Assembly: GCF_026162645.1 (NCBI RefSeq)
Contig: NZ_JAOTBE010000008.1
Span: 1-64,000, forward strand
Direction: 5' to 3'
DNA from: Paracoccus rhizosphaerae
Lineage (GTDB): Bacteria > Pseudomonadota > Alphaproteobacteria > Rhodobacterales > Rhodobacteraceae
Length of the DNA: 64,000 nucleotides
This document shows positions 1 through 64,000 of the stretch, one piece after another. The position numbers and the translations under genes were made by a program. Each line of letters starts with the position of its first letter. The stretch's first letter is position 1. The notes under the pieces were generated by a model. That model did no database searches. It was not told the DNA's origin and worked only from the letters and a program-made list of their open reading frames with translations.

Positions 1-326
1 CGCTGAAAATCCTCGCGCCCTCCCTGCTGCCGCAGAAAGGGAAAGGGTGGACGACTTTTACGCCGCCCGCAGCAGCTCCATGCCGCCGCTTCCGTGGCCT
101 AGTTTCTCACCGCCGTTCTCATCCCATGAACGCACGATGATCCTTATGACAGCCTGAACCCATCGTCACCACGGCTATCGGGATCGAATTTACTGAGCTC
201 AGGTCGCTTCCCTATGGTGATGTGTTCGATATCTTTGGCGGCGAACGCGGCATGAACTCCGCAGCTCCTGTTGGAAATCTTGCCAAGCGATGCCAGGCAT
301 CTACTGCATTGTCTTTTCGCCAAGCC
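1..326. other. Left edge, no gene assigned
   Basis: I recognise no gene here. A short frame on the + strand stays open from the window edge to about position 154, but it has no recognisable product and could be chance in GC-rich DNA. The next gene (DUF421, minus strand) ends at 327, so this stretch lies downstream of it. Confidence 0.4.
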
Positions 327-800
327 CTATCCGCGAGAGGAAAGCATGACGCTGAGAGTGCCGTCGCTTTCCAGCACCACCGCCTCGACCTCATCCAGAT
401 CCTGGCCCCCGCTGGCGCGCACGGCGCTCATCGCCTCGTCCCGGGTGCTCCGCTCGCGCCGCATGGCTGCGTCGCAGAATTGCCCAGACCGGATCAGAAG
501 GGTGGGCTCGGACCGGACCGCCTTGGCAAAGGCCTTCCAGCGGACCGAAGTGAAGGCCACAAGGAACTGCATGGCGATGAGAAGCCCCAGGGCGACCGCC
601 CCCTCGGCCAGGGCGATGGATTCCTGCAGCAGGATGGCCGAGAGCGTCGAGCAGAGGGCAACCGTCACCACCAGATCGAACGCATTCAGCTTGGCAAGCG
701 TGCGCTTGCCCGAGATGCGCAGGAACAGGATCAGCGTCACATAGGCCAGAACGCCCACGACAAGCGTTCGCACGATCCCTTCCCAGTTCTGGAACAGCAT
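327..800 (-). CDS. DUF421 (YetF-like) membrane protein
   Basis: A 157-residue protein of the DUF421/YetF family, whose biochemical role is not established. An N-terminal hydrophobic stretch (about residues 9-30) leads into the family signature around RISGKRTLAKLNAFDLVVTV, followed by a second membrane segment and a soluble C-terminal domain containing AAMRRERST. I chose the ATG at 800, preceded by a GGAAG ribosome site. An upstream TTG at 887 would add about 29 residues that do not look like the family. The gene is on the same strand as the dehydrogenase genes upstream but separated by about 100 bases, so co-transcription is possible but not shown. Confidence 0.8.
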   Translation of the reverse strand: MLFQNWEGIVRTLVVGVLAYVTLILFLRISGKRTLAKLNAFDLVVTVALCSTLSAILLQESIALAEGAVALGLLIAMQFLVAFTSVRWKAFAKAVRSEPTLLIRSGQFCDAAMRRERSTRDEAMSAVRASGGQDLDEVEAVVLESDGTLSVMLSSRG

Positions 801-902
801 GTTCTTCCAGTTCAAGGCGAGCCTCTTTTCGTGCACTCGGGACAGCAGGCGCTGCGATGGCAGGCAGAATACCGGGCCCGGCAGCAAGAGCCCGGCATTC
901 GA

Positions 903-3110
903 TCATTCGGGCAGGCGATAGGCGATGATGTAATCGCCGATCGGCGTTTCCATGAAGTGATGACCTGTCGCGGCAATCAGGACATATTGCTGCCCGTCCA
1001 CCTCATAAGAAATGGGATTGGCCTGTCCTCCGGCGGGCAGCACGTCCTGCCACACAGTCTCGCCTGTCTCGATGTCAATGGCGCGGAACAGGTTGTCGGT
1101 CGCGGCTGCAATGAAAATCAGCCCGCCGGCCGTGACGACCGAGCCACCGTTGTTGGGCGTGCCGATCTTAAAGGGCAGCATCGAGGGAATGCCGAAGGGA
1201 CCATTGCGCCGCGCGGTGCCGATGGGCGTGTCCCAGAGCGTCTCGCCGGTGTTCAGGTCGATGGCGCGGATCCCGCCATAAGGGGGACGGGTACAAGGCA
1301 CGCCGGTGACGTCATTGCGCCAGCCCGCGTTTACGTCGATGGCATAGGGGGCGCCCGCCTGCGGATCGCCCGCGCCCTCGGCCCCTCCCACATCCGCGTT
1401 CTCGCCGGCCTCACCGCCCTGCGGCTGCTCGTTGATCGGGCGCAGGCCCATTTCGTCGGCTTCCTCGCGCGGGATCAGGCGGTTGTAGTTCGGCACATCG
1501 TTGTAGTTGGCAACAATGATGTTGCGATCCGTATCGACCGCAACCGAACCCCAGTCCGATCCGCCGTTATAGCCGGGATACTGGATCCAGCGCTGATCGG
1601 CGGTCGGCGGCGTGTAGAAGCCTTGATAGCCGGCGCGGCGGAACTGAATGCGGCACCACAACTGGTCGATGGGGGTGAAGCCCCACATGTCCTTTTCAAC
1701 CAACTCGTCCTTGCGCAGCGTGTGCCACTCGGACGTGGGTTGCACATCCGAGATGTAGTCAGGCTCGACGCTGGGATCTTGGGGTGTCTCGATCTCTCCG
1801 ACCGGCGTCAGCGGCTCGCCCGTGGCACGGTCGAGGATGTAGATGTCGCCCTGCTTGGATGGCAGCAGGATTGCGGGTGTGGTCTCTCCCTCGCCCGTGG
1901 GAAAGTCCAGCAAGGTCGCCTGACTGCCCAGATCATAGTCCCAAACATCGTTGTAAACGGTTTGGAAGTCCCAGACCGGCTCGCCCGTCAGCGCGTTCAG
2001 CGCAACAAGTCCTGTTGCCCACTGGTTCTCCAGTTCCGAGCGGTTGGAACCGTAGTAATCGACAGAGGAATTGCCCATCGGCAAATAGACAAGGCCCAGT
2101 TTCTCGTCAGCGGTGGCGGTGGTCCACATGTTGGGCGTGCCGCGGGTATAGGTCTCGCCTTCCGGCGGCTGGCCGTGTTCACCGGGCCTGCCCAGATCCC
2201 AGGCCCACAGGAACGCGCCCGTGACCGCGTCAAAACCGCGGATCACGCCGGAGGGCGCGTCTTCAGCCTGCCCGTCCTTGACCTGGGCGCCGGTGACGAC
2301 CACCCCGCGCACGATGGCCGGAGGCGCGGTGACGGCATACCAGCCGGGCACCTTCTCGCCGATGTTCTGCCACAGATCGACCTGGCCATTCTCGCCGAAG
2401 TCCGCACATGGCTGGCCGGTGCGCAGATCAACCGCAATCAGCCGGGCGTCAAGGGTGCCTTCGATCACGCGGGTCTTGCACTGCGCGTCGTCAGGCAGGC
2501 CGGGCGCGGTATAGGCCGACACACCGCGGCAGGACGCGGAATAGGGGATGGCGTCGTTGCTGACCTGCGGGTCGTAGCGCCAGTTCTCCTCGCCCGTGGC
2601 AGCGTCGATGGCGATCAGGATGTTCTTGGCCGAACACATCACCAACTGGTCGCCGATCTTCAGGGGCGTAGTCTCGGCCGCATACTTGCCCTCGGCGCTG
2701 CCGGTCGGCATGTCGCCGGTGCGATAAATGAAGGCGCGTTCCAGCTGATCCACGTTGTCGCGGGTGATCTGGTCCAAGGGCGAATAGCGCGTCGCCTGAG
2801 CATCGCCGCCCCAGAACGGCCAGTCGGCACCGATCTCAGGCTGAGGCCGGGGGGCGCGGTTGCCCTGATCCGTCTGCTGACCCGTGGCGGCCTCGGCGGT
2901 TTCTTCGCCGGCCGGCATGGCAGCAGGGGACCTTTCCAAGGACGGGCTGCCTGTCGCAGGCGTTTCGCTAGGGGCCTGAGTGGGAGCCGTGGGCTGGTCC
3001 GTGGGCTGAGGGGCAGGCTCGGTCGCAGGGGGTGTTTGCGACAAGGCAGGCAAGGCGGTCGATGTCGCAACAATGGCGAAAACCGAGGCGGACAGCAGGA
3101 GATTATGCAT
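903..3110 (-). CDS. gcd: PQQ-dependent glucose-type dehydrogenase, catalytic part (split gene)
   Basis: A 735-residue periplasmic quinoprotein matching the beta-propeller part of membrane glucose dehydrogenase (glucose/quinate/shikimate family). It would oxidise an aldose or polyol and pass electrons to ubiquinone. Visible family features are DWPFWGGD near residue 95, YSPLDQIT, several propeller-blade repeats ending in GETLWD or GEPVWDF, and the C-terminal LPAGGQANPISYEVDGQQYV. The first 25 residues look like a signal peptide but align in position with transmembrane helix 5 of full-length Gcd. A Pro/Thr/Glu-rich linker follows (residues 26-85). The start has no good ribosome site, and the upstream membrane part ends only 9 bases away in the same reading frame, so the two ORFs are one gene cut by a single UGA. 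Confidence 0.85.
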   Translation of the reverse strand: MHNLLLSASVFAIVATSTALPALSQTPPATEPAPQPTDQPTAPTQAPSETPATGSPSLERSPAAMPAGEETAEAATGQQTDQGNRAPRPQPEIGADWPFWGGDAQATRYSPLDQITRDNVDQLERAFIYRTGDMPTGSAEGKYAAETTPLKIGDQLVMCSAKNILIAIDAATGEENWRYDPQVSNDAIPYSASCRGVSAYTAPGLPDDAQCKTRVIEGTLDARLIAVDLRTGQPCADFGENGQVDLWQNIGEKVPGWYAVTAPPAIVRGVVVTGAQVKDGQAEDAPSGVIRGFDAVTGAFLWAWDLGRPGEHGQPPEGETYTRGTPNMWTTATADEKLGLVYLPMGNSSVDYYGSNRSELENQWATGLVALNALTGEPVWDFQTVYNDVWDYDLGSQATLLDFPTGEGETTPAILLPSKQGDIYILDRATGEPLTPVGEIETPQDPSVEPDYISDVQPTSEWHTLRKDELVEKDMWGFTPIDQLWCRIQFRRAGYQGFYTPPTADQRWIQYPGYNGGSDWGSVAVDTDRNIIVANYNDVPNYNRLIPREEADEMGLRPINEQPQGGEAGENADVGGAEGAGDPQAGAPYAIDVNAGWRNDVTGVPCTRPPYGGIRAIDLNTGETLWDTPIGTARRNGPFGIPSMLPFKIGTPNNGGSVVTAGGLIFIAAATDNLFRAIDIETGETVWQDVLPAGGQANPISYEVDGQQYVLIAATGHHFMETPIGDYIIAYRLPE

Positions 3111-3119
3111 GGCGATGTC

Positions 3120-3512
3120 TCAGCGCTTGCTGCGGCTGCCAAGGGCAATGGCAGTGGGCAGGATCAGGACCAGAACGACAGTCGGGGCGACAAGGCGCGG
3201 GACCTGGGCCCACCAGTCGGTGCCGACCTCCCAGAAAGCCCAGATCACCGTGGCCATCCAGACCAGCCCATACACCGGCAGCGCATCGCCGGGACTTGTG
3301 ATCAGCAACCATGCCGTCATCAGCAGCCCGGCTCCCGCCAAGGCATAGTACCAGCTGCCCCCGAGGAAGATCAGCCACACGCCGCCGACAAACAGCGCCA
3401 GCCCGAACAGCGACAGCACGATGGCAAGGATGATTGCAAAGATCCACCACCCGCCGCCGCGCAGGTGGTCCGACCCGCGCAAGCGCAAGGTATCGGCACG
3501 ATGATTGGCCAT
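3120..3512 (-). CDS. gcd: Membrane-anchor part of PQQ glucose-type dehydrogenase (split gene)
   Basis: A 130-residue protein with four hydrophobic helices that matches the N-terminal membrane domain of Gcd, including VGGVWLIFLGGSWYY and WAFWEVGTDWW, which resemble the E. coli protein closely. It begins at an ATG with a clear GGAAGGAGC ribosome site. It ends at a UGA (3120-3122), after which the frame continues D-I-A-M into the catalytic ORF without any frame change. In usual mGDH both parts form one polypeptide of about 800 residues. Either the UGA is a nonsense mutation, or the protein is made as two chains, with the second using its helix as a signal peptide. Confidence 0.85.
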   Translation of the reverse strand: MANHRADTLRLRGSDHLRGGGWWIFAIILAIVLSLFGLALFVGGVWLIFLGGSWYYALAGAGLLMTAWLLITSPGDALPVYGLVWMATVIWAFWEVGTDWWAQVPRLVAPTVVLVLILPTAIALGSRSKR

Positions 3513-3569
3513 GATTGCTCCTTCCGAGATGTCGAGCCCTGGTCCGGCAACGGGCTGGTGATGCCCAGA

Positions 3570-3746
3570 TCAACCCGAGCAGTGGACAGGTGTTCCCAAA
3601 AGCGTGAACGTGATTGTCCGTTCATCAGTGTGGTTGTGAAATATCATCAGTTCGCAAAGCATCCCGTCCTTGGCCTCTGCCTCGATAGCCGTATTGAGAT
3701 TTAACACAGCTGTTTGAATAGCATCGACATGATCCTGATCTGTCAT
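3570..3746 (-). CDS. Small hypothetical protein (58 aa)
   Basis: A 58-residue ORF beginning at an ATG preceded by a strong GAGGGAG ribosome site. Its start lies 2 bases after the stop codon of the small gene interrupted by the IS element, so the two were probably translationally coupled. The product is acidic at the N-terminus (MTDQDHVDAIQTAV), has one Cys-Glu-Leu segment in the middle and ends in PVHCSG. I recognise no family. The ribosome site, the coupling and an uninterrupted frame in GC-rich DNA argue for a real gene, possibly from a phage-like or plasmid operon whose upstream part is now broken. Confidence 0.5.
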   Translation of the reverse strand: MTDQDHVDAIQTAVLNLNTAIEAEAKDGMLCELMIFHNHTDERTITFTLLGTPVHCSG

Positions 3747-3926
3747 TGTTACTCCCTCAGAATGAGGTCGAAGTATAGTGCGCCTCCGCCTGGTGCATAA
3801 GACTCAGCCCGGTCGATCGCATAATCTGTGCTGCCGATGCGCAGCCGGTCGGCTGGCATGGGCGTAGTGCCCTCGGCTGCCATAATCTCGCGCCGGTGGC
3901 CTGCTGCCGGTTTCGTGGACACCAAG

Positions 3927-4787
3927 TTAAGTTTGCATAGCGCGGGCCTCGAACGCCACGGGGCTTAGATAGCCCAGTTTGGAATGGCGTCGCTGCGGAT
4001 TATAGAAGCGCTCGACGTAGTCGAACACGTCGGCCCGGGCGGCGTCACGCGTGCGGTAGACCTTGCGGGCGGTGCGCTCGGTCTTCAGCGAAGAGAAGAA
4101 GCTTTCCATGGCTGAGTTGTACCACACGTTGCCGGCCCGGCTCATCGAGCAGGTGATGCCGTTGTCGTGGAGCAGGCGCTGGAACTGCTCGCTGGTGTAT
4201 TGGGAGCCTTGATCCGAATGATGCAGCAGCGCGTCAGCTTTTCCGCGCCGCCAGACTGCCATCATCAGCGCATCCATGACCAGAGATGCGTCCCGTTCGG
4301 CCTTCATGGACCAGCCGACGGCGCGCCGGGAGAACAGGTCCAGCACGACGGCGACATACAGCCAGCCCTCGGCAGTCCAGATGTAGGTGAAGTCGGCCAG
4401 CCACTTCTGGTTTGGCCGATCGGCCTCGAAGTTCCGGTCGAGGATGTTGCCGGCGATGACCGACCGCTCACCGTCATCTCTGGGCTTCCCGCGTCGCCTC
4501 GGCCGCGCCCTCATCGCATTCTGGCGCATCAGCCGTTCGATCCGATGCAGACCGCAGGCCAGTCCGTCCTCAAGCACGTCACGCCAAACGCGGCGGGCGC
4601 CATAGGTGCAATCGCTGGCCTTGAAACTCTTGTCGATGGCTGGGACGAGCTTCGCATCATGGATCTCGCGGGCGCTGACCGGGCGGTTGAGCCAGGCGTG
4701 GAATCCCGAACGCGAGACCTCCAGCACCTCGCAGAGCCAGCTGACCGGCCAGATGTGACGATGCTTGGCGATAAAGGCGAACCTCAT
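3927..4787 (-). CDS. IS3-family transposase OrfB (DDE integrase core)
   Basis: A 286-residue integrase-type catalytic subunit, normally made as an OrfAB fusion by -1 frameshifting. An HTH_21-like N-terminus (residues 40-95) precedes the rve core. The first catalytic Asp is in WLADFTYIW, the second in HHSDQGSQYTS, and the Glu is in AMESFFSSLKTE. The C-terminus YNPQRRHSKLGYLSPVAFE is typical of the family. Its ATG overlaps the orfA stop as ATGA. The catalytic residues are intact. Confidence 0.93.
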   Translation of the reverse strand: MRFAFIAKHRHIWPVSWLCEVLEVSRSGFHAWLNRPVSAREIHDAKLVPAIDKSFKASDCTYGARRVWRDVLEDGLACGLHRIERLMRQNAMRARPRRRGKPRDDGERSVIAGNILDRNFEADRPNQKWLADFTYIWTAEGWLYVAVVLDLFSRRAVGWSMKAERDASLVMDALMMAVWRRGKADALLHHSDQGSQYTSEQFQRLLHDNGITCSMSRAGNVWYNSAMESFFSSLKTERTARKVYRTRDAARADVFDYVERFYNPQRRHSKLGYLSPVAFEARAMQT

Positions 4788-5075
4788 GTCGCCTCGCGCG
4801 CGAAAAAAGCCGTGGCCTTCTTGAGGATGTCACGCTCCGCCCGGAGTCGGGCGACCTCTTTCTTCAGCGCCGCGATCTCGGCCTGATCGGCCCGCATCTG
4901 CCCGTTCCCTGGAAACGCCGCAGTTGGCGCGGCAGTTAGCTCCCGCATCCAGCGCCGCAACACGCTCTCCGCCAGATCAAGGTCACGGGCTGTCTGCGCC
5001 ACCGATACGCCGCGATCGGTCACCAGCTTTACAGCCTCGCTTTTTTAACTCGCGGCTGAACTTCCGTCTCGTCAT
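4784..5075 (-). pseudogene. IS3-family OrfA, frameshifted near the N-terminus
   Basis: The expected OrfA start is the ATG at 5075 (M-T-R-R-K-F-S-R-E). The frame is then lost at a run of six A (5041-5046), where five A would restore the usual KSEAVKLVTDRGVS segment. The remaining 79 codons (from 5023) encode the HTH (GVSVAQTARDLDLAESVLRRW) and the coiled coil (LKKEVARLRAERDILKKA) that mediates multimerisation. The reading could be rescued by slippage on the A-run, or the extra A may be a mutation or a sequencing error. Confidence 0.75.
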
Positions 5076-5195
5076 TTGTGATCTCCAGTCCCTTGGTCAC
5101 GATCCTATTGTCGTGTCCACGAAACCGGCAGCAGGCCACCGGTCGCCCGCTTGGTCAAAGCGGCCGTTGATCAGGTCAGGGGCCACCGTGTCGCC

Positions 5196-5416
5196 TTAGC
5201 TCGTAAAGGTGGAGGTCCCTTGACACGTGTCGGAGCGGGCACGCAGGTCCGGGCCGTTCTTGAGCAAGGCAGCCAGCGTTGACCGGGCCATGCCGAAGTG
5301 ATCGGCGATCCGGTCGGGCGTCAGGTAAGCTGCCAGGCTTCAAGCTGAACCGCCCGCAAGGGATCTTCTTTCGGACACTTTCTCAGATTACTGGAGATTT
5401 GGGATTGATCTCGGAT
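5196..5416 (-). pseudogene. Decayed small helix-turn-helix gene
   Basis: The frame open from 5339 to 5196 encodes a helix-turn-helix-like segment, LTPDRIADHFGMARSTLAAL, then NGPDLRARSD and a TAA stop. It has no good start codon in frame. Upstream, a strong ribosome site (AAAAGGAGG, about 5423-5431) precedes an ATC codon at 5416 in another frame. That frame runs 31 codons to QLEAWQLT and stops. The simplest reading is one small DNA-binding protein gene that lost its start codon and gained a frameshift near 5325-5335. It lies directly upstream of the IS-interrupted gene. Moderate to low certainty. Confidence 0.35.
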
Positions 5417-5578
5417 TGTGTGCCTCCTTTTCCCAAGGGTCCGTTCCGGCTTGTGGCACTTGATGTTGAAACCGCCCCGAGGGACGCGCCTTCTAAAATG
5501 GTCAGGTCAACTCATGGCTAGCTAGACCGATCAAATTAAGCAGCGCCGAAAGAAACAAGCTTTGTGACCGAGTTCCGC

Positions 5579-5651
5579 CAGAGTATTCCCGAGGCCGGGC
5601 GGCCCTGCCTGCCTCTCAAAGGGAGGCAGGGCCATGTGGCGCAATACTCTG
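5579..5651 (-). terminator. Hairpin downstream of copA, nested inverted repeats
   Basis: Perfect 10-bp arms GGCCCTGCCT and AGGCAGGGCC (5602-5611 and about 5625-5634) form a strong stem. It is enclosed by outer 9-bp arms CAGAGTATT (5579-5587) and AATACTCTG (5643-5651). The outer right arm touches the copA stop codon. There is no T-run on the copA side, so this is a terminator-like or mRNA-stabilising structure rather than a textbook intrinsic terminator. Confidence 0.5.
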
Positions 5652-8036
5652 TTACACCCGCACTGTTCTCAATCGCAGGGCGTTCAGTACAACCGAGATC
5701 GAGGAGGCGCTCATAGCAAAGGCTGCAAACATCGGGCTGATGAGGATGCCGAAGAACGGAAACAGCAGCCCGGCTGCCACCGGAACGCCTGCGGCGTTGT
5801 AAATCAGGGCAAAGAACAGGTTCTGGCGAATGTTTCGCATCGTCGCCTGCGCCAGCCGCCGCGCACGGACGATGCCGTCGAGATTGCCTTTGACAAGCGT
5901 GATCCCCGCGCTCTCGATCGCCACATCGGCTCCAGTGCCCATGGCAATCCCAACATCGGCCTGCGCCAGGGCGGGCGCATCGTTCACCCCGTCACCCGCC
6001 ATCGCCACCTTGCGGCCGACTGCTTGCAATTCAGCAATGATCCGCGCCTTGTCCTGGGGCAGAACATCGGCACGAATCTCGTCAATGCCAAGACGCGCGG
6101 CCACCGCACGGGCCGTACGCTCGTTGTCGCCGGTCGCCATGATGATGCGAAAACCGAGTTCATGCAGCGCCCTCAACGCGGCTGGCGTCGTCTGCTTGAC
6201 CGGATCTGCGACCGAGACCATACCGGCGACTGTGTTATTCACCACGACAAACATCACTGTTTCGCCCTCGTCGCGCCGCGCGTCAGCGCGGGCAGCCAAC
6301 GGACCGACATCAAACCCCATGTCCGCCAGCAGGCGGATGTTGCCGAGCGCCACCGGCTGTCCGTCTACAATGCCGCGCACACCTTGCCCGGTCACAGCCT
6401 CGAAATCCTTGGCCTCGGTCATGTCGAGACCGCGCTCCTTGGCGCCGCGCACGATGGCCTCGGCCAGTGGATGCTCGGACCCGCGTTCGAGCGACGCGGC
6501 AAGGTGCAGGATCGCGTCCTCGTCATGTCCCGCCTCTGGTAGCACGGCGATAAGGCGCGGCTTGCCCTCGGTCAGGGTGCCAGTCTTGTCCACAATCAGA
6601 GTGTCAACTCTTTCAAAGCGCTCCAGCGCCTCAGCATTCTTGATCAGTACGCCGGCCTGTGCGCCGCGCCCGGTCGCGGTCATGATCGACATGGGCGTGG
6701 CCAAGCCCAGTGCGCAGGGGCAGGCGATAATCAGCACCGCCACGGCCGCCACCAGTCCATAGGAGAACGATGGCTGCGGCCCCCAGATCGCCCAGGCAAT
6801 GAAGGCCACGACCGCAATGGCGATCACCGCCGGTACGAACAGGCCCGCAACCTTGTCGGCGTATTTCTGAATCGGCGCGCGCGAGCGTTGCGCGTTCGAG
6901 ACCATCTGGACGATCTGGTTTAGCATGGTGTCGGCGCCGACGCGGGTTGCCTCGATCACCAGAGAGCCGGTGCCGTTAATTGTAGCCCCGGTGACCGGAT
7001 CGCCCAATACCTTCTCGACCGGCAGCGGCTCGCCGGTGATCATGCTCTCGTCGATGGACGAGCGGCCGTCCACGACCGTGCCATCCACGGGCACCTTGTC
7101 GCCCGGACGCACCCGCAGCCGGTCGCCCACCTGCACCGTGTCCAGCGGCACCTCCGCCTCGCTGCCGTCGGGGCGGAGCAGGCGCGCGGTCGCCGGCGCC
7201 AGATCGAGCAGGGCGCGGATGGCGCGGCCGGTGCCTTCGCGGGCGCGCAGCTCCATGATCTGACCCAGCAGAACCAGCGTCACGATCACGGCCGCGGCCT
7301 CAAAATAGACGCCGACATGCCCCTCGGCGTCTCGGAAACCTGCAGGAAAGATCTGCGGGGCCATCACCGCGGCCATGCTGAATAGCCAGGCCGCCATGAC
7401 GCCCATGGCGATCAGGCTGAACATGTTCAGGTTGCCGCTGCGGAAGGACCGCCAGCCGCGCACCAGGAACGGCCAGCCGCACCACAGCACCACGGGGGTT
7501 CCGAGAAGGAGTTCAATCCACAGCGTCACGCGCTCGCCAAAGAGATCGCGCACTGCCCCAACACCGATCATCGGCGCCATGGTCAGGACCAGCAGTGGCA
7601 CCGTCAGCGCCGCAGCGACCCAGAAACGGCGGGTGAAATCGACAAGCTCGGGATTGGGGCCGTCGTCCACCATGGCGGCGGATTCAAGCTCCAGTCCCAT
7701 GCCGCAGATCGGGCAGGAACCCGCCTCGGTCTGCCGCACCTCGGGGTGCATGGGACAGGTATAGACCGCCCCCGTCCAATCGGGCGGCACGTGGTCATAG
7801 CTTTTTTCAGGGTCGGGACGGGCATCCATGTCATGCCGGGTCTGGCGGATGGATGAGCCATGGTCGTGGAAATCATGTCCGTGGCGCGCCCGACTTGCCG
7901 CTTCCGCCTCGGGCACCAGATGCATCCCGCATTGAGGACAGCGCCCTGGACCGGGCCGGCGCACCTCCGGATGCATGGGGCAAACGTAGACGGCGTTCGC
8001 CGGCGTGTTTGACTGCGAAGAAACATCGTGTGACAT
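5652..8036 (-). CDS. copA: Copper-exporting P1B-type ATPase
   Basis: A 794-residue inner-membrane pump that exports Cu(I) (or a related soft metal) from the cytosol using ATP. The N-terminus carries two heavy-metal-binding YHS-like motifs, [20 protein letters not shown] near residue 19 and [20 protein letters not shown] near residue 93, instead of a CxxC HMA domain. Further on are the TGEP actuator motif, the membrane Cys-Pro-Cys (C439-P440-C441), the phosphorylated Asp in DKTGTLTEG (D483), the SEHPLAEAI nucleotide-binding motif and [10 protein letters not shown]. Family and length are typical. The start ATG has GGAG upstream. It is transcribed after copZ, from the CueR-type promoter at about 8370. 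Confidence 0.95.
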
Positions 8037-8112
8037 GGGACGCTCCTTGAGGTGAGCTGGGGCCCGGGCGAACCCGTGCGCCCGCGGGGATCAAAGTAGC
8101 GAAGAGGCGTGC

Positions 8113-8313
8113 TCAGGCGGCTGTTGGCGCCGCAGGGTAACCTGCCGCAGCAAGCGCGGCGACAATCTGCTGGCGCGGCAGGTCGGTCGAAATCTCGATC
8201 TCTCGGCTGGCCTGCTCGATGGTGATACGGGCATTCGCATCAACGGATTGGATGGCGCGAGTAACGCTGCGAGCGCAGCCGCCGCAGTTCATGTTTGGGA
8301 TGTGAAAGCGCAT
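8113..8313 (-). CDS. copZ: Copper chaperone, HMA domain (CopZ-like)
   Basis: A 66-residue single HMA domain. The metal-binding motif is MNCGGC at residues 8-13, followed by ARSVTRAIQSVD and the beta-strand ISTDL, which is the ferredoxin-like ATX1 fold. It would shuttle Cu(I) to CopA, encoded immediately downstream. An ATG at 8313 with an AAGGAAG ribosome site fits the family length; upstream extension would add a non-homologous tail. It is the first gene after the CueR-type promoter, so it is probably copper-inducible. Confidence 0.92.
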   Translation of the reverse strand: MRFHIPNMNCGGCARSVTRAIQSVDANARITIEQASREIEISTDLPRQQIVAALAAAGYPAAPTAA

Positions 8314-8353
8314 GGGATCTTCCTTGGCCTGTCTCATGCTGTCGTATCTGGGA

Positions 8354-8375
8354 GGTTCCAGTGCTGGAAGGTCAA
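8354..8375 (-). promoter_or_regulatory. CueR-type promoter/operator for copZ-copA
   Basis: Read on the minus strand the sequence is TTGACC followed by TTCCAGCACTGGAA. The -35-like TTGACC (8370-8375) abuts a perfect dyad TTCCAG-CA-CTGGAA (8356-8369), the arrangement seen in MerR/CueR copper promoters with an over-long (19-bp) spacer. The -10 would fall near 8345-8350 and is weak by eye. A MerR-family regulator with the CueR Cys-x7-Cys signature is encoded about 550 bases away. Confidence 0.75.
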
Positions 8376-8437
8376 GAGCGGGTGAGCGACCCGGTGGCAT
8401 AATTGACCTTCGCATCAAGATCGGCACCCTGCTTGAT

Positions 8438-8893
8438 ATGGTTTCGAAGCGTTCCTCTTTCCTGCGCTTGCCGCTCGGCTGGCCGGTCGCCTTTGCCTTT
8501 GCAAGTGCGGCGCTTGTCGCAGCTTGGGCGTATAGTAGAACTCCCAACCTGCAGCGTGGCGAGACGCTCTATATGCAGCACTGTGCCGCCTGCCATGGAA
8601 CCCGGCTTGAAGGGCAACCGGAATGGCAGAAGGCTGGCGAGGATGGGATCCTGCCTGCCCCGCCCCATGATGAGACTGGCCACACCTGGCATCATGACGA
8701 TGCCATGCTGACCGATTATATCCATCGCGGCGGGCAGGCGGTTCTGGACGACATGGGCGTTGCCATGACTTCGGGCATGCCGGCGTTCGGCGAGGTTCTT
8801 TCGGCTGGAGAGATTGCCGCGATCCTCGCCTTCATCAAATCCCGATGGCCTGCGCGTCTTCAGGCAATTCAGGCTCGGCGGAACAACGGCTAA
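8438..8893 (+). CDS. Membrane-anchored c-type cytochrome
   Basis: A 151-residue protein with one N-terminal membrane helix (about residues 13-31), then a class I cytochrome c domain with haem motif CAACH and a late Met ligand candidate in TSGMPAFGE. The periplasmic part includes an HTWHHDD segment. It is divergent from copZ and shares its promoter region with it. Similar small cytochromes are often found in copper loci, perhaps feeding or receiving electrons from periplasmic copper oxidases; that link is inference. The ATG at 8438 has a poor ribosome site; an in-frame upstream ATG at 8312 would overlap the copZ start. Confidence 0.8.
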   Translation: MVSKRSSFLRLPLGWPVAFAFASAALVAAWAYSRTPNLQRGETLYMQHCAACHGTRLEGQPEWQKAGEDGILPAPPHDETGHTWHHDDAMLTDYIHRGGQAVLDDMGVAMTSGMPAFGEVLSAGEIAAILAFIKSRWPARLQAIQARRNNG

Positions 8894-9297
8894 CTACCAT
8901 CCTGGCCCAGGTAGTCCACGGTGAGCGCATCCAGGATCGTGCAATCAGGCTGCCCGTCGCCAGCACAACTGTCGACGAGGTTCTGCAGGGCATCACGCAA
9001 CTGCAACAGCTCAGTCAGCCGCGTATCCACGTGTGCGAGATGTCGGGAGGCGATCTTGCGGACGTTCGCGCTGCTGCGGTCTGCATCCTTGTTCAAGGCC
9101 AGGAGATCGCGGCAATCCTGCAGGGAGAAGTCCAGCCGCCGCGCACGTCCCAGAAAGATCAGTCGCCTGATGTCGTCGGGCCTGAACTGGCGATAACCGT
9201 TCGCCCCCCGCCGCGGGGAGACCAGGCCGATATCCTCATAGTACCGGATCGTCTTGGCGGCGAGGCCCGATACCCGGGCAGCTTCGGTAATGTTCAT
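8890..9297 (-). CDS. cueR: MerR-family copper-responsive regulator (CueR-like)
   Basis: A 135-residue MerR regulator. The N-terminal winged helix carries MNITEAARVSGLAAKTIRYY and the family's GYRQF. The dimerisation helix ends in the metal loop C-AGDGQPD-C (Cys-x7-Cys), the Cu(I)/Ag(I)/Au(I) signature of CueR and HmrR. It should activate the dyad promoter in front of copZ-copA. Start chosen at the ATG 9297, which matches the family; upstream extension adds nine residues. Its stop overlaps the stop region of the convergent cytochrome gene by 4 bases. Confidence 0.92.
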   Translation of the reverse strand: MNITEAARVSGLAAKTIRYYEDIGLVSPRRGANGYRQFRPDDIRRLIFLGRARRLDFSLQDCRDLLALNKDADRSSANVRKIASRHLAHVDTRLTELLQLRDALQNLVDSCAGDGQPDCTILDALTVDYLGQDGS

Positions 9298-9336
9298 TGC
9301 TGTTCCGTCCATTATGGACGCCAATCGTGCGGATCG

Positions 9337-9816
9337 TCATGCGGCATCGTAATGGGTGAAGACCGATGTGTTTCCGTTTTTCTGGATCAGGAAGACGTCA
9401 TAGGCCTCCCGTGCGTCCTCGGGTCCCATGCCTGGTGAACCGTACGGCATGCCCGGCACTGCCAGACCGATGGCATCGGGACGTTCTTTCAGCAAGCGGC
9501 GAATGTCGGCTACGGGAACATGGCCTTCTAGCGTGTAGCCGCCAATGCGCGCCGTATGGCAGGAGGCCATTGCCTCAGGGATCCCGTTGTCGATCTTGTA
9601 GCGCATCAGCGCAGTGCCGGCGCGGTGTTCCGTGGTCACTTCAAATCCCGCCGACTGGACGATCTCGATCCAGGCGCCGCAACAGCCGCAATTGGGGTCT
9701 TTGACGACCACCATCCGAGTGTCGAGGCGATCTGCAATGACGGGTAACGCAGACAGGCCGAGCAGTCCGACACTGACTGACAAGACCGTGCGGCGCGAAA
9801 AAGTTCTCTGGGTCAT
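9337..9816 (-). CDS. DUF411 periplasmic metal-binding protein
   Basis: A 159-residue protein with a twin-arginine-like signal peptide (SRRTVLSVSVGLLGLSALP) and the DUF411 domain. It has the KDPNCGCCGAWIEI cysteine cluster near residue 40, a further ASCHTARI segment and VPGMPYGSPGM. Members are common in copper and silver resistance loci; binding of a soft metal is inferred from the cysteines. It is on the same strand as cueR, 39 bases upstream of it. Confidence 0.88.
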   Translation of the reverse strand: MTQRTFSRRTVLSVSVGLLGLSALPVIADRLDTRMVVVKDPNCGCCGAWIEIVQSAGFEVTTEHRAGTALMRYKIDNGIPEAMASCHTARIGGYTLEGHVPVADIRRLLKERPDAIGLAVPGMPYGSPGMGPEDAREAYDVFLIQKNGNTSVFTHYDAA

Positions 9817-9993
9817 GGGCTTGTCCTTTCTTTGAAGAATTTGCGGCAGGCAGCCTGCTCGCCTGACCGATCAAGCCGTCATCTTCGATAGCAGCATGCC
9901 GCTAACCAGGCTGGCCAGTTCCGCTTCGTGCTGCTCCGGCCTGATCTGTCAGGTAAGAGGCCGCGCAGCTCACGCCGCACGGCCGCGGCAAGG

Positions 9994-10488
9994 TTACTTG
10001 GCGTGTTCGGCCAACCAGGCCGTCATCTGTCCGATCTCCTCAGCCTGAGCGGCAATGATCCCTTCGGCGAGCGCGCGCGTTTCCTCATCCTTGCCGTATT
10101 TCAACAGGACTTCCGACATGTCGATGGCTCCCTGATGATGGGCGATCATCGCACAGGCAAAGGCCACATCGGCGTCTTCCTGCATCATACCCTGATGCAT
10201 GGCCGGCATGGAAACCATCATCCTGCGCATGTTTTCACGGACATGCTCCGGCATGGCCTCCATATCCATCTGGCCCATGCCCATCATGCCGGTCATGTCC
10301 GAGTCCATGCCGGGTTGCTTGCCGTCCTCTGTAGAGGACCCGTGCATCTTGCCAGCCGCCATCTCAGTCGAGCCGGAGGAGGTGGCGCATTGTTCCGGAA
10401 GCTGGAACGCCGCATCCTGCGCCAACACAGGCAAGGACAGACCCAGGGCCGCAACAGCTGCCATGATCATCGTTTGCGCAAAGGTCAT
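9994..10488 (-). CDS. DUF305 periplasmic protein, Met/His-rich
   Basis: A 164-residue secreted protein with a signal peptide ending near LPVLAQ. A Met-rich middle (MTGMMGMGQMDMEAMPEH) is followed by the DUF305 four-helix core with FACAMIAHHQGAIDMSE near the centre. DUF305 proteins (CopM-like) bind Cu in the periplasm. Start at the ATG 10488 with GGGAGAA upstream; the longer frame to 10539 would overlap the CusF-like gene. It is probably part of the minus-strand copper operon. Confidence 0.88.
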   Translation of the reverse strand: MTFAQTMIMAAVAALGLSLPVLAQDAAFQLPEQCATSSGSTEMAAGKMHGSSTEDGKQPGMDSDMTGMMGMGQMDMEAMPEHVRENMRRMMVSMPAMHQGMMQEDADVAFACAMIAHHQGAIDMSEVLLKYGKDEETRALAEGIIAAQAEEIGQMTAWLAEHAK

Positions 10489-10535
10489 CTTGTTTCTCCC
10501 AAATTGAAGGTCAGAGCTGAAAAGGGTCGTGCTTC

Positions 10536-10817
10536 TCATTCCAGGATTTCGGTGACGGTCAGCTTGCCGTTCACACGGTCCGCAGCAAACTGGATCGTGT
10601 CACCCTCGCTCAGGGTTTCGAGCATTTCCGGTTCCGCCACCTGGAAAACCATCTTCATGGCTGGCATATCGAGGTTCTTGAGCTCCTCGTGATCGATGGT
10701 CACCTTGTTCCATTTGGTGTCGATCTTGGTGACGGTCCCGTTCGTGATGTGGGTATCTGCGAAGGCGGTTCCGGAAGAAACGATCAGGGCGGCTGCGGTC
10801 AGTTGGATCAGTTTCAT
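10536..10817 (-). CDS. cusF: CusF-like periplasmic copper-binding protein
   Basis: A 93-residue protein with a signal peptide ending in GTAFA and a small OB-fold domain. The CusF Cu(I) site is recognisable as HEELKNLDMPAMKMVFQV, with His, Met and Met ligands; Trp occurs earlier (KWNKVTI). CusF passes Cu(I) or Ag(I) to an RND pump. No CusCBA pump is in this window, although a TolC-like outer-membrane protein lies upstream, so it may serve the oxidase or act as a metal buffer here. Confidence 0.88.
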   Translation of the reverse strand: MKLIQLTAAALIVSSGTAFADTHITNGTVTKIDTKWNKVTIDHEELKNLDMPAMKMVFQVAEPEMLETLSEGDTIQFAADRVNGKLTVTEILE

Positions 10818-10833
10818 GATCTCGTCCTCGTGT

Positions 10834-11304
10834 TCAGGATTTGGTGACGTTCAGGGGGCCGTGCATGCCGGACTCGTAGTGGCCCAGCATCAGGCAGGCG
10901 AATTCGAATTCGCCTGCATTCGTGAAGGTCCAGAGGATCTCCCCGGTCTCGCCCGGTTGCAGGCGGACCGCATTCGGATCGTCGTGTTCCATTTCGGGAA
11001 AGCGGGCCATCAGTTCCTTGTGCTCGGCATTGGCCTCGACCGTATCCATGACGAACTCATGCTCCAACTCACCCTTGTTGGTGATGACCAGGCGGACGGT
11101 CTCGCCGGCCGCGAAGGACAGCTCCTTGGGCTCGAAAACCATGGCGCCATCCTCGGTTTCCCGCATCGACACCTCGACGGTCTTCATCTCTCCACCAGTT
11201 GCCGGAGCGCCCGCAGCATAATTATGGCCGCCTTTATGGGTTCCTCCGGCCAGGGGAAGGGTTGGCAACAGGGCAACCGCGGTTGCCAGCATCAACGATT
11301 TCAT
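10834..11304 (-). CDS. Cupredoxin (blue copper protein, CopI-like)
   Basis: A 156-residue secreted cupredoxin. After a signal peptide (to about residue 20), a His-rich stretch precedes the beta-barrel. The type-1 copper ligands are likely His in ELEHEF, Cys in FACLMLGH, the His two residues after LG and the Met in ESGMHG. Start chosen at 11304, with AAGGAAA upstream. It lies between cusF and the multicopper oxidase and may carry electrons or copper in the same periplasmic system. Confidence 0.85.
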   Translation of the reverse strand: MKSLMLATAVALLPTLPLAGGTHKGGHNYAAGAPATGGEMKTVEVSMRETEDGAMVFEPKELSFAAGETVRLVITNKGELEHEFVMDTVEANAEHKELMARFPEMEHDDPNAVRLQPGETGEILWTFTNAGEFEFACLMLGHYESGMHGPLNVTKS

Positions 11305-11339
11305 CAGGTTTTCCTTTATGGTTGCTCGATAATTCAGGG

Positions 11340-12707
11340 TCAGCCCAACCGCTTTCCGCCGCGCGGGGTCAGAATGGTCTGGGGGCTGTCGTTGCTGGCA
11401 TGTTCGGGCAACTCGCCCGTCCATTCCCAGGCCTGGGTACCGGGAGGATTTTCATACCAGCCCGGATCCGAGTAATCGTCGGGCGCGATCCCCTCGCGCA
11501 CCTTCACGACCGAAAACATGCCCCCCATCTCCAAGGGGCCGAACGGACCCCAGCCGGTCATCATCGGGATGGTGTTCTCGGGGATCTCCATCGACATCTC
11601 GCCCATGTCCGCCATGCCGGCGGTGCCCATCGGCATGTAACCTGGCTGGTGTCTGCGGATCATCTCGGTCACGCGTGCCTTGTTGGCGCCAATGAAGGTC
11701 GGCAGCTCATGGCCCATCGCGTTCATGGTGTGATGCGACTTGTGGCAGTGGAAGGCCCAGTCTCCCACATGGTCGGCGTTGAACTCGTAGGCCCGCATCG
11801 ATCCCACCGGGATGTCGATGGTGACTTCGGGCCAGCGGGCCTCGGGCCGGACCCAGCCTCCGTCCGTACAGGTCACCTCAAAATCGTAGCCGTGCATGTG
11901 GATGGGGTGGTTGGTCATGGTCAGGTTGCCCACCCGCACCCGGACCCGGTCGCCCTTGCTGACAACCAGCGGGTCGATGTCCGGAAAAATCCGGCTGTTG
12001 AAGGTCCAGAGATTGAAGTCCGTCATCTCGGCGACGCGCGGGATATAGGTGCCCGGATCGATGTCATAAGCCGCCAGCAGGATGCCGAAGTCGCGATCCA
12101 CCGGCATGAAGGACGGATCGCGCGGATGCACGATGAAGAGGCCCATCATGCCCATGGCCATCTGCACCATCTCGTCGGCATGGGGGTGGTACATGAACGT
12201 CCCGGACTTTACCAAGTCGAACTCGTAGACATAGGTCTTGCCGGCAGGGATCGCGGGATGGCTCAGACCCCCTACTCCGTCCATGCCTGACGGAAGGATC
12301 AACCCGTGCCAGTGCACCGAAGTGTGCTCGGGCAAGCGGTTGGTGACATAGATGCGGACCCGTTCACCCTCGACCGCCTCGATGGTCGGACCGGTCGATT
12401 GCCCATTGTAGCCCCACAAACGGGCGACCATCCCGTCAGCCATGATCCGTTCCACCGGTTCGGCGACCAGGTGGAACTCCTTGACGTTGCCATTCAACCG
12501 GTAGGGCAGCGACCAGCCATTCAGGGTGACGATCGGGTTGTAGTCGATGCCCGTTGTGGGACGGGGCGGCACCTGCGTATAAGGGCTGTCGGTGCTGGCA
12601 GCTTCCGGCAGATCGCGAAAGCGCGTCTCAGCTTGCGCTGCCTTCACGGCGAGTGCCGCGGCCCCAGCACCAATTCCGGCGCCCAGCATCGTCCTGCGGT
12701 TCATCAT
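11340..12707 (-). CDS. Periplasmic multicopper oxidase (copper-tolerance type)
   Basis: About 455 residues with an N-terminal Tat-like signal (NRRTMLGAGIGAGAAALAV). Copper motifs appear in order: HWHGL, HPHADE, HPIHMHG and FHCHKSHHTMNAMG, which give the type 1, 2 and 3 centres. A Met-rich tail segment (MPMGTAGMADMGEMSMEIP) would bind Cu(I). It probably oxidises toxic Cu(I) to Cu(II). The start overlaps the end of the TolC-like gene (ATGATGA), so translation is coupled; ATG 12707 or 12704 are equally possible. Confidence 0.92.
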   Translation of the reverse strand: MMNRRTMLGAGIGAGAAALAVKAAQAETRFRDLPEAASTDSPYTQVPPRPTTGIDYNPIVTLNGWSLPYRLNGNVKEFHLVAEPVERIMADGMVARLWGYNGQSTGPTIEAVEGERVRIYVTNRLPEHTSVHWHGLILPSGMDGVGGLSHPAIPAGKTYVYEFDLVKSGTFMYHPHADEMVQMAMGMMGLFIVHPRDPSFMPVDRDFGILLAAYDIDPGTYIPRVAEMTDFNLWTFNSRIFPDIDPLVVSKGDRVRVRVGNLTMTNHPIHMHGYDFEVTCTDGGWVRPEARWPEVTIDIPVGSMRAYEFNADHVGDWAFHCHKSHHTMNAMGHELPTFIGANKARVTEMIRRHQPGYMPMGTAGMADMGEMSMEIPENTIPMMTGWGPFGPLEMGGMFSVVKVREGIAPDDYSDPGWYENPPGTQAWEWTGELPEHASNDSPQTILTPRGGKRLG

Positions 12708-14122
12708 CCCTCGTCTCCTTCCTCGCCGGCCGTTTCTCCCGTGGCCCCGCCCCATATCGCTGCGGTAGCGTCAGCCTCGGCCAGCCAGTAATTGCGCTTG
12801 GCCTCGGCCGCGCTCAGCCGCGACTCCAATTCCTCACGGGCATCGTTCAGCAGCTCGAAGGTTGAGGTGAGCATGCCGTTGTAGCTGAGCAGCGCCTGTT
12901 CGTTGATCTCGCGTCGCAAGGGCAGCACCTGATCGCGCCAATGGCGGGCGATCTGATAGCTGCCGGTCACGGCGGTATGAGCTGCGCGGGCCTCGGAACG
13001 GGCATCAACAGCCGCTTGGGCCAGACTGTTGGCAGATCGCATGTATTCCAGGCTGCCGCGGCGCGAGAGCAGGCCACCGGTGTCATACACCGGGATCTGG
13101 AACTCGATATCCAGGACGGGGGAACGCTCGGTTTCTCCCTCTTCGCGCTCGATTTCCACGCCATTGGCAAAGGCGGCATCGGCGACCATTCGGGTCTGCC
13201 CCTCCAACCGATAGCGGCTGGCAATGGCCTGCAGCTCCAGGCGCCCTGCGGCCAGATCGACCCGATTGGCCAAGGCTTGGCGCTCAATATCCGCGCGGCC
13301 CGGTGCGCCCCCGGGCAAGGCCGGCAGGCGATCGGGAACATAGAACTCCGTCCCGCTGCCCCACAGACCCATCAGTCGGACCAGTTTTTCCTTGGCAAGC
13401 TGCGCCTCCAGCTTGGCTGCCGCCTGCTCGGCCGCCAATTCAGCAGTGAAGGCATGTTCCCGTGCCTGGTCTGCGCGGCTCATCGCACCCGTGGCCCCAA
13501 GTTCGGACGCCAGCTCAGACGCCGCATTGGCAGTGTTTTGTGACTGGCCGATCAGGGCGGCGGCCTCAAACGCCCCGACAGCTTCGATCCAACTGCGGCG
13601 CGTTTCGTGGGCCAGGGCCAGCGTTTCGCCCGCTGCTGCCAGTTGCGCCTGCCGGAACGCCAGTTCCGCTGTCCGGGTCCGGGGCTTTTGCGTCGCAATG
13701 TCCAGGATCGACGAAACGAGAGTAGCTTCGATCGAGCGTGTTACATCGCCGCCCACCAGGCCAGATACGGACAAGCCCAGGGCCGGAACGGGGCCGCGTG
13801 CGGTTTCCCACAGGTCAGTCGCCGATAGGCCCAGTTCGGCATATCGCGCCTGAAGACCGGGGTTGTTCAACAATGCAATCTGCACCGCCTGGTCGGCACT
13901 CAGGGTTTTGCGGTGCGCCATGGCGCGAACGCGCGCGGCATTCGCCTCACGTTCCGCCGGGCTTTGTAGCCAGACTGCTCCTGCGCCCGTGGCACGCCGC
14001 GAAATATCGGAAACAGGCGCAAATCCGGCCCGCTGATCGCTGGCCTTCTTCATGGTCGCGACATCGGCACATGCAGACAGCGTCAGGATGGCGCCGAATG
14101 ATAGCATCAAGAGCTTTCTCAT
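12704..14122 (-). CDS. TolC-family outer-membrane efflux lipoprotein
   Basis: A 472-residue TolC-type protein with a lipoprotein signal (LTLSAC). The characteristic long coiled-coil helices run through about residues 80-260 and 330-460, for example FRQAQLAAAGETLALAHETRRSW. It would form the outer-membrane tunnel of an export system, but no membrane-fusion or inner-membrane pump gene is next to it. Copper oxidase loci in alphaproteobacteria often carry such an orphan TolC. Its start overlaps the preceding small lipoprotein gene by 4 bases. Confidence 0.88.
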   Translation of the reverse strand: MRKLLMLSFGAILTLSACADVATMKKASDQRAGFAPVSDISRRATGAGAVWLQSPAEREANAARVRAMAHRKTLSADQAVQIALLNNPGLQARYAELGLSATDLWETARGPVPALGLSVSGLVGGDVTRSIEATLVSSILDIATQKPRTRTAELAFRQAQLAAAGETLALAHETRRSWIEAVGAFEAAALIGQSQNTANAASELASELGATGAMSRADQAREHAFTAELAAEQAAAKLEAQLAKEKLVRLMGLWGSGTEFYVPDRLPALPGGAPGRADIERQALANRVDLAAGRLELQAIASRYRLEGQTRMVADAAFANGVEIEREEGETERSPVLDIEFQIPVYDTGGLLSRRGSLEYMRSANSLAQAAVDARSEARAAHTAVTGSYQIARHWRDQVLPLRREINEQALLSYNGMLTSTFELLNDAREELESRLSAAEAKRNYWLAEADATAAIWGGATGETAGEEGDEG

Positions 14123-14331
14123 TCGCTGCCTCCAATCTGCTCGGAGTTCAGGGTAGTCCAGTCTGCGGGCTCCATGACCCGTCGAGCCGTATAATTGACT
14201 GCTGGTCCTGCCGGAGCGACGGAGACGGGACCTGCCGGATCTGCGGCAGGGGGCAGAGACATGTCCATGGGCGGCAGCGGCGCACAGGCGGCTGCCAACA
14301 GCGGGAGTGCCGCCGTGACGAGTGGTTTCAT
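14119..14331 (-). CDS. Small proline-rich lipoprotein
   Basis: A 70-residue product with a lipobox (LLAAAC, Cys 16), then a Pro/Ala-rich linker and NYTARRVMEPADW. No family recognised. Its stop overlaps the start of the TolC-like gene, so it belongs to the same transcript. Its place directly in front of the efflux protein suggests an accessory periplasmic role; this is inference. Confidence 0.65.
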   Translation of the reverse strand: MKPLVTAALPLLAAACAPLPPMDMSLPPAADPAGPVSVAPAGPAVNYTARRVMEPADWTTLNSEQIGGSE

Positions 14332-14405
14332 GAGGGTTGAGTTCCGCTTGAGATCAGAATGATGGGGGTTGCGACCCGTTCAGGTCGCACCAGGCATCGT
14401 TCGGA

Positions 14406-14810
14406 TCAGCCGCGCGGAGGGCGGCGAAGTCCTTCCGGGACTGTGAGTTCCACCAGAGATCCCGAGGGGATCACAGCCAAGGTTTGCCCCACGTCAGCAG
14501 CCGGCATGACAGCGTTGAAAGCGGGCATTGCGGTTGAAGGACAGGCATGGGCCTTGCAGTGGGACGCATCCGCATCGCCTGAAGCCGTGTCCTGCCCGTC
14601 GTGCTGATGGCTGGCGACAGGTGAACCTGTCCCGCCATGGTCGTGGCTGTGTTTCGTATGGGATGCCAGCGTCGGTGTTTCCGACACTGATGTGGCCAGG
14701 GTCAGTTCACACTCCAGAGCCATGGCGGCCTTGGCCGTCGAGATGCCCAGACCCGCCGTGACAATCGTCACGACAAGCACGGCAACAAGCTGGCGTATCA
14801 GGCTCGACAT
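14406..14810 (-). CDS. Secreted His-rich hypothetical protein
   Basis: A 134-residue protein with a signal peptide or membrane helix (residues 6-28). A His/Asp-rich stretch (SHTKHSHDHGG, SHQHDGQD, ASHCKAHACP) could bind metal. I recognise no named family. Start chosen at the ATG 14810 after GAAGAGG; the longer frame adds 48 unrelated residues. It is the first gene of the copper-oxidase run on the minus strand, with a 74-base gap to the small lipoprotein. Confidence 0.6.
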   Translation of the reverse strand: MSSLIRQLVAVLVVTIVTAGLGISTAKAAMALECELTLATSVSETPTLASHTKHSHDHGGTGSPVASHQHDGQDTASGDADASHCKAHACPSTAMPAFNAVMPAADVGQTLAVIPSGSLVELTVPEGLRRPPRG

Positions 14811-14969
14811 GCCTCTTCGATAAAACCATGAGCCTTTCGCGGCAACATGATTTTTCTCCGGCTGGCAGGAACGTGACTGATCGGCTTTCCCAATAACCCT
14901 TGCGATCGGCGCCTGTTCAGCAGAAATGGCTTGCCGCCGGAAACGCATGCGCAATCTTGATCAAGCCAC

Positions 14970-15392
14970 CTACTCCGTCTCACGCCAAACCTTTTCGCAA
15001 GTGGAATACAGAAAGGTGGCCGACCAGGTCAGGATCATGAAGCCGCCAAGCGATTGCATCATGCTGATGATCCGGATCGCGCCCCGGGTCTCGATCTGGG
15101 TATAGCCGAGCGTCGCGAAGTTGATGCCGGAGAAATAGATCAGGCCGTTCCACGATCCGTCGAAACTGCCGCCCAGGGTGCCGAACAGACCCAGGGCCAG
15201 CAAAAGGCGATAGATCGCGGCGAAGGCCAGGATTTCTACGGTGTGAAGCGCCACAAGACCGACAAAAACAACCACGATGGCTGTCTTTCCTGCCCCACCC
15301 GCATTCGGCTTGGCTGCACGGACGGCAAGCAGACCGTAATGATGGGCAACTCCCAGGACGCAGATCATCGCAAAGCCGACAAGAAGCGCCAT
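14970..15392 (-). CDS. Small ion-channel-like membrane protein
   Basis: A 140-residue protein with about four hydrophobic helices and a pore-loop-like motif FSGINFATLGYTQIE followed by a final helix. This is the layout of the Ion_trans_2 (two-TM potassium channel) family, but the filter reads TLGYT rather than TVGYG. Ion selectivity cannot be deduced. It sits among copper genes on the minus strand. An ATG at 15392 fits the family start. Confidence 0.65.
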   Translation of the reverse strand: MALLVGFAMICVLGVAHHYGLLAVRAAKPNAGGAGKTAIVVVFVGLVALHTVEILAFAAIYRLLLALGLFGTLGGSFDGSWNGLIYFSGINFATLGYTQIETRGAIRIISMMQSLGGFMILTWSATFLYSTCEKVWRETE

Positions 15393-15433
15393 TTCTTATG
15401 TCCAGGCGGTGCTGCGTGAAATGAGGACCATAC

Positions 15434-16195
15434 TTATCCTCCCCAGGCCATACGGACCGGCATCCAGATCGCCATGGCGATCATCATCAGGTTTTCCGTT
15501 AGCGATACGAAGCCCAGGGGAACGTTGCTCGCTCCGCCCACGCAGGCGCATTTGAGCTCACGCTTGTCGATATAGACCGCCTTGAAGACCGACACCGCGC
15601 CCACCGTGCCGATGAACAGGGCTACCGGAACGGCAATCCACATCAAGGCTCCGGCAATCATCAGGATGCCAGCAAGGGCTTCGGCAAAGGGATAGACATA
15701 GCCATAGCGGACCCACCGGCGGGCCAGCAAGTCATAGTTCAGGAACATGGTCGAGAAGCTTTCGACGTCCTGCAGCTTCTGGATTGCCAGAACGCACATG
15801 CTGATTGCGATGAACCATTCGAGGGCCTGGATCGTGAAGATGGTCCCGAACACGTACCAGCTGACCGCAAGCCCCATCAGCAACGCCACCGAGAAGATCG
15901 CGATGACCGGGCGATAGGTGGTCTCCCCCTTCTCTTTCACCTCTTGCCCGAAGTGCTTGCGCAGGGCGTCATAACCCCCGATCCGCTCACCGTCGATAAA
16001 GGTCTGCGGCGTCGTATCGACACCATGTTCGCGCTTGAACGCATCGGTTTCGGCGCGGGTGGTGAGGTGGTGATCCTCGACCGCGAAGCCCTGCCGCTCC
16101 AGCAGGTCCTTGGATTTCAGCCCGTAGGGGCAAAGATGACCGGGCATCACCATCCGGTAGAGGGTCGCAGTTTTCCTGTTTGTGTCCAGAGCCAT
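15434..16195 (-). CDS. Glutaredoxin-MauE/DoxX fusion membrane protein
   Basis: 253 residues. The N-terminal glutaredoxin domain has the active site CPYG near residue 22 and TPQTFIDGERIGGYD, the cis-Pro region. It is followed by a four-helix MauE/DoxX-like membrane domain ending with KCACVGG. The fusion would move electrons or thiol equivalents across the membrane, as MauE does for periplasmic disulfides. Start at 16195 with a GAGGAGG ribosome site. Its place in a copper island suggests thiol repair or copper-protein maturation. Confidence 0.82.
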   Translation of the reverse strand: MALDTNRKTATLYRMVMPGHLCPYGLKSKDLLERQGFAVEDHHLTTRAETDAFKREHGVDTTPQTFIDGERIGGYDALRKHFGQEVKEKGETTYRPVIAIFSVALLMGLAVSWYVFGTIFTIQALEWFIAISMCVLAIQKLQDVESFSTMFLNYDLLARRWVRYGYVYPFAEALAGILMIAGALMWIAVPVALFIGTVGAVSVFKAVYIDKRELKCACVGGASNVPLGFVSLTENLMMIAMAIWMPVRMAWGG

Positions 16196-16232
16196 GGAGG
16201 CCTCCTCTTGACAGAGCCTCGAACTGTCTGCG

Positions 16233-17096
16233 TCAGGGTGTTCCGCAGCTGTAGAAGCCGCGGTAGCCGACCTCGAGGCCCTCATCGAGCCGGAAGATGA
16301 GCTCGGCATTCTGGCGCCAATCCGCGTCATCGCCGAGCGGCCGCACCGAGAGGGTCGTACCCGGCGCAGAGAACTCCGCAGAGCCGTTTTGCGGCGCGTC
16401 GGTGGGGCCAAGGCTGACCAGTATCCCGTTCAGCTTCATGGCCGCTCCACTTCCGTCCTGCGCGGCCCACAGCACCGGATCCGTTTCCGGGCTGCGGTTG
16501 AAGGTGCAGCGTTCAGCGGCGGACAGGATCCGGTCGGCCTCGGCCTTGGGCATGGGGGCGAGATCAAGGGTCGAGATCAACGTATTGTTCAGCGCGTCTT
16601 CCACGCTGCCCGGGGCAGCCGGCGGGTCCTGATAGACGGTTTCCACGGTGTTGCCCTCCGACACGTCCGCAATCAGGTACCGCATCTCGGCGATCTCGCG
16701 CCGCTGTGCCTCAATGATCTCGTCGGCAAGCTTGCGAACGCGGGGGTCGCGGATCTGCGCGCGCTCCGAGGTCATGATGGCGATCGAATGGTGCGGGATC
16801 ATCGCCCGCATGTAGCTTGGGCCCGACACCGTGACCTGACTGCGCACGAGCCAGAGCGAGAGCACGAAGACGATCACCGACCCCGCGAAGATGGCGATGT
16901 TCAGGGCCTTGTTCTTGTACATCCCAAGCATGTAGGCCAGCATGATGACCGCCATGGTGGCGCCCATCAGGATGGCCATGTAGGTCCGCGTTTCCGAGAA
17001 GAAGACGTGCTCCCAGGCATAGGTGTTGAGATACATCAGGATGAACATCACCACTGTCGAGGTGAGGATCATCAGGCCGAAGCGGATATAGGACAT
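16233..17096 (-). CDS. DUF305 protein with four-helix membrane domain
   Basis: 287 residues. Three or four N-terminal membrane helices (to about residue 88) precede a DUF305 core with SYMRAMIPHHSIAIMTSER near residue 95 and RREIAEMRYLI. The C-terminal 130 residues form an extra periplasmic domain with single Cys residues at CTFNRSPE and FYSCGTP. It is likely a copper-binding membrane protein. It follows the cytochrome c gene by 14 bases, so they are co-transcribed. Confidence 0.82.
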   Translation of the reverse strand: MSYIRFGLMILTSTVVMFILMYLNTYAWEHVFFSETRTYMAILMGATMAVIMLAYMLGMYKNKALNIAIFAGSVIVFVLSLWLVRSQVTVSGPSYMRAMIPHHSIAIMTSERAQIRDPRVRKLADEIIEAQRREIAEMRYLIADVSEGNTVETVYQDPPAAPGSVEDALNNTLISTLDLAPMPKAEADRILSAAERCTFNRSPETDPVLWAAQDGSGAAMKLNGILVSLGPTDAPQNGSAEFSAPGTTLSVRPLGDDADWRQNAELIFRLDEGLEVGYRGFYSCGTP

Positions 17097-17110
17097 GAAT
17101 TGTTTTCTCC

Positions 17111-17671
17111 TCAGTCTGCGGGCCGGGCAGGCGCACTTCCCGTACCGGACGGGGTGCCGCCCGTTAGGGCGCGGTAGTCATCGGGCGTGAGTCCCGGCAG
17201 CCGCGTGACAAAGGCGGTCAGCGCCGCGATCCCCTCCGGCCCGTGGTGGGTGCCGAAAGCCGGCATCCCGCTCATCTTGATGCCGTGCTCGACGATCCAG
17301 TAGATCTCCTCGGGGCTCCATTCCGCGGCCGCTTCCACCAGGTGCGGCGGCTCGGGGCGCATCCCGCGCGACCAGTCCGTCGGATCCTGGCCTGGTGCGC
17401 CATGGCAGTGGACGCAGCTTTCGGCATAATGGGACGCACCCTCGGCCACCAATGCATCCGGGAAGGATTGCGGAAGCTCCACCTCCCCTGAACGGCGCTC
17501 GATGGAGCGGTGCATCGTCGTATCAAGCGTCCAACGCACGGCATCGGAATGAGGGTCCGACGCGGCGACATTGTAGGCGCCTGTGTAGGCCATTATCAGC
17601 CAGATGGCGATCGCGACCAGAATTGTCCCGACGATCCCCAATGCGAGACCAGATCCAAACTTCTTCGTCAT
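17111..17671 (-). CDS. Membrane-anchored c-type cytochrome
   Basis: A 186-residue protein with an N-terminal helix (residues 7-32) and a cytochrome c domain with haem motif CVHCH and distal KMSGMPAFG. It resembles the cytochrome at 8438-8893 in the GMPAFG region and in domain layout. It is the first gene of the minus-strand operon 17671-15434. A CsoR-type dyad lies 60 bases upstream, so copper derepression is likely. Start ATG 17671 chosen from the predicted membrane helix; the longer frame would run into the promoter. Confidence 0.82.
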   Translation of the reverse strand: MTKKFGSGLALGIVGTILVAIAIWLIMAYTGAYNVAASDPHSDAVRWTLDTTMHRSIERRSGEVELPQSFPDALVAEGASHYAESCVHCHGAPGQDPTDWSRGMRPEPPHLVEAAAEWSPEEIYWIVEHGIKMSGMPAFGTHHGPEGIAALTAFVTRLPGLTPDDYRALTGGTPSGTGSAPARPAD

Positions 17672-17730
17672 GCGGCTCTCCCGTCCATTCGTGCGGTATG
17701 AAGCCAAGGTCCCTTTGAAACGGGCCTCAT

Positions 17731-17743
17731 ACCCCGGTGGGGT
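17731..17743. promoter_or_regulatory. CsoR-type operator between cytochrome c operon and csoR
   Basis: ACCCC-GGT-GGGGT is a perfect 5-bp dyad with a G/C-rich core, as in known CsoR operators. It lies 60 bases upstream of the minus-strand cytochrome gene and 92 bases upstream of csoR on the plus strand, so it could control both. Confidence 0.65.
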
Positions 17744-17834
17744 TCCCGCCCCAACACCTCGAAGCTGTGCATGTTCCCGAAACTTTCGAACCCGCCCATC
17801 GTTTTTGACCTGAGCTACAAGAGATCGGCGATCC

Positions 17835-18107
17835 ATGAACCAGCGAAAACAAGCAGCCCTCCACCGGCTTGCCCGTATCGAAGGGCAGGTCCGTGGCGTC
17901 ATCAGGATGATCGAGGAGGACCGCTACTGCGTTGATATCCTCAACCAGACGATGGCGATCCGCTCGGCTTTGGCGCAGGTCGAAGTCCTGATCCTGCAGG
18001 ATCACGCAGACGACTGTGTCGAGAAAGCCATTGCCTCGAATGACGCCGACGCTCAGCGCCAGAAGTTCCGGGAGCTGGTGAACATCTTTGAGAAGGTCTG
18101 CAGATAG
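17835..18107 (+). CDS. csoR: CsoR-family copper-sensing repressor
   Basis: A 90-residue all-helical repressor (DUF156). The metal triad is visible as Cys in RYCVDIL (about residue 32) and His and Cys in DHADDC (about 57 and 61), the Cys-His-Cys set that binds Cu(I) in CsoR. The N-terminal RLARIEGQVRGVIRMIEED is typical. It would release its operator on copper binding. It is divergent from the cytochrome/DUF305 operon and upstream of the Csp-like gene. Confidence 0.93.
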   Translation: MNQRKQAALHRLARIEGQVRGVIRMIEEDRYCVDILNQTMAIRSALAQVEVLILQDHADDCVEKAIASNDADAQRQKFRELVNIFEKVCR

Positions 18108-18213
18108 TTTCTACCCTGCTGACTGGCATGCGTTGCCTTTCTCGGCTTGGGCCGGGAACATTACCCCCCTCCTGTATGTTCAACGGGTCCAACGGCAAAC
18201 GGGAGGAAGCGAC

Positions 18214-18615
18214 ATGCACGTCCGTGAGATGATAAGCACCCACCCTCATGTTCAGGGCAACACGGCCGATCAACTCATCCGGTTCATCGAGGAAGCCTAC
18301 AGCTGCGCGCAGACTTGCACCTCCTGCGCTGACGCATGCCTGGCGGAAGACATGGTTGCGGAACTCCGGCAATGCATCCGGCTCAACCTAGATTGCGCCG
18401 ACATCTGTGCGGCAACAGGAGCGATGGCCTCCCGGCGCACCGGCTCCAATGTCGAGGTTCTTCGAGCCGCCATTCAGGCTTGCGCTGAGGCATGCCGTCG
18501 TTGCGGCGACGAGTGCCAGAGCCATGCCGAGAAGCACGAGCACTGCCGGATCTGCGCCGAGTCCTGCAAACGCTGCGCCGAGGTCTGTCAGGCAGCGCTT
18601 GAAGAGGTCCGCTGA
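18214..18615 (+). CDS. Csp-like four-helix copper-storage protein
   Basis: A 133-residue Cys-rich four-helix bundle of the DUF326/Csp family, which stores many Cu(I) ions inside a bundle lined by Cys. About 14 Cys appear in CxxxC-type spacing, for example SCAQTCTSCADAC, CIRLNLDCADIC, CAEACRRCGDEC and CRICAESCKRCAEVC. It has no signal peptide, so it is a cytosolic type (Csp3-like). Start at 18214 after a GGGAGGAAG ribosome site. A CCCCCC-containing half-site upstream (about 18162-18172) may be a weak CsoR site. Confidence 0.9.
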   Translation: MHVREMISTHPHVQGNTADQLIRFIEEAYSCAQTCTSCADACLAEDMVAELRQCIRLNLDCADICAATGAMASRRTGSNVEVLRAAIQACAEACRRCGDECQSHAEKHEHCRICAESCKRCAEVCQAALEEVR

Positions 18616-18685
18616 GCCTACCGCTTGCAACCTTTTGCCAGCCGTAGGGCCCCCAAAGGGCTCGGCGGCTTGCAAAGCGGCCATC

Positions 18686-19015
18686 TTATTGGCCGATCAA
18701 AGCTCTTGCCTTGCTCCGAACGGCTGAGAGTTCTTCGTCAGAAATGCGTCCTTTGACCTTTGCTTGCCGGGCGCGCCAATCCAGAGACTTGACCTGATCA
18801 GCCAGGACGGCGCTGCCACGCGCATCGTTTATGGGAACCTCAAATGGGTAGCCCTTGCGTTTCGTCGTGAGCGGACAGCACAGCATCAGACCGATGCGGT
18901 TATAGGCTGCGGGCGACAGAACAACAGCGGGACGGTGCCCGGCTTGTTCATGTCCCGCGTGCGGTGAAAACTCCAGCCAGACGATCTCACCGGCCTCGGG
19001 AACATACTCTGCCAT
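18686..19015 (-). CDS. mazF: MazF-type toxin (mRNA endoribonuclease)
   Basis: A 109-residue PemK/MazF toxin. EIVWLEFSPHAGHEQAGHRPAVVLSP is the family signature with the conserved Arg-Pro-Ala, followed by CCPLTTKRKGYPFEV and VLADQVKSLDWR. It cleaves mRNA when not bound by MazE. Its ATG overlaps the mazE stop (ATGA), which gives coupled translation. Confidence 0.93.
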   Translation of the reverse strand: MAEYVPEAGEIVWLEFSPHAGHEQAGHRPAVVLSPAAYNRIGLMLCCPLTTKRKGYPFEVPINDARGSAVLADQVKSLDWRARQAKVKGRISDEELSAVRSKARALIGQ

Positions 19016-19257
19016 CAGAGAGCTTCGTTGCCGACTGGCGCACCAAAATCGACCTCATCATGAATGTTTTCTGGCGTAATGCCGGCAAGCAAGTCAGCAA
19101 GGTCAATCTCTTCGCGTATGATCGGCTCGATGACGACGCGCCCGTTGTCCTCTCGGACGTCAACGGCCTGATCAAGGTGCAAGCCCGCTGCGGCCATGAC
19201 CGACGCTGGAATGCGAACCGAGGCACTGTTTCCCCATTTCTTGACGACGGCGCGCAT
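19015..19257 (-). CDS. mazE: MazE-type antitoxin
   Basis: An 80-residue AbrB-fold antitoxin. The N-terminal DNA-binding strand pattern KKWGNSASVRIPASV is characteristic, and the acidic C-terminal tail would wrap MazF. The start is the ATG 19257; the longer frame reads through the operator. It is the first gene of the mazEF operon, with an inverted repeat just upstream. Confidence 0.92.
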   Translation of the reverse strand: MRAVVKKWGNSASVRIPASVMAAAGLHLDQAVDVREDNGRVVIEPIIREEIDLADLLAGITPENIHDEVDFGAPVGNEAL

Positions 19258-19270
19258 GAGACCTCCTGTT

Positions 19271-19320
19271 GATACACTGTAGATACTAACCTGCTCTAGA
19301 GGTTGTAGCAACAGTGTATC
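19271..19320. promoter_or_regulatory. mazEF operator, nested inverted repeat
   Basis: GATACACTGT (19271-19280) and ACAGTGTATC (19311-19320) are perfect 10-bp inverted arms. Inside them lie the arms AACCT/AGGTT around GCTCTAG. The site lies 14-63 bases upstream of mazE, the usual place for autoregulation by a MazE-MazF complex. Confidence 0.65.
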
Positions 19321-19486
19321 GACGTTGTGATCTCCAGGTTGTCCGAAAGGGGATCGTCCATCGGACATCCGACCTTGCTGCCGAACAGGCCGGTAGAGCG
19401 TCAGCATTTGCTGCCTCGATCAAATCTCAGATGAATGGTCCGATATTTTTTGCAATGAAGGGGCGGCTACTGTTACAGATCAGGCT

Positions 19487-20068
19487 ATGACACATATTCT
19501 GATCGGCTACGCCCGCTGCTCCACCGACAAACAGGACCTTGCTGCGCAGAAGGGCATCCTTGCCAGCTTCGGGGTCGCCGCCGATCGCATCTACACCGAC
19601 CACGGCTTTACCGGCACGAACCGCGCCCGCCCTGGTCTGGATCAGGCGCTTGCAGCTTTGCGGGAGGGTGACACGCTCGTTGTGCCGAAGCTGGACCGCT
19701 TGGCGCGTTCCGTCCCCGATGCTCGCGACATTGCCGACAATCTGGCCGCGCGCGGGATCAAGCTTCAGCTTGGCACCTCGATCCATGATCCGACCGACCC
19801 AATGGGCAAGCTGTTCTTCAACATCCTGGCGACCTTTGCCGAGTTCGAAGCAGACCTCATTCGGATGCGGACCCGTGAGGGCATGGCTGTGGCCCGCGCC
19901 AAGGGTAAGCTGCGGGGCAAAAAGCCGAAGCTGTCGGATCGCCAGCAGCAGGAGCTGCGGCGCATGTATGACACCGGGGAGTATTCCATTAGTGATCTGG
20001 CGGAGGTGTTCTCGATCTCGCGGCCGACCGTGTATCGCACCTTGGGCCGGCAGGCGGCGGCGGCGTGA
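19487..20068 (+). CDS. Serine recombinase (resolvase/invertase)
   Basis: A 193-residue small serine recombinase. The catalytic Ser is in YARCSTDKQDL (about residue 12), with the arginines in the DRLARS motif. GKLFFNILATFAEFEADLIRMRTREGM is the resolvase core, and the C-terminal HTH is YSISDLAEVFSISRPTVYRTL. It would resolve cointegrates or invert DNA. No res site or Tn3 transposase is nearby, so it is a stand-alone plasmid resolvase. It is followed without a gap by an HNH-like gene. Confidence 0.93.
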   Translation: MTHILIGYARCSTDKQDLAAQKGILASFGVAADRIYTDHGFTGTNRARPGLDQALAALREGDTLVVPKLDRLARSVPDARDIADNLAARGIKLQLGTSIHDPTDPMGKLFFNILATFAEFEADLIRMRTREGMAVARAKGKLRGKKPKLSDRQQQELRRMYDTGEYSISDLAEVFSISRPTVYRTLGRQAAAA

Positions 20069-20364
20069 TGACAGATGATCCAAAGCCCCCACGGCCACCG
20101 TCCCTGAAAAGCGAGACCCGCCAGACGAACTGGCGCCGTACCAACCTGCCGAAGTACCAGGCCCACCTTGCCGTTCAGCGGGCGCTCATGTCTGGCGCAC
20201 TGGAAAAGCAAGCCTGCGAGGTCTGCGGCGCGGCCAAGGTCGATGCCCATCACGACCGATACGACGAGCCTTTGAACGTGCGGTGGCTCTGCCGGAGCCA
20301 TCACGTCAAGCTGCATCATTACGGTGAGGATATGTTTCCCCTCGGCCAACCGCCCGAGAAGTAA
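20068..20364 (+). CDS. Small HNH-like zinc protein
   Basis: 98 residues. The zinc and HNH-like motif is CEVCG, then DAHHDRYDEPLNVRWLC and SHHVKLHH, as in short HNH nuclease-like proteins of phages and plasmids. Nuclease activity is not certain. Its ATG overlaps the resolvase stop by 1 base (TGATG), so the two are coupled. The N-terminus is basic and Pro-rich. Confidence 0.7.
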   Translation: MTDDPKPPRPPSLKSETRQTNWRRTNLPKYQAHLAVQRALMSGALEKQACEVCGAAKVDAHHDRYDEPLNVRWLCRSHHVKLHHYGEDMFPLGQPPEK

Positions 20365-20500
20365 GGGATTAACACTGCAGGGAACTTAAGTGAGTGCTGG
20401 ATAGTGCGGCAGCTCTGCTTCACTTCTGTCATGCGCTGATTGACCTCCAATCACACAGTTGCCAATCTGCTTTGGCGATTGGTGCGGGAGATAGCAGAGC

Positions 20501-21388
20501 ATGAGCCCTCATGACGGCGCCGGTCGCGATAACCGTCCAGACCACAACACACACCGCTCGCTGCGGCAACTTGTGGCCGTGGAGGCATGGTTCAGCCGCT
20601 CAGAGGTGGATGCAAACAGATATACCCTGCACGCCAACGTGACCTTCGATGAGGAAAGATTGGGGGGAGGCGAGGGATCAAACGTCCTGTTCAAGCTGTC
20701 CGTGAAGAAGTGCGAGGTTGTCTTTCTGACGCCCTCAAGCGGCTATTTCTATGTCGTTCCTTCAAGCGTTCGTACCCCGAGGCCTCTCAATCCACATGCA
20801 GTCCAGACCAGTGATACAACCACGAGGAAATTGGGCGCCGGCCTTGGGCTTTCGTTTTCTGGCACAACGCCAGCAGTATCGGGAAATATCGAAGCGTTAG
20901 GGAGTCGAGAGGTAAACAAGACAATCATCTCAAACCAGGAGGTGAGCCCCTACCATGAACTGAGCAAGCGTTCCTATGATGGGCACAGATCTTGGAGCTT
21001 GGACGGAAGATCGTTACCCAAGCGGAGACTTTGGGGGCCTGTTTGGGACGCCCATAACGAACCTCGTCTTACCATTATCGACCGGCGGCCCGACATCGTC
21101 ATCCAGAAGGATGCTGACATGGGGTTTCCGCCATTTTCGCGAATTGAGGTCCGATGCCTGCGCGAGGATATCGATATCTACGATATCGAGTTCAAAGGTG
21201 AGGAAGAGCAAAATCGGATCTTCAAGAGGCCAGGGCAGCAAGCGAGAGTTAAAGCAGCAGAGGCCTACCTGAAGCAGCAGATACTTCTTGAAGGGCTGCG
21301 GGTGGGCGAAATGAGTGATCGATATTCGGAGTTGACGATCTGTGATGCAACGATCCCCATCGCTGACGCAAGCGATCTCGACGGCTGA
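20501..21388 (+). CDS. Unknown protein, first gene of an unrecognised pair
   Basis: 295 residues with no signal peptide and no membrane helix. No family recognised. The N-terminus has a beta-rich stretch (YTLHANVTFDEER, NVLFKLSVKKCEVVFLTPS), the middle a Gly/Ser-rich LGAGLGLSFSGTTPAVSG, and the C-terminus an acidic segment RCLREDIDIYDIEFKG before a helix. Base composition looks lower in GC than the neighbouring plasmid genes. The stop lies within the start of the next gene (47-base overlap), which points to a two-gene unit. Flanked by resolvase/HNH and an XRE regulator. Confidence 0.6.
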   Translation: MSPHDGAGRDNRPDHNTHRSLRQLVAVEAWFSRSEVDANRYTLHANVTFDEERLGGGEGSNVLFKLSVKKCEVVFLTPSSGYFYVVPSSVRTPRPLNPHAVQTSDTTTRKLGAGLGLSFSGTTPAVSGNIEALGSREVNKTIISNQEVSPYHELSKRSYDGHRSWSLDGRSLPKRRLWGPVWDAHNEPRLTIIDRRPDIVIQKDADMGFPPFSRIEVRCLREDIDIYDIEFKGEEEQNRIFKRPGQQARVKAAEAYLKQQILLEGLRVGEMSDRYSELTICDATIPIADASDLDG

Positions 21389-22586
21389 GGCGCTGCTGCG
21401 AGCTGATACGGATGACCTGCGGCAACTGGCTGCGATAGCGGGCCAAGACCCGGCCGCCATGTATCTAGGCGCCGACCTGACAGGTGTTGATCTCAGATCG
21501 CAAGACATCTCGTTTCTGGTAGGTCTCGGAACAAACTTCGAAGGAGCTATACTGACGGATGAGCAGAGACGGCAGCTTCGTCGCGGCTCAGTAGAGGAGC
21601 GCAAACAAGAGACCCGCAAGTCCATCCGGGATCTGCGTGTGGATATGGTTCTTCGCTTCATCGAACGTCATAGGGATGCTGATCTGGCGCCGTATCAGCG
21701 CGAGGGACAGGCCAGCATACCCCATGATTGGGATCTAGATATTCCATTCGAGGCGTTGCTGCAGGAGGTTCTTCTCAACCCAATCCTCATGTCTACCAGT
21801 CCCAACCCGAACGATCAGTGCGGCAGTGATTACATGAGTGCGGCGCTAATTCGGCTCAGTCAGTACCTGTCTTATGAATCGGAGCTGTTTTTTAAGGAGC
21901 TGTTTCAACTATTCGGGGATTTGCGGTGCCCAGTCGACGATGCGGTCATCGACATCCTTAAGAACAACTACCTTCGTCAATTGCAGTCTAAACTTGGCAA
22001 TTTGATTGCTATGATGAGGCCTACGAGGAACCTCGATGTTTGGTGGGTTCTCGATCAAAATGGCTTTGCGGCCATGATTGCGGCTGCCGCTGAGCTTTCT
22101 CGCTATCGAGAGGTCCATGCAACCGCCATCGAAGCCTTTGCAACCGAAGTCGCCGATCCGAAGCTTTCGCTGCAAATGTTGACGGAGACTCGATACGAAC
22201 TTGATGCCGACCAGGCCGAACGCATTGCGTACGCGATTACGTCGAAAAACTGGCCTGCGTCCATGACAGCCGATGTTCTCGATGCCAAGGTTCCGCGACC
22301 GCTGGCGATCTCGATTTTTCGCCAGTTGCTTGCCCAGGGTAATGGACCTCGTGTCTCAGAAGTCATTCTGTGGCTAGATCGATCGAAGTGGTCTCTCGGC
22401 GGCCTCTCTCTTGAAAATGCAGTCGCCAACATCGACAACTTCGATGCGATATACAATCTCGCGAAGATGCTCGCGCCCAATGTGAAGGGTAATCAAATAG
22501 GCGTCTTGAGATCACGCTTGTCGCAACTAGCGCGCACGGATGTAGAGCAAGCGAAGCTCAGCAGGTTTCGGCAGGAGTATATGTAG
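21342..22586 (+). CDS. Unknown protein with short pentapeptide-like repeat, second gene of the pair
   Basis: 414 residues. Residues 40-72 contain a short pentapeptide-like stretch (YLGADLTGVDLRSQDISFL, then FEGAIL). The rest is predicted mainly helical, with a solenoid-like feel (for example AAAAELSRYREVHATAIEAFA). No named family recognised and no nuclease, ATPase or transmembrane motif is seen. It begins inside the upstream gene. Lower-GC-looking composition matches its partner. A defence or toxin-type function is possible but not shown. Confidence 0.6.
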   Translation: MMQRSPSLTQAISTAEALLRADTDDLRQLAAIAGQDPAAMYLGADLTGVDLRSQDISFLVGLGTNFEGAILTDEQRRQLRRGSVEERKQETRKSIRDLRVDMVLRFIERHRDADLAPYQREGQASIPHDWDLDIPFEALLQEVLLNPILMSTSPNPNDQCGSDYMSAALIRLSQYLSYESELFFKELFQLFGDLRCPVDDAVIDILKNNYLRQLQSKLGNLIAMMRPTRNLDVWWVLDQNGFAAMIAAAAELSRYREVHATAIEAFATEVADPKLSLQMLTETRYELDADQAERIAYAITSKNWPASMTADVLDAKVPRPLAISIFRQLLAQGNGPRVSEVILWLDRSKWSLGGLSLENAVANIDNFDAIYNLAKMLAPNVKGNQIGVLRSRLSQLARTDVEQAKLSRFRQEYM

Positions 22587-22674
22587 GCGAGTGCCGCCCA
22601 GTGTGGGGCAACTGCTTCGATTATGATACTTATCGTCTGTAGACTCATAGTCATCTGCCCGGCTTTGTCGCGTT

Positions 22675-22968
22675 ATGCCGGTGGTAGAAAAGTTTGGAAG
22701 AAATGTGAGAGCGGCCAGACATGCTGCTGGTTTTTCACAAGAAGAGCTCGCACATCGCAGTGGGCTCCACAGGACATACATTGGTGGCATTGAGCGCGGG
22801 GAGCGCAATCCCTCCCTCGAGAACATCGTAGCTTTGGCCATTGGCCTTGGATGCTCTGCTCCAGACCTGCGGATGAAGTGCCAAAGCTGGTGCAGGACTC
22901 ACGATATTTGCTGGCGTCTTGAAGCCGTCCAGAGACGATTTGGAAAGGTGATAGAGAATGGGATTTGA
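22675..22968 (+). CDS. XRE-family HTH regulator
   Basis: A 97-residue XRE-type repressor. The HTH is FSQEELAHRSGLHRTYIGGIERGERNPSLEN, residues 20-50. The C-terminus carries two Cys (KCQSWCRTHDICW), an unusual feature that could bind metal. Its stop overlaps the next ORF by about 11 bases. It may regulate the preceding unknown pair or the following operon. Confidence 0.85.
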   Translation: MPVVEKFGRNVRAARHAAGFSQEELAHRSGLHRTYIGGIERGERNPSLENIVALAIGLGCSAPDLRMKCQSWCRTHDICWRLEAVQRRFGKVIENGI

Positions 22969-23155
22969 TTGCGTTTCATGCGGACGAGACAGCTACCTCG
23001 GCGGGGGGTGTCCCTGCTGCGGAGGTGCGACCGTGCCAAGCGAAGATGGATCGAAGAAGGGTGAACAGTCGGGCGAAATCGGCCTGGGGGCTTTGTTCAT
23101 CTGGACCACGGCCCTTGGTCTGCTGATGCAGGTTTCGGCCCTGTTCCTCGAATAA
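22958..23155 (+). CDS. Small zinc-ribbon membrane protein
   Basis: 65 residues. The N-terminal CVSCGRDSYLGGGCPCCGG is a zinc-ribbon motif (CxxC...CxCC). The C-terminal 22 residues form a hydrophobic helix (IGLGALFIWTTALGLLMQV). No family recognised. It starts inside the XRE gene and ends 3 bases before repeat copy A. Confidence 0.6.
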   Translation: MGFDCVSCGRDSYLGGGCPCCGGATVPSEDGSKKGEQSGEIGLGALFIWTTALGLLMQVSALFLE

Positions 23156-23158
23156 ACA

Positions 23159-23926
23159 GGGCGTCCCCCTTCGGGTCGCGTCCCCGGTTCCGGCCGGCAA
23201 GCCGGCCTTCACCCGAGCTGGTCAGGGCGATGCTCCCGGCTGCGGCGCGCGGATGCCTGTCTCGTCCCGAGCCAGTCCTTCGCCCGCCGGTCCTGGTCGC
23301 CCTGCCCTGTCCATCTCGTCCCTTCGGGCGGGACCGCTGACGCGGGCCGTGAGCCCGGTTGTCCAGCCTCGCGCCAGAACGACCTTGGGAGTGGAGGCGG
23401 GAGGCCGAAGCAGGCTGTAAGCGAGACCACAGGGATCGAGCGTCAGCCTGTGGTCAACCGGGCGGGCAGTTGCAGGCTGCCGGTGATGCCCAGAGATAGC
23501 TGCCTTCCCGTCTGACTGCTGCGGCAGGAAGAAGACACGGGAGAGGCCCGCGCGCGGCGCGGGCCACGATGATCCATTTGCCGTTCCGGGGGATCGACGG
23601 GCTGTCGCCCGCTCACCCCCGTCCGCAGCCTTTTTGTTTTCCTGTCCGCCACGCATCCCCGCCCGAGCCGGTCAAGGGGCAAGCGCCGCCCGTTGGGCGT
23701 CGTCGTCCAGGCGGGCCGTGTCCTCGCCCGTTGCCGGGCTGCGGGCCGCACCACCCCGCCTTCCCGACCCCGTGACAGTCTCGGCCGGGGCCACGGGCAG
23801 GGCTGCGCCCTCCCCGCTCTGCTTTCCGAAAGGCATGGGCCTTTCGAGACAGCAGATCAGGAAGGCTCGCCCATCGGCGGAACGGGCAGAAGACCCGGCC
23901 GCCCCGTCGCCAAAGGAGAGCCACAC
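23159..23926 (+). repeat. Plasmid leader repeat, copy A (768 bp, full length)
   Basis: This ~770-bp GC-rich sequence is nearly identical to copy D (42243-43008) and partly present as copies B and C. It begins GGGCGTCCCCCTTCGGGTCG and ends with a ribosome site (AAAGGAGAG) and the start codon of the DUF3768 gene. Reading frames on both strands are conserved between copies but have no recognisable product and look like incidental GC-rich frames. It occupies the whole intergenic gap, so it probably carries a promoter or leader for the operon at 23927-26762. Confidence 0.85.
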
Positions 23927-24343
23927 ATGGCACATCTCAATGCTGCCCCGGCAGACACGAACAACCCCGCCGAGCAGGCCCGCGACCAGATGCTGCGGAT
24001 GATGATCGCGGAGCAGAACGATGCTTTCCGTCGCGCCCTGGGCTTCGCGGCCCTGTGGCGCGGCCAGCATCTGAAAGGCCGCACCGTCGCCACGCCGGGT
24101 TTCCTCGCCATTCCCGAGCGCACCCAAGCCGCGCTGATGAACGCGGTGATCACCTTCACGGACTGGACCGAGGACAATGACCCTTACGGGGATCATTCCT
24201 TCGGCCGCGTCGAGGCGCATGGCGTGGCGATCTTCTGGAAGATCGACCTTTACGACACCGCCTATCACTTCGGGGCGGAAACCCCGTCCGACCCTGAACA
24301 GACGCGCCGTGTTCTGACGCTCTACCTGCCGTCCGAACACTGA
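23927..24343 (+). CDS. DUF3768 family protein
   Basis: 138 residues. The family region is visible at EQNDAFRRAL and DDHSFGRVE-like, then the ending FWKIDLYD...FGAETPSDPEQTRRVLTLYLPSEH. DUF3768 proteins are common on plasmids of alphaproteobacteria; function unknown. The ATG lies directly after the repeat's AAAGGAGAG ribosome site. It is the first gene of the operon that includes the ParB-like protein. Confidence 0.85.
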   Translation: MAHLNAAPADTNNPAEQARDQMLRMMIAEQNDAFRRALGFAALWRGQHLKGRTVATPGFLAIPERTQAALMNAVITFTDWTEDNDPYGDHSFGRVEAHGVAIFWKIDLYDTAYHFGAETPSDPEQTRRVLTLYLPSEH

Positions 24344-24419
24344 CCCCGCAATCGGCCTGCTGTGTCTCCGTCAGCAGGCCGACCCTTCCCGCACCGTCAG
24401 CCTGAAAGGGGGTGAACTC

Positions 24420-24530
24420 ATGAGCAGAGAAACCTTGCAGCGCCGTCTCGCAGAAGCGTGGGCGCTTGTCAGGAAGGGCGACAACTTCGGTATCGGCCGC
24501 CGCTTCCTGATCCAGCATGGCGCACTTTGA
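24420..24530 (+). CDS. Very small hypothetical protein (36 aa)
   Basis: A 36-residue ORF beginning MSRETLQRRLAEAW and ending RRFLIQHGAL. It has a good ribosome site (AAAGGGGG, 7 bases before the ATG) and lies between DUF3768 and the ParB-like gene on the same strand. It is basic and probably helical. No family recognised. Spacing of 77 bases on both sides fits an operon member. Confidence 0.5.
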   Translation: MSRETLQRRLAEAWALVRKGDNFGIGRRFLIQHGAL

Positions 24531-24607
24531 AAGCCCGCCCTGCCCCCACGGCCATGAGGGCAGGGCATCCATAACAAAAAACCATCCGTCGCAAAAGGAC
24601 CATTCCC

Positions 24608-26479
24608 ATGAAACCCGAAACCATCGCCCCGGCCTCCATCCAGTATTTTCCGCTGGCGCAACTCTATCTGTCCGACCTGAACCCGCGTCAGGACGCCGAC
24701 CCGGAAGGGATCGACCTGCTGGCCGACAGCCTTGCCATGATCGGCCTGATCCAGAACCTGTCCGGCATCCTCGATGGAGAGGGCCGCGTAGGTATCGTCG
24801 CGGGAGGCCGCAGGCTGCGGGCCATCGCCCGCGCCGTCGAGCGTGACGCCACCGTCACCGAACGCCACCCGGAACTGGCCTCCATCCCGGTTCGCATCGC
24901 GCCCGACGAGGCCACCGCCCGCGCATGGGCCAGTGCCGAGAACGCGGCGCGGGAGGACTTGGCCCCCGCTGACGAAATCCGCGCCTATGGCCGGATGAAG
25001 GAGGCAGGCGCGGACGTGTCGGCCATTGCCCGCAGCTTTGGAAAGACCGAGGCCCATGTGTATCGCCGCCTTGCCTTGGCAGCCCTGCCCGCCCTCGTTC
25101 TGGACGCGCTGAAAGAGGGCGCGATCAGCCTTGGCATGGCGAAAGCCTTTACCGTGTCGCAGGACGAGGCATTGACCCTGACCATTCTGGCCGAGGTGAA
25201 GGGCCGCGACGTGTCGGAACACCGCATCAAGCAGGCGTTGCAGCCCGCCGCCGTCAGCGCCACCGACCGCCGCGCCCGCTTTGTCGGACTGGACGCCTAC
25301 GAGGCCGCAGGCGGCAGCCTGACCCGCGACCTGTTCAGCGACACCGTGGCGCTGCACGATGCCGATCTGTTGCAGGACCTGTTCACCGAGCGCCTGAACG
25401 CCGAGGCCGGGAAGCTGGCCGCAGGCTGGAAGTGGGCCGAGGTCATGGCCGACGAATATGTCTCCTATTCCGTCACCGAGAAGCTGGCCCGCCTTTACCC
25501 GGTCGAGGGTGATCTGACGGAGGAACAGGCCGAGCGGTATGACGAACTGGCCGAACTGGCGAACGCCGACGCCTTGGACGAGGACGGGCAAGCCGAACTT
25601 GAGGCTCTGGACGCGATCATCAAGGGCGACTTCACCGACGCGCAACGCGCCGTGGCGGGCTACTATGTCTATGTCAGCCACAGCGGCACCGTGCAAATGA
25701 GCGGTCCGTGGGTGCGGACCGAGGACCGGGCCGCAGCCATCGAGGCCGAGGTCCTGACCGGCCATGCCGCCCATGCGGACGGCGGCGATGCCGCGCCCGC
25801 GCCAAAGTCGCCCTATTCCGGCGCACTGGTCGAGGACATGAAGGCGATCCGGCTGGCCGCGATCCAGACCGCCCTGCTGGACAAGCCGGACATGGTGTTC
25901 GACCTGCTGGCCTTCGGATTGTCGCTGGTCTCTGGCGTCAACACGAACGTCTTTGACCTGTCGCCGGGACGCCCCATGAACTGCCCGAGCAAGACGGACG
26001 GTCTGGAATGGTCTGACCGGCTGGCCCATCCCCCGGCAGGACATGAGGCATGGAGCCGCCCGGAGTTGCGGGTTGAGGATCTGGCGGCAGCCTTCCGCGA
26101 CTTCACGGCGGCAGGCAAGAAGGCCCGCAATGCCGCACTGGTGGAAGGCATGGCCCGCACCCTGCCCTATGGCGCAGGCAATGCCGATTTCTTTGCGCTG
26201 ATCGAGGCCGACAGCGGGGCCAGCATCCGCAAGGTCTGGACGCCAACCGCCGAGAACTTCTTCAACCGCGTCAGCGCCGACTATCTGGACAGCCTGCATC
26301 TGGACCTGACCGGCTGCGATCCCGAGTGCAACGGCTTCAAGGCCCACAAGGCGCAGAAGAAAGCAGAAAAGGCCCGCTGCATGGAACGGCTGTTCAGTGA
26401 TGCCGAGTATCAGAAGGCATGGCGCCTCACAGCGGAGGCAAAGGCCCGGATCGACGCTTGGGTGCCGGATTGCTTCTGA
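24608..26479 (+). CDS. Large ParB/RepB/Spo0J-type protein
   Basis: 623 residues. The N-terminus has the ParB nuclease-like domain: LYLSDLNPRQ, the GxxxxLADSLAMIGLIQNL region and GRRRLRA-like AGGRRLRAIA. Next come ENAAREDLAPADEIRAY and the HTH VSAIARSFGKTEAHVYRRLAL (about residues 135-160). The long C-terminal part (residues 250-623) is unlike segregation ParB and has NCPSKTDGLEW and a zinc-like Cys pair (GCDPEC). This type is common on accessory plasmids and is not paired with a ParA here. It may be a transcription or nuclease-type CTP switch rather than a partition protein. Confidence 0.85.
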   Translation: MKPETIAPASIQYFPLAQLYLSDLNPRQDADPEGIDLLADSLAMIGLIQNLSGILDGEGRVGIVAGGRRLRAIARAVERDATVTERHPELASIPVRIAPDEATARAWASAENAAREDLAPADEIRAYGRMKEAGADVSAIARSFGKTEAHVYRRLALAALPALVLDALKEGAISLGMAKAFTVSQDEALTLTILAEVKGRDVSEHRIKQALQPAAVSATDRRARFVGLDAYEAAGGSLTRDLFSDTVALHDADLLQDLFTERLNAEAGKLAAGWKWAEVMADEYVSYSVTEKLARLYPVEGDLTEEQAERYDELAELANADALDEDGQAELEALDAIIKGDFTDAQRAVAGYYVYVSHSGTVQMSGPWVRTEDRAAAIEAEVLTGHAAHADGGDAAPAPKSPYSGALVEDMKAIRLAAIQTALLDKPDMVFDLLAFGLSLVSGVNTNVFDLSPGRPMNCPSKTDGLEWSDRLAHPPAGHEAWSRPELRVEDLAAAFRDFTAAGKKARNAALVEGMARTLPYGAGNADFFALIEADSGASIRKVWTPTAENFFNRVSADYLDSLHLDLTGCDPECNGFKAHKAQKKAEKARCMERLFSDAEYQKAWRLTAEAKARIDAWVPDCF

Positions 26480-26490
26480 TCTGAAAACAG

Positions 26491-26524
26491 CCGGGGGCGC
26501 AGACGACAAAGACCCCGCCCCCGG
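26491..26524 (+). terminator. GC-rich hairpin after parB-like gene
   Basis: Perfect 8-bp stem CCGGGGGC/GCCCCCGG with an 18-base loop, starting 11 bases after the ParB-like stop. No T-run follows (ATTACTCTAAAAAAAC instead), so it may be a processing or attenuator hairpin rather than a full terminator. Confidence 0.45.
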
Positions 26525-26555
26525 ATTACTCTAAAAAAACAGGGGAAGCAGGCAC

Positions 26556-26762
26556 ATGCCACAACAACCTAAAGATGAGCAAGCCTGGAACGCGGAACAG
26601 ATCGACGCCTTGCGGGCCTATTGCGCCCAGCATGGCCGACGCTGGAAAAGCCGCCTTCTGGCCGAATGGCTATCCTCGACGGGCGGCGAAGGGCCGGAGC
26701 TTCGCCAGGTCCGCAACACCTTCGGCCCGTCCTGGCTGCTGAACTATCGCCTGCCCGACTGA
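26556..26762 (+). CDS. Small hypothetical protein (68 aa)
   Basis: 68 residues, basic, with Trp-rich ends: QAWNAEQIDALRAYC, GRRWKSRLLAEW and FGPSWLLNYRLPD. No family recognised. The ATG at 26556 follows AGGGGAAG by a suitable distance. It is followed by a strong terminator, so it is the last gene of the DUF3768-ParB operon. Confidence 0.65.
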   Translation: MPQQPKDEQAWNAEQIDALRAYCAQHGRRWKSRLLAEWLSSTGGEGPELRQVRNTFGPSWLLNYRLPD

Positions 26763-26797
26763 CATTCCCATTCCTTCAGCGACGAAGGTTCACTTGG

Positions 26798-26825
26798 CCC
26801 CGCCTCGTGCGGGGCTTCTTTTTTG
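26798..26825 (+). terminator. Rho-independent terminator after 26556-26762 gene
   Basis: Stem CCCCGC/GCGGGG around a CTCGT loop, followed by CTTCTTTTTT. This is a textbook intrinsic terminator on the plus strand ending the DUF3768-ParB operon. Confidence 0.85.
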
Positions 26826-26923
26826 CCGCTGCTGGCTCAGGTTTCCCCTGTCCTGTCACCGGCTGGCCGGCGCCAGGACAGGGGCGGCGCTCAGGCCGCG
26901 CCGGGCCGCCGCTGTGCGGCTTT

Positions 26924-27802
26924 TCATGCTTTTGGGAGCGGACGCGTGGGGAACTTGCGTTGCCAAGTTTCGATGAGAAAGAGCGCGGCAGTGCTTGCAG
27001 CATGGATTGACAGCCGAGCAATTCGTGCGTCAATGCGGGCATATCCCCTTTCGCGACCGTGCGCGTCGCCCCCGTGGGTGCGCAGCGATCCAACCCCCCC
27101 AATAACCGTGTTCAGGCCAGACAGAATTTGCCGCACATCATTGGCAATCAATGGGTCAATGTCGGTGCGGTCGGGAGACAGGCCAAGCGGTTGCTTCACA
27201 GCATTGTAGAGGCCCTGCACATCCTTCTTTGCAGGGAGAGGTTGCCCGAGTTCGAGGAGAATTGACCGGCATACGCTTTCGATCGTGCTACATGCGGCGG
27301 TTACAGCATCCTCGGGGTCGGTCTGGCTGCTGGCAAGGGCGCGGTCCAGATCCCGGCTCACCGTATCGAAGTCGATTACCTCTGATAGACCAGCAAGCTC
27401 TGCGAGAACAGGCACACCTTTGCCTGCTTCTAGAAGGCGTATCCGAGTGCCTTGCTGTTGCAGCTCAAAGCCGTCGAAGCGAAGGACGCGATTGAGATAG
27501 TCCAGCACGGCATTGTGACGTTCAGGCTCATGGATGAAGTCGCGAGGATCGGCGGCTGCTTCAATGATCCTTGTAAGGTGCGACGCTGCCTCAAAGCCGT
27601 TGTTGAGCCTGTTGAGACACTTCACAAGCGACGGGACGCGAGAACCCTCAACTGTAAAGGCGACGTTACAGCCCCGCATGAATTTTTCGATTTTCGGCCC
27701 ACTGCGGTAGATGCCAACAGGAGGTGTCAGGTCATTGCCGCCACCCCCGCTGATGATCTCGGCAATAGCATCAATGCTTTGAGGCGATAGCGGAAACGGC
27801 AT
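26924..27802 (-). CDS. Abortive-infection C-terminal domain protein (Abi_C)
   Basis: 292 residues. The C-terminal half has the Abi_C pattern: AACSTIESVCRSILLELG, then LSPDRTDIDPLIANDVRQIL, SGLNTVIGGVGSLRTHGGDAHGRERG and ASTAALFLIETW. The N-terminal 150 residues are a separate domain without a recognised motif. Proteins with this C-terminus include AbiJ-type and other phage-defence factors, so an abortive-infection role is plausible but inferred. It is a single gene on the minus strand between the ParB operon and vapBC. Confidence 0.75.
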   Translation of the reverse strand: MPFPLSPQSIDAIAEIISGGGGNDLTPPVGIYRSGPKIEKFMRGCNVAFTVEGSRVPSLVKCLNRLNNGFEAASHLTRIIEAAADPRDFIHEPERHNAVLDYLNRVLRFDGFELQQQGTRIRLLEAGKGVPVLAELAGLSEVIDFDTVSRDLDRALASSQTDPEDAVTAACSTIESVCRSILLELGQPLPAKKDVQGLYNAVKQPLGLSPDRTDIDPLIANDVRQILSGLNTVIGGVGSLRTHGGDAHGRERGYARIDARIARLSIHAASTAALFLIETWQRKFPTRPLPKA

Positions 27803-27891
27803 GGTTGCAAGTCGTCTTTTCGATGAAGCAGGTTAATGTTGCCATCATGTATGACGGTCATAACGGAAGAGCCCTTGGGAGCTTGTTCGGA

Positions 27892-28317
27892 TTATGCCAC
27901 ATCAGTTTTAGAGAAATCATCGCCCTTGTAGAGCAAGGGCACATGAAAGGCTTTCGCGCAGGCATAGGACAAAGCATCGCCCATGTTGAGTTGCGCCGGA
28001 TGCCCGACAACCTTTCCATAGACCGACAGCGCCCGGATCGCCTCGGCCCCCATGCTGCCCGTGATGTGCATTTCCTTGGCCTCAAGCGCCTTCAGCAGCT
28101 CATCGACAAGAGGCGTCGCGGCGGCAAAGTCCTCGGCTGTCGCCGGGCCTTTGCCGCGCCGCTCGACCCGCTTGCGCACAAGGGCAAGGGTCGCCTCCAA
28201 GCGCACAATGGGCGAATAGCGCAGGGTGCCTCGCGCGGCCTCCATCGCCTTCAGGAACGCAGGGCCATCCTCTTCCTGCAACAGCACGGCGGCGACAACG
28301 CTGGCGTCGAGAAACAT
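27892..28317 (-). CDS. vapC: VapC-type PIN-domain toxin
   Basis: A 141-residue PIN ribonuclease toxin. Acidic residues are at FLDASVV (Asp near 4), the Glu of VRLEATLAL, and Asp in NMGDALSYACAKAF and the final KGDDFSKTD. Its ATG (28317) overlaps the vapB stop by 1 base (TGATG). It would cleave tRNA or other RNA unless bound by VapB. Confidence 0.92.
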   Translation of the reverse strand: MFLDASVVAAVLLQEEDGPAFLKAMEAARGTLRYSPIVRLEATLALVRKRVERRGKGPATAEDFAAATPLVDELLKALEAKEMHITGSMGAEAIRALSVYGKVVGHPAQLNMGDALSYACAKAFHVPLLYKGDDFSKTDVA

Positions 28318-28571
28318 CAGTCCTCGCCCCACTGTTCGTCCATGAACGCCTTGTCTGCCGCAATGTCGCTGCCGGTGGACACAAATCCCGCTTCCGCTGC
28401 CCGGCGCTGTATCCGCGCAACCCTGTCCGTCAGGGACTCCTTGGCAGCGAGAGCGTTCAACTGATCGGACAAGGCACGGCGAACAGCCTCCGTCTTGTTC
28501 GTCATGCCGGTGGCCGCAAGATACTGATCGACAAGCGTATCCACCGCAGGGTCTTTGATGTAGAGTGGCAT
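28317..28571 (-). CDS. vapB: VapB-type antitoxin
   Basis: 84 residues from the ATG at 28571. The N-terminal RHH-like segment IKDPAVDTLVDQYLAATGMTNKTEAVRRAL binds DNA, and the C-terminus is acidic (DKAFMDEQWGED). An upstream in-frame ATG at 28592 would put the start inside the operator, so I prefer 28571. It is the first gene of vapBC. Confidence 0.9.
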   Translation of the reverse strand: MPLYIKDPAVDTLVDQYLAATGMTNKTEAVRRALSDQLNALAAKESLTDRVARIQRRAAEAGFVSTGSDIAADKAFMDEQWGED

Positions 28572-28639
28572 GGTATATCCTCGCTTTGACATAAGTATAT
28601 CCTTTGAGGATATATAGGCAACCTAAGATTGGATATACC
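28572..28639. promoter_or_regulatory. vapBC operator cluster
   Basis: A perfect 8-bp inverted repeat TATATCCT-TTG-AGGATATA lies at 28596-28614. An outer pair GGTATATCC (28572-28580) and GGATATACC (28631-28639) repeats the same half-site in inverted orientation. Four half-sites upstream of vapB suit cooperative binding by a VapB-VapC complex. The AT-rich stretch contrasts with the surrounding GC-rich DNA. Confidence 0.7.
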
Positions 28640-28642
28640 ATC

Positions 28643-28829
28643 GGGCGTCCCCCTTCGGGTCGCGTCCCCGGTTCCGGCCGCAGGCGGCCTCCACCCGAGC
28701 TGGTCAGGGCGATGCTCCCGGCTGCGGCGTGCGGATGCCTGTCTCGTCCCGAGCCAGTCCCTCGCCCGCCGGTCCTGGTCGCCCTGCCCTGCCCATCTCG
28801 TCCCTTCGGGTGGGACCGCTGACGCGGGC
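28643..28829 (+). repeat. Plasmid leader repeat, copy B (first 187 bp)
   Basis: This matches the first ~189 bp of copy A (23159-23347) and the same part of copy D almost base for base. It stops abruptly after GACGCGGGC. The rest of the repeat reappears 10 kb to the right as copy C, which suggests that a cargo segment split one ancestral copy. From 28830 to 29060 I see no gene. Confidence 0.85.
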
Positions 28830-29060
28830 AGTTGGGTGACAGCTTTGCGGGACGAAGGGGCCGTTCAGAGGTCTGAATTCAACGGCCTCTTCAGATACCG
28901 ACCTTTCGCTGATTTCTTAAGAATCTAGACAGTAAGTATGGCTCGGGTCTGCGAAGCCGCGGCCAAGCCTCCCCCATCGTTCGGCATTGTGATCGGCGAC
29001 GGTTTGCTTCATATCAGCGGTTGCTGATACCTTATTCCTTCCAAGCATTGATGGCAGGCT

Positions 29061-29639
29061 ATGAGTTCGAAGGATAACCAAGAACAGCGGCGCCGGAGCG
29101 GACGGCCGCTCATGATTTTGCCTATTCTTCTGTTTGGGTTGCTGGGCGTAGTCTTCTACTGGGGCCTCTGGAACAACGACGACCGGTTGCCCTCGACGCT
29201 GATCGGAAGACCAATCCCGGAATTCGCGCTCCCGCCCATCGAAGGGCGGCAGGACGGCCTAGCCTCGGCGAACCTGCTAGACCAGGTTTCTCTCGTCAAC
29301 GTCTGGGCGTCGTGGTGCGTCCCCTGCCGCACGGAGAACCCGCTTCTCGTCGATCTTGCCGAAGCGGGCACCGTTCCGATCTACGGTATCAACTACAAGG
29401 ACAATGCCGAGGAGGCGCTGGGTTTCCTCGAAGAGCTCGGCGATCCCTTCACCCGCATCGGCGCGGACCGATCAGGCCGCGTTGCGATAGACTGGGGCGT
29501 CTATGGAGTGCCGGAAACATACATAATCGACGCCGAGGGGCGCATTGCATACAAGCATGTCGGCCCCTTTGATCAGGCCTCGCTTGAGGAGGACATTCTG
29601 CCGGTCGTGCGCCGGTTGCAGGCTGAGAGCGACCCGTGA
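29061..29639 (+). CDS. ccmG: CcmG/DsbE-like periplasmic thioredoxin
   Basis: 192 residues. One N-terminal membrane anchor (residues 17-38) precedes a thioredoxin fold with active site WASWCVPCRTENP near residue 87 and GVYGVPETYIID (cis-Pro) near 150. The family keeps periplasmic thiols, such as the apocytochrome CxxCH, reduced. It starts the thiol-redox cassette with tlpA and ccdA; its stop overlaps the next start by 4 bases. No haem lyase or other ccm genes are present, so it may serve another substrate. Confidence 0.9.
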   Translation: MSSKDNQEQRRRSGRPLMILPILLFGLLGVVFYWGLWNNDDRLPSTLIGRPIPEFALPPIEGRQDGLASANLLDQVSLVNVWASWCVPCRTENPLLVDLAEAGTVPIYGINYKDNAEEALGFLEELGDPFTRIGADRSGRVAIDWGVYGVPETYIIDAEGRIAYKHVGPFDQASLEEDILPVVRRLQAESDP

Positions 29640-30157
29640 GGCGACGTGACGTCCTTGCCGGAGTCTTGGCGCTTGCGGCAAGCCCTGCCTCCGCCCGACC
29701 ACCGATCCCTAATCACGGGACTCCGCGTGATCTCCTGTCGCCGCCTTTCGTGGATGGAGATGGACGGAATCTGACGCTGGCGGACTTCGAGGGACGTGTC
29801 GTGCTTCTGAACATTTGGGCGACCTGGTGCCCGCCTTGTCGCGAGGAGATGCCGACGCTCGACGCGCTGCAAGCGCGCCTCGGCGGATCGGATTTTCATG
29901 TTCTGCCGCTGTCGATCGATCGGGCCGGTCTCGAACCTGTGCGCCGCTTCTACCGAGAGACCGGCATTCGCAACCTCGATCTCTATATCGCGGAGGATAC
30001 GCGCGCGATGCTGGCCTTGGCCGTGGTGGGCCTGCCGACAACGATTCTGATCGACCGCATTGGGCGCGAGCGCGGGCGCCTCGCAGGCCCGGCCGAATGG
30101 AACAGCCCCGAAGCCGTTGCGCAGATAAGCGCTCTTATTGACGAACGTAAGCAATAG
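29636..30157 (+). CDS. TlpA-like secreted thioredoxin
   Basis: 173 residues, starting at a GTG that overlaps the ccmG stop. A short signal peptide (VLAGVLALAASPASA) precedes a thioredoxin fold with WATWCPPCREEMP near residue 63 and VVGLPTTILIDR near 130. It is a periplasmic disulfide reductase that would receive electrons from CcdA downstream. Confidence 0.9.
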   Translation: MRRRDVLAGVLALAASPASARPPIPNHGTPRDLLSPPFVDGDGRNLTLADFEGRVVLLNIWATWCPPCREEMPTLDALQARLGGSDFHVLPLSIDRAGLEPVRRFYRETGIRNLDLYIAEDTRAMLALAVVGLPTTILIDRIGRERGRLAGPAEWNSPEAVAQISALIDERKQ

Positions 30158-30239
30158 GACATGGAAAAGCACGACGACCGCGCCAGCCGTTCCGCTCCGT
30201 GCGCACACGTGGTGGCGGTCTACCGATCAGTTTGGAGAT

Positions 30240-30974
30240 GTGGATTTGATTGAACTTTCCGCTCTTGGACTAATGGCGGCATTGCTGGCCGGTGCCGTTT
30301 CCTTTCTGTCGCCCTGCGTGCTGCCGCTCGTGCCCGGCTACGTATCCTACGTTGCCGGACGTACGGTCACCGGCAGTGCAGCGCCTTCGAAGGGGCGGGC
30401 CGTCTGGCTCAGCTTCTGTTTCGTCCTTGGCTTCTCCACGATATTTATCGCGCTTGGGGCCTCTGCCACCGCGCTCGGTCAGGCGCTGCTGCAGTGGCGC
30501 TACGAACTCAACCTCGTCGGCGGCGCGATCGTGATCCTGTTCGGTCTGTTCATGATCGGGGCAGCGCGCCTGTCGGCCATGGAGCGCGACCTGCGTTTTC
30601 ATCTCGACCTGCCGGGCGGGCAACCGGTCGCCTCCTACGTGCTCGGACTCGCCTTCGGTTTCGGCTGGACACCGTGCATCGGGCCGATCCTCGGCGCCAT
30701 CCTAACCGCCAGCGCGACAAGCGCGACGATTGGCGAGGGCGTCGCATTGCTTGCCTTCTACTCGGCCGGCCTTGGGATCCCGTTTCTAGTCGTCGCGGGG
30801 TTCACCGACAGTATTGCCGGCAGGCTGCGCGGCATCGGTCGTTGGGGTCGCCGCCTGCATCAGGCTGCGGGCGGCGTCATGATCCTGATGGGTTTGGCGA
30901 TGATGACCGGGCGGTTGAGCGCACTGGCCTACTGGCTGCTGGACACCTTCCCTGTCCTTGCGCGGATCGGGTGA
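30240..30974 (+). CDS. ccdA: CcdA-type thiol electron transporter
   Basis: 244 residues with six membrane helices. The two redox Cys are in SFLSPCVLPLVPGY and FGWTPCIGPIL. It moves electrons from cytosolic thioredoxin to the periplasmic thioredoxins encoded upstream. I chose the GTG at 30240 (TTTGGAG upstream) because the family protein is about 240 residues; the frame is open further upstream to 30138 but overlaps tlpA. The next gene starts 4 bases after its stop. Confidence 0.9.
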   Translation: MDLIELSALGLMAALLAGAVSFLSPCVLPLVPGYVSYVAGRTVTGSAAPSKGRAVWLSFCFVLGFSTIFIALGASATALGQALLQWRYELNLVGGAIVILFGLFMIGAARLSAMERDLRFHLDLPGGQPVASYVLGLAFGFGWTPCIGPILGAILTASATSATIGEGVALLAFYSAGLGIPFLVVAGFTDSIAGRLRGIGRWGRRLHQAAGGVMILMGLAMMTGRLSALAYWLLDTFPVLARIG

Positions 30975-30978
30975 ACAG

Positions 30979-31593
30979 ATGCGACTGTACGAGAAACATA
31001 TCCTCCCTCGGCTGACGCATCTGGCGATGGGCCAGGATCAACTTCTTCCCTACCGGCGCCGCGCCGCCTCCGGGCTGCATGGACGTGTGCTGGAGATCGG
31101 GATCGGCTCGGGCCTGAACCTTGCGCTCTACCCCGAGGCCGTGCGTCAGATCATCGGTGTTGACCCGTCGCCCGAACTCCTCTCTCGGGCCGCGCAAACC
31201 TCCCATGGCCTGATGCCCGCGGCCGAGATGATCGAGGGCGTGGCCGAAGCATTGCCGCTCGAAGATCGCAGCGTCGATTGCGTCGTCGCCACCTGGACAC
31301 TCTGCAGCGTTTCGGAACCGGAGAAGGCTCTCGCCGAGATCCGGCGCGTTCTCAAGCCGGATGGCGTCTTCCGCTTCGTCGAGCATGGCCTGGCGCCCGG
31401 ACCCCGTATCCGGCGCTGGCAACGCTGGCTGACGCCTGTCTGGAAACACTGCGCCGGGAACTGCCATCTTGACCGCCCGACGGCCGACTTGATCGAGACA
31501 AGCGGCTTCCGCATGGAGCGGCTCAACACCGGTTACGCGACAGGTCCGAAGCCCTTGGTTTTCATGTATGAGGGACAAGCTCGCCTCTACTGA
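30979..31593 (+). CDS. Class I SAM-dependent methyltransferase, METTL7-like
   Basis: 204 residues. The SAM motif I is VLEIGIGSGLNL, motif post-I is IGVDPSPELL, and CVVATWTLCSVSEPEKALAEI with RRVLKPDGVFRFVEHG follows. The overall pattern, including PVWKHCAGNCHLDR, resembles the METTL7/UbiE group, some of which methylate small thiols such as hydrogen sulfide. In this thiol/sulfide cargo a thiol methyltransferase is plausible (inference). It is coupled to ccdA. Confidence 0.75.
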   Translation: MRLYEKHILPRLTHLAMGQDQLLPYRRRAASGLHGRVLEIGIGSGLNLALYPEAVRQIIGVDPSPELLSRAAQTSHGLMPAAEMIEGVAEALPLEDRSVDCVVATWTLCSVSEPEKALAEIRRVLKPDGVFRFVEHGLAPGPRIRRWQRWLTPVWKHCAGNCHLDRPTADLIETSGFRMERLNTGYATGPKPLVFMYEGQARLY

Positions 31594-31704
31594 GGAAGCT
31601 TGGAAACAGGACAATCTCGGCTTTCGATCCGTGGCGCAACTGATGGCAAGGTAGCCAATTCTCGCCTCGAACTTTCGCCGAAAATTTTGCGGTGATGAGG
31701 TGTT

Positions 31705-32364
31705 ATGAGCAGTCATCAAGATAACCGGCAGGCCAATCTGACGCGCGGCATCCGGGTCGAGATCGCCAGCCTCGTCTACAACATCATCGAGGTCGTCGTA
31801 TCCGTCACCGTGGGACTTCTGACCGGCAGCGCAGCGCTGGTGAGTTGGGGCCTCGACAGTACGGTCGAGGCCACCTCGGCTGCGACTCTGATCTGGCGCT
31901 TGAAGAGTGAGGTGGACGGTGCCGACAAGCGCACGGTCCTGCACCGCAAGAAGGTCGCGCTCTACGTGGTTGCCTGTGCCTTCTGGATCGTCGTCGCGGC
32001 GATCCTCTACGAGGCGGTCTCCGCCTTCATTTCGCAGAAGGCGCCGGGCTTCAACTGGTGGGGTATCGCGATTCTGGGTGCTTCGCTCGTGGCCAACCCG
32101 TTCCTCGCCTGGGGCAAGTATCGCTACGGCAAGCGGCTCGATGCGCCCGCCCTGAAGTACGATGCCAAGGACACCATGATCTGCCAGTATCAGACGATCG
32201 TGGTGTTGGCCGGGATCGGTCTGACGCAATGGATGGGCTGGTGGTGGGCCGACCCGGTGGCGGCGCTTCTGATCGTGCCCTACGTTGCATGGGAGGCGTT
32301 CGAGGCCACGAAGGGTGCGCGGTCGGTCGATCCGGACGAGGGCGAAGCTACTGCCGAGGCCTGA
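31705..32364 (+). CDS. Cation-transporter-like membrane protein (CDF-like)
   Basis: 219 residues with five or six hydrophobic helices. TGSAALVSWGLDSTVEATSAATLIWRL and MGWWWADPVAALLIVPYVAWEAFE correspond to the two metal-site helices of cation diffusion facilitators, but the usual HxxxD pattern is altered (LDSTVE, WADPVAA). It lacks the C-terminal cytosolic domain. Substrate unknown. Its 3' end overlaps the convergent P450 gene by 17 bases. Confidence 0.7.
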   Translation: MSSHQDNRQANLTRGIRVEIASLVYNIIEVVVSVTVGLLTGSAALVSWGLDSTVEATSAATLIWRLKSEVDGADKRTVLHRKKVALYVVACAFWIVVAAILYEAVSAFISQKAPGFNWWGIAILGASLVANPFLAWGKYRYGKRLDAPALKYDAKDTMICQYQTIVVLAGIGLTQWMGWWWADPVAALLIVPYVAWEAFEATKGARSVDPDEGEATAEA

Positions 32365-33595
32365 CGTTACGCATGATGAACCGAGATTTGGGCATGGGCG
32401 GCAGTTCTCCGGTTTCCAGATCCAGATCCTGATCCGGCACTTCGTAGTCGATGGCGTTCACGAAGAAACTGCAAAACGCCTTCATCTGGCTGATCGCGAT
32501 CCACTCGCCCGGACAACGGTGGTTCCTGTGGTGATCGCCACCGCCCTGCGGAATGAACTCGTAGGGAGTGACCTCCCGATCGTGAAACCGCTCGGGCCGG
32601 AACTCTTGCGGCGCGTCCCACGAACGAGCGTCGGTATTCGTGCCGTAGAGGTCGAGCAGAACCCTGTACCCTTTGGGAAAGCGATATCCGCGCCACTCGA
32701 AATCGCTCTTCACCCGTGCCGCAACCGCGGGAAAGAACGGATACAGACGGCGGACCTCTTGCACGAAAGGTTCGAGCTGTCCCTCGTCGTCCTTCAGCTT
32801 TTGCCGCCACTCGGGATGCCGATGTAAAGCATGCGCCGCCTGAACTATGAACACGGATACCGCGACGGTCGGGCGCAGGACATTCAACAGCTCTACGGCG
32901 GCCACCCTGGGGGTCAACAACTCCCCATCGAGATCGCGCCATGTCGCGATGATATGAAGGGCACTTTCCTGCGTCGGCTGAAGCTCACCATCGCGGACCT
33001 GTTGGATTAGCCGTGCTGCCCATTTTTCCAGGCGGTGGCGCGCCAGACGCGCGCGCCAGTGTTTGGGGCCAAGGGCCCCGGCGTCCTGAAAAAGCGCTGT
33101 AAGCTGCGCCGTTCGGGTCGCCACCTCAGCTTCATTAAGCGGCACCCCGGCCCAGGCGCAGGCAGCTCTTGTGAGCATTTCGCGCACTTCGTCATAGAGG
33201 ACGACCTCGTTCCTCGCCTCCCAGTCCGGCGCATAGTTGTCCAACATGTGAAGCGACGTGCCCTTAAGCGCGGCGATCCGCTCGGTCCCCATGAGTGACA
33301 TGAACATCTTCTTGCGGTGCTGGTGGGCAGCGCCGTCCAATCCCTGAACGCCGCCTTCTCCCAGCAGGGACTTCTGTATGCGGCCTGGCATCGAGCCTGC
33401 GCGGATCAGCCGGTCTTCCCGATAGAAGGCTTCTGCCGCCGCCGCGCCGGTCATGCAGATCGTCTCTTGAAGGAGGATGCGGGTTTCGAACAGGTCTGTG
33501 TCGAGTGCGCGGCAGGTCTCCGAAATGAACCCATATGGGTTGCGCAGCAGGGCAAGTGTGCTGTCAAAGCCTTTCGCAGATGGTATGCCGAACAT
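32348..33595 (-). CDS. Cytochrome P450, CYP152 fatty-acid peroxygenase type
   Basis: 415 residues. The haem-binding loop is QGGGDHHRNHRCPGE with the thiolate Cys at residue 361. The I-helix has ELLNVLRPTVAV, in which Arg-Pro replaces the acid-alcohol pair. This is the CYP152 signature for peroxide-driven hydroxylation or decarboxylation of fatty acids. It needs no redox partner, and none is nearby. It lies 4 bases downstream of lspA, on the same strand, so it may be co-transcribed with the CDF-lspA pair. Confidence 0.88.
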   Translation of the reverse strand: MFGIPSAKGFDSTLALLRNPYGFISETCRALDTDLFETRILLQETICMTGAAAAEAFYREDRLIRAGSMPGRIQKSLLGEGGVQGLDGAAHQHRKKMFMSLMGTERIAALKGTSLHMLDNYAPDWEARNEVVLYDEVREMLTRAACAWAGVPLNEAEVATRTAQLTALFQDAGALGPKHWRARLARHRLEKWAARLIQQVRDGELQPTQESALHIIATWRDLDGELLTPRVAAVELLNVLRPTVAVSVFIVQAAHALHRHPEWRQKLKDDEGQLEPFVQEVRRLYPFFPAVAARVKSDFEWRGYRFPKGYRVLLDLYGTNTDARSWDAPQEFRPERFHDREVTPYEFIPQGGGDHHRNHRCPGEWIAISQMKAFCSFFVNAIDYEVPDQDLDLETGELPPMPKSRFIMRNVRPRQ

Positions 33596-33598
33596 GGG

Positions 33599-34099
33599 TT
33601 ACACCCCCGTTGTGTTTTCCTTGCGTTGACCCTGACCAGGCTTGTCCGTCGCAGAGCGGAAGCTGTCCCAGAACAGCAGGGCCGCACCGCAGAAAATCGC
33701 CACATCCGCAAGATTGAAGGACGGCCAGTGGTATGTTCCGTAATGGAAATCCAGAAAATCCGGGACGGCCTGATAACGCAGCCGGTCGAGGACATTGCCG
33801 AGCGCGCCGCCGATGATCAGACCGAGAGCGGCAGCCGTCAGCCTGTCCGGCGCGCGCCACAACCAGATCAGCAGCCATGCCACGATCACGCCAGCAAGCG
33901 CGATGAGACCCCACCAAGGCACGATCCCGCCCAGCATACCGAAGCTGACTCCATCGTTCAGAACCCGCACGAGATTGAGAAAGGGTAGAACCTCGACGCC
34001 GCGCTCAAGCGCCGGTGTGTTCAGCGCAAGCGCCTTGGTACCCTGATCGAGGCCGAACGCCGCGATCGCGCAGAGCCCGCCCAGAACGCGGCTGTTCAT
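33599..34099 (-). CDS. lspA: Signal peptidase II
   Basis: 166 residues with four helices. The catalytic aspartates are in GALGNVLDRLRYQAV and FNLADVAIF. It cleaves prolipoprotein signal peptides. The start overlaps the CDF transporter stop by 4 bases. Accessory lspA copies beside metal transporters are known from cadmium/lead loci such as the pbr system. The C-terminal 20 residues are extra. Confidence 0.92.
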   Translation of the reverse strand: MNSRVLGGLCAIAAFGLDQGTKALALNTPALERGVEVLPFLNLVRVLNDGVSFGMLGGIVPWWGLIALAGVIVAWLLIWLWRAPDRLTAAALGLIIGGALGNVLDRLRYQAVPDFLDFHYGTYHWPSFNLADVAIFCGAALLFWDSFRSATDKPGQGQRKENTTGV

Positions 34100-34950
34100 G
34101 CCGCTGCCTTCAGATCGGCCCGCGCATCGCGGATGATTGCCCAAGACGAGTGCAGGAATAGCCCGGCGATACCGAAGGCAACGATAAGGTCGGGCCACGC
34201 GCTGCCCAGCCACGCCACGAGACCGGCGGCGATGACGACCGCCGCATTGCCGATAGCGTCGTTGCGCGAGAACAGCCAGACAGCCCGCATGTTCGCGTCG
34301 CCCTTGCGGAACGGCAGCAGCGGCAGAACGGAGACGACGTTCACGACAAGGGCGATCATACCGAGCAGGCCCATGAGACCTGCATCCGGCGTCGTCTGTT
34401 CGAAGACCCGGACGATGGTCGTGCCGAGGACGCCAAGACCGAGGAGCCCGAGGAAGATGCCCTGGATCAGAGCCGACCGTGCCCGCCAAGCGAGGCTCCA
34501 GCCGATGGCCAGCAGGCCGAGGAAGGTGATCGCGCCATCGCCGATGAAATCGAGCGCATCGGCCTTCACGGCCTGCGATCCGGAAATGAAACCGCCGATC
34601 ATTTCGAGGACCCCGTATCCCACGTTCAGGATCACGACGATCCAGAGGGCACGGCGGTAGGCCGGGTCCTGATGGGCAGGATTCGGCGGAATGTCTTCAT
34701 CGCCCTCGATCCGGTCGAAGCCATAGCCGGTCACCGCGACTGCCTTTTCGATGTCCGGCAGGCGCACTTCGGGTGCAGTCAGTGTCATGATGTGCGTCGC
34801 GGCCGACACTTTCACATCGCCGGGCGCGACCCCGGCTGCCTGTGCCGCCCGCTCGATCTGCGCGGCATCCTTGGCGCAATCCATACCGGAAACCCGGTAA
34901 CGGACGGGCGGGACATCTGCCGTCGATCCGGCATTTTCGGTGTTGGCCAT
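34096..34950 (-). CDS. HMA-domain cation diffusion facilitator
   Basis: 284 residues. An N-terminal HMA-like domain with VSGMDCAKDAAQIERA (single Cys rather than CxxC) precedes a six-helix CDF core: ADALDFIGDGAITFLGLL is the metal-binding helix II region and FSRNDAIGNAAVVIAAG helix V. It would export a divalent metal such as Cd, Zn or Pb. Start ATG 34950; a longer frame would cross the operator. It is divergent from the ArsR gene, with overlapping lspA downstream. Confidence 0.85.
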   Translation of the reverse strand: MANTENAGSTADVPPVRYRVSGMDCAKDAAQIERAAQAAGVAPGDVKVSAATHIMTLTAPEVRLPDIEKAVAVTGYGFDRIEGDEDIPPNPAHQDPAYRRALWIVVILNVGYGVLEMIGGFISGSQAVKADALDFIGDGAITFLGLLAIGWSLAWRARSALIQGIFLGLLGLGVLGTTIVRVFEQTTPDAGLMGLLGMIALVVNVVSVLPLLPFRKGDANMRAVWLFSRNDAIGNAAVVIAAGLVAWLGSAWPDLIVAFGIAGLFLHSSWAIIRDARADLKAAA

Positions 34951-34988
34951 GGTCGCGCTATTCCTGCTAGGATGAATCGAAGAACAAC

Positions 34989-35010
34989 ATATCAGCGAGG
35001 AGTGATATGG
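34989..35010. promoter_or_regulatory. ArsR operator between CDF transporter and arsR
   Basis: CATATCA (34989-34995) and TGATATG (35004-35010) form a perfect 7-bp inverted repeat with an 8-bp spacer. The right arm overlaps the arsR start codon. This is the usual size and position for an ArsR/SmtB operator that would repress both the transporter operon and the regulator. Confidence 0.65.
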
Positions 35011-35351
35011 CGCAATTGGTCGATGACCGCAAGAGCGCAACCATCGAGCGACGGGCGAAGCTGTTCCGCGGCTTCGCGGACCCGAGCCGCCTGGCCATCC
35101 TCGGTGCACTTTGCAACGAGCCATTGGCCGTTCACGAGCTCGTCGAGCGGACGGAACTATCGCAACCCAACGTCTCCAACCATCTGAGGTGCCTGCTGGA
35201 GTGCGGGCTTGTCGCCAGCGATCGCGATGGGCGTTTCATCCGCTACCGTATCAGCAGCCCGCGCATCACGGTTCTTCTGAGCGATGTGGACGCACTTCTC
35301 GACGTGGTCGCAGTGGGTGTTGAGGCGTGTGACAATTATCGTGAGGCGTAA
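35007..35351 (+). CDS. ArsR/SmtB metal-responsive repressor (CmtR/CadC-like)
   Basis: 114 residues. The winged HTH is visible as PLAVHELVERTELSQPNVSNHLRCLLECGLV, with two Cys in the recognition helix region (HLRCLLEC), as in CmtR, and another in LCNEP. It likely senses Cd(II) or Pb(II) and derepresses the divergent CDF-lspA operon. Metal identity is inference. Its stop is immediately followed by the truncated YedE frame. Confidence 0.88.
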   Translation: MAQLVDDRKSATIERRAKLFRGFADPSRLAILGALCNEPLAVHELVERTELSQPNVSNHLRCLLECGLVASDRDGRFIRYRISSPRITVLLSDVDALLDVVAVGVEACDNYREA

Positions 35352-35583
35352 AAGGTCGCAGTTTGATCTGCCGGACAGCACCGCCATAGACGCGCCGCTT
35401 CTGACCGGCGCGGCCATCTTCGGCATGGGCTGGGGCCTAGGCGGCTTCTGTCCGGGACCCGCTTGGACATCGCTGTTGATTGGATCGTCAGGCATCCTCA
35501 TTTTCCTGCCCGCCATGCTGGTCGGGATCGTCCTCGCCGGTTTCGCCAAATCATCTTCCTCATTCGCAAGCAAAGGAGCGTAA
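35341..35583 (+). pseudogene. Truncated YedE-type (DUF6691) sulfur transporter
   Basis: The frame encodes only the C-terminal half of a YeeE/YedE-type protein: SQFDLPDSTAIDAPLLTGAAIF, then GWGLGGFCPGPAWTSLL and FLPAMLVGIVLAGF. It is clearly homologous to the intact 146-residue protein at 61191-61631, whose first ~65 residues are missing here. The junction coincides with the arsR 3' end (about 35340), as expected from a deletion or recombination. It is followed directly by the MBL and rhodanese genes, as in the intact operon. Confidence 0.8.
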
Positions 35584-35585
35584 AT

Positions 35586-36497
35586 GTGGCCGAACTGAAC
35601 GAGCCCATCGTCCGCCAATCCGCATCGACTGGGCCGAACAGCCCCGATGTCTGGGGCATCTACGAGCCCGACACCGGGTCGATCCAATATATCTGCGCCG
35701 ATCCCGCGACGAAGAAGGCCGCACTGATCGACGTGGTGCTGAACTTCGATCCGGCGCGTTTCGCGACCGATACGCGCAGCATGGAGCAGGTGCTGGGCCT
35801 TGTGGAGAAGCACGGCCTGACGGTGGAATGGGTACTCGATACGCATCCCCACGCCGATCATATGATGGCGTCGTCGCACCTCAAGAAACGGACCGGTGCT
35901 GCAAACGCCATCGGTGAAAAGGTCCGCGACATCGCCGAACTCTGGCGCGACTACTACAACACGCCGGACGCCTTCGACCCCCACCGCGACTTCGACCGCC
36001 TGTTCGCGGACGGGGATACCTTCCGCATCGGCGATCTGGACGTTCGGGTGATGCTGTCCCCGGGGCATACGCTTGGGTCGATCACCTATGTCTGCGGCGA
36101 TGCGGCCTTCGTGCACGACACGCTGATGCAGCCCGACAGCGGCACGTCCCGTGCCGATTTTCCCGGTGGCACCACCGAGGATTTGTGGAACTCGATCCAG
36201 GTGATCCTGTCTCTGCCCAAGGATACGCGGCTTTTCGTCGGTCATGACTATGGGTCCGAGGATCGCGACAGGCCGGAATGGGAAGCCTCAGTTGCCACCC
36301 ACAAAGCCAAGAATGTCCATGTCAAGGACGGCACCGACAAGGCCGACTACATCCAGACCCGCGAGGATCGGGATGCCACACTGGACCTGCCGGACCGGAT
36401 GCTCGCAGCACTTCAGGTCAACCTGCGTGCGGGGCAATTGCCCGAAGCCGAAAGCAACGGTGCGCACTACCTGAAAATGCCCGTCAACAAGTTCTGA
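35586..36497 (+). CDS. MBL-fold hydrolase, persulfide-dioxygenase-like (Blh/ETHE1 group)
   Basis: 303 residues, starting at a GTG after an AAAGGAGC ribosome site. The metal motif THPHADHMMAS is followed by SPGHTLGSITYVCGD and VGHDYGSEDRD, the iron or zinc ligands of the ETHE1/Blh branch. The enzyme oxidises glutathione persulfide to sulfite or acts in BigR-controlled sulfide detoxification. It is closely similar throughout to the protein at 61628-62545, so the two clusters are paralogous. An upstream 'longer frame' belongs to the YedE remnant. Confidence 0.9.
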   Translation: MAELNEPIVRQSASTGPNSPDVWGIYEPDTGSIQYICADPATKKAALIDVVLNFDPARFATDTRSMEQVLGLVEKHGLTVEWVLDTHPHADHMMASSHLKKRTGAANAIGEKVRDIAELWRDYYNTPDAFDPHRDFDRLFADGDTFRIGDLDVRVMLSPGHTLGSITYVCGDAAFVHDTLMQPDSGTSRADFPGGTTEDLWNSIQVILSLPKDTRLFVGHDYGSEDRDRPEWEASVATHKAKNVHVKDGTDKADYIQTREDRDATLDLPDRMLAALQVNLRAGQLPEAESNGAHYLKMPVNKF

Positions 36498-36511
36498 AAG
36501 GAGAAAGGATC

Positions 36512-36898
36512 GTGAACAAGTCCATGAAAGACCTCGTCGCGGACGCAAGATCGCGCGTCGATGGAATCGCTCCCGCTGACGCGCACAGAGCGATGGCGCA
36601 GGGAGATGTCATCCTCGACGTGCGTGAAACGGCAGAGCTGAAGAGCGACGGCGCAATCGAAGGCGCGATCCACATCCCGCGCGGGTTGGTCGAAGCACAG
36701 GCCGATCCCGAGACCGGCAAGGCGAACGAGGCTTTGGCCGCGAAACGCGATGGCACGGGCCGTGTTCACGTTCTCTGTGCGTCCGGCGCACGCGCGGCCC
36801 TTGCCGCCGACAGCCTGCGCCAGATGGGCTATGACACCGCTGTAATCGAAGGGGGTCTGGCGGGCTGGAAAGACGCGGGTCTCCCGCTTCGGGCCTAA
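36512..36898 (+). CDS. Rhodanese-domain sulfurtransferase
   Basis: 128 residues from a GTG with an AAAGGAG ribosome site. The single rhodanese domain has VILDVRETAEL and the active loop LCASGARAAL with the catalytic Cys near residue 90. It follows the MBL hydrolase by 14 bases; pairing of persulfide dioxygenase with rhodanese is typical of sulfide oxidation operons. Its paralogue lies at 62557-62940. Confidence 0.92.
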   Translation: MNKSMKDLVADARSRVDGIAPADAHRAMAQGDVILDVRETAELKSDGAIEGAIHIPRGLVEAQADPETGKANEALAAKRDGTGRVHVLCASGARAALAADSLRQMGYDTAVIEGGLAGWKDAGLPLRA

Positions 36899-36976
36899 CA
36901 CCGGTGCGAGCGCTATCGCGATATTTGCTCGGCCTCGGTTGGGACGATGCAACCCTTCCAATGACGGAGTATCACT

Positions 36977-38503
36977 GTGAGACGCCGAAAGTTCCTTAGC
37001 CTAGCCGCAGCCTCCCTCGCAACCCCAGCACTTAATATCAGCCGGGCATGGGCCGCCGAACCCGGCGCGCCTTTGCCGATACCGGAGGTTATGGAGATCG
37101 GCCCCGGCGCAGGCAACACACTCGATGCGATACGCGGAACACGCGAGTTCACCGGAGGCGCGACGTCGGAGACCTGGGGCTACTCCCAGGATTACCTCGG
37201 ACCGCTGCTGCGGTTCCGGCGCGGGCGCACCGCAAACATAAGTGTCATGAACCGTCTCGATGAACCGATCACTGCTCACTGGCACGGCATGCACGTGCCG
37301 GGCTATCTCGACGGTGGGCCGCAACTTGCTTTCGGCCCGGGCGAGACCTGGGCGCCGGAATTACCGGTCGATCACCCGGCGGCAACGCTGTTTTATCACA
37401 GCCATGTTCACGGGCGAACAGGCCCGCAGGTATATCGCGGGTTGGCGGGCATGATTGTCATCGACGACCCCGAGATCGACGATCCACTGCCGCACGACTA
37501 TGGCGTGAACGATTTTCCACTCATCGTGCAGGATCGACGCTTCGATCGGTCAGGCCGCATGACCTATAGTCTTGGCATGATGGATCGGATGCATGGGTTC
37601 CAGGGGGACCAGATCCTCGTCAACGGTGTGATCCGTCCCAAGCTTACAGTTCCGGCGGGTCTGGTACGCCTGCGTATCCTGAACGCGTCGAATGCGCGCG
37701 CGTATGATTTCCGTTTCACCGACGGCAGGCAATTCCACCAGGTCGCGAGTGACGGCGGCCTTCTGGCCCGCCCTCTTGCCATGGCCAGCCTGCAACTCGA
37801 CGGTGCCGAACGGGCCGAGATCGTGGTCGAATTCTCGGACCGGTCACCTGTTTCTCTTGTCTCGCGCGACATCGGGATGAATGGCGTGATGAACGGGGGC
37901 ATGATGGGTGACAGGGGCGGCTCCATGATGATGGGCGATAGAGGCATGATGGGCGACCGCGGCATGATGGGGATGGATGGAAACAGTGGTGCGCCGCTCG
38001 AGATCATGTCGTTTGATGTAGGCGAAGCTGCGCCCGCCGGCCCCACCCGCCTGCCCACCTCGCTGCCTTCGGATGCGCCCGCACTCGGCGATCCGGTCCG
38101 CAGGCGCAATTTCACCCTCAACATGCACACCGGGGGCATGATGCGCGGCGGCATGATGGGTGGCGGCGGCCAGACGATGGGGATCAACGGTGCACCTTAC
38201 GTCATGGATCGCATTGATGAGACCGTCCGCGCAGGCGAAACCGAGCTTTGGCGCATTAATGCCGACATGATGATGCGGCACACCTTCCACGTTCACGGGA
38301 CTTCCTTTCGGGTCGTGAGTCAGAACGGGCGGCCGGTCGACTCGGCGCAGATCGGTTGGAAAGATGTTGTCCGTGTGCAGGGTCCGACCGAAATCTTGCT
38401 GAGGTTCGACAAGCTGGCTTCGGAAGAGACACCATTCATGTATCACTGCCACATCCTCGAACACGAGGATGCGGGCATGATGGGGCAGTTTACGGTCACA
38501 TAA
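36977..38503 (+). CDS. Multicopper oxidase (CueO-like), Met-rich insert
   Basis: 508 residues beginning at a GTG. A Tat signal (RRRKFLSLAAASLATPAL) leads into a three-domain oxidase. Copper motifs are AHWHGMHVPG, FYHSHVHGRT, HTFHVHGTSF and the C-terminal YHCHILEHEDAGMM. Between about residues 303 and 335 is a Met/Gly/Asp-rich insert with repeated GDRGMM, and another at HTGGMMRGGMMGGG. Such inserts bind Cu(I) in CueO. It probably oxidises Cu(I). No regulator is adjacent. The start could also be further downstream, but the Tat motif supports 36977. Confidence 0.9.
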   Translation: MRRRKFLSLAAASLATPALNISRAWAAEPGAPLPIPEVMEIGPGAGNTLDAIRGTREFTGGATSETWGYSQDYLGPLLRFRRGRTANISVMNRLDEPITAHWHGMHVPGYLDGGPQLAFGPGETWAPELPVDHPAATLFYHSHVHGRTGPQVYRGLAGMIVIDDPEIDDPLPHDYGVNDFPLIVQDRRFDRSGRMTYSLGMMDRMHGFQGDQILVNGVIRPKLTVPAGLVRLRILNASNARAYDFRFTDGRQFHQVASDGGLLARPLAMASLQLDGAERAEIVVEFSDRSPVSLVSRDIGMNGVMNGGMMGDRGGSMMMGDRGMMGDRGMMGMDGNSGAPLEIMSFDVGEAAPAGPTRLPTSLPSDAPALGDPVRRRNFTLNMHTGGMMRGGMMGGGGQTMGINGAPYVMDRIDETVRAGETELWRINADMMMRHTFHVHGTSFRVVSQNGRPVDSAQIGWKDVVRVQGPTEILLRFDKLASEETPFMYHCHILEHEDAGMMGQFTVT

Positions 38504-38785
38504 CAGGACCCCACCCGCTCGACACCGGGCGTCGTCAAGAGCTTACGTCTTCTTGCGGCGTTCTATCAGGTGCCGGTGTCGCCTTGTTGAAACGCATTAC
38601 GGAGTATGTCTAGACCCGAACGGAGAACACCTCGCTAAGCTGCGGGTCCGCCGAAGCGGCCGTTCAGTCGCTCGGCAGCATTCGTCAAAAAGGGCTCTTT
38701 GCGTCGCGTGACAGGCGCGTCCAGCTCGCCGCCATGCGAGGCCCGCCTGTAGAGCGGCGGCAGGCTGGAAAGCTTCACCCTCAAG
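38504..38785. other. Spacer at right edge of cargo island
   Basis: No complete gene. A minus-strand frame ending near 38635 carries RRASHGGELDAPVTRRKEPF and could be a gene remnant, but I recognise nothing in it. The sequence stops at the point where leader-repeat homology (copy C) begins. Confidence 0.4.
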
Positions 38786-39183
38786 AAGAAGACACGGGAG
38801 AGGCCCGCGCGCGGCGCGAGCCGAGATGATCCATTTGCCGTTCCGGGGGATCGACGGGCTATCGCCCGCTCACCCCCGTCCGCAGCCTTTTTGTTTTCCT
38901 GTCCGCCACGCATCCCCGCCCGAGCCGGTCAAGGGGCAAGCGCCGCCCGTTGGGCGTCGTCGTCCAGGCGGGCCGTGTCCTCGCCCGTTGCCGGGCTGCG
39001 GGCCGCACCACCCCGCCTTCCCGACCCCGTGACAGTCTCGGCCGGGGCCACGGGCAGGGCTGCGCCCTCCCCGCTCTGCTTTCCGAAAGGCATGGGCCTT
39101 TCGAGACAGCAGATCAGGAAGGCTCGCCCATCGGCGGAACGGGCAGAAGACCCGGCCGCCCCGTCGCCAAAGGAGAGCCACAC
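38786..39183 (+). repeat. Plasmid leader repeat, copy C (last ~398 bp)
   Basis: This equals the last part of copy A (23529-23926), with a few substitutions, up to the shared ribosome site AAAGGAGAG and start codon. The first half of the repeat is missing here but present as copy B at 28643-28829. Together they lack about 180 bp of the full repeat. The segment feeds the operon at 39184-41698. Confidence 0.88.
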
Positions 39184-39441
39184 ATGGCGCTTTTCGAGAT
39201 TGTCACCATGACCGACGACAGCGGCATGAGCCGCGTCGTGACCGATGACCTTGCCGCATGGGTCGAGAACATGGGGACCGAGATCACCGGGACCGAGACC
39301 CGCACCCGCCTGCGGCCCGAATTGCAGGGCCAGCCCAAGATCGCGGGCTTTGTCGGTCCCTGCTGGGGCGGCCTGTCGCAGACCGGCGAACCCATCATCC
39401 GCTACGAAGATCGCGGCACCTATGCCGCCTTGAGCCAGTAA
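39184..39441 (+). CDS. Hypothetical protein (85 aa)
   Basis: 85 residues starting at the ATG that ends repeat copy C. It includes VTMTDDSGMSRVVTDDL, a Thr/Glu-rich stretch and GFVGPCWGGLSQ, with a single Cys. No family recognised. It heads the operon that ends with a DNA methyltransferase-like gene. Confidence 0.65.
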   Translation: MALFEIVTMTDDSGMSRVVTDDLAAWVENMGTEITGTETRTRLRPELQGQPKIAGFVGPCWGGLSQTGEPIIRYEDRGTYAALSQ

Positions 39442-39451
39442 GGAGGCGGCG

Positions 39452-39925
39452 ATGACCTATTTTTCCGTGGTCCAGATCGACATGCACCCGGCGCCCTATG
39501 TCGCCGCGACCGGCAGCGCCCGCAGCGCACAGATCCTGGCCCGCCTTGTGGCCGAGCGTTGCCCTGGCAACGTGTTCGGCATCCGCGACAGCGCCGACTT
39601 CAAGGGTCTGAGGAGCAACGGCTTCATCCGCGATTGCGCCCGATCCTTCGAGGTTCAGACCCTGGCCGCGCAGGAGTTGATGGCCGAAGCCGACGACAAC
39701 CCCGACCAGCTTCTCAAGTGGCACGTCTATTTCTATGACACTGGTGCGGGCGAAAGCCGCTTCACCGTCAACGCCTATCTCGATCATGACAGGCGCGTCC
39801 GCGTCAAATGCGAGACCGACCCGACCCTCGTTGGCCGCGACGTGATCTATGGCGACGCGCCCACCCTTGAGACGCTTTATCTCATGCTCGATGCCTTCGC
39901 CGCCCGGCAGGAGGCGACCGCATGA
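39452..39925 (+). CDS. Hypothetical protein (157 aa)
   Basis: 157 residues. RSAQILARLVAERCPGNV and LKWHVYFYDTGAGESRFTVNAYLDH suggest a mixed alpha/beta fold. No family recognised. It follows the 85-residue gene by 10 bases and overlaps the next gene by 4 (ATGA), so it is part of the same transcript. Confidence 0.65.
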   Translation: MTYFSVVQIDMHPAPYVAATGSARSAQILARLVAERCPGNVFGIRDSADFKGLRSNGFIRDCARSFEVQTLAAQELMAEADDNPDQLLKWHVYFYDTGAGESRFTVNAYLDHDRRVRVKCETDPTLVGRDVIYGDAPTLETLYLMLDAFAARQEATA

Positions 39926-40086
39926 CATGGCGGATCATCGAGACAAGGGCGCATCCCTGCGCCCTTCCCCGCGCCCATGACACCGAAGCCCTGGCTTGGC
40001 GCTTCGCGCACCGCCACGGCCATGAGGTTTGGGAAGTAACCGACAACGGCCGGACCGCCTTCGAGCGTTTCCTTGGTCAAGGATGA
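39922..40086 (+). CDS. Very small hypothetical protein (54 aa)
   Basis: 54 residues beginning MTWRIIETRAHPCALPRAH and ending TAFERFLGQG. Its ATG overlaps the stop of the 157-residue gene (ATGA), and the next gene starts 7 bases after its own stop. Tight coupling on both sides supports a real gene despite its size. No family recognised; it is His-rich. Confidence 0.6.
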   Translation: MTWRIIETRAHPCALPRAHDTEALAWRFAHRHGHEVWEVTDNGRTAFERFLGQG

Positions 40087-40093
40087 CGACGAC

Positions 40094-41443
40094 ATGACCT
40101 ATCACAACACCGAGTTTCCGAAGATCGGAGAGACGCAGGAACACGCCGCGCCCGCCATGCGCCGCAGCCTGTCCGAGATTGTGGCGGAGTATGACGAGAA
40201 GGCCGCGGCCATTCCCGAAGTCATGGCCGCGTTTGAAAGGGCCGAGGCAGCGGTCAACGTCGCGGCCAGCATCGGCGGGGCCTATGGCGGGCAGGTTTTT
40301 TCTCGCAGCCCGAGCCTTTATGAACGCGATGTGCGCCTTGCCCTGCTGCGTTCGGCCTGGAAGCATGTCTATGAGGGATTGCAGATCGAGCGCATTGCCA
40401 GTGCCAAGGACCGCAAGCAGCTTGACCTGAAGCTGACCAACCCCCTGCCCTTCACCCTGCCCAATCTTGCGGAAGTGTTCGGGGATTACCTGCTGGACCC
40501 CCGGTTTCACGTCCTCAAGGGTCTAGCCGAGTGCTTTTGCGACCTGGACCCCGCCTATAAGAGCCATTCCAAGGTGAAGATCGGCGTCGAGGGCCTGCCC
40601 AAGCGCATCATCATCGGCAGCGCGACCGGCTGGAACGGATGGGGCCAGGAGCGGCTGAAGGACACCTTGAACGCCCTGCGCGTCTATCGCGGCCAGCCGC
40701 GCTATGAATACCGCGAGTTTGCCGACATGATGAAGGAGGCCGAGCGGCACGGCGAGGCCGATTGCTGCGCGGGCTTCATCCGCGCCTTCAAGAACGGCAA
40801 CGTTCATCTGATTTTCAACGAGGATGGACGGCGCGACATAAACCGCGCCCTGGCCGAGTTCTATGGCGAGGTTCTGCCCGACGCGCCGACCGAGGCTGAG
40901 GCCAAGCGGCCAAGCACGGAGGTTGCCCGCGACCTGCAATTCTACCCCACGCCCCGCCGCGTGGCGCAGGAGATTGTCAGCGCCCTGCACCTGTCAGGCG
41001 GGGAACAGATCCTTGAACCATCCTGCGGTGACGGCCGGATCATGGACGAGCTTGCAGCGTGGAACGACAACCCCGAGGACCGGCGTGGCCGCGCCCCTGT
41101 CATCGTGACCGGCATCGAGTATGACGCAGCCCGCGCCGAGCAGGCCCGCGCCAAGGGCCATTCCGTCATGACCGCCAATTTCCTGCAGGTCGCGCCCGAT
41201 CCGCGCTTTGATGCAGTCGTGATGAACCCGCCCTTCTATGGCCGGCACTACAAGCTGCACCTCGATCATGCGGTGAAGTTTCTTCGGCCGGGCGGCGTCC
41301 TGGTCTGCATCCTGCCCGCGACGGCCCACTATGACCACGGCACGACCATAGGCCGCTGGACCGATCTGCCCGTTGGCAGCTTCGCCAGCTCCGGCACCAA
41401 TGTTCCGACCGGCTATTGCGTCTATCACAAGCCCAAGGCGTGA
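40094..41443 (+). CDS. DUF4942 / adenine-type DNA methyltransferase
   Basis: 449 residues. The N-terminal half (to about residue 270) matches DUF4942: LLRSAWKHVYEGLQIERIAS, NPLPFTLPN, then RLKDTLNALRVYRG. The C-terminal part is a class I methyltransferase: ILEPSCGDGRIMDEL is SAM motif I, and VVMNPPFYGRHYKLHLDHAV contains the NPPF catalytic motif of N6-adenine methylases. It may protect the entering plasmid DNA from restriction. Start ATG 40094; an upstream GTG adds seven residues. Confidence 0.85.
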   Translation: MTYHNTEFPKIGETQEHAAPAMRRSLSEIVAEYDEKAAAIPEVMAAFERAEAAVNVAASIGGAYGGQVFSRSPSLYERDVRLALLRSAWKHVYEGLQIERIASAKDRKQLDLKLTNPLPFTLPNLAEVFGDYLLDPRFHVLKGLAECFCDLDPAYKSHSKVKIGVEGLPKRIIIGSATGWNGWGQERLKDTLNALRVYRGQPRYEYREFADMMKEAERHGEADCCAGFIRAFKNGNVHLIFNEDGRRDINRALAEFYGEVLPDAPTEAEAKRPSTEVARDLQFYPTPRRVAQEIVSALHLSGGEQILEPSCGDGRIMDELAAWNDNPEDRRGRAPVIVTGIEYDAARAEQARAKGHSVMTANFLQVAPDPRFDAVVMNPPFYGRHYKLHLDHAVKFLRPGGVLVCILPATAHYDHGTTIGRWTDLPVGSFASSGTNVPTGYCVYHKPKA

Positions 41444-41506
41444 CTGATAACGCCAGGGGCAGGCGATGCGCCTGCCCCTGGCCTGTCCCTTTGCACGGAT
41501 CATCCC

Positions 41507-41698
41507 ATGAACCTTTATCTGCGCGTCTATCTGGCGGGACATTCCGGCCGCGTCATGCCGCGTTGGCTGCGCCGCCTTGTCGCGCGTAGTGAATTGCACC
41601 GCGCCTGGCTGTGCGGCTTCAATGGCTGCTTCGAGCAGGACGGCGTGCGCTACGGACCCGCGAACCCCTATCCCGGCCCTGCCCTGCCGGACTGCTGA
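41507..41698 (+). CDS. Small basic hypothetical protein (63 aa)
   Basis: 63 residues, Arg-rich (RVMPRWLRRLVARSELHRAW), ending PYPGPALPDC. No family recognised. It is the last ORF before a strong terminator, on the same strand as the methyltransferase, 63 bases after its stop. Confidence 0.5.
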   Translation: MNLYLRVYLAGHSGRVMPRWLRRLVARSELHRAWLCGFNGCFEQDGVRYGPANPYPGPALPDC

Positions 41699-41785
41699 GC
41701 CAGATCCTTCACCAGAAGACCGTAGTGCCGACACTCGAAAAGTGCTAAGGACCGCAATGCTCCATCTAGCGACGGAGTAACTTAA

Positions 41786-41815
41786 GGCCCCGCTTGCGCG
41801 GGGCCATTTTTCTAC
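41786..41815 (+). terminator. Rho-independent terminator
   Basis: GGCCCCGC/GCGGGGCC stem with a very short TT loop, then ATTTTTCT. It ends the operon 39184-41698. The rest of the gap up to 42021 holds no gene; the last ~120 bases are AT-rich and probably carry the promoter of the 73-residue gene. Confidence 0.8.
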
Positions 41816-42021
41816 CCCGCCTGCTGCTGGTGGCGACGGTCGAAGCTGAGCCGCAACTCATGAAAACCTGAATCATCCCGGCCAGTTAGCACTTGACGCT
41901 CTGGTAAGGTTGTCAATCGAAATCTGAAAACTGTCCTTTTCGACTGTCTTTTTAGCTACCCGCATAGCTTTGTCATACTGGATGGTTAACATACGTTTAA
42001 CTTACAGAGGGACGGGGTTCG

Positions 42022-42243
42022 ATGTTTGCGGCACGAGAGTCAGCAACCGATTGCAGGGCTGAAGTCACCCGAGACATGATCGAGTTGATGCTGTCGCAAT
42101 TTGACAGCTTGAGTGATCCGGAAGGCACCATTCAGTTGGAACTGCGGGGCAACTGCCTCATGGTCCTCAATCCTCAAACCAAAGCCTACGAAGTCGTCGG
42201 ATTGGCCCGCCTCTCGCCTTCCATGCGAAAAGTCATCAAGTAG
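42022..42243 (+). CDS. Hypothetical protein (73 aa)
   Basis: 73 residues with DMIELMLSQFDSLSDPEG, a beta-like TIQLELRGNCLMVLN and LSPSMRKVIK. No family recognised. An AT-rich promoter-like region precedes it and AGAGGGACGG can serve as a ribosome site. Its stop overlaps the first base of repeat copy D. Confidence 0.55.
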   Translation: MFAARESATDCRAEVTRDMIELMLSQFDSLSDPEGTIQLELRGNCLMVLNPQTKAYEVVGLARLSPSMRKVIK

Positions 42244-43008
42244 GGCGTCCCCCTTCGGGTCGCGTCCCCGGTTCCGGCCGCAGGCGGCCTCCACCCGAGC
42301 TGGTCAGGGCGATGCTCTCGGCTGCGGCGGGCGGATGCCTGTCTCGTCCCGAGCCAGTCCCTCGCCCGCCGGTCCTGGTCGCCCTGCCCGGCCCATCTCG
42401 TCTCTGCGGGCGGGACCGCTGACGCGGGCCATGAGCCCGGTTGTCCAGCCTTGTGCCGGAACGACCTTGGGAGTGGAGGCGGGAGGCCGAAGCAGGCTGT
42501 AAGCGAGACCACAGGGATCGAGTGTCAGCCTGTGGTCAACCGGGCGGGCAGTTGCAGGCTGCCGGTGAAGCCCGGAGATAGCTGCCTTCCCGTCTGACTG
42601 CTGCGGCAGGAAGAAGACACGGGAGAGACCCGCGCGCGGCGCGGGCCAGGATGATCTTTTTGCCGTTCCGGGGGATCGACGGGCTTTTGCCCGCTCACCC
42701 CCGTCCGCAGCCTTTTTGTTTTCCTGTCCGCCACGCATCCCCGCCCGAGCCGGTCAAGGGGCAAGCGCCGCCCTTTGGGCGTCGTCGTCCAGGCGGGCCG
42801 TGTCCTCGCCCGTTGCCGGGCTGCGGGCCGCACCACCCCGCCTTCCCGACCCCGTGACAGTCTCGGCCGGGGCCACGGGCAGGGCTGCGCCCTCCCCGCT
42901 CTGCTTTCCGAAAGGCATGGGCCTTTCGAGATAGCAGAACAGGAAGGCTCGCCCATCGGCGGAACGGGCAGAAGACCCGGCCGCCCCGTCGCTCAAGGAG
43001 AGCCACAA
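42243..43008 (+). repeat. Plasmid leader repeat, copy D (766 bp, full length)
   Basis: Near-identical to copy A over its whole length, including the start GGGCGTCCCCCTTCGGGTCG and the final ribosome site (AAGGAGAG) and start codon, here of the ArdC-like gene. Differences are scattered single bases and small indels. The reading frames on both strands are again free of recognisable products. It fills the whole gap between the 73-residue gene and ardC. Confidence 0.88.
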
Positions 43009-43896
43009 ATGGCTGACAAGTTTGACCTCTACGCCCATGTCACCGACAGCATCATTGCCAGCCTCAAAGCGGGCACCCCGGCATGGCGCAAGCCGTGGAC
43101 CGGCGACAAGGGCGGCGCACCCTTCCCGCTGCGGAGCAACGGCGAGCCCTATTCCGGCATCAACGTCCTGATGTTGTGGCTTGCCGCCGACGCCAAAGGT
43201 TACCGCGCCGCCCGCTGGTTCACCTACAAGCAGGCGCAGGAGGCAGGCGGACAGGTCCGCAAGGGCGAGAAATCGTCAACCGTTGTCAAATACGGCACCT
43301 TCGAGCGCGAGGACGCGGAGACGGGCGAGGAACGCCGCCTGCCCTACCTGAAAGCCTACCGTGTCTTTAACGCCGAGCAGATCGACGGCCTGCCCGCCGA
43401 ATACTACGGCACCCCCGCCGAGCCTGCCCGCGACCTTGGCACCGAGGCCGACCCCGCCCTTGACGCCTTTTTCGCGGCGACCGGCGCGGACATTCGCACC
43501 AGCGACGAGCCGCAAGCCTACTACAACCCCGGCGAGGACTTCATCCACATGCCGCCGATTGCGACGTTCCACAGCGCCGCAGGCTACTATGCCACGCTTG
43601 CCCACGAGGCGACGCACTGGACCGGACACAAGAGCCGCCTTGACCGCTTTTCCCGCTTCAATGCCCGCAAGGCTTATGCGTTCGAGGAACTGATTGCGGA
43701 AATCGGCAACTGCATGACCTGCGCCCGGCTTGGCCTGACCCCCGATTTTGACCAGTCCGGCGCCTATGTCCAAAGCTGGCTGCGCGCGTTGAAGGACGAC
43801 AAGCGGCTGATCTTCAAAGCCGCCAGCGAGGCGCAGAAGGCCGCCGAATGGCTGATGAAGGGCCAGCAGGTCGAGGAAGAAAGGGCGGCCGCGTGA
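43009..43896 (+). CDS. ardC: ArdC-like anti-restriction protein
   Basis: 295 residues. The N-terminal ssDNA-binding DUF1738-type domain has LKAGTPAWRKPW, NGEPYSGINVLMLW and RKGEKSSTVVKYG. The C-terminal zincin-like part has the metal motif LAHEATHWTGHKSRLDR followed by FEELIAEIGNCMT. ArdC proteins protect incoming plasmid DNA and act early in conjugation. It starts exactly at the end of repeat D. The next two small genes overlap it in sequence. Confidence 0.92.
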   Translation: MADKFDLYAHVTDSIIASLKAGTPAWRKPWTGDKGGAPFPLRSNGEPYSGINVLMLWLAADAKGYRAARWFTYKQAQEAGGQVRKGEKSSTVVKYGTFEREDAETGEERRLPYLKAYRVFNAEQIDGLPAEYYGTPAEPARDLGTEADPALDAFFAATGADIRTSDEPQAYYNPGEDFIHMPPIATFHSAAGYYATLAHEATHWTGHKSRLDRFSRFNARKAYAFEELIAEIGNCMTCARLGLTPDFDQSGAYVQSWLRALKDDKRLIFKAASEAQKAAEWLMKGQQVEEERAAA

Positions 43897-44072
43897 GCGG
43901 CCCCCACCCCCTGCCCGACATGTCCTGCCGCAAATGCGGCAGGAGCAACCCTTGGGTTTATGTCGCGCCGGTTGTGGTCGAGGGAACCGGCACCTGCATC
44001 TGCATGGATTGCGCGGAGGCGCGCGGCTGGCTGGACAAGGCCGGAAACCTCAAGCCGGGGGTCATGCTATGA
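43893..44072 (+). CDS. Small zinc-ribbon protein
   Basis: 59 residues, starting at a GTG that overlaps the ardC stop by 4 bases. CRKCGRSNPWVYV and CICMDCAEARGW form two Cys pairs, a zinc-ribbon pattern. No named family. Coupled to ardC and to the next ORF. Confidence 0.65.
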   Translation: MSGPHPLPDMSCRKCGRSNPWVYVAPVVVEGTGTCICMDCAEARGWLDKAGNLKPGVML

Positions 44073-44236
44073 CCACCTACGAAATCCGCGACGACCCCGA
44101 CGACCTGCCCATCATCTGCGCGACCTTGGCAGAAGCGGAGCGGCGCGGCCAACGCCGCGCCGCCCGCCTCGGCATCGAGGTTCTGATCTATGAAATGCAC
44201 CTCACGCGCGGGGAGCGGCTTATCCGCGCGATCTGA
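44069..44236 (+). CDS. Small hypothetical protein (55 aa)
   Basis: 55 residues, beginning MTTYEIRDDPDDLP and including EAERRGQRRAARLGIEVLIYEM. The ATG overlaps the zinc-ribbon stop by 4 bases (ATGA). It ends just before a terminator, so it is the last gene of the ardC operon. No family recognised. Confidence 0.6.
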   Translation: MTTYEIRDDPDDLPIICATLAEAERRGQRRAARLGIEVLIYEMHLTRGERLIRAI

Positions 44237-44242
44237 CACCCA

Positions 44243-44269
44243 GCCCCCGCAGCAGCAGCGGGGGCTTTT
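44243..44269 (+). terminator. Rho-independent terminator of the ardC operon
   Basis: Perfect 8-bp stem GCCCCCGC/GCGGGGGC with a 7-base loop, followed by TTTT. It lies 7 bases after the last ORF of the ardC operon. Confidence 0.8.
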
Positions 44270-44582
44270 CCTTGTCGATCTGGTTGGCCAGGCGGGGCGG
44301 AGCCGTCGAGCCGGCCCCGCCCCGCCTGGCCCTGCGCTATCCGCGCGGGAGCCGCGAATGCGGCAAGGCGGAGACGGCAGCGCCGTCACACGATGCCATT
44401 GGAGCGTGGCGGCAAGCGTAGCCCCGACCACGCCGGAATTGACCACAGCCTCCTCTCGTCCCTTCGCTCTTCGGGGGCACGTTCCGTTCGTAGGCTGCAA
44501 GCCCGTGGCAATAGTCTGCCCCGGGTGGACAATTCCGGCCTCCTGCCATCCATGGCCGCAGGGTTGCCTGCCTCAAAGGAGT
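44270..44582. other. Intergenic region, no gene seen
   Basis: I find no ORF with a recognisable product, good start or ribosome site here. The stretch is GC-rich and lies between the ardC terminator and the end of the minus-strand virC operon, so it is a convergent intergenic region. Confidence 0.5.
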
Positions 44583-44990
44583 TCAGGCGTCTGCACCACA
44601 AGCCACCGGAAACGCGGAGCCTGTGTCCAACCGGAAGGTCTTGCCGTTGGCCGTCAGCTCGATCTGCGACCCGCTGCTTAGAACGCCGACGAGGCCCTTC
44701 CAGTCTTCGCCATCGCGACTGACCGCGGAGCCGGAAACCATCTTGCCTTGATGCGTCTCTGTCGAGGACTTGATGAGATAGTCCCCATCCAGCGGTTCAC
44801 CGTCGAGCGTGACGCTCAGGTGGTTCGTTGGAGGAATGAACGCGCCATCGGGATCACAGACGGCGGTGGCGGAAATCCCGTTACCGGAGGCGGTGTAGAT
44901 TTGAAGACCCCGGAAATCGGTTTCTTCCTCCCAAGCGGATGCAGGGACCGCAGCCACACAGAAGGCAGCGGCAAGAGCCATGTGCTTCAT
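44583..44990 (-). CDS. Secreted hypothetical protein of the virC operon
   Basis: 135 residues with a signal peptide (MKHMALAAAFCVAAVPASA). The mature part has two or three Cys (AVCDPDGAF, VACGADA) and beta-strand-like segments (LSVTLDGEPLDGDYLI). No family recognised. The start overlaps the stop of the VirC2-like gene (ATGA), so it is the third gene of the virC1-virC2 transcript, possibly a transfer or surface factor. Confidence 0.65.
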   Translation of the reverse strand: MKHMALAAAFCVAAVPASAWEEETDFRGLQIYTASGNGISATAVCDPDGAFIPPTNHLSVTLDGEPLDGDYLIKSSTETHQGKMVSGSAVSRDGEDWKGLVGVLSSGSQIELTANGKTFRLDTGSAFPVACGADA

Positions 44991-45688
44991 GTCGAAAGCT
45001 CCATGATTGTGTCATCCACACAGGCGAACCAAGCCCGTTCGATCTGGCCGAGCAGGAGGTGAGACCGCGGCGCGCTTGCGCCATCGCGAACCTGGGCCTC
45101 GATGGCCTGAAGGGTCGCTTTCACGACGGTGACGGTCACCCGATGGTTCCAGGCGACCGGGCCGCTTGGTTCAGCCACGCGGGGGACATAATGAGGCTCA
45201 AACCGGATCGGAGGAAGGCAACCGTAAGCCTGGCGCAGCACCACGTCCGGTTTGATGCCTTGCGCGGCCAGCGTGTTCATTGCTTCAACATGCCGGTTCA
45301 GGACGCGCAGGCGAAGAGTGAGATGCAGTGTTTCACCGGACCTGGCGCGAGGCGGCACCACCAGTTCAGCAAGATCGCCGCCGAGTTCGGTATTCCGTTG
45401 TCCTGAAGGCGCCGCTGCTACATCAGCAGCAGGCTGTCCATCCAGGCGGTGTGTATCCTCGGCGCCCCCGGCAGCGTCACTGTCCGCATGATCACCCGTG
45501 GACCTCGGCGGATCGGGTGGAGTGACCGGCTGCTCATGAGCAGCCTCGGTCAAATGCTTGCGTTGAACAAAATTGGCTAGGGCAGTCTCGTCGAGCGGCT
45601 TGAGGGTCGACTTTTCCCGAGCTCTTTTCGCCTCGCCCTCGAAGCCGGTGGCATCCTCCCGGGTTGTCTTGATCCGATCACGCGGCAT
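44987..45688 (-). CDS. VirC2-like conjugation protein (putative)
   Basis: 233 residues. The N-terminal half is disordered and rich in Pro, Ala and Asp. The C-terminal part (from about residue 120) contains TLHLTLRLRVLNRHVEAMNTL, a ribbon-helix-helix-like pattern. It overlaps the VirC1-like ATPase gene by 11 bases. In Agrobacterium VirC1 and VirC2 assist relaxosome formation at the T-DNA border; assignment here rests mainly on position and RHH-like features, so it is tentative. Confidence 0.5.
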   Translation of the reverse strand: MPRDRIKTTREDATGFEGEAKRAREKSTLKPLDETALANFVQRKHLTEAAHEQPVTPPDPPRSTGDHADSDAAGGAEDTHRLDGQPAADVAAAPSGQRNTELGGDLAELVVPPRARSGETLHLTLRLRVLNRHVEAMNTLAAQGIKPDVVLRQAYGCLPPIRFEPHYVPRVAEPSGPVAWNHRVTVTVVKATLQAIEAQVRDGASAPRSHLLLGQIERAWFACVDDTIMELST

Positions 45689-46445
45689 CAGATGCTTCCA
45701 TCTTTCTCTGGTCGAAGATGTTGTTCACGAGAGTGATGGCGTGCGCCAGGGCGACCTCGAAGTGATGGGCCTTGAGCTTCTCGTTGGGGTCACCACTTGC
45801 CCGATACCTCTGGAGAATGACGCCCAAGGGACCCATCTCATCCATTTCCCGATATTGGGACTTCTCCGCGACCATTGTGGCCAGAGGATTGAACTGGTCG
45901 ATGATCTCGTAATGGCGCTCGAACTCGCGGCTTGCCAGATCCTTTGGCTTGGATGTGCCGCGGACATGGGTCAGAAGATTGGGCTTCACCCTAGACAGCA
46001 CGACATGAAGCGGCGGGATCCTTTCCGGGTTTTCAGCGCGGGACTTCAGGTCCTCATGCCAATCTATCGTCTCCTGGGTGCGTTCACGGTCACCCTTGGC
46101 ATTCATGCAGGGGACGATAAGAACGTCTGACACACTTGCGAGATCGACAGCCCAGGAACTGGCCTCGCCTTTGGTGTCTATCAGGATGAAACTGACGTCA
46201 CTCTCGTGTCGGTCAACCAGATCGAACAGGTCGTTGCCATTGGTTGCCGGCCTGACAAGGATATTGTCGTCGACATAGCCTGTTTGCGTCGCTGTTGACC
46301 ACCAATTGACAATGTCCTTGTTGGGATCGAGGTCGATGATGAGGCACCTGTTCTCGGTAAAGGCGAAAGCGGACGCGAGAAGCTTCGTGATGGTCGATTT
46401 TCCCGCCCCACCTTTGCTGCTCATGATCCCAAGCACAATTGCCAT
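45678..46445 (-). CDS. virC1: VirC1-like ParA-family ATPase
   Basis: 255 residues. The deviant Walker A is GIMSSKGGAGKSTITKLL near residue 10, followed by LIIDLDPNKDIVNWW (A') and FILIDTKGEAS (Walker B). The ParA/MinD fold is clear. With no adjacent parB and a relaxase operon directly divergent, a VirC1-type role in conjugation (recruiting relaxosome to the coupling protein) is more likely than partition. First gene of the minus-strand operon. Confidence 0.8.
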   Translation of the reverse strand: MAIVLGIMSSKGGAGKSTITKLLASAFAFTENRCLIIDLDPNKDIVNWWSTATQTGYVDDNILVRPATNGNDLFDLVDRHESDVSFILIDTKGEASSWAVDLASVSDVLIVPCMNAKGDRERTQETIDWHEDLKSRAENPERIPPLHVVLSRVKPNLLTHVRGTSKPKDLASREFERHYEIIDQFNPLATMVAEKSQYREMDEMGPLGVILQRYRASGDPNEKLKAHHFEVALAHAITLVNNIFDQRKMEASDAA

Positions 46446-46998
46446 GTCGTCTTCTCCGTCCTCTGTTCCAGCCCGTCTCGGGAATGTCTTAAACTACATC
46501 GGCAGGTGAAATGCCCGGCCTTTATGACACCGATGCTGTCATGGAAGAGCGTCATGTCAACACATCATGGTTTAACCTCATGGATCAGCGGCATGATGTT
46601 AGCTCATAACCCGGCGTCATGAAATGGCGTCATGAGCTCCCGTCACCTCCTGCGGCATAATCAAACATCGCGATCGATCGTCATCCAGCTCCGGCATAAT
46701 TTCCTAATCTTCTCCACCCGCAGCGCTGGTTCGAAGCCCGCTGTATCGAAGCCTCAACTCAAGGTGCTCTGGGAAACCGGCTGCCTGGCCTGCCGCATTT
46801 CTATGGGGACAGTTGAGGGGTCTACTCCAGCAACTCTGAAACACTGCAAGCAGACTCGCAGGGGGCGTCGCTGCAACCTCCGCCCGAAGCGGAAACCCAC
46901 CGTTGACCAGCCTGACGTCATTGACATTCCATCAGCCATGCTCAACGGTGGGTTGTAGATTGGCAAGAAATACAGATCTAATTTTTTACACCCGATTG
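46446..46998. other. Probable oriT and divergent promoter region
   Basis: 553 bases without a convincing gene between virC1 (left) and virD1/virD2 (right). It holds a 13-bp perfect inverted repeat (AACCCACCGTTGA at 46894-46906, TCAACGGTGGGTT at 46942-46954, 35-bp spacer). It also holds repeated GTCATG-type motifs (46538, 46551, 46616, 46629), the last two in a 13-bp direct repeat beginning GGCGTCATGA. The relaxase is downstream, so this is the best candidate for oriT, but I recognise no nic consensus. Confidence 0.55.
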
Positions 46999-47577
46999 AT
47001 GCCCGGACGGACTTCCAAACTCACCCCCTCTGACGTGAAGAAAATTGCCGCCTCGGTTCGATCGGGTGTGCCTGTCACCGTGTTGGCCAAGACCTATGGT
47101 GTCACGCGGCCAACGATCTACCGCGCCCTTCACGCTTTTCATGGGAAGGAAGCGGTCGCGGATGCCGGCACGGCGCCTGTATCGTTCACGGTCGATCGTG
47201 ACAGCCTTGCCGCCTTTGACGCCTTTACGGGACAGCTGGGTCTTTCGAGCAGAGCCGATGCACTGCGTCGGATGTGTCGCGTGCCGGCCGGCTTTCTGGA
47301 GCCCGATCCCCACCTGGCCGATGCCCTGCGAGGGCTCGCCAGCGAGTTGTCCGCCATCGGTCGGAACGTGAACCAGCTTGTCGCGACCAAGAACTACGAG
47401 GTGCGACGTGGCCAGAAGCTGAAGCTGACCCCGCCGCAGGAGCAGCTGCTGGCTGATCTTCTCGAACAGCTTGAATCCGTGTCGGTGACCGTCCGGGAAA
47501 TGGAGAGCAAACGGGCTTCAAAGACAGTCCGCCGTTTCGTTGCCGAGATGATGGGGGATGGTGATGGGCCGGGTTAA
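46999..47577 (+). CDS. MobC/VirD1-like relaxase accessory protein
   Basis: 192 residues. The N-terminus has an HTH (RSGVPVTVLAKTYGVTRPTIY, residues 20-45). The middle has a ribbon-helix-helix-like strand (VSFTVDRDSLAAFDAF), and RGLASELSAIGRNVNQL is the MobC-type signature. It would bind oriT and load the relaxase. Start ATG 46999 chosen over upstream frames because the HTH begins there. It overlaps the relaxase gene by about 20 bases. Confidence 0.8.
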   Translation: MPGRTSKLTPSDVKKIAASVRSGVPVTVLAKTYGVTRPTIYRALHAFHGKEAVADAGTAPVSFTVDRDSLAAFDAFTGQLGLSSRADALRRMCRVPAGFLEPDPHLADALRGLASELSAIGRNVNQLVATKNYEVRRGQKLKLTPPQEQLLADLLEQLESVSVTVREMESKRASKTVRRFVAEMMGDGDGPG

Positions 47578-49696
47578 TGCGGTGACTGCCGTCACCGGCA
47601 GGCTCTTTGAGGAGGACTGGGGAAAGGTCGGCCGGGGCAGGAGTATTGGTCATGCCCGTCATATGGCGCGCGCGGCCCAAGGCGCCTCTCCCGCTGTCTT
47701 CAAGATGATCCGCACCGGCGGATGCTCTTCACCAGGTCAGCTTTCCGCCCAGTTCAATTACCTCTTCTCCAAGAGCGTGGATATTCACGACTCCCGGGGA
47801 TTGCTCGACGGCGCAAAGACATTGTGCCCGGACCAAATCGAGGCTGCCGTATCGCGTTGGTCTGATCATTGGAAAGGCCAGATGAATGCGGCGCGGACGA
47901 GCCATTTGCTGATGTCCTTTCCGCGCGGGACAAAGCCCAGCCATGTCAGCTTGATTGCCGGAGAAATCTGCCGTGAAAAGCTCGGCGGCCGGTTTGACTA
48001 CATGATTGCGGTTCATACCGACAGTCCGAACAAGAACCCCCATGCCCATGTCATCGTCAACCGGCGGGGGCAGGAGGGTGATTACTTCATCCTGCGGCGG
48101 GGCACGGAATACAGCTATGAGGCTTTCAAGGAAGCCATGGTCGATCATGCCGATCGCTACGGCATTCGACTTGAGGCCACGTCGCGTTTGCAGCGCGGAC
48201 ATCTCCGTTATCCGCCCACAGATGAGGAGTGGCGGCGGGCACGGGAAAACGCGGTGCAGACAGGACGCGCTTTTGAAGCCCCGGAAGGAAAGCCGCGCAT
48301 TGGCGAAGATCTAAGCCGCGCCACGCAAGAAGTTCGCGATTGGTCCCTGCGCTATCGCGAGTTGGGGAGCTTTGCCTCGCAGCAGAACCTGCAGGATCTG
48401 GCAACCGCATTTGAGAAAGCATCCTCGGTCCTGGCCGGGGGTGGCGCTATTCTGGCGAAAGGAGAGCCTTACATGTCCCTGGTCGAAGACTTCGACACAG
48501 CCGCCGCGAATTTGAGAAGGGCGGTCGATGACGCCGAAGAGCGCATCACGGATGCGGCCCCGAACCAGCGTCCCGCCATGGAGCGCAAATTGGCCGAGGC
48601 GTTGACCTCTGTGGAGCATCTGCAGCCCTTGGGCACCCGGTCGCGCGATCTGCACGAGGCCGCCAGTGAAGAAGGCATCTATTCAGCGCAGAACCTCGGC
48701 ATGGTGAACACACGCTTTGCGCTCGAAGGGCGCGACAAGCTGACAGCCGCCTTGGACGGGACCGGCATCGATCCGGTCGAGGTCGAGGCCCGGATGCGCG
48801 TCGGCGCCACTTCCGCAGCCTTGGAAGCCCGGTGGGTTCAGCAGGATCTGCAAAGCGTGGCCGATTTGCGCGGCCTGGATCTGAGAGATCAGGCACAACT
48901 GCAGCAGGCGATCGTCGTGGTGGATGCGGCGTATGATCGTGTCGCGGACGCCTATGGCGTGGATGATGCCATTCATGGGCGTGCGGCCAGCCGGCACGCT
49001 GAACCGGTCGAGGCCGATCACGAGCTTGACGCCGCAACCAATTCCATGGCGCGAACGCAGCGCGAGGTCGACGCTGAAGACATGGAGACCAAGGTCTACG
49101 TGCAAGGCGAACGGGTTTCTCACGATGGCGGGGACGAGACCCGCAGCGTTGTGATCGAGCATGAAGGCCGGTTCTATCCCGCCGTTGAGACCTCCGATCG
49201 GGGAGGCGAACCGACCTATACCTATGATGACAAGATGTCCTACGGCACCCTGCGGGAAGCGGCGGACAGAAGCGCTGAGGCTTACCGCTTCCGGGACAGC
49301 CTCGATCCATCGGCTCAGATGGAGCGGTCGCGCCAAGCGGAGGCGCTTGATCATGCGCCAACCACCTCGATCGGGTCGCGTGACGGCACGGGCGCTGACT
49401 ATAACGAACTCGCCCGATATGCCCGTCCGGTTGGGGCAGAGGAAGAGCGGCGGTTGCGCGAGGCGATCGAGCGGACGCTCAGCCGCGATGAACTGGACCG
49501 GCTGAAGCATGGTGACGTGGATGTCCTCCGCGGTATTGGCGATCGCGACGATCAGCTGACCATGGCCCGGGATTATCTGCGCACGTCCAACGACCCGGAA
49601 GCCCGGCACGGCCTTGAGCGTGTCAGCGAAGAGTTGAGCGAGGAACGCGAACGGCAGCGCCAAGGGCGCGGTCATGAGGGAGGCGGTCATGAATAA
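47558..49696 (+). CDS. virD2: VirD2-like relaxase
   Basis: 712 residues. The N-terminal relaxase domain has the three-His metal motif MIAVHTDSPNKNPHAHVIVNRR near residues 148-170 and SHLLMSFPRGTKPS. Residues 250-710 form a long charged tail, partly coiled-coil, as in VirD2/TraA-type relaxases, with a Gly/His-rich C-terminus. It would nick oriT and pilot the strand through the T4SS. Start could be 47558 or 47564. It overlaps the coupling protein gene by 8 bases. Confidence 0.88.
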   Translation: MVMGRVNAVTAVTGRLFEEDWGKVGRGRSIGHARHMARAAQGASPAVFKMIRTGGCSSPGQLSAQFNYLFSKSVDIHDSRGLLDGAKTLCPDQIEAAVSRWSDHWKGQMNAARTSHLLMSFPRGTKPSHVSLIAGEICREKLGGRFDYMIAVHTDSPNKNPHAHVIVNRRGQEGDYFILRRGTEYSYEAFKEAMVDHADRYGIRLEATSRLQRGHLRYPPTDEEWRRARENAVQTGRAFEAPEGKPRIGEDLSRATQEVRDWSLRYRELGSFASQQNLQDLATAFEKASSVLAGGGAILAKGEPYMSLVEDFDTAAANLRRAVDDAEERITDAAPNQRPAMERKLAEALTSVEHLQPLGTRSRDLHEAASEEGIYSAQNLGMVNTRFALEGRDKLTAALDGTGIDPVEVEARMRVGATSAALEARWVQQDLQSVADLRGLDLRDQAQLQQAIVVVDAAYDRVADAYGVDDAIHGRAASRHAEPVEADHELDAATNSMARTQREVDAEDMETKVYVQGERVSHDGGDETRSVVIEHEGRFYPAVETSDRGGEPTYTYDDKMSYGTLREAADRSAEAYRFRDSLDPSAQMERSRQAEALDHAPTTSIGSRDGTGADYNELARYARPVGAEEERRLREAIERTLSRDELDRLKHGDVDVLRGIGDRDDQLTMARDYLRTSNDPEARHGLERVSEELSEERERQRQGRGHEGGGHE

Positions 49697-51722
49697 GCTG
49701 CACATCCTGGGCGGGGCGTTGCTCTTTGCCGTCCTGGGCACCGGCTTTGCCTATATTGTCGGAACCGGCTTTCTGTCCTTCTGGCGTGGCTACAACGGCC
49801 AGTATCTCGACTGGCTGGCAATTGTGCGGGAATATCCGTCTCTGCGCTCCACCGATCCCCGCGCGTTTCAGATCCTCAACCTGATCTGGGCCGGCTTTGT
49901 TCTTCTGTCGCTGGTGCTGGCAGCCAATGTCCTCACCGAGAAGCTGCCGACCTTCGGCACGGCGCATTGGCAAAGCAGGCGTGAACTGAAGAAGAACGGC
50001 TTTTTGGGAAAGCCGGGACGCGGCTTCGTGGTGGGCAAGACAGGATCACCAGAAGGCCGAGGACGGTTTTTGTGTTCAGCAGCTTTTCCCCATTGCCTGC
50101 TTGTCGCTCCCACCGGGGCGGGTAAGGGGATCAGCTTCGTGATCCCGAACCTTCTCTTGTTCCAGGGCAGCGCCGTGGTTCTCGACGTGAAGGGTGAAAA
50201 CTTCGAGCTGACCAGCCGCCACCGGCAGTCCATGGGCGACAAGATCTGGCGGTTCGCGCCGCTCGATTGGGAAAATCCCGGTCATCGTTATAATCCCTTG
50301 GATCGGATCAACGCACTGCCGAACCCCGACCAGCGCCAGATGGAAATCCGGCTTCTGGCCGAACTCTTCCTGGAGGCTGAGGACGATGGGACCAAGGGCC
50401 TGCTTGAAGGCGGCATCGACCTGTTCGTGGCCTGCGGCATCTATGCGATCGAACGCGGCACCCCGACCTTGGGCGAGATCTATCGGCTGGCCTCGGCGGG
50501 CGGCGACAAGCAGAAGCAGTACATGAAGTATGCGGATGATGTGCAAAGTTCGGCGGCCCGCCTGATCTTCGAGCGCCTGGCCTCGACCAACGACCGCACC
50601 CTGACGTCCTATCTGTCGCTTCTGATGACCTCGGGCCTGTCGCTCTGGTCGAACCCCGCCATCGACCGGGCGACGGAGACCAGCGACTTCTCCTTCCGCG
50701 ATTTCCGGCGCTTTCCGCAGTCTGCCTATTTCATCGCGCCGCCCCACAACAAGATGACAGCCATCGCTCCCCTCGTCCGGCTGTTCTTCTCGGACCTGCT
50801 GTCGAGCTTGCACGACCGTCTTCCTGGCGAAGACGAGCCCTGGCGCGTCATGATCATGCTGGACGAATTTGACATGCTGGGCCGCATGCCGAGTGTCACG
50901 GACAGCATCAAGACGCTGCGGGCCTATGGCGGCCACCTGGCCGTGGTGACGCAGACTATACCCGCCCTCGACAAGATCTATGGCGAAGACACCCGGCTTT
51001 CGCTGCAAGGGGGTGCAGGCGTCAAGATCTACCTCGCACCCGCCGAGCAGCGCACCAAGGCAGAGCTATCGGCAGCTGTCGGCAAGACCACCGTCCGGGT
51101 CACCTCGAAGTCCCGGACCATCGGAAAGGGACCCTTCAACGGGATCAACATCTCCGAGCGGCATGAAGAACGTGACCTGTTGACCGAGGACGAGGCGGGG
51201 CGGCTGAAAAAGGATGATTTGATCATCCTTGCCAATGGGCATCACCCGATCAAGGCGTGGCGGATCAGTTACTTCGATGACAAGGTGCTGAAGCCCATCT
51301 TCGAGGCACAGAAAGGTCCGCTGCCAGGGCCTGATCCCAAAGACAAGGAACTGCGCTCGATGCGTGGCGAGTTGATGCTCGCCACCAACAAGATCACTGA
51401 ACTGGCTCAGAAGGTGGACGCCGTTGCTGCCAACCGGAGCCGGGTCAAGGCTGCCCTGCCCCGTGTCGTCCTTGAGCAGATTGGCAAGACGTCGTCCGAT
51501 GCTCAGTCTCCAGCGAAGTCACCTGCTTCTGACGCAGCTTCGCCGAAGGCCGACAGCGCGGCACCGCTCGTCCTGCGGCGGCAGCGGGACCTGAGCCCGC
51601 TTGTTGGGTCAGGCCTGGCAATTTCCACAACCGATGCTGCGGTCAGGGTCATGGTCGAGGCTACCGAGAAGGTGCGGAGGATTTCATCCGGCGATGATGG
51701 ATATGCCTTGGAAGCAGGATAA
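49689..51722 (+). CDS. virD4: VirD4/TraG-type T4SS coupling protein
   Basis: 677 residues. Two N-terminal membrane helices (residues 5-27 and 62-85) precede the ATPase core: Walker A APTGAGKG near residue 139, VVLDVKGENFELT and Walker B MIMLDEFDMLG near residue 400. The C-terminus is a Pro/Ser/Ala-rich linker. It connects the relaxosome to a T4SS. The T4SS (virB) genes themselves are not in this window. The start overlaps virD2, so they are translationally coupled. Confidence 0.93.
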   Translation: MNKLHILGGALLFAVLGTGFAYIVGTGFLSFWRGYNGQYLDWLAIVREYPSLRSTDPRAFQILNLIWAGFVLLSLVLAANVLTEKLPTFGTAHWQSRRELKKNGFLGKPGRGFVVGKTGSPEGRGRFLCSAAFPHCLLVAPTGAGKGISFVIPNLLLFQGSAVVLDVKGENFELTSRHRQSMGDKIWRFAPLDWENPGHRYNPLDRINALPNPDQRQMEIRLLAELFLEAEDDGTKGLLEGGIDLFVACGIYAIERGTPTLGEIYRLASAGGDKQKQYMKYADDVQSSAARLIFERLASTNDRTLTSYLSLLMTSGLSLWSNPAIDRATETSDFSFRDFRRFPQSAYFIAPPHNKMTAIAPLVRLFFSDLLSSLHDRLPGEDEPWRVMIMLDEFDMLGRMPSVTDSIKTLRAYGGHLAVVTQTIPALDKIYGEDTRLSLQGGAGVKIYLAPAEQRTKAELSAAVGKTTVRVTSKSRTIGKGPFNGINISERHEERDLLTEDEAGRLKKDDLIILANGHHPIKAWRISYFDDKVLKPIFEAQKGPLPGPDPKDKELRSMRGELMLATNKITELAQKVDAVAANRSRVKAALPRVVLEQIGKTSSDAQSPAKSPASDAASPKADSAAPLVLRRQRDLSPLVGSGLAISTTDAAVRVMVEATEKVRRISSGDDGYALEAG

Positions 51723-52125
51723 GTGGACAGGTGTCCACCATGGCGCAGCCCCTCCTCCATGCAGGCCAGCACCGGGGGCATCATCGCCAGCCTCTGCCAC
51801 CGCCGGCCATTTTGTGCAGGCAGCCGAGCGACGGGCAAGCCTCCGGGAGGCGACGGTCAAGCTCCGGCAGTTGAAAGGGCGGCACCTCGGGTGCCGATCC
51901 TCTCTCCCCCTTCATCCGCGCGATCTTCCCGCAGAGGGCGGCGAGGGTGCTAATGGAAAATTGGGGCAGGCATGAGGAAGGATGGGCGCTTATTACGTCG
52001 ATCCTTCCACGCTCTCTGAACGTCAGCCTAGAAGATCAGGCAGCTCGCGATGGCCGGCCGCGACAGCTCAGGCTCTGTCAGAAGAACAAAGTTTTTTGAC
52101 AGTGCTTTGGCGAGGCTTGATCGTA
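51723..52125. other. Intergenic region after virD4
   Basis: No convincing gene. Frames present here have poor starts and no recognisable product. The region from 52090 onwards is AT-richer and forms the relBE promoter region. Confidence 0.45.
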
Positions 52126-52137
52126 TCTCAATTGAGA
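52126..52137. promoter_or_regulatory. relBE operator palindrome
   Basis: TCTCAATTGAGA is a perfect 12-bp palindrome, 33 bases upstream of the relB start codon and overlapping the likely promoter. RelB-type antitoxins autoregulate at such short palindromes. Confidence 0.6.
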
Positions 52138-52169
52138 CGCATGTTGGTTGCAGAACCGGAGGATACGCC

Positions 52170-52463
52170 ATGCCCGCCCAGACCTCGATGCTTCATGTTC
52201 GCGTTGACGATCATCTAAAAGCGCAAGCAGCCGACGCCTTGGCCGCTGTCGGGCTTACTCTTTCGGATGCCGTGCGCATCCTGTTGACCCGCGTTGCCGC
52301 CGAAGGCGGTTTGCCCGCCGGGTTGACAGCAGATCCGGATGCCTATGACGTTTGGTTCCGCGCCAAGGTTCAGGAAGCCTTGACCGATCCACGCCCGGCC
52401 ACGCCGCACGACGAGGTGATGCGAGATGCTCGTGCCATGATCGACGACAAGCGCCGTGCTTGA
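52170..52463 (+). CDS. RelB/DinJ-type antitoxin
   Basis: 97 residues. The RHH N-terminus SMLHVRVDDHLKAQAADALAAVGLTLSDAVRILLTRVA is characteristic. A flexible C-terminus follows (PATPHDEVMRDARAMIDDKRRA). Start ATG 52170 has GGAGGA upstream. It overlaps the toxin gene by 8 bases. Confidence 0.92.
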   Translation: MPAQTSMLHVRVDDHLKAQAADALAAVGLTLSDAVRILLTRVAAEGGLPAGLTADPDAYDVWFRAKVQEALTDPRPATPHDEVMRDARAMIDDKRRA

Positions 52464-52731
52464 ACTCGAATGGAAGGCTCCGGCAATCGCGGACTTGCTG
52501 GCGATTGTCGACTATATAGCGGACGACAACCCGGATGCCGCTCTGGCTCTGATGGACGAGATACATAGGAAGGTGGCGCAGCTCCCCGCCCATCCGAAAC
52601 GCTGCCGACCTGGCCGGGTGGATGGTACGCGGGAGTTGGTGGTCCGGCCGAATTACATCGTGGTCTATGCCGAGACCGCAGCGGCGATAACTGTGCTGCG
52701 TGTGCTCCATGCTGCGCAGATGTGGCCATGA
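52456..52731 (+). CDS. RelE/ParE-family toxin
   Basis: 91 residues from a GTG inside the antitoxin gene. The fold is indicated by LEWKAPAIADLLAIVDYIADDNPDAAL, then PGRVDGTRELVVRPNYIVVYAE and the final VLRVLHAAQMWP. This is the ParE/RelE toxin family. Target (ribosome or gyrase) cannot be decided from sequence. Confidence 0.92.
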   Translation: MLELEWKAPAIADLLAIVDYIADDNPDAALALMDEIHRKVAQLPAHPKRCRPGRVDGTRELVVRPNYIVVYAETAAAITVLRVLHAAQMWP

Positions 52732-52921
52732 GCCTTTGGCAGGCTTGCCCCCCGGACCTTCGCTCCGCCAGCAGTATATGCGCCCCCAAGGTCCGCTACG
52801 CGGACGAAGCTGCCGTTCGCGATCGCAGCAAGCCCCTCTCAATCGTGATGTGCCTTGATGCGGGATCATAACAAAGCAGACGGAACTTCCGCTTCGCCAT
52901 GAGGCAATTCGGCATCCTGAA

Positions 52922-53542
52922 TCATGGTCGTGCCAAGGTCTCCCGGGCCCGACCGATCAAGGCCCGCATGTCGTCCAAGCTGTACTCGCCAAAAGCTCCC
53001 TCGTCGCCGGCGATGAAGCTGGGCGTGCCCATCAGTCCCATGTGATCCCCCAAAAGGAAGCTGTTGGTGATGTGTCGCTCCACCTGTTCGGCCTGCATGT
53101 CCTGCTGAAGACGTGCCAGATCGAGGCCTGCCTCTTTGGCGGCCTGCAGGGCGGTGTCGGCACCGGCTCTGCCACGAATGGCGAACATGGCCCGATGCAT
53201 CTGCCAATACCGGCCCTGCTGAAGAGAGGCGAGCGACGCACGCGCCGCCGCTTCCGAGTCGGCCCCGAACACCGGCCATTCATGGAAGACGACACGCAGG
53301 TTTGGATCAGACAGTATCAGGCGATGGATCGGATCAACCATCTTGCGGCAGAAGGGGCAGTTGTAGTCGAAGAACTCGGTCAACGTCACATCGCCATTGG
53401 GGTTTCCGAGGACAGGGGCGGTCGGATCGTGCTCCAGCACCTGTCTCAGTTCCTCAGGCATGGGATTGTCCCGTGCCGCGAGGGCAACGGTGGGCAGGAC
53501 CAGCAAGCCGGTGCTGGCGATCAGGAAGTTTCGACGGTGCAT
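52922..53542 (-). CDS. DsbA/ScsC-like periplasmic thioredoxin
   Basis: 206 residues. Tat-like or Sec signal (RRNFLIASTGLLVLPTVALA), then DsbA fold with active site FFDYNCPFCRKMV near residue 63 and MGTPSFIAGD (cis-Pro). It resembles ScsC/DsbG-type proteins with similarity to the product at 59076-59711. A tandem GCTTAAG box lies about 60-80 bases upstream, the same as in front of dsbD. It runs divergently from the rest of the cassette's plus-strand genes. Confidence 0.9.
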   Translation of the reverse strand: MHRRNFLIASTGLLVLPTVALAARDNPMPEELRQVLEHDPTAPVLGNPNGDVTLTEFFDYNCPFCRKMVDPIHRLILSDPNLRVVFHEWPVFGADSEAAARASLASLQQGRYWQMHRAMFAIRGRAGADTALQAAKEAGLDLARLQQDMQAEQVERHITNSFLLGDHMGLMGTPSFIAGDEGAFGEYSLDDMRALIGRARETLARP

Positions 53543-53603
53543 TCTTCAACCTCAGACAGTTCGACGCGCTCTCGCGCAGGATCGTCGGAGGCTGGCTGCC
53601 CAA

Positions 53604-53621
53604 GCTTAAGGGCGGCTTAAG
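53604..53621. promoter_or_regulatory. Tandem GCTTAAG box upstream of the DsbA-like gene
   Basis: GCTTAAG at 53604-53610 and again at 53615-53621, an 11-bp period. Identical spacing and sequence occur at 55688-55705. Tandem direct half-sites about one helical turn apart are typical of OmpR-family response regulators, and one is encoded between the two boxes. Confidence 0.65.
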
Positions 53622-53633
53622 GGGTGTGGGGGG

Positions 53634-54968
53634 TCAGACGGATGACAGTGGCAGAGCGATTGTCACGTCTTGCCCGCCATTGCCGCTGCCCAGCTCCATC
53701 CGTCCGTCTATGCGCTGGACGGCTGCCGCAACGATTGCCAGGCCGAGCCCGCTGCCATGGACTTCCCGGCCGGGACCACGCCAGAAGCGGTCCGTGACCC
53801 GGTCCCGGTCCTGAGGCCGGATACCTGGACCTTCGTCGCGGACGCTCAACACCACGAATGCCCCATCACAGGATGCAATCAGCGTGACCGTCCCGCCTTG
53901 AGGGGAATGTTGGATCGCGTTCTCGACGAGGTTGCGCAGAGCGCTGTGGACCAGGATGCGCGGCGCCGCGAGTGGCGGGAGGTCCTCGGCATGCACGTCG
54001 AGGCGCACCTCCCGGGGACGTGCCTGATCCTCGGCTTGCTGGGCAATCTCGGAAAGCAGGGCAGCCACGTCCAGTCGTTCGACCGAAGCCGCGTCCTGAT
54101 CGATGGCTGTCAGGTCCAGGAGCTGGCGCACCATCCGGTCGGTGCGGTCAACGGAGGTCGTGATGGTGGCCAGAGCCCGGTCGCGCACTGCCGGATCGGA
54201 GGTCATCCGGGCGATCTGCGCGTGGGTCCGCAGCCCGGCCAGGGGCGTCTTCAACTCGTGTGCCGCAAATGCCGTGAAGTCCCTCTCGGTCCTGCGAACA
54301 CTGTCAAGACGCTGGAACAGGCTATTCAGCGCCCGGCGCACCGGCCGGATCTCACGTGGGTCGCCAACTCCCACCAGCGGGCTCAGGTCGTCCGGCTTGC
54401 GGTTGCGCAGAGTGCTTTCCAGATGCGCCAGTGGCGTAAGTCCGCGGCCGACGCTGACCCAGATCAGCAGCGCGAGCGCAGGAAAAACCACCACCAGCGG
54501 CCAGAGAAGCCCCTGCACCACATCGCCCACCAGGCGATCGCGCACCTGGATCCGGTCGCCTACCATCACCCGCACCCCCACGTCGGGATTCACCACGGTG
54601 AAGACACGCCAAGGCTCGCCTTCGATCAGAGTCGTGGCAAAACCTTCGCCCTCGGACAGCCTTTGATCGGGCGCTCCGGAAGAGGCCCCGAGCAAATTTC
54701 CTCGGAGCGACCAGATCTGGCAGGACAACTGGCGCGAATACTCTCCCGCCCCCGGCAGCGCGATGGTGGCCTGCGCCCCGGCCTCATCGAGTGCAATGCG
54801 CCGGTCCGCCATGAGGGAGCTGACCATGTTCGCCGCCTCCGCGAGCCGGGCATCGAGCACCTGCTCGACCTGCGCACGTGTGGAGACGTTGATCCACAAT
54901 GCTGCCGATAACCAGATCGCGCTGGTGGCAAGTGTCAGAATGAGAATGAGGCGCAGGCGGATCGACAT
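53634..54968 (-). CDS. Sensor histidine kinase (QseC-like)
   Basis: 444 residues. Two membrane helices (about residues 6-28 and 154-177) flank a periplasmic sensor domain. The H-box is FAAHELKTPLAGLRTHA, the N-box LRNLVENAIQHSP and the G-boxes DEGPGIRP and GSGLGLAIVAAA. Its start overlaps the response-regulator stop by 1 base. It presumably senses periplasmic metal or redox stress and regulates the Dsb/LDT cassette (inference). Confidence 0.92.
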   Translation of the reverse strand: MSIRLRLILILTLATSAIWLSAALWINVSTRAQVEQVLDARLAEAANMVSSLMADRRIALDEAGAQATIALPGAGEYSRQLSCQIWSLRGNLLGASSGAPDQRLSEGEGFATTLIEGEPWRVFTVVNPDVGVRVMVGDRIQVRDRLVGDVVQGLLWPLVVVFPALALLIWVSVGRGLTPLAHLESTLRNRKPDDLSPLVGVGDPREIRPVRRALNSLFQRLDSVRRTERDFTAFAAHELKTPLAGLRTHAQIARMTSDPAVRDRALATITTSVDRTDRMVRQLLDLTAIDQDAASVERLDVAALLSEIAQQAEDQARPREVRLDVHAEDLPPLAAPRILVHSALRNLVENAIQHSPQGGTVTLIASCDGAFVVLSVRDEGPGIRPQDRDRVTDRFWRGPGREVHGSGLGLAIVAAAVQRIDGRMELGSGNGGQDVTIALPLSSV

Positions 54969-55642
54969 CAGTCGGCCCCTCCTTTGCTGGCCGGAACGCA
55001 ATAGCCGAGGCCGCGCACGGTCTGGATTAGGTCGCGGCCCAGCTTGGCGCGCAGATGATGGACATGCACCTCGACAGTGTTGCTTTCAACATCTTCCTGC
55101 CAGCCATAGAGACGCTCTTCCAACTGCGCCCGCGACAGGATGCGGCCCGGGTGCTCGACCAGCGCGTGCAGGATGGCGAACTCGCGCCGCGACAGGCGCA
55201 GGCGGATGCCCTCTCGGCTGGCAGTCATCGCGGCCGGGTCGAGTTCCAACCCGCTCCAGTGCAGGACAGGGCTTGCCCGCCCACCCTGCCGGCGCAGCAT
55301 GGCACGGACCCGGGCCGCCAGCTCGTCAAGATCGAAGGGCTTGCCGAGATAATCGTCCGCACCCCCGTCGAGGCCGGCAACCCGGTCCCGCACCTGGTCT
55401 CGCGCCGTCAGCAGCAGCACTGGCAGCGTGTTGCCCTTCGCCCGCATCTCCGCCAGAAGATCGGTGCCCATTCCATCCGGCAGCATGATGTCCAAGACGA
55501 TGCCGGCGAACTCGCTGTGCTCGAGTGCGGCGCGTGCATCTGCCAGGTTGCCCACTGTATCGGCTGTAAATCCTGACAAGCCCAGCCCGACGGACAGCCC
55601 TTCCGAAAGCACCGGATCATCTTCAACGATCAGCAACCGCAT
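54968..55642 (-). CDS. OmpR-family response regulator (QseB-like)
   Basis: 224 residues. Receiver domain with VEDDP near residue 6, phospho-acceptor Asp in GIVLDIMLPDG near 51 and the Lys in DDYLGKPFDL. The winged helix C-terminus includes ESNTVEVHVHHLRAKLG and TVRGLGYCV. It likely binds the tandem GCTTAAG boxes. Start at 55642 rather than further upstream, where the extension is non-homologous. It is divergent from dsbD. Confidence 0.93.
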   Translation of the reverse strand: MRLLIVEDDPVLSEGLSVGLGLSGFTADTVGNLADARAALEHSEFAGIVLDIMLPDGMGTDLLAEMRAKGNTLPVLLLTARDQVRDRVAGLDGGADDYLGKPFDLDELAARVRAMLRRQGGRASPVLHWSGLELDPAAMTASREGIRLRLSRREFAILHALVEHPGRILSRAQLEERLYGWQEDVESNTVEVHVHHLRAKLGRDLIQTVRGLGYCVPASKGGAD

Positions 55643-55687
55643 CACGGGGCCCTCCCTGCGTTCATGTCTGGCGGTGTGACGCGCCAA

Positions 55688-55705
55688 GCTTAAGCCTCGC
55701 TTAAG
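55688..55705. promoter_or_regulatory. Tandem GCTTAAG box between response regulator and dsbD
   Basis: GCTTAAG at 55688-55694 and 55699-55705. The pair lies 46-63 bases upstream of the response regulator start and 24-41 bases upstream of dsbD. It is the counterpart of the box at 53604-53621, so the regulator probably controls itself and dsbD. Confidence 0.65.
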
Positions 55706-55728
55706 CTGGCCTCCTTAGCCGCAGCACC

Positions 55729-57540
55729 ATGATGATGCGAATCCTATGGGCGGCGCTCGCCGCGTTGACATTCTGGAGCGGTATGGCGCTTGCGCAGCCT
55801 GCTCCGCCACTCGATCCCTCTGACGCGTTCGTGCTGAGCGTGACGCCTGACGCGGCGGGCGGCCTGCAGATCGCGTGGGACGTGCAGCCGGGGTATTACC
55901 TGTATCGCAGCAAGATCGAAGCCTTCGATGTTGACGGTGCAGCCATTCCCCTCATCTTGCCCGAGGGTGAGGTCTATGACGACCCTTGGATGGGACGCGA
56001 CGAGATCTATCGCGCGCCGATTGCGACGACGATCCCCGATCCTCGGGGGGCTGTCACCCTGCACTGGCAAGGCTGCCAGCAGGACGGTATCTGTTATGCG
56101 CCCCAACAGGTGGTGCTGGAGACGGACGGGACGGTCCGTGCCGAACAAGTTGCTGAAGCCGAAGCTTTCGGATCCTGGCGCGCGGACGGCAACGCTCCGC
56201 AACCCGGCGCGCCTGACAGCGCGACCTCCGAGGGGCAGGACGGGCTGAAGCTCGCCAAAGAGGAGGGCCTCGTGGCCGACTTGGCTGGCCGGGGCGGCGT
56301 TGTGTTCGTTCTGCTGGGCTTTTTCGGCTTCGGGCTGCTGTTGTCTCTGACGCCATGTGTGTTGCCGATGGTCCCCATCGTCGCCGGAATGCTGACCCGC
56401 CGGGGCAGCGGGATGACTGCGGGGCGAGGGCTGGCACTCACCGGTGCCTATGTTGTCGCAATGGCCTCCGCCTTCGGGCTGCTTGGGGTCGTGGCGGCCT
56501 GGTCTGGAGCCAACCTGCAAGCCACGCTGCAATCGCCCTGGGCCATCGGCGTCATCGCGGCGATTTTCGTGATGCTGGCGCTGTCAATGTTCGGCCTGTT
56601 CGAGCTGCAGATGCCAACACGCTGGCAGGCCCGTCTGGCACAGCGTCCGAACTCTGCCGGATCGTTGGGCGGAGCGGCGGTGCTCGGTTTCGGCTCGGCG
56701 CTCATCGTCGGCCCTTGTGTGACGGCACCGCTGGCGGGGGCATTGATTTACATCGCGCAAACTGGTGACGTGGCCTTGGGTGCCACGGCTCTCTTCGCGC
56801 TCGGGCTTGGACAGGGAGTACCTCTGCTGGCGGTGGGGGCTTTCGGCCCGCATATCCTGCCCCGCCGCGGGGCCTGGATGGAGCGGGTCAAGCTGGCCTT
56901 TGGCGCGGTTTTCCTGGGAATGGCGATCTGGCTGGCCGGGCGCATCCTGCCGGGACCTGCGGTTCTGGCGCTATGGGCGGCACTGCTGACGGGCTGCGGG
57001 GTCGCGCTCGGCGCCTTGGACCGCCTGGCACCGGACACCCCGCGCGGCCCGCGCATGGTGTCGGCCGCAGGCCTGCTGCTGGTCTTCGCAGGTCTGGTGC
57101 AGGGCCTCGGTGCGGCCCTTGGTGCCGATGATCCGATGCGGCCCCTGGCTCCGTTGGCCAACCGGGTGGCGCAGGTATCGCCGGATCAGCCGTCGTTCCG
57201 GACCGTGACCACGCAAGCCGGACTTGATGCCGCGCTGCAGGGATCACAGCCCGCCCTGATCTATGTCACCGCCGACTGGTGCGTGACCTGCCGCGCCATT
57301 GAGCGGGGACCAATGTCCGATCCGCAGGTCAAGGAGGCCCTGAACGACTTGGTGCGCATCAAAGTGGACGTGACCGATTTCACAACGGAAGCGCAGGCCC
57401 TGATGACAAGCCTTGCCGCCGCAGGTCCGCCGACGATGATCTTCGTGGATGCGGCACGGTCCGAGCCGCAGAGCAGCCGTCTTGTCGGCGACGTGGAGAC
57501 ACCGGATCTTCTCGCCTCTATCGCCAAGGTCGTCGAATGA
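55729..57540 (+). CDS. dsbD: DsbD/ScsB-like transmembrane disulfide reductase
   Basis: 603 residues. Signal peptide, then an N-terminal periplasmic domain with redox pair CQQDGIC near residue 110. Eight membrane helices follow, with Cys in LTPCVLPMVP and VGPCVTAPLAG. The C-terminal thioredoxin-like domain has ADWCVTCRAIERG. It delivers cytosolic electrons to the DsbA-like and TlpA-like proteins. Start among three consecutive Met codons is unclear. It overlaps the next gene by 4 bases. Confidence 0.93.
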   Translation: MMMRILWAALAALTFWSGMALAQPAPPLDPSDAFVLSVTPDAAGGLQIAWDVQPGYYLYRSKIEAFDVDGAAIPLILPEGEVYDDPWMGRDEIYRAPIATTIPDPRGAVTLHWQGCQQDGICYAPQQVVLETDGTVRAEQVAEAEAFGSWRADGNAPQPGAPDSATSEGQDGLKLAKEEGLVADLAGRGGVVFVLLGFFGFGLLLSLTPCVLPMVPIVAGMLTRRGSGMTAGRGLALTGAYVVAMASAFGLLGVVAAWSGANLQATLQSPWAIGVIAAIFVMLALSMFGLFELQMPTRWQARLAQRPNSAGSLGGAAVLGFGSALIVGPCVTAPLAGALIYIAQTGDVALGATALFALGLGQGVPLLAVGAFGPHILPRRGAWMERVKLAFGAVFLGMAIWLAGRILPGPAVLALWAALLTGCGVALGALDRLAPDTPRGPRMVSAAGLLLVFAGLVQGLGAALGADDPMRPLAPLANRVAQVSPDQPSFRTVTTQAGLDAALQGSQPALIYVTADWCVTCRAIERGPMSDPQVKEALNDLVRIKVDVTDFTTEAQALMTSLAAAGPPTMIFVDAARSEPQSSRLVGDVETPDLLASIAKVVE

Positions 57541-58343
57541 ACGCGATCTCCATCGGTCCCTTCGCCTTTGACGCATCCCGTCTGGCAGCAGTCGCGTCGA
57601 TCCTGCTGTTCCTCGTGATTATGGAGCTGGGGGCCCGGTACGGCCGCCAACATCAGCGGAACCTTGGGGCTTGGGCCGGTTGGCTCGTGCTGGCCTGGAT
57701 CCTGGGGGCACGAGCCGGCTTTGTGATATCCCACTGGGGCGACTTTGCTGCATCACCGCTGGACGCGTTCAAGCTCTGGCAGGGTGGTTTTTCTGCATGG
57801 GCGGGGTGGCTGGCAGCAGGCGCCGTCCTGTTTTGGGCCCTTCTGCGAGGGCACGGCGCAGTCCTGCGTCCGGTCCTGATCGCTGTCGCAGTGGCGGTCG
57901 TCGCGCATCAGGCGATCACGGCGGCGCTGCCCCGTCCGCAGATGCGCCTGCCGCCGATGGAGCTTCTTGCTTTGGACGGCACGCCCGTCCAGTTGTCCGG
58001 AGGGGGCCAGGTGACGGTGTTGAACCTCTGGGCCACGTGGTGTCCGCCATGTCGCCGAGAGATGCCAATGATGACCGAACTGGCGGCCGAGTTGCCGGAG
58101 GTCAGGTTCGTCTTCGCCAACCAGGGCGAGCGCGCGGATCAGATCTTTGCCTTTCTTGCGGCCGAGAGCCTGCCGCTGAGCGGGATGCTGCGCGATCCGC
58201 AAGGGCACCTGATGAGCCGGCTGCGCGCCGTGGGGCTTCCCAGCACTCTGGTGTTCGATGAGCAGGACCTGCTGGTCGCAGCCCATACCGGCGAGATCTC
58301 CCGCCCCGCACTCCGCTCCCTGATCGAGACTGCAAAGGAATGA
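57537..58343 (+). CDS. Lgt-like membrane domain fused to TlpA thioredoxin
   Basis: 268 residues. The first ~135 residues resemble the N-terminal half of prolipoprotein diacylglyceryl transferase (IGPFAFD, LGARAGFVISHWGDF, WQGGFSAWAGWLAAG), but the catalytic HGG is replaced by AWAG, so transferase activity is unlikely. The C-terminal domain is a TlpA-type thioredoxin with ATWCPPCRREMP near residue 165 and AVGLPSTLVFD. The membrane part probably only anchors the thioredoxin. Coupled to dsbD; the next gene starts 1 base after its stop. Confidence 0.85.
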   Translation: MNAISIGPFAFDASRLAAVASILLFLVIMELGARYGRQHQRNLGAWAGWLVLAWILGARAGFVISHWGDFAASPLDAFKLWQGGFSAWAGWLAAGAVLFWALLRGHGAVLRPVLIAVAVAVVAHQAITAALPRPQMRLPPMELLALDGTPVQLSGGGQVTVLNLWATWCPPCRREMPMMTELAAELPEVRFVFANQGERADQIFAFLAAESLPLSGMLRDPQGHLMSRLRAVGLPSTLVFDEQDLLVAAHTGEISRPALRSLIETAKE

Positions 58344-58344
58344 C

Positions 58345-59079
58345 ATGACACAGCTTCTGAGGGTGTTTCTGGCCGGAACAGCTTTGCTGGCGATGGCTGC
58401 CTGCGAGCCTGCCTCGCATGTGACCGAGGCACCGCCCGCCGCCCCCGCGCCGCCTCCGGTCCGGCCGGAAACTGCGGCCATGTATGCCGCACAGGATGAC
58501 GGGAACCTGACCGTTCCCGCCATTCCCGAGAGCCTGCTGACCGAGGACAAGGCCCGGCAGCTGGTGGACTACTGGACCGAAGAACCTGTCGGCACCATCA
58601 TCGTCGATCCTCATGCCAGGCGGCTTTATCATGTACAGCCCGGCAACAAGGCCATGCGCTATACCGTGGGCGTGGGCGCCGCAGGCTACGGCTTCACCGG
58701 CGAGGCGCATATCCCCTATCAGCGTGATTGGCCCCGCTGGACCCCCACCGACAGCATGCTGGCCGAGAACCCCGAGCAGTACGGCCCCTCGGCGGCCGGC
58801 GTAGAGGGTGGGCTCTCGAACCCAATGGGCGCGCGAGCGCTCTATATCCACAACAGCGGCGGCGACACCTTCTACCGCATCCACGGCACGCCCGACCCGC
58901 AGTCGATCGGCACTGCCAGTTCGGCCGGATGCATTCGCCTGTTCAACCAGGACATCATCCACCTGGCCGAGAATACCCGCAGCATGAGCAAGGTCGTGGT
59001 TCTGACGCAAGCGCAGTCGGGACGGGGAACAACGCCGCCCGCCGCACAGATGCCGACCGCCACCGGAGGACCGACATGA
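58345..59079 (+). CDS. L,D-transpeptidase, lipoprotein
   Basis: 244 residues with a lipobox (LAMAAC). The YkuD domain has GTIIVDPHARRLYHV and the catalytic region IHGTPDPQSIGTASSAGCIRLFN, with the Cys near residue 190. It forms 3-3 cross-links in peptidoglycan or attaches proteins. Embedded between Dsb-type genes; the active-site Cys would need a reduced periplasmic environment. Overlaps the next gene by 4 bases. Confidence 0.92.
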   Translation: MTQLLRVFLAGTALLAMAACEPASHVTEAPPAAPAPPPVRPETAAMYAAQDDGNLTVPAIPESLLTEDKARQLVDYWTEEPVGTIIVDPHARRLYHVQPGNKAMRYTVGVGAAGYGFTGEAHIPYQRDWPRWTPTDSMLAENPEQYGPSAAGVEGGLSNPMGARALYIHNSGGDTFYRIHGTPDPQSIGTASSAGCIRLFNQDIIHLAENTRSMSKVVVLTQAQSGRGTTPPAAQMPTATGGPT

Positions 59080-59711
59080 CCCTTGACCGCAGAACGTTTC
59101 TCGCCGCCGGTGCTGGCGCCGGTGTCGTGGCGCTTGGTGGCGGAGCATGGACACTGCTGCGTCAGTCCGGCCGCGCGGGCGAGCCGAGCGTCGACGACGT
59201 GCTTCATGATCCCGATCAGCCTGTCCTGGGCAACCCGCAAGGGGATCTCACCATTGCCGAGTTCTTCGATTACCAGTGCCCGTTCTGCAAGCGCGGCCAT
59301 CCTGATCTCATGGACGAAGTCGAAGCCGATGGAAACATCCGCCTGGTGATGAAGGACTGGCCGATCTTCGGAAGCGCTTCGGTTCTTGCCGCGCAAATGG
59401 TGCTGGGGGCAGCAGATCCGGAACGCTATGCGGCGGCGCAAGCAGCGCTGATGGCAACGCCTGCACGTCTGACCGAGGAAGACGTGCGGACGACCTTGGC
59501 CGCAGCCGGCCATGATCCTGACAGGATGCTGGAAATCTATCGACAGGATCGGCAACGGTGGGACGGGCTGATGGGCCGCAATGCACAGCAGGCGGCCGCC
59601 CTTGGTCTGCAGGGTACCCCGGCCTTCATCATCGGCCGCACCATTCACGCTGGCGCGCTGGACCGGGACCGCCTGCGAGCGGCCATCGCCGCAGCGCGCA
59701 GCGGCGCCTGA
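59076..59711 (+). CDS. DsbA/ScsC-like periplasmic thioredoxin
   Basis: 211 residues with a Tat-like signal (DRRTFLAAGAGAGVVALGGGAW). DsbA fold with FFDYQCPFCKRGHP near residue 65, and GLQGTPAFIIG. Similar to the product at 52922-53542. The start ATG overlaps the LDT stop (ATGA). It may be the oxidant, isomerase or reductase partner for the transpeptidases or other exported Cys proteins. Confidence 0.9.
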   Translation: MTLDRRTFLAAGAGAGVVALGGGAWTLLRQSGRAGEPSVDDVLHDPDQPVLGNPQGDLTIAEFFDYQCPFCKRGHPDLMDEVEADGNIRLVMKDWPIFGSASVLAAQMVLGAADPERYAAAQAALMATPARLTEEDVRTTLAAAGHDPDRMLEIYRQDRQRWDGLMGRNAQQAAALGLQGTPAFIIGRTIHAGALDRDRLRAAIAAARSGA

Positions 59712-59744
59712 ACCCGATTTCTCACAACCAAGAAGGAGCAGAAG

Positions 59745-60293
59745 ATGAACAAAGTTTCACGCCGTCGGATGATGGGGCTGATCACAGTCGGCGGCCTGGC
59801 CGCACCGGTCGTGGCGCGGGCGCAATCGGGGCCGGATCGCAACATCAGCAGTTTCACCATGCAGCGCTGGCAGGATCATTTTGACGAACTGGGGCTTGGC
59901 GCCATCGTCGCCGATACCGGTTCCCGCGCATTGCATTTCTGGTCAGGGGATGGGGAGACCTATCGGACCTATCCCACCTCCGTTCCCATCTCGGAGGAAC
60001 TGACGAAGCGCGGCTATACCGAGATCGTGCGCAAGAAGGAGGGTCCCAGCTGGACGCCCACCGCCTCGATGATGGAGCGGTTCCCTCACTACCGCCCGAT
60101 GGGCCCCGGCCCGGACAATCCCCTGGGCACGCATGCGATGTATCTGTCCTGGCCCGCCTACCTGATCCACGGGACACATGACACGCGCAAGATCGGGCGG
60201 CTGTCGTCTGATGGCTGCATCGGATTATACAACGAGAAGATCGAGGAGCTGTTCGGGATGTGTCCCGTCGGCACACAGGTCCGGATCATCTGA
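59745..60293 (+). CDS. L,D-transpeptidase-like protein, altered Arg motif
   Basis: 182 residues with a Tat-like signal (SRRRMMGLITVGGLAAPVVA). YkuD domain with YLIHGTHDTRKIGRLSSDGCIGLYN; the catalytic Cys is present but the usual Cys-x-Arg reads Cys-Ile-Gly. Activity is therefore uncertain. It is on the plus strand 33 bases after the DsbA-like gene, with GGAG upstream, so it is probably the last member of the cassette. Confidence 0.85.
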   Translation: MNKVSRRRMMGLITVGGLAAPVVARAQSGPDRNISSFTMQRWQDHFDELGLGAIVADTGSRALHFWSGDGETYRTYPTSVPISEELTKRGYTEIVRKKEGPSWTPTASMMERFPHYRPMGPGPDNPLGTHAMYLSWPAYLIHGTHDTRKIGRLSSDGCIGLYNEKIEELFGMCPVGTQVRII

Positions 60294-60327
60294 ATGGCGG
60301 ACAGGCAAAACGGAACACGCCGCCGCG

Positions 60328-60642
60328 TCAGATGTCCTTGCAGAAGGCCTCGTAAAGGGCCGCCATCAGCACCTCGAGATCCGGATCGCTGATCCGGTAG
60401 TGGATCGTCTGGCTCTCGCGGCGCGTTTCCACCATGCCCGCCTCGCGCAGCTTGGCCAGATGTTGGCTCAGGGCCGACTGGCTCAAGCCCACCGCTTGCT
60501 GGAGCGCGCCGACCGAGCGCTCACCCTTGGCCAGTTCACACAGGATCAAGAGGCGCTTGGCATTGGCGACCAGTGCCAGCCGTCCGGCAACATAGTCGGC
60601 TCGCTCTTGCAGAACCTGCGAAGCCTGATCGTCCAGTTCCAT
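60328..60642 (-). CDS. bigR: BigR/SqrR-type ArsR repressor (sulfide/persulfide sensor)
   Basis: 104 residues. Winged HTH with AKRLLILCELAKGERSVGALQQAVGLSQSALSQHLAKLREAGMV. The two Cys used by BigR/SqrR as a persulfide or disulfide switch are present: Cys in LILCEL (about residue 35) and near the C-terminus (EAFCKDI). Start chosen at 60642 (AAGG upstream); an alternative ATG at 60672 lies inside the operator. It is divergent from the sulfide operon. Confidence 0.88.
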   Translation of the reverse strand: MELDDQASQVLQERADYVAGRLALVANAKRLLILCELAKGERSVGALQQAVGLSQSALSQHLAKLREAGMVETRRESQTIHYRISDPDLEVLMAALYEAFCKDI

Positions 60643-60679
60643 TATATTAGCCTTGACTGATTTAGTATTCATTAATATA
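60643..60679. promoter_or_regulatory. BigR-type operator
   Basis: AT-rich inverted repeat TATATTA (60643-60649) and TAATATA (60673-60679) around TTGACT, between bigR and yeeE. BigR/SqrR operators are AT-rich dyads with TATATTA-like arms overlapping the promoter. Expected to derepress with persulfide. Confidence 0.6.
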
Positions 60680-60732
60680 TAGCACTGCAAGGGCGACGAG
60701 GCAAGTGTCGCCGCATTGATTGGAGAGCGGGA

Positions 60733-61191
60733 ATGGAGATGGAAATACAAACTGCGTTTACGCCATGGGCGTCTCTTGGCGGCGGCGTGCTGATCGGGTT
60801 GAGCGCGGTAATGGTGATGGGGATCTTCGGCCGCATCGCCGGGATCTCTGGCATCACGCAAGGCGCTGTGGGCGGCATCCTGCCGCTGCGCGGCGCGCCG
60901 AAGGACCGGGACTGGCGGTGGGCCTTTCTGCTGGGACTGCTGGCGGCGCCGATGCTTATCATGGCGGCGGGCGGAACCGTGGCGCAGACAGTTCCGCAGA
61001 ACCTGCTGGCAATGGCCATCGCCGGGCTTCTTGTCGGCCTCGGGACGGCGCTCGGCTCGGGCTGCACCTCGGGCCATGGGGTATGCGGGTTGGCACGGCT
61101 GTCGGGCCGGTCGCTGGTCGCCGTCGCGACCTTCATGACGACGGGCTTCATTACGGTTTTCCTTCTTCGCCACGTCCTGGGGGGAGTGTGA
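60733..61191 (+). CDS. YeeE/YedE-type sulfur transport protein, N-half
   Basis: 152 residues with about four or five membrane helices. The redox/thiosulfate-transport motif is GSGCTSGHGVCGLARLS. Together with the next protein (DUF6691) it probably moves thiosulfate or another sulfur species across the membrane. Stop overlaps the next start by 1 base (TGATG). Confidence 0.88.
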   Translation: MEMEIQTAFTPWASLGGGVLIGLSAVMVMGIFGRIAGISGITQGAVGGILPLRGAPKDRDWRWAFLLGLLAAPMLIMAAGGTVAQTVPQNLLAMAIAGLLVGLGTALGSGCTSGHGVCGLARLSGRSLVAVATFMTTGFITVFLLRHVLGGV

Positions 61192-61631
61192 TGCGCATTC
61201 TGTGGGGCTTTCTCAGCGGGCTCGTCTTTGGGCTGGGGCTGGTGATCTCGGGCATGGCCAACCCAGCCAAGGTGCTGAACTTCCTCGATCTGGCAGGAAG
61301 CTGGGACCCGAGCCTGGCCTTTGTGATGGGCGGGGCTACCGTCACGGCGTTCATCGGCTACCGCTTGGTCTGGCGGCGTCGGGCGCCGGTCCTTGACCAA
61401 ACCTTCGACATTCCCACGGGCCGCAGCATCGACAGACTGCTGGTCACCGGGGCGGCGCTTTTCGGGATCGGTTGGGGGATCGGCGGCTTCTGCCCGGGCC
61501 CGGCCTGGACCGCTCTCCCTCTTCTGGCACCGGGAACATTGATCTTCCTGCCGGCCATGCTGGTTGGCCTGTGGGCTGGCGCCTGGATCAAGGGCTTGGG
61601 GCTTCTCAACACAAAAGGAGCAGCAACATGA
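61191..61631 (+). CDS. YedE-type (DUF6691) membrane protein
   Basis: 146 residues, with four or five helices. Contains GMANPAKVLNFLDLAGSWDPSL, FGIGWGIGGFCPGPAWT and IFLPAMLVG. It is the partner half of YeeE. Overlaps the MBL gene start by 4 bases. Its intact N-terminus identifies the missing part of the pseudogene at 35341-35583. Confidence 0.88.
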   Translation: MRILWGFLSGLVFGLGLVISGMANPAKVLNFLDLAGSWDPSLAFVMGGATVTAFIGYRLVWRRRAPVLDQTFDIPTGRSIDRLLVTGAALFGIGWGIGGFCPGPAWTALPLLAPGTLIFLPAMLVGLWAGAWIKGLGLLNTKGAAT

Positions 61632-62545
61632 GCAATTCGAACCTCCAGCAGCCGGTCGTGCGCCACTCGCCGTCGCGGGGGGCAGGCAGCCCCGATGTCT
61701 GGGGCATCTACGAGCCGGATACCGGATCGATCCAGTATATCTGCGCGGACCCGGCCACGAAGAAGGCGGCGCTGATCGATGTCGTCTGGAACCTGGACCC
61801 GAAGAACTATCGTTTCTCGACGGACAGCATGGAGCAGGTCCTGGACCTGGTGCAGCAGAACGCCTTGAGCGTCGAATGGATCCTAGACACGCATCCCCAT
61901 GCCGATCACGTCATGGCCTCTGCGCTTCTGAAGGAGCGCATCGGCGCGCCCACCGGCATTGGTGAGAAGGCCCCGGATATCGCAAGCATCTGGGCCGGTC
62001 TCTACAACCTCCCTGATGCCTTTGATCCGGCTCGCGACTTCGACCGACTATTCGTTGAGGGCGAGATCTTCCGAATCGGCGATCTTGAGGTGCGGGTGAT
62101 GCTATCGCCCGGCCACACGCTCGGCTCGATTACCTATGTCTGCGGCGACGCCGCCTTCACACATGACACGTTGATGCAGCCTGATGTCGGTACTTCGCGC
62201 GCGGACTTCCCCGGCGGCACGACTGAGGAGTTGTGGGACTCGATCCAGGAGATCCTCGCCCTGCCGGGCGAGACACGCCTCTTTGTCGGCCACGACTACG
62301 GCACCGAGGAGCGTGACGAGCCGGAATGGGAAGCCACCGTGGCCGAGCACCGTGCCGGAAACCGTCACGTCAAGGACGGCACCCGGCGCGAAGACTGGAT
62401 CACGCTGCGCAACGAGCGGGACGCCACCCTGGCGCTGCCCGACCGGATCCTGGCCGCGTTGCAGATCAATCTGCGCGGCGGGCGCCTGCCTGCGGCCGAA
62501 GAAGATGGCAACAACTACCTGAAGATCCCGGTCAACCGCTTCTAA
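61628..62545 (+). CDS. MBL-fold hydrolase, persulfide-dioxygenase-like (Blh/ETHE1 group)
   Basis: 305 residues. The metal motif THPHADHVMAS, then SPGHTLGSITYVCGD and VGHDYGTEERD. Nearly collinear with the product at 35586-36497 and clearly homologous through the whole length. Likely converts persulfide to sulfite with glutathione, under BigR control. Start overlaps the previous stop (ATGA). Confidence 0.9.
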   Translation: MSNSNLQQPVVRHSPSRGAGSPDVWGIYEPDTGSIQYICADPATKKAALIDVVWNLDPKNYRFSTDSMEQVLDLVQQNALSVEWILDTHPHADHVMASALLKERIGAPTGIGEKAPDIASIWAGLYNLPDAFDPARDFDRLFVEGEIFRIGDLEVRVMLSPGHTLGSITYVCGDAAFTHDTLMQPDVGTSRADFPGGTTEELWDSIQEILALPGETRLFVGHDYGTEERDEPEWEATVAEHRAGNRHVKDGTRREDWITLRNERDATLALPDRILAALQINLRGGRLPAAEEDGNNYLKIPVNRF

Positions 62546-62556
62546 GGAGACTGAGC

Positions 62557-62940
62557 ATGACCATGACCATGAAACAGCTTGTCGAGGACGCCCGCAGCCG
62601 TGTTACGGCGGTCTCGCCCGCCGATGCCGCAAGGGCAGCCGAGCAGGGCGATCTTGTTCTCGACGTGCGCGAACCGGCGGAACTGGAAACGGACGGGCGC
62701 GTGCCGGGCGCGCTGCATGTGCCGCGCGGCATTCTGGAAACACGCGCCGATGCCACCACCGCGACCGCAGTGGCGCAATTGACCGGTATGCGCGGCATGG
62801 GACGGGTGCATGTCCTTTGCGCCTCTGGCGGCCGTGCGGCGCTGGCCGCCGATACGCTGTGCGTCATGGGGTATGAGGCCGACCTCATCGAAGGTGGCTT
62901 GTCCGCCTGGAAGGCCAACGGCCTTCCCGTCGAGGGCTGA
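62557..62940 (+). CDS. Rhodanese-domain sulfurtransferase
   Basis: 127 residues with LVLDVREPAELETDG and active loop LCASGGRAAL. Preceded by TAAGGAGA. It is homologous to 36512-36898 and follows the MBL gene by 11 bases. Transfers sulfane sulfur in sulfide detoxification. Confidence 0.92.
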   Translation: MTMTMKQLVEDARSRVTAVSPADAARAAEQGDLVLDVREPAELETDGRVPGALHVPRGILETRADATTATAVAQLTGMRGMGRVHVLCASGGRAALAADTLCVMGYEADLIEGGLSAWKANGLPVEG

Positions 62941-62943
62941 GGC

Positions 62944-64000
62944 ATGGCAAGGCTGAGGCATTACCTGCCCATCCTGGAATGGGGGCGTGCCTATGATCGG
63001 CACGTCTTCCTCAGCGACGGGATGGCAGCGGTGATCGTCACGATCATGCTGATCCCTCAGTCCTTGGCCTATGCCATGCTCGCCGGGCTGCCGCCTGTCA
63101 TCGGGCTTTACGCCTCGATCCTGCCGCTCGTCGTGTACGCCCTTTTTGGCAGCAGCCGCACCCTCTCGGTGGGTCCTGTGGCGGTCGTCTCGCTTCTGAC
63201 CGCCACGGCTGCCAGCAGCGTCGCTTCACCCGGCAGCCCGGAGTACATCGCGGCCGCGCTGGCGCTGGCGCTTCTATCAGGACTGATCCTGCTGGCGATG
63301 GGGATCTTCCGCCTCGGGTTTGTTGCGAACCTGCTGTCGCACCCTGTCATCTCCGGTTTCATCACCGCGTCCAGCCTGCTAATCGCGACCGGTCAACTGA
63401 AGCACATTCTTGGCACGCAGGCCCAAGGGCATACCGTGTTCGAGATGGTACCGTCCCTGATCGGGAGCCTGGGTGACATGCATCTGCCGACGCTGACGAT
63501 CGGGGCGACAGCGACCGTATTCCTCTTCTGGTCGCGCAAGTCTCTCAAGCCAACGCTCCGGGTCCTGAAGGTACCGGAAGGAATTGCCGTTCTGTTGTCC
63601 CGAACAGGTCCGGTGATGGTCGTCATCGCCTCGATCCTGTTCGTCGTGGGGCTGGATCTCGACGCAAAGGGTGTGGCCGTGGTTAGGGACGTACCCCAGG
63701 GCTTGCCCCCGCTGTCACTGCCGGCTCTGGACCTGTCGCTCTGGATTACCCTTTTACCAGCTGCCACGCTGATCGCCCTGATCGGCTTCGTTGAGTCGGT
63801 GTCGGTGGCGCAGACCCTGGCAGCGAAGCGGCGCCAGTCCATCAGTCCGGATCAGGAGCTGATCGGTCTTGGCATGGCCAGCTTGGCCGCGGCCTTCTCT
63901 TCCGGCTACCCGGTCACGGGCGGCTTTGCGCGATCAGTTGTCAATTTCGACGCCGGCGCCCAGACCCCGGCGGCCGGCGCCTTCACGGCCATCGGCATCG
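62944..64000 (+). CDS. SulP-type sulfate/sulfite transporter (runs off the window)
   Basis: 352 codons are visible; the 3' end lies beyond the window. The N-terminus (RDGMAAVIVTIMLIPQSLAYAMLAGLPPVIGLYA-like) has the SulP signature, with several membrane helices and FGSSRTLSVGPVAVVSLL. The start ATG lies 3 bases after the rhodanese stop. In bigR operons such a SulP exports sulfite or imports sulfate produced by persulfide oxidation. The STAS domain, if present, is not in view. Confidence 0.9.
   Translation, partial: MARLRHYLPILEWGRAYDRHVFLSDGMAAVIVTIMLIPQSLAYAMLAGLPPVIGLYASILPLVVYALFGSSRTLSVGPVAVVSLLTATAASSVASPGSPEYIAAALALALLSGLILLAMGIFRLGFVANLLSHPVISGFITASSLLIATGQLKHILGTQAQGHTVFEMVPSLIGSLGDMHLPTLTIGATATVFLFWSRKSLKPTLRVLKVPEGIAVLLSRTGPVMVVIASILFVVGLDLDAKGVAVVRDVPQGLPPLSLPALDLSLWITLLPAATLIALIGFVESVSVAQTLAAKRRQSISPDQELIGLGMASLAAAFSSGYPVTGGFARSVVNFDAGAQTPAAGAFTAIGI

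Follow-up and report, generated by a model that had tools for sequence, protein, structure and literature searches.

Why would a plasmid of Paracoccus rhizosphaerae carry genes of periplasmic thiol oxidoreductases interleaved with genes of two L,D-transpeptidases (LDTs) and flanked by a two-component system? We analysed the window, i.e. a stretch of 64,000 nucleotides of contig NZ_JAOTBE010000008.1, and compared the cassette found therein (Table 1) with related loci in other genomes.

Table 1. Features of the cassette and of the adjoining persulfide module
Feature	Coordinates	Strand	Evidence or remark
DsbA-like A, thiol oxidoreductase (CPFC, twin-arginine signal)	52922..53542	-	Pfam DSBA 69 bits, Thioredoxin_4 58.7 bits; box 63 bp upstream
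Putative regulatory box CTTAAG-N5-CTTAAG, upstream of DsbA-like A	53605..53621		exact match
Sensor histidine kinase, QseC/PmrB-like	53634..55001	-	HATPase_c, HisKA, 2CSK_N
Response regulator, OmpR-type, PmrA/QseB-like	54968..55642	-	ATG start; ORF open to 55687
Putative regulatory box in divergent regulator/DsbD promoter	55689..55705		exact match
DsbD	55729..57540	+	NCBIfam NF001419 454 bits, cut-off 330
LGT-like membrane domain fused to TlpA-type thioredoxin (CPPC)	57537..58343	+	Pfam LGT 30.7, AhpC-TSA 47.5 bits
LDT1, lipoprotein-type signal, catalytic Cys 196 in SAGCIR	58345..59079	+	Pfam YkuD 59.2 bits
DsbA-like B, ScsC catalytic-domain type (CPFC, Thr-cisPro, twin-arginine signal)	59076..59711	+	sequence and fold comparison
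LDT2, twin-arginine signal, catalytic Cys 158 in SDGCIG	59745..60293	+	Pfam YkuD 69.7 bits
BigR-like repressor	60328-60639	-	adjoining persulfide module
YeeE-type protein	60733-61191	+	adjoining persulfide module
DUF6691 protein	61197-61631	+	adjoining persulfide module
Blh-type dioxygenase	61622-62545	+	adjoining persulfide module
Rhodanese	62542-62940	+	adjoining persulfide module

Gene content of the cassette

Every named cassette gene is an intact open reading frame, with DsbA-like A, the kinase and the regulator encoded on the minus strand and DsbD, the TlpA-fusion, LDT1, DsbA-like B and LDT2 following each other on the plus strand, bearing out the genes that the initial annotation had described. 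On the plus strand, adjacent genes share 4 bp or are separated by gaps of 1-33 bp, and because of this spacing the genes from DsbD to LDT2 likely form a single operon. The assignment of a QseBC-type sensor holds in part: kinase and regulator are QseBC/PmrAB-like but score far under the NCBIfam cut-offs, both for the kinase (QseC 243 versus 475, PmrB 166 versus 314) and for the regulator (PmrA 224 versus 330, QseB 214 versus 345).

The cassette DsbD is full-length with three cysteine pairs (116/122, 210/330, 518/521) and a detectable DsbD_N domain. The catalytic domain of DsbA-like B is of the ScsC type, its top matches by sequence and fold being 3gyk, 4gxz, 7rgv and Proteus ScsC and its closest fold neighbours a Silicibacter protein and ScsC (Z 24-27), and neither DsbA-like protein of the window matches the DsbG equivalog NF008657. 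Salmonella ScsC, a relative without N-terminal stalk, is described in an excerpt of PMC8900818 as neither oxidase nor isomerase.

Both LDTs match YkuD above the Pfam cut-off of 23.4 bits and possess the active-site cysteine ascribed to them. The LDT1 motif fits the consensus SxGC[hydrophobic]R, with S, G, C, I and R invariant in all eight aligned sequences, and apart from Cys 196 the protein contains only the lipobox Cys, leaving one free Cys. LDT2 has a second cysteine, Cys 173, and carries a Gly after the catalytic Cys at the position where LDT1 and the solved LDTs 4lzh and 9tyw carry an Arg; this Gly is present in 42/42 of the distinct LDT2 relatives listed. We classify LDT2 as a YkuD protein and putative transpeptidase, which given the missing Arg might be non-standard. 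The second Cys is found in 13 of 17 linked versus 6 of 25 unlinked LDT2s (distinct sequences, p = 0.0014), a comparison comprising two independent supported pairs and many unlinked loci with just 1.5 kb of flank, so that a redox switch tied to Dsb linkage is to be taken as a lead.

Conserved linkage of LDT and Dsb genes

Among the best 80 loci with an LDT1 homologue, 20 contain Dsb genes, five more contain the same two-component system only and 55 are solo, whereas Dsb genes occur in 0/40 control LDT regions. Since 20/80 stands against 0/40, the linkage is beyond chance. It spans many genera of Rhodobacterales and Hyphomicrobiales, which answers the check for conserved co-occurrence that the initial annotation had called for. 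On a tree of 150 LDTs the label 'Dsb-linked' requires 18 changes compared to a mean of 41.0 for shuffled labels, with eight changes forced by supported branches. Rhodobacterales and Hyphomicrobiales cassettes draw their second LDT from different LDT clades. LDT1 relatives lacking the cassette are common (the 55 solo loci), showing that LDTs can do without it.

A putative regulator binding site and a candidate sensor cysteine

All 28 divergent regulator promoters read contain an exact CTTAAG-N5-CTTAAG. The tandem CTTAAG-type PmrA box of S. typhimurium with its 5-bp spacer matches this element (PMC3973317), which fits a PmrA-type box and a putative binding site of the regulator. The own 4.06-Mb genome has three exact boxes, including that upstream of DsbA-like A. 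The loci read contain another 20 boxes, of which 15 immediately precede an LDT, DsbD, DsbA or DsbG gene; across 149 genomes, 17 of 24 box sites adjoin LDT/Dsb genes and one the regulator alone, and for the 16 sites in genomes from which the motif had not been derived these numbers are ten and one. A reversed control pattern is commoner genome-wide than the box (50 versus 24 sites), the telling feature of the box being its placement only and not its frequency. The exact box is missing from cassettes that have no divergent regulator (L041, L046, L047, L053/L185, L093, L182). In a class-wide search the box was present in 26/289 genomes, and none of the 25 sites read (of 27 outside the own genome) adjoins LDT/Dsb genes, indicating that Alphaproteobacteria do not in general have this regulon.

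The kinase has one invariant periplasmic Cys (residue 94 of the ORF, codon 54720-54722), which is present in 39/39 relatives and is a candidate thiol sensor. Controls were E. coli QseC, with no Cys in its aligned part, and three weak hits; none of the 18 other kinase matches in the own genome aligns over the sensor Cys region, making these paralogues unusable as a Cys control.

In one relative (L056), a true DsbG (NF008657, 335.8 bits, cut-off 124) is encoded 38 bp behind a box, and two others (L059, L072) show the order box-LDT-DsbG, DsbG being assigned there by similarity to the L056 protein. In E. coli, DsbG is reported to protect the cysteines of single-Cys LDTs (Depuydt 2009, via PMC3526765). 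These arrangements bear on the question whether LDT and Dsb proteins are instead parallel outputs of a general envelope-stress system, in which raised LDT levels would make the wall stiffer and Dsb proteins would deal with wrongly oxidised proteins, without the two being enzyme and substrate. Such a system would accommodate four loci with kinase, regulator, box and LDT and no Dsb gene in the available flanks (L052, L064, with a left flank of 5.5 kb, L081 and L082), as well as the boxes preceding SoxB-like, CcoN-like and cytochrome genes. We consider it rather unlikely, as there is overlap or almost no gap between the LDT and Dsb genes of one operon and as DsbG, a known LDT partner, lies directly behind the boxed LDT in two relatives.

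Sulfur and copper contexts

The persulfide module adjoining the cassette (60328..62940) is without a box. Its BigR and Blh are homologues, not equivalogs (90.8 versus 155 and 396 versus 625 bits, respectively; the Blh-model match covers positions 139-423 of 423), and its association with the cassette is argued from other genomes. Persulfide/sulfide genes lie near 14/40 linked versus 1/109 unlinked LDT loci over all sets, and PDO/BigR/Blh homologues near 14/25 linked versus 1/55 solo loci of the genome-contig set, whereby the choice of sulfur and copper seeds after inspection of the annotated loci L041-L048 and the window favours sulfur finds there. Four phylogenetically independent supported pairs bear on this association; an average of 1.5 are in line with it and none conflicts. 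Two further sets of Rhodobacterales loci yielded no such homologue (0/6 and 0/9); sulfide, strong in the genome-contig set, was rejected as a universal theme and kept as one natural context. At 15 cassettes without sulfur genes, no Pfam family occurred in more than three of 96 flanking ORFs (of 101 picked).

SoxV/SoxW are the reductants of SoxYZ, and the thiol proteins of the cassette could likewise serve sulfur oxidation, the LDTs being passengers or wall strengtheners under sulfur stress. The neighbourhood of the genome-contig loci and boxed SoxB-like proteins in L048 and L049 point in this direction. We regard this as improbable: the 15 further Rhodobacterales loci are devoid of PDO/BigR/Blh homologues, LDTs, even alone, outnumber sulfur genes as box targets, and the SoxB-like matches (315 and 294 bits) remain under the NCBIfam cut-off of 550.

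The initial annotation had connected the cassette with copper, suggesting that the redox proteins may protect or reactivate copper-inhibited LDTs. Inhibition of LDTs by copper is in print (Peters 2018, by its title as cited in PMC12729407), ScsC relatives including that of Salmonella reportedly bind Cu(I) (PMC8900818), and an LDT2 relative lies among copper genes on D. shibae pDSHI03. However, that D. shibae stretch has neither the box nor a kinase of the cassette's family, and the copper genes of the window (at about 5.6-18 kb) are some 38 kb from the cassette, separated from it by plasmid backbone and conjugation genes. A copper-gene homologue, sought with seeds taken from one locus (L042), occurs near 6/40 linked versus 5/109 unlinked loci, an enrichment that is weak at most (p = 0.07). 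Based on neighbour counts and distance we rejected copper as the organising theme, and a copper-specific system has, in our view, a slim chance of being correct.

A proposed thiol-stress regulon

We propose a thiol-stress regulon in which LDTs have their own periplasmic reducing chain under Cys-sensing two-component control, a reading that we judge to have an even prospect of being right. Gene content, conserved linkage, the box, the invariant Cys and the boxed DsbG of relatives form its observed basis, from which we infer signal, DNA binding, electron transfer and LDT repair. Weighing against it are the many solo LDT1 relatives, the lack of exact boxes in cassettes with no divergent regulator, the further Rhodobacterales loci devoid of sulfur genes, the missing Arg of LDT2, the properties reported for Salmonella ScsC, a box frequency below that of the reversed control pattern and the outcome of the class-wide search. 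A two-component system with a periplasmic thiol sensor would control extra LDT copies and the reducing chain through CTTAAG-N5-CTTAAG boxes. The trigger would be an attack on periplasmic thiols, with reactive sulfur species as the best-supported natural one and oxidants or copper as possible others. Modification of the single periplasmic Cys of the kinase would lead the regulator to turn on the cassette, DsbD would pass cytoplasmic electrons to TlpA and the ScsC/DsbG-like proteins, and the latter would reduce sulfenylated, persulfidated or mixed-disulfide catalytic Cys of LDTs. This suggests the cassette being a dedicated maintenance system for LDTs with a vulnerable Cys under thiol-damaging stress.

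In a more specific form, which we advance tentatively as possible, the regulon would be horizontally mobile and self-contained: a Cys-sensing kinase would register periplasmic thiol attack and induce LDTs along with a private chain of DsbD and an ScsC-like protein or true DsbG. An operon would thus encode what links DsbG to LDTs in E. coli, reactive sulfur species being one of its natural triggers, and the two-Cys LDT2 enzymes may be redox-switched. The thiol-protein/LDT pairing suggested initially is supported by linkage, shared box and DsbG in three relatives, its copper part is not supported; as a regulon the pairing is well supported, and the thiol proteins may act in enzymatic repair of the LDTs.

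To our knowledge, periplasmic Cys protection of LDTs has been documented biochemically in a single case, that of DsbG in E. coli, where the genes are scattered. With a conserved regulon that offers a readable putative site, a candidate sensor Cys and both presumed client and reductase, it becomes directly testable which natural agents attack LDT cysteines, by what means they are sensed and whether LDTs need a dedicated reductant for cross-linking. The box offers a sequence tag to find redox-dependent LDTs in other genomes.

Comparison with known systems

In the open-access literature we found no paper joining ScsC with D-transpeptidase and none in which D-transpeptidase appears alongside sulfide, two-component and 'DsbA family', and papers joining D-transpeptidase, copper and DsbD present no such cassette in title or start of abstract. 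Scs clusters (scsABCD, suppressor of copper sensitivity) likewise combine DsbD-type, ScsC-type and TlpA-type proteins, but the cassette DsbD has a DsbD_N domain and the cassette adds two LDTs and a two-component system; the length of DsbA-like B leaves no room for an N-terminal trimerisation stalk like that of Caulobacter and Proteus ScsC. MsrPQ is under HprSR control. It resembles the cassette as periplasmic protein repair under two-component control (PMC9302797), repairing Met sulfoxide whereas Cys repair by Dsb proteins is proposed here. With QseBC/PmrAB the cassette shares a 2CSK_N-type kinase, an OmpR-type regulator and a tandem CTTAAG-type box with 5-bp spacer at its own promoter; it differs in equivalog scores, in the invariant sensor Cys and in box targets that are mostly LDT and Dsb genes. 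The bigR operon (BigR, Blh, TauE; PMC5823870) resembles the adjoining module in its BigR-like repressor and Blh-type dioxygenase domain, but in the module the match to the Blh model is confined to the dioxygenase part, rhodanese has a gene of its own and a YeeE/DUF6691 pair stands in place of TauE.

The E. coli DsbG/DsbC-DsbD system (Depuydt 2009, via PMC3526765) shares with the cassette DsbD, a reductase with CxxC and Thr-cisPro, LDTs as Cys clients (presumed ones in the cassette) and, in three cassette relatives, a boxed DsbG. In the window an ScsC-like protein takes the place of DsbG as the presumed reductase. A further difference from the E. coli system is that one putatively mobile regulon brings together the reductase, a dedicated two-component system and the LDTs presumed to be clients.

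Gene content of the cassette

All eight genes that the initial annotation had assigned to the cassette of Dsb-type thiol proteins, kinase/regulator and L,D-transpeptidases (LDTs) are real and intact. DsbD shows three cysteine pairs at the positions expected for its three domains. DsbA-like A and B both carry CPFC, a Thr ahead of the cis-Pro and a twin-arginine start, with R-R, both Cys and GTP being invariant in 22/22 aligned DsbA-like proteins; the LDT2 signal, judged by eye, is also twin-arginine, which suggests that these proteins would be exported in folded form. LDT1 has a lipobox and just one further Cys, within SAGCIR. In the SDGCIG motif of LDT2 the usual Arg is replaced by Gly, as in all 42 distinct LDT2 relatives listed (GC[IVF]G; selected by similarity); the members of this subfamily are putative transpeptidases. 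Of 295 genomes of the family, 284 match the LDT2 query, in many cases more than once, some matches being other LDTs. A second Cys of LDT2 (residue 173, codon at 60261), 15 residues past the catalytic one, is present in 13/17 Dsb- or kinase-linked LDT2s versus 6/25 unlinked ones, kinship not being separated out in this comparison, and is a possible redox switch.

Coordinates of the cassette genes, the boxes of the genome and the adjoining module
Feature	Position	Strand	Remark
DsbA-like A	52922-53542	-	
Histidine kinase	53634-55001	-	
Response regulator	54968-55642	-	partner of histidine kinase
DsbD	55729-57540	+	
TlpA-type thioredoxin	57537-58343	+	fused to LGT-like membrane domain
LDT1	58345-59079	+	
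DsbA-like B	59076-59711	+	second DsbA-like protein
LDT2	59745-60293	+	
Box	53605		63 bp upstream of DsbA-like A; exact match
Box	55689		regulator/DsbD promoter; exact match
Box	contig C131:6433 (L219)		before 499-codon open frame reaching end of stretch read
Persulfide module	60328-62940		adjoins cassette; BigR-like 90.8 bits, Blh-type 396 bits, both under equivalog cut-offs

A RelB/DinJ-RelE/ParE-type toxin-antitoxin pair adjoins the cassette (window 52114-52731; 81% identical to a P. zhejiangensis pair). A second thiol/metal cluster (window 28846-38697) encodes CcdA, DsbE, TlpA, two cation transporters and a cytochrome P450, and because ~7 kb of it are 92-98% identical to Paracoccus, Sagittula, Sulfitobacter and Marinibacterium plasmids, it is probably a recently mobile element.

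Conserved linkage of LDT and Dsb genes

One genome per species was scanned with an alignment of LDT1 relatives, and the best 80 of at least 592 relatives were retained with up to 10 kb per side, Dsb and kinase/regulator genes being called by HMMs built in this analysis. The pairing of LDTs with Dsb genes, for which the initial annotation had proposed a search, was recovered: among these best 80 loci, 20 carry a DsbD and/or DsbA-like gene, another 5 have the same kinase/regulator alone and the remaining 55 have none of these genes, whereas 40 control regions round other YkuD genes gave no match to DsbD, DsbA-like or TlpA within ~6 kb. The controls comprise 7 regions from P. rhizosphaerae, spanning the 8 LDT genes that it has beyond the window, and 33 from 14 other alphaproteobacterial genomes, with short contigs skipped. 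The 20 loci include members of Paracoccus, Palleronia, Sagittula, Rhizobium, a Brucella relative, Falsochrobactrum, Kaistia, Methylobacterium, Aquabacter and Bosea; two of them (L084, L093) are arranged differently or have the Dsb genes kilobases off the query LDT. Ten hand-chosen annotated plasmid loci give the same picture with three exceptions, i.e. a lone LDT1 on a P. aestuarii plasmid (L044), a stretch also present in genome G324, which has a full cassette at another site (L184), LDT2 with kinase/regulator only in Rhodobacter CZR27 (L043) and LDT2 within a copper cluster in D. shibae (L042).

Mapped onto a tree built from 150 LDTs, Dsb linkage changes 18 times (shuffled mean 41.0; 0/500 shuffles as low), with supported branches forcing at least 8 changes, and the second LDT of the cassette falls into the LDT2 clade in Rhodobacterales and into another clade in Hyphomicrobiales. 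Judged from these sequences, the pairing has therefore been gained or lost repeatedly.

A PmrA-type box and an invariant cysteine in the kinase

We extracted 28 intergenic regions from the divergent regulator to the first cassette gene, and all 28 contain the exact repeat CTTAAG-N5-CTTAAG (shuffled regions, mean 0.0) with a spacer sequence varying from locus to locus. This box fits the description of the S. typhimurium PmrA box, CTTAAG-N5-xTTAAT, in passages of PMC3973317. The 4.06-Mb P. rhizosphaerae genome has three boxes and no reversed pattern; a Pfam scan of the open frame behind the C131 box gave no match. Across 149 Rhodobacterales genomes we counted 24 boxes in 19 genomes versus 50 sites of the reversed control pattern (own count); since the latter is more frequent, placement rather than number is the evidence. 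Reading the stretches of all 24 boxes placed 17 beside LDT/DsbA/DsbD, 1 beside the regulator alone and 6 elsewhere. Without the four motif-source genomes, 10 of 16 boxes adjoin LDT/Dsb genes (two of the ten from one genus, G301 and G303), 1 the regulator and 5 lie elsewhere, none of these 16 sites with their flanks being among the named loci used earlier. In a class-wide sample of 289 genomes (27 sites outside the P. rhizosphaerae genome), 0/25 boxes read adjoin LDT/Dsb genes.

Loci with longer flanks hold 48 boxes, the 28 promoter boxes and 20 more, 15 of which stand at most 350 bp upstream of LDT, DsbD, DsbA or DsbG, 4 before SoxB-like, CcoN-like or cytochrome genes, families sought only after boxes had pointed there, and 1 before none sought. 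Two otherwise solitary LDTs are also boxed (L074, L076). In cassettes whose stretch includes no divergent regulator (L041, L046, L047, L053/L185, L093, L182), no exact box was found.

In the window, the start codon of DsbD is just 23 bp from the box (55706-55729), and in Paracoccus this interval has a TCTTTAG/TCCTTAG-like stretch (by eye); a leaderless transcript is possible. P. denitrificans PD1222 plasmid 1 (L040, 7766-9188) has a minimal set made up of box, DsbA-like A and an LDT2-like open frame that the incomplete gene table omits. SoxB-like proteins scoring well under the SoxB cut-off directly follow the box in L048 (954-2405) and L049 (3798-5228), possibly forming a sulfur arm of the regulon.

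In the cassette kinase family one Cys is conserved in 39/39 distinct high-scoring sensor domains; it belongs to the motif C-Q-[IV]-W and was placed by eye between the two membrane segments. Four weakly similar kinases miss the motif: three of them, E. coli QseC included, are free of Cys over the aligned region, and the fourth has two elsewhere. Being single, invariant and periplasmic in a kinase governing thiol proteins, this Cys would be the natural candidate for its sensor.

Sulfur and copper contexts

The initial annotation had suggested a connection of the cassette with copper. In the 80-locus set, persulfide dioxygenase/BigR/Blh homologues lie near 14/25 linked loci (Dsb or kinase/regulator present) versus 1/55 solo loci (neither); the counts for copper homologues (P-type ATPase, multicopper oxidase, CueR) are 4/25 versus 3/55. 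The one solo locus with sulfur genes (L080), a contig of 4 kb, has an LDT that clusters with the LDT of linked L093. The sulfur genes were found in 0/6 cassettes of a Rhodobacterales genome set and 0/9 loci found by box alone. Among 15 cassettes without sulfur genes there is no other recurrent neighbour theme. Pooled counts, linked versus unlinked, are 14/40 versus 1/109 for sulfur and 6/40 versus 5/109 for copper, one of the six resting on a weak match to multicopper oxidase (L281) and the linked locus L053 = L185 being counted twice; p values are a rough guide, the loci being non-independent and flanks differing between sets. In Acinetobacter, sulfide stress is reported to raise copper-handling proteins, and periplasmic thiolate persulfidation is discussed (passages of PMC7315123), a tie that could unite both contexts.

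In D. shibae pDSHI03 (L042, 9983-15563), an LDT2 relative together with a DsbA family gene is embedded among genes for cytochrome c, multicopper oxidase and CueR; this stretch has no box and is a separate copper context.

Proposed mechanism and comparison with known systems

Relatives of the cassette link the box to DsbG: it lies upstream of a true DsbG in L056 (NF008657, 335.8 bits, cut-off 124), and a DsbG homologue directly follows a boxed LDT in L059 and L072. The window has DsbA-like B at this place. The best fold matches of its predicted structure (mean pLDDT 89.6) are a Silicibacter protein and the ScsC proteins of Salmonella, Caulobacter and Proteus (Z 24-27), DsbG being further (Z 17). 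Like Salmonella ScsC, DsbA-like B is not long enough to include a trimerisation stalk. A copper role is possible, because stalkless Salmonella ScsC is reported in passages of PMC8900818 as Cu(I)-binding and as neither oxidase nor isomerase.

Most likely, the cassette is a thiol-stress regulon supplying LDTs and keeping their catalytic Cys reduced. This model builds on the observed gene content, linkage, box, invariant Cys and DsbG. The sensor Cys of the kinase would signal to the regulator, which would bind the box and thereby control DsbD, TlpA, the ScsC/DsbG-like proteins and the LDTs; electrons would flow through DsbD, TlpA and the ScsC/DsbG-like proteins, holding the catalytic Cys in its reduced state and repairing the LDTs.

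Our searches of a collection of open-access papers listed no description of such a cassette. E. coli DsbG is reported to interact with periplasmic transpeptidases and to shield single Cys residues from sulfenylation (passage of PMC3526765, on Depuydt 2009). The proposed action is alike, but an equivalog of DsbG is absent from the window, and therefore we do not file the cassette under the E. coli DsbD-DsbG-LDT type; nor is it filed as Scs, although it resembles the Scs cluster in part.
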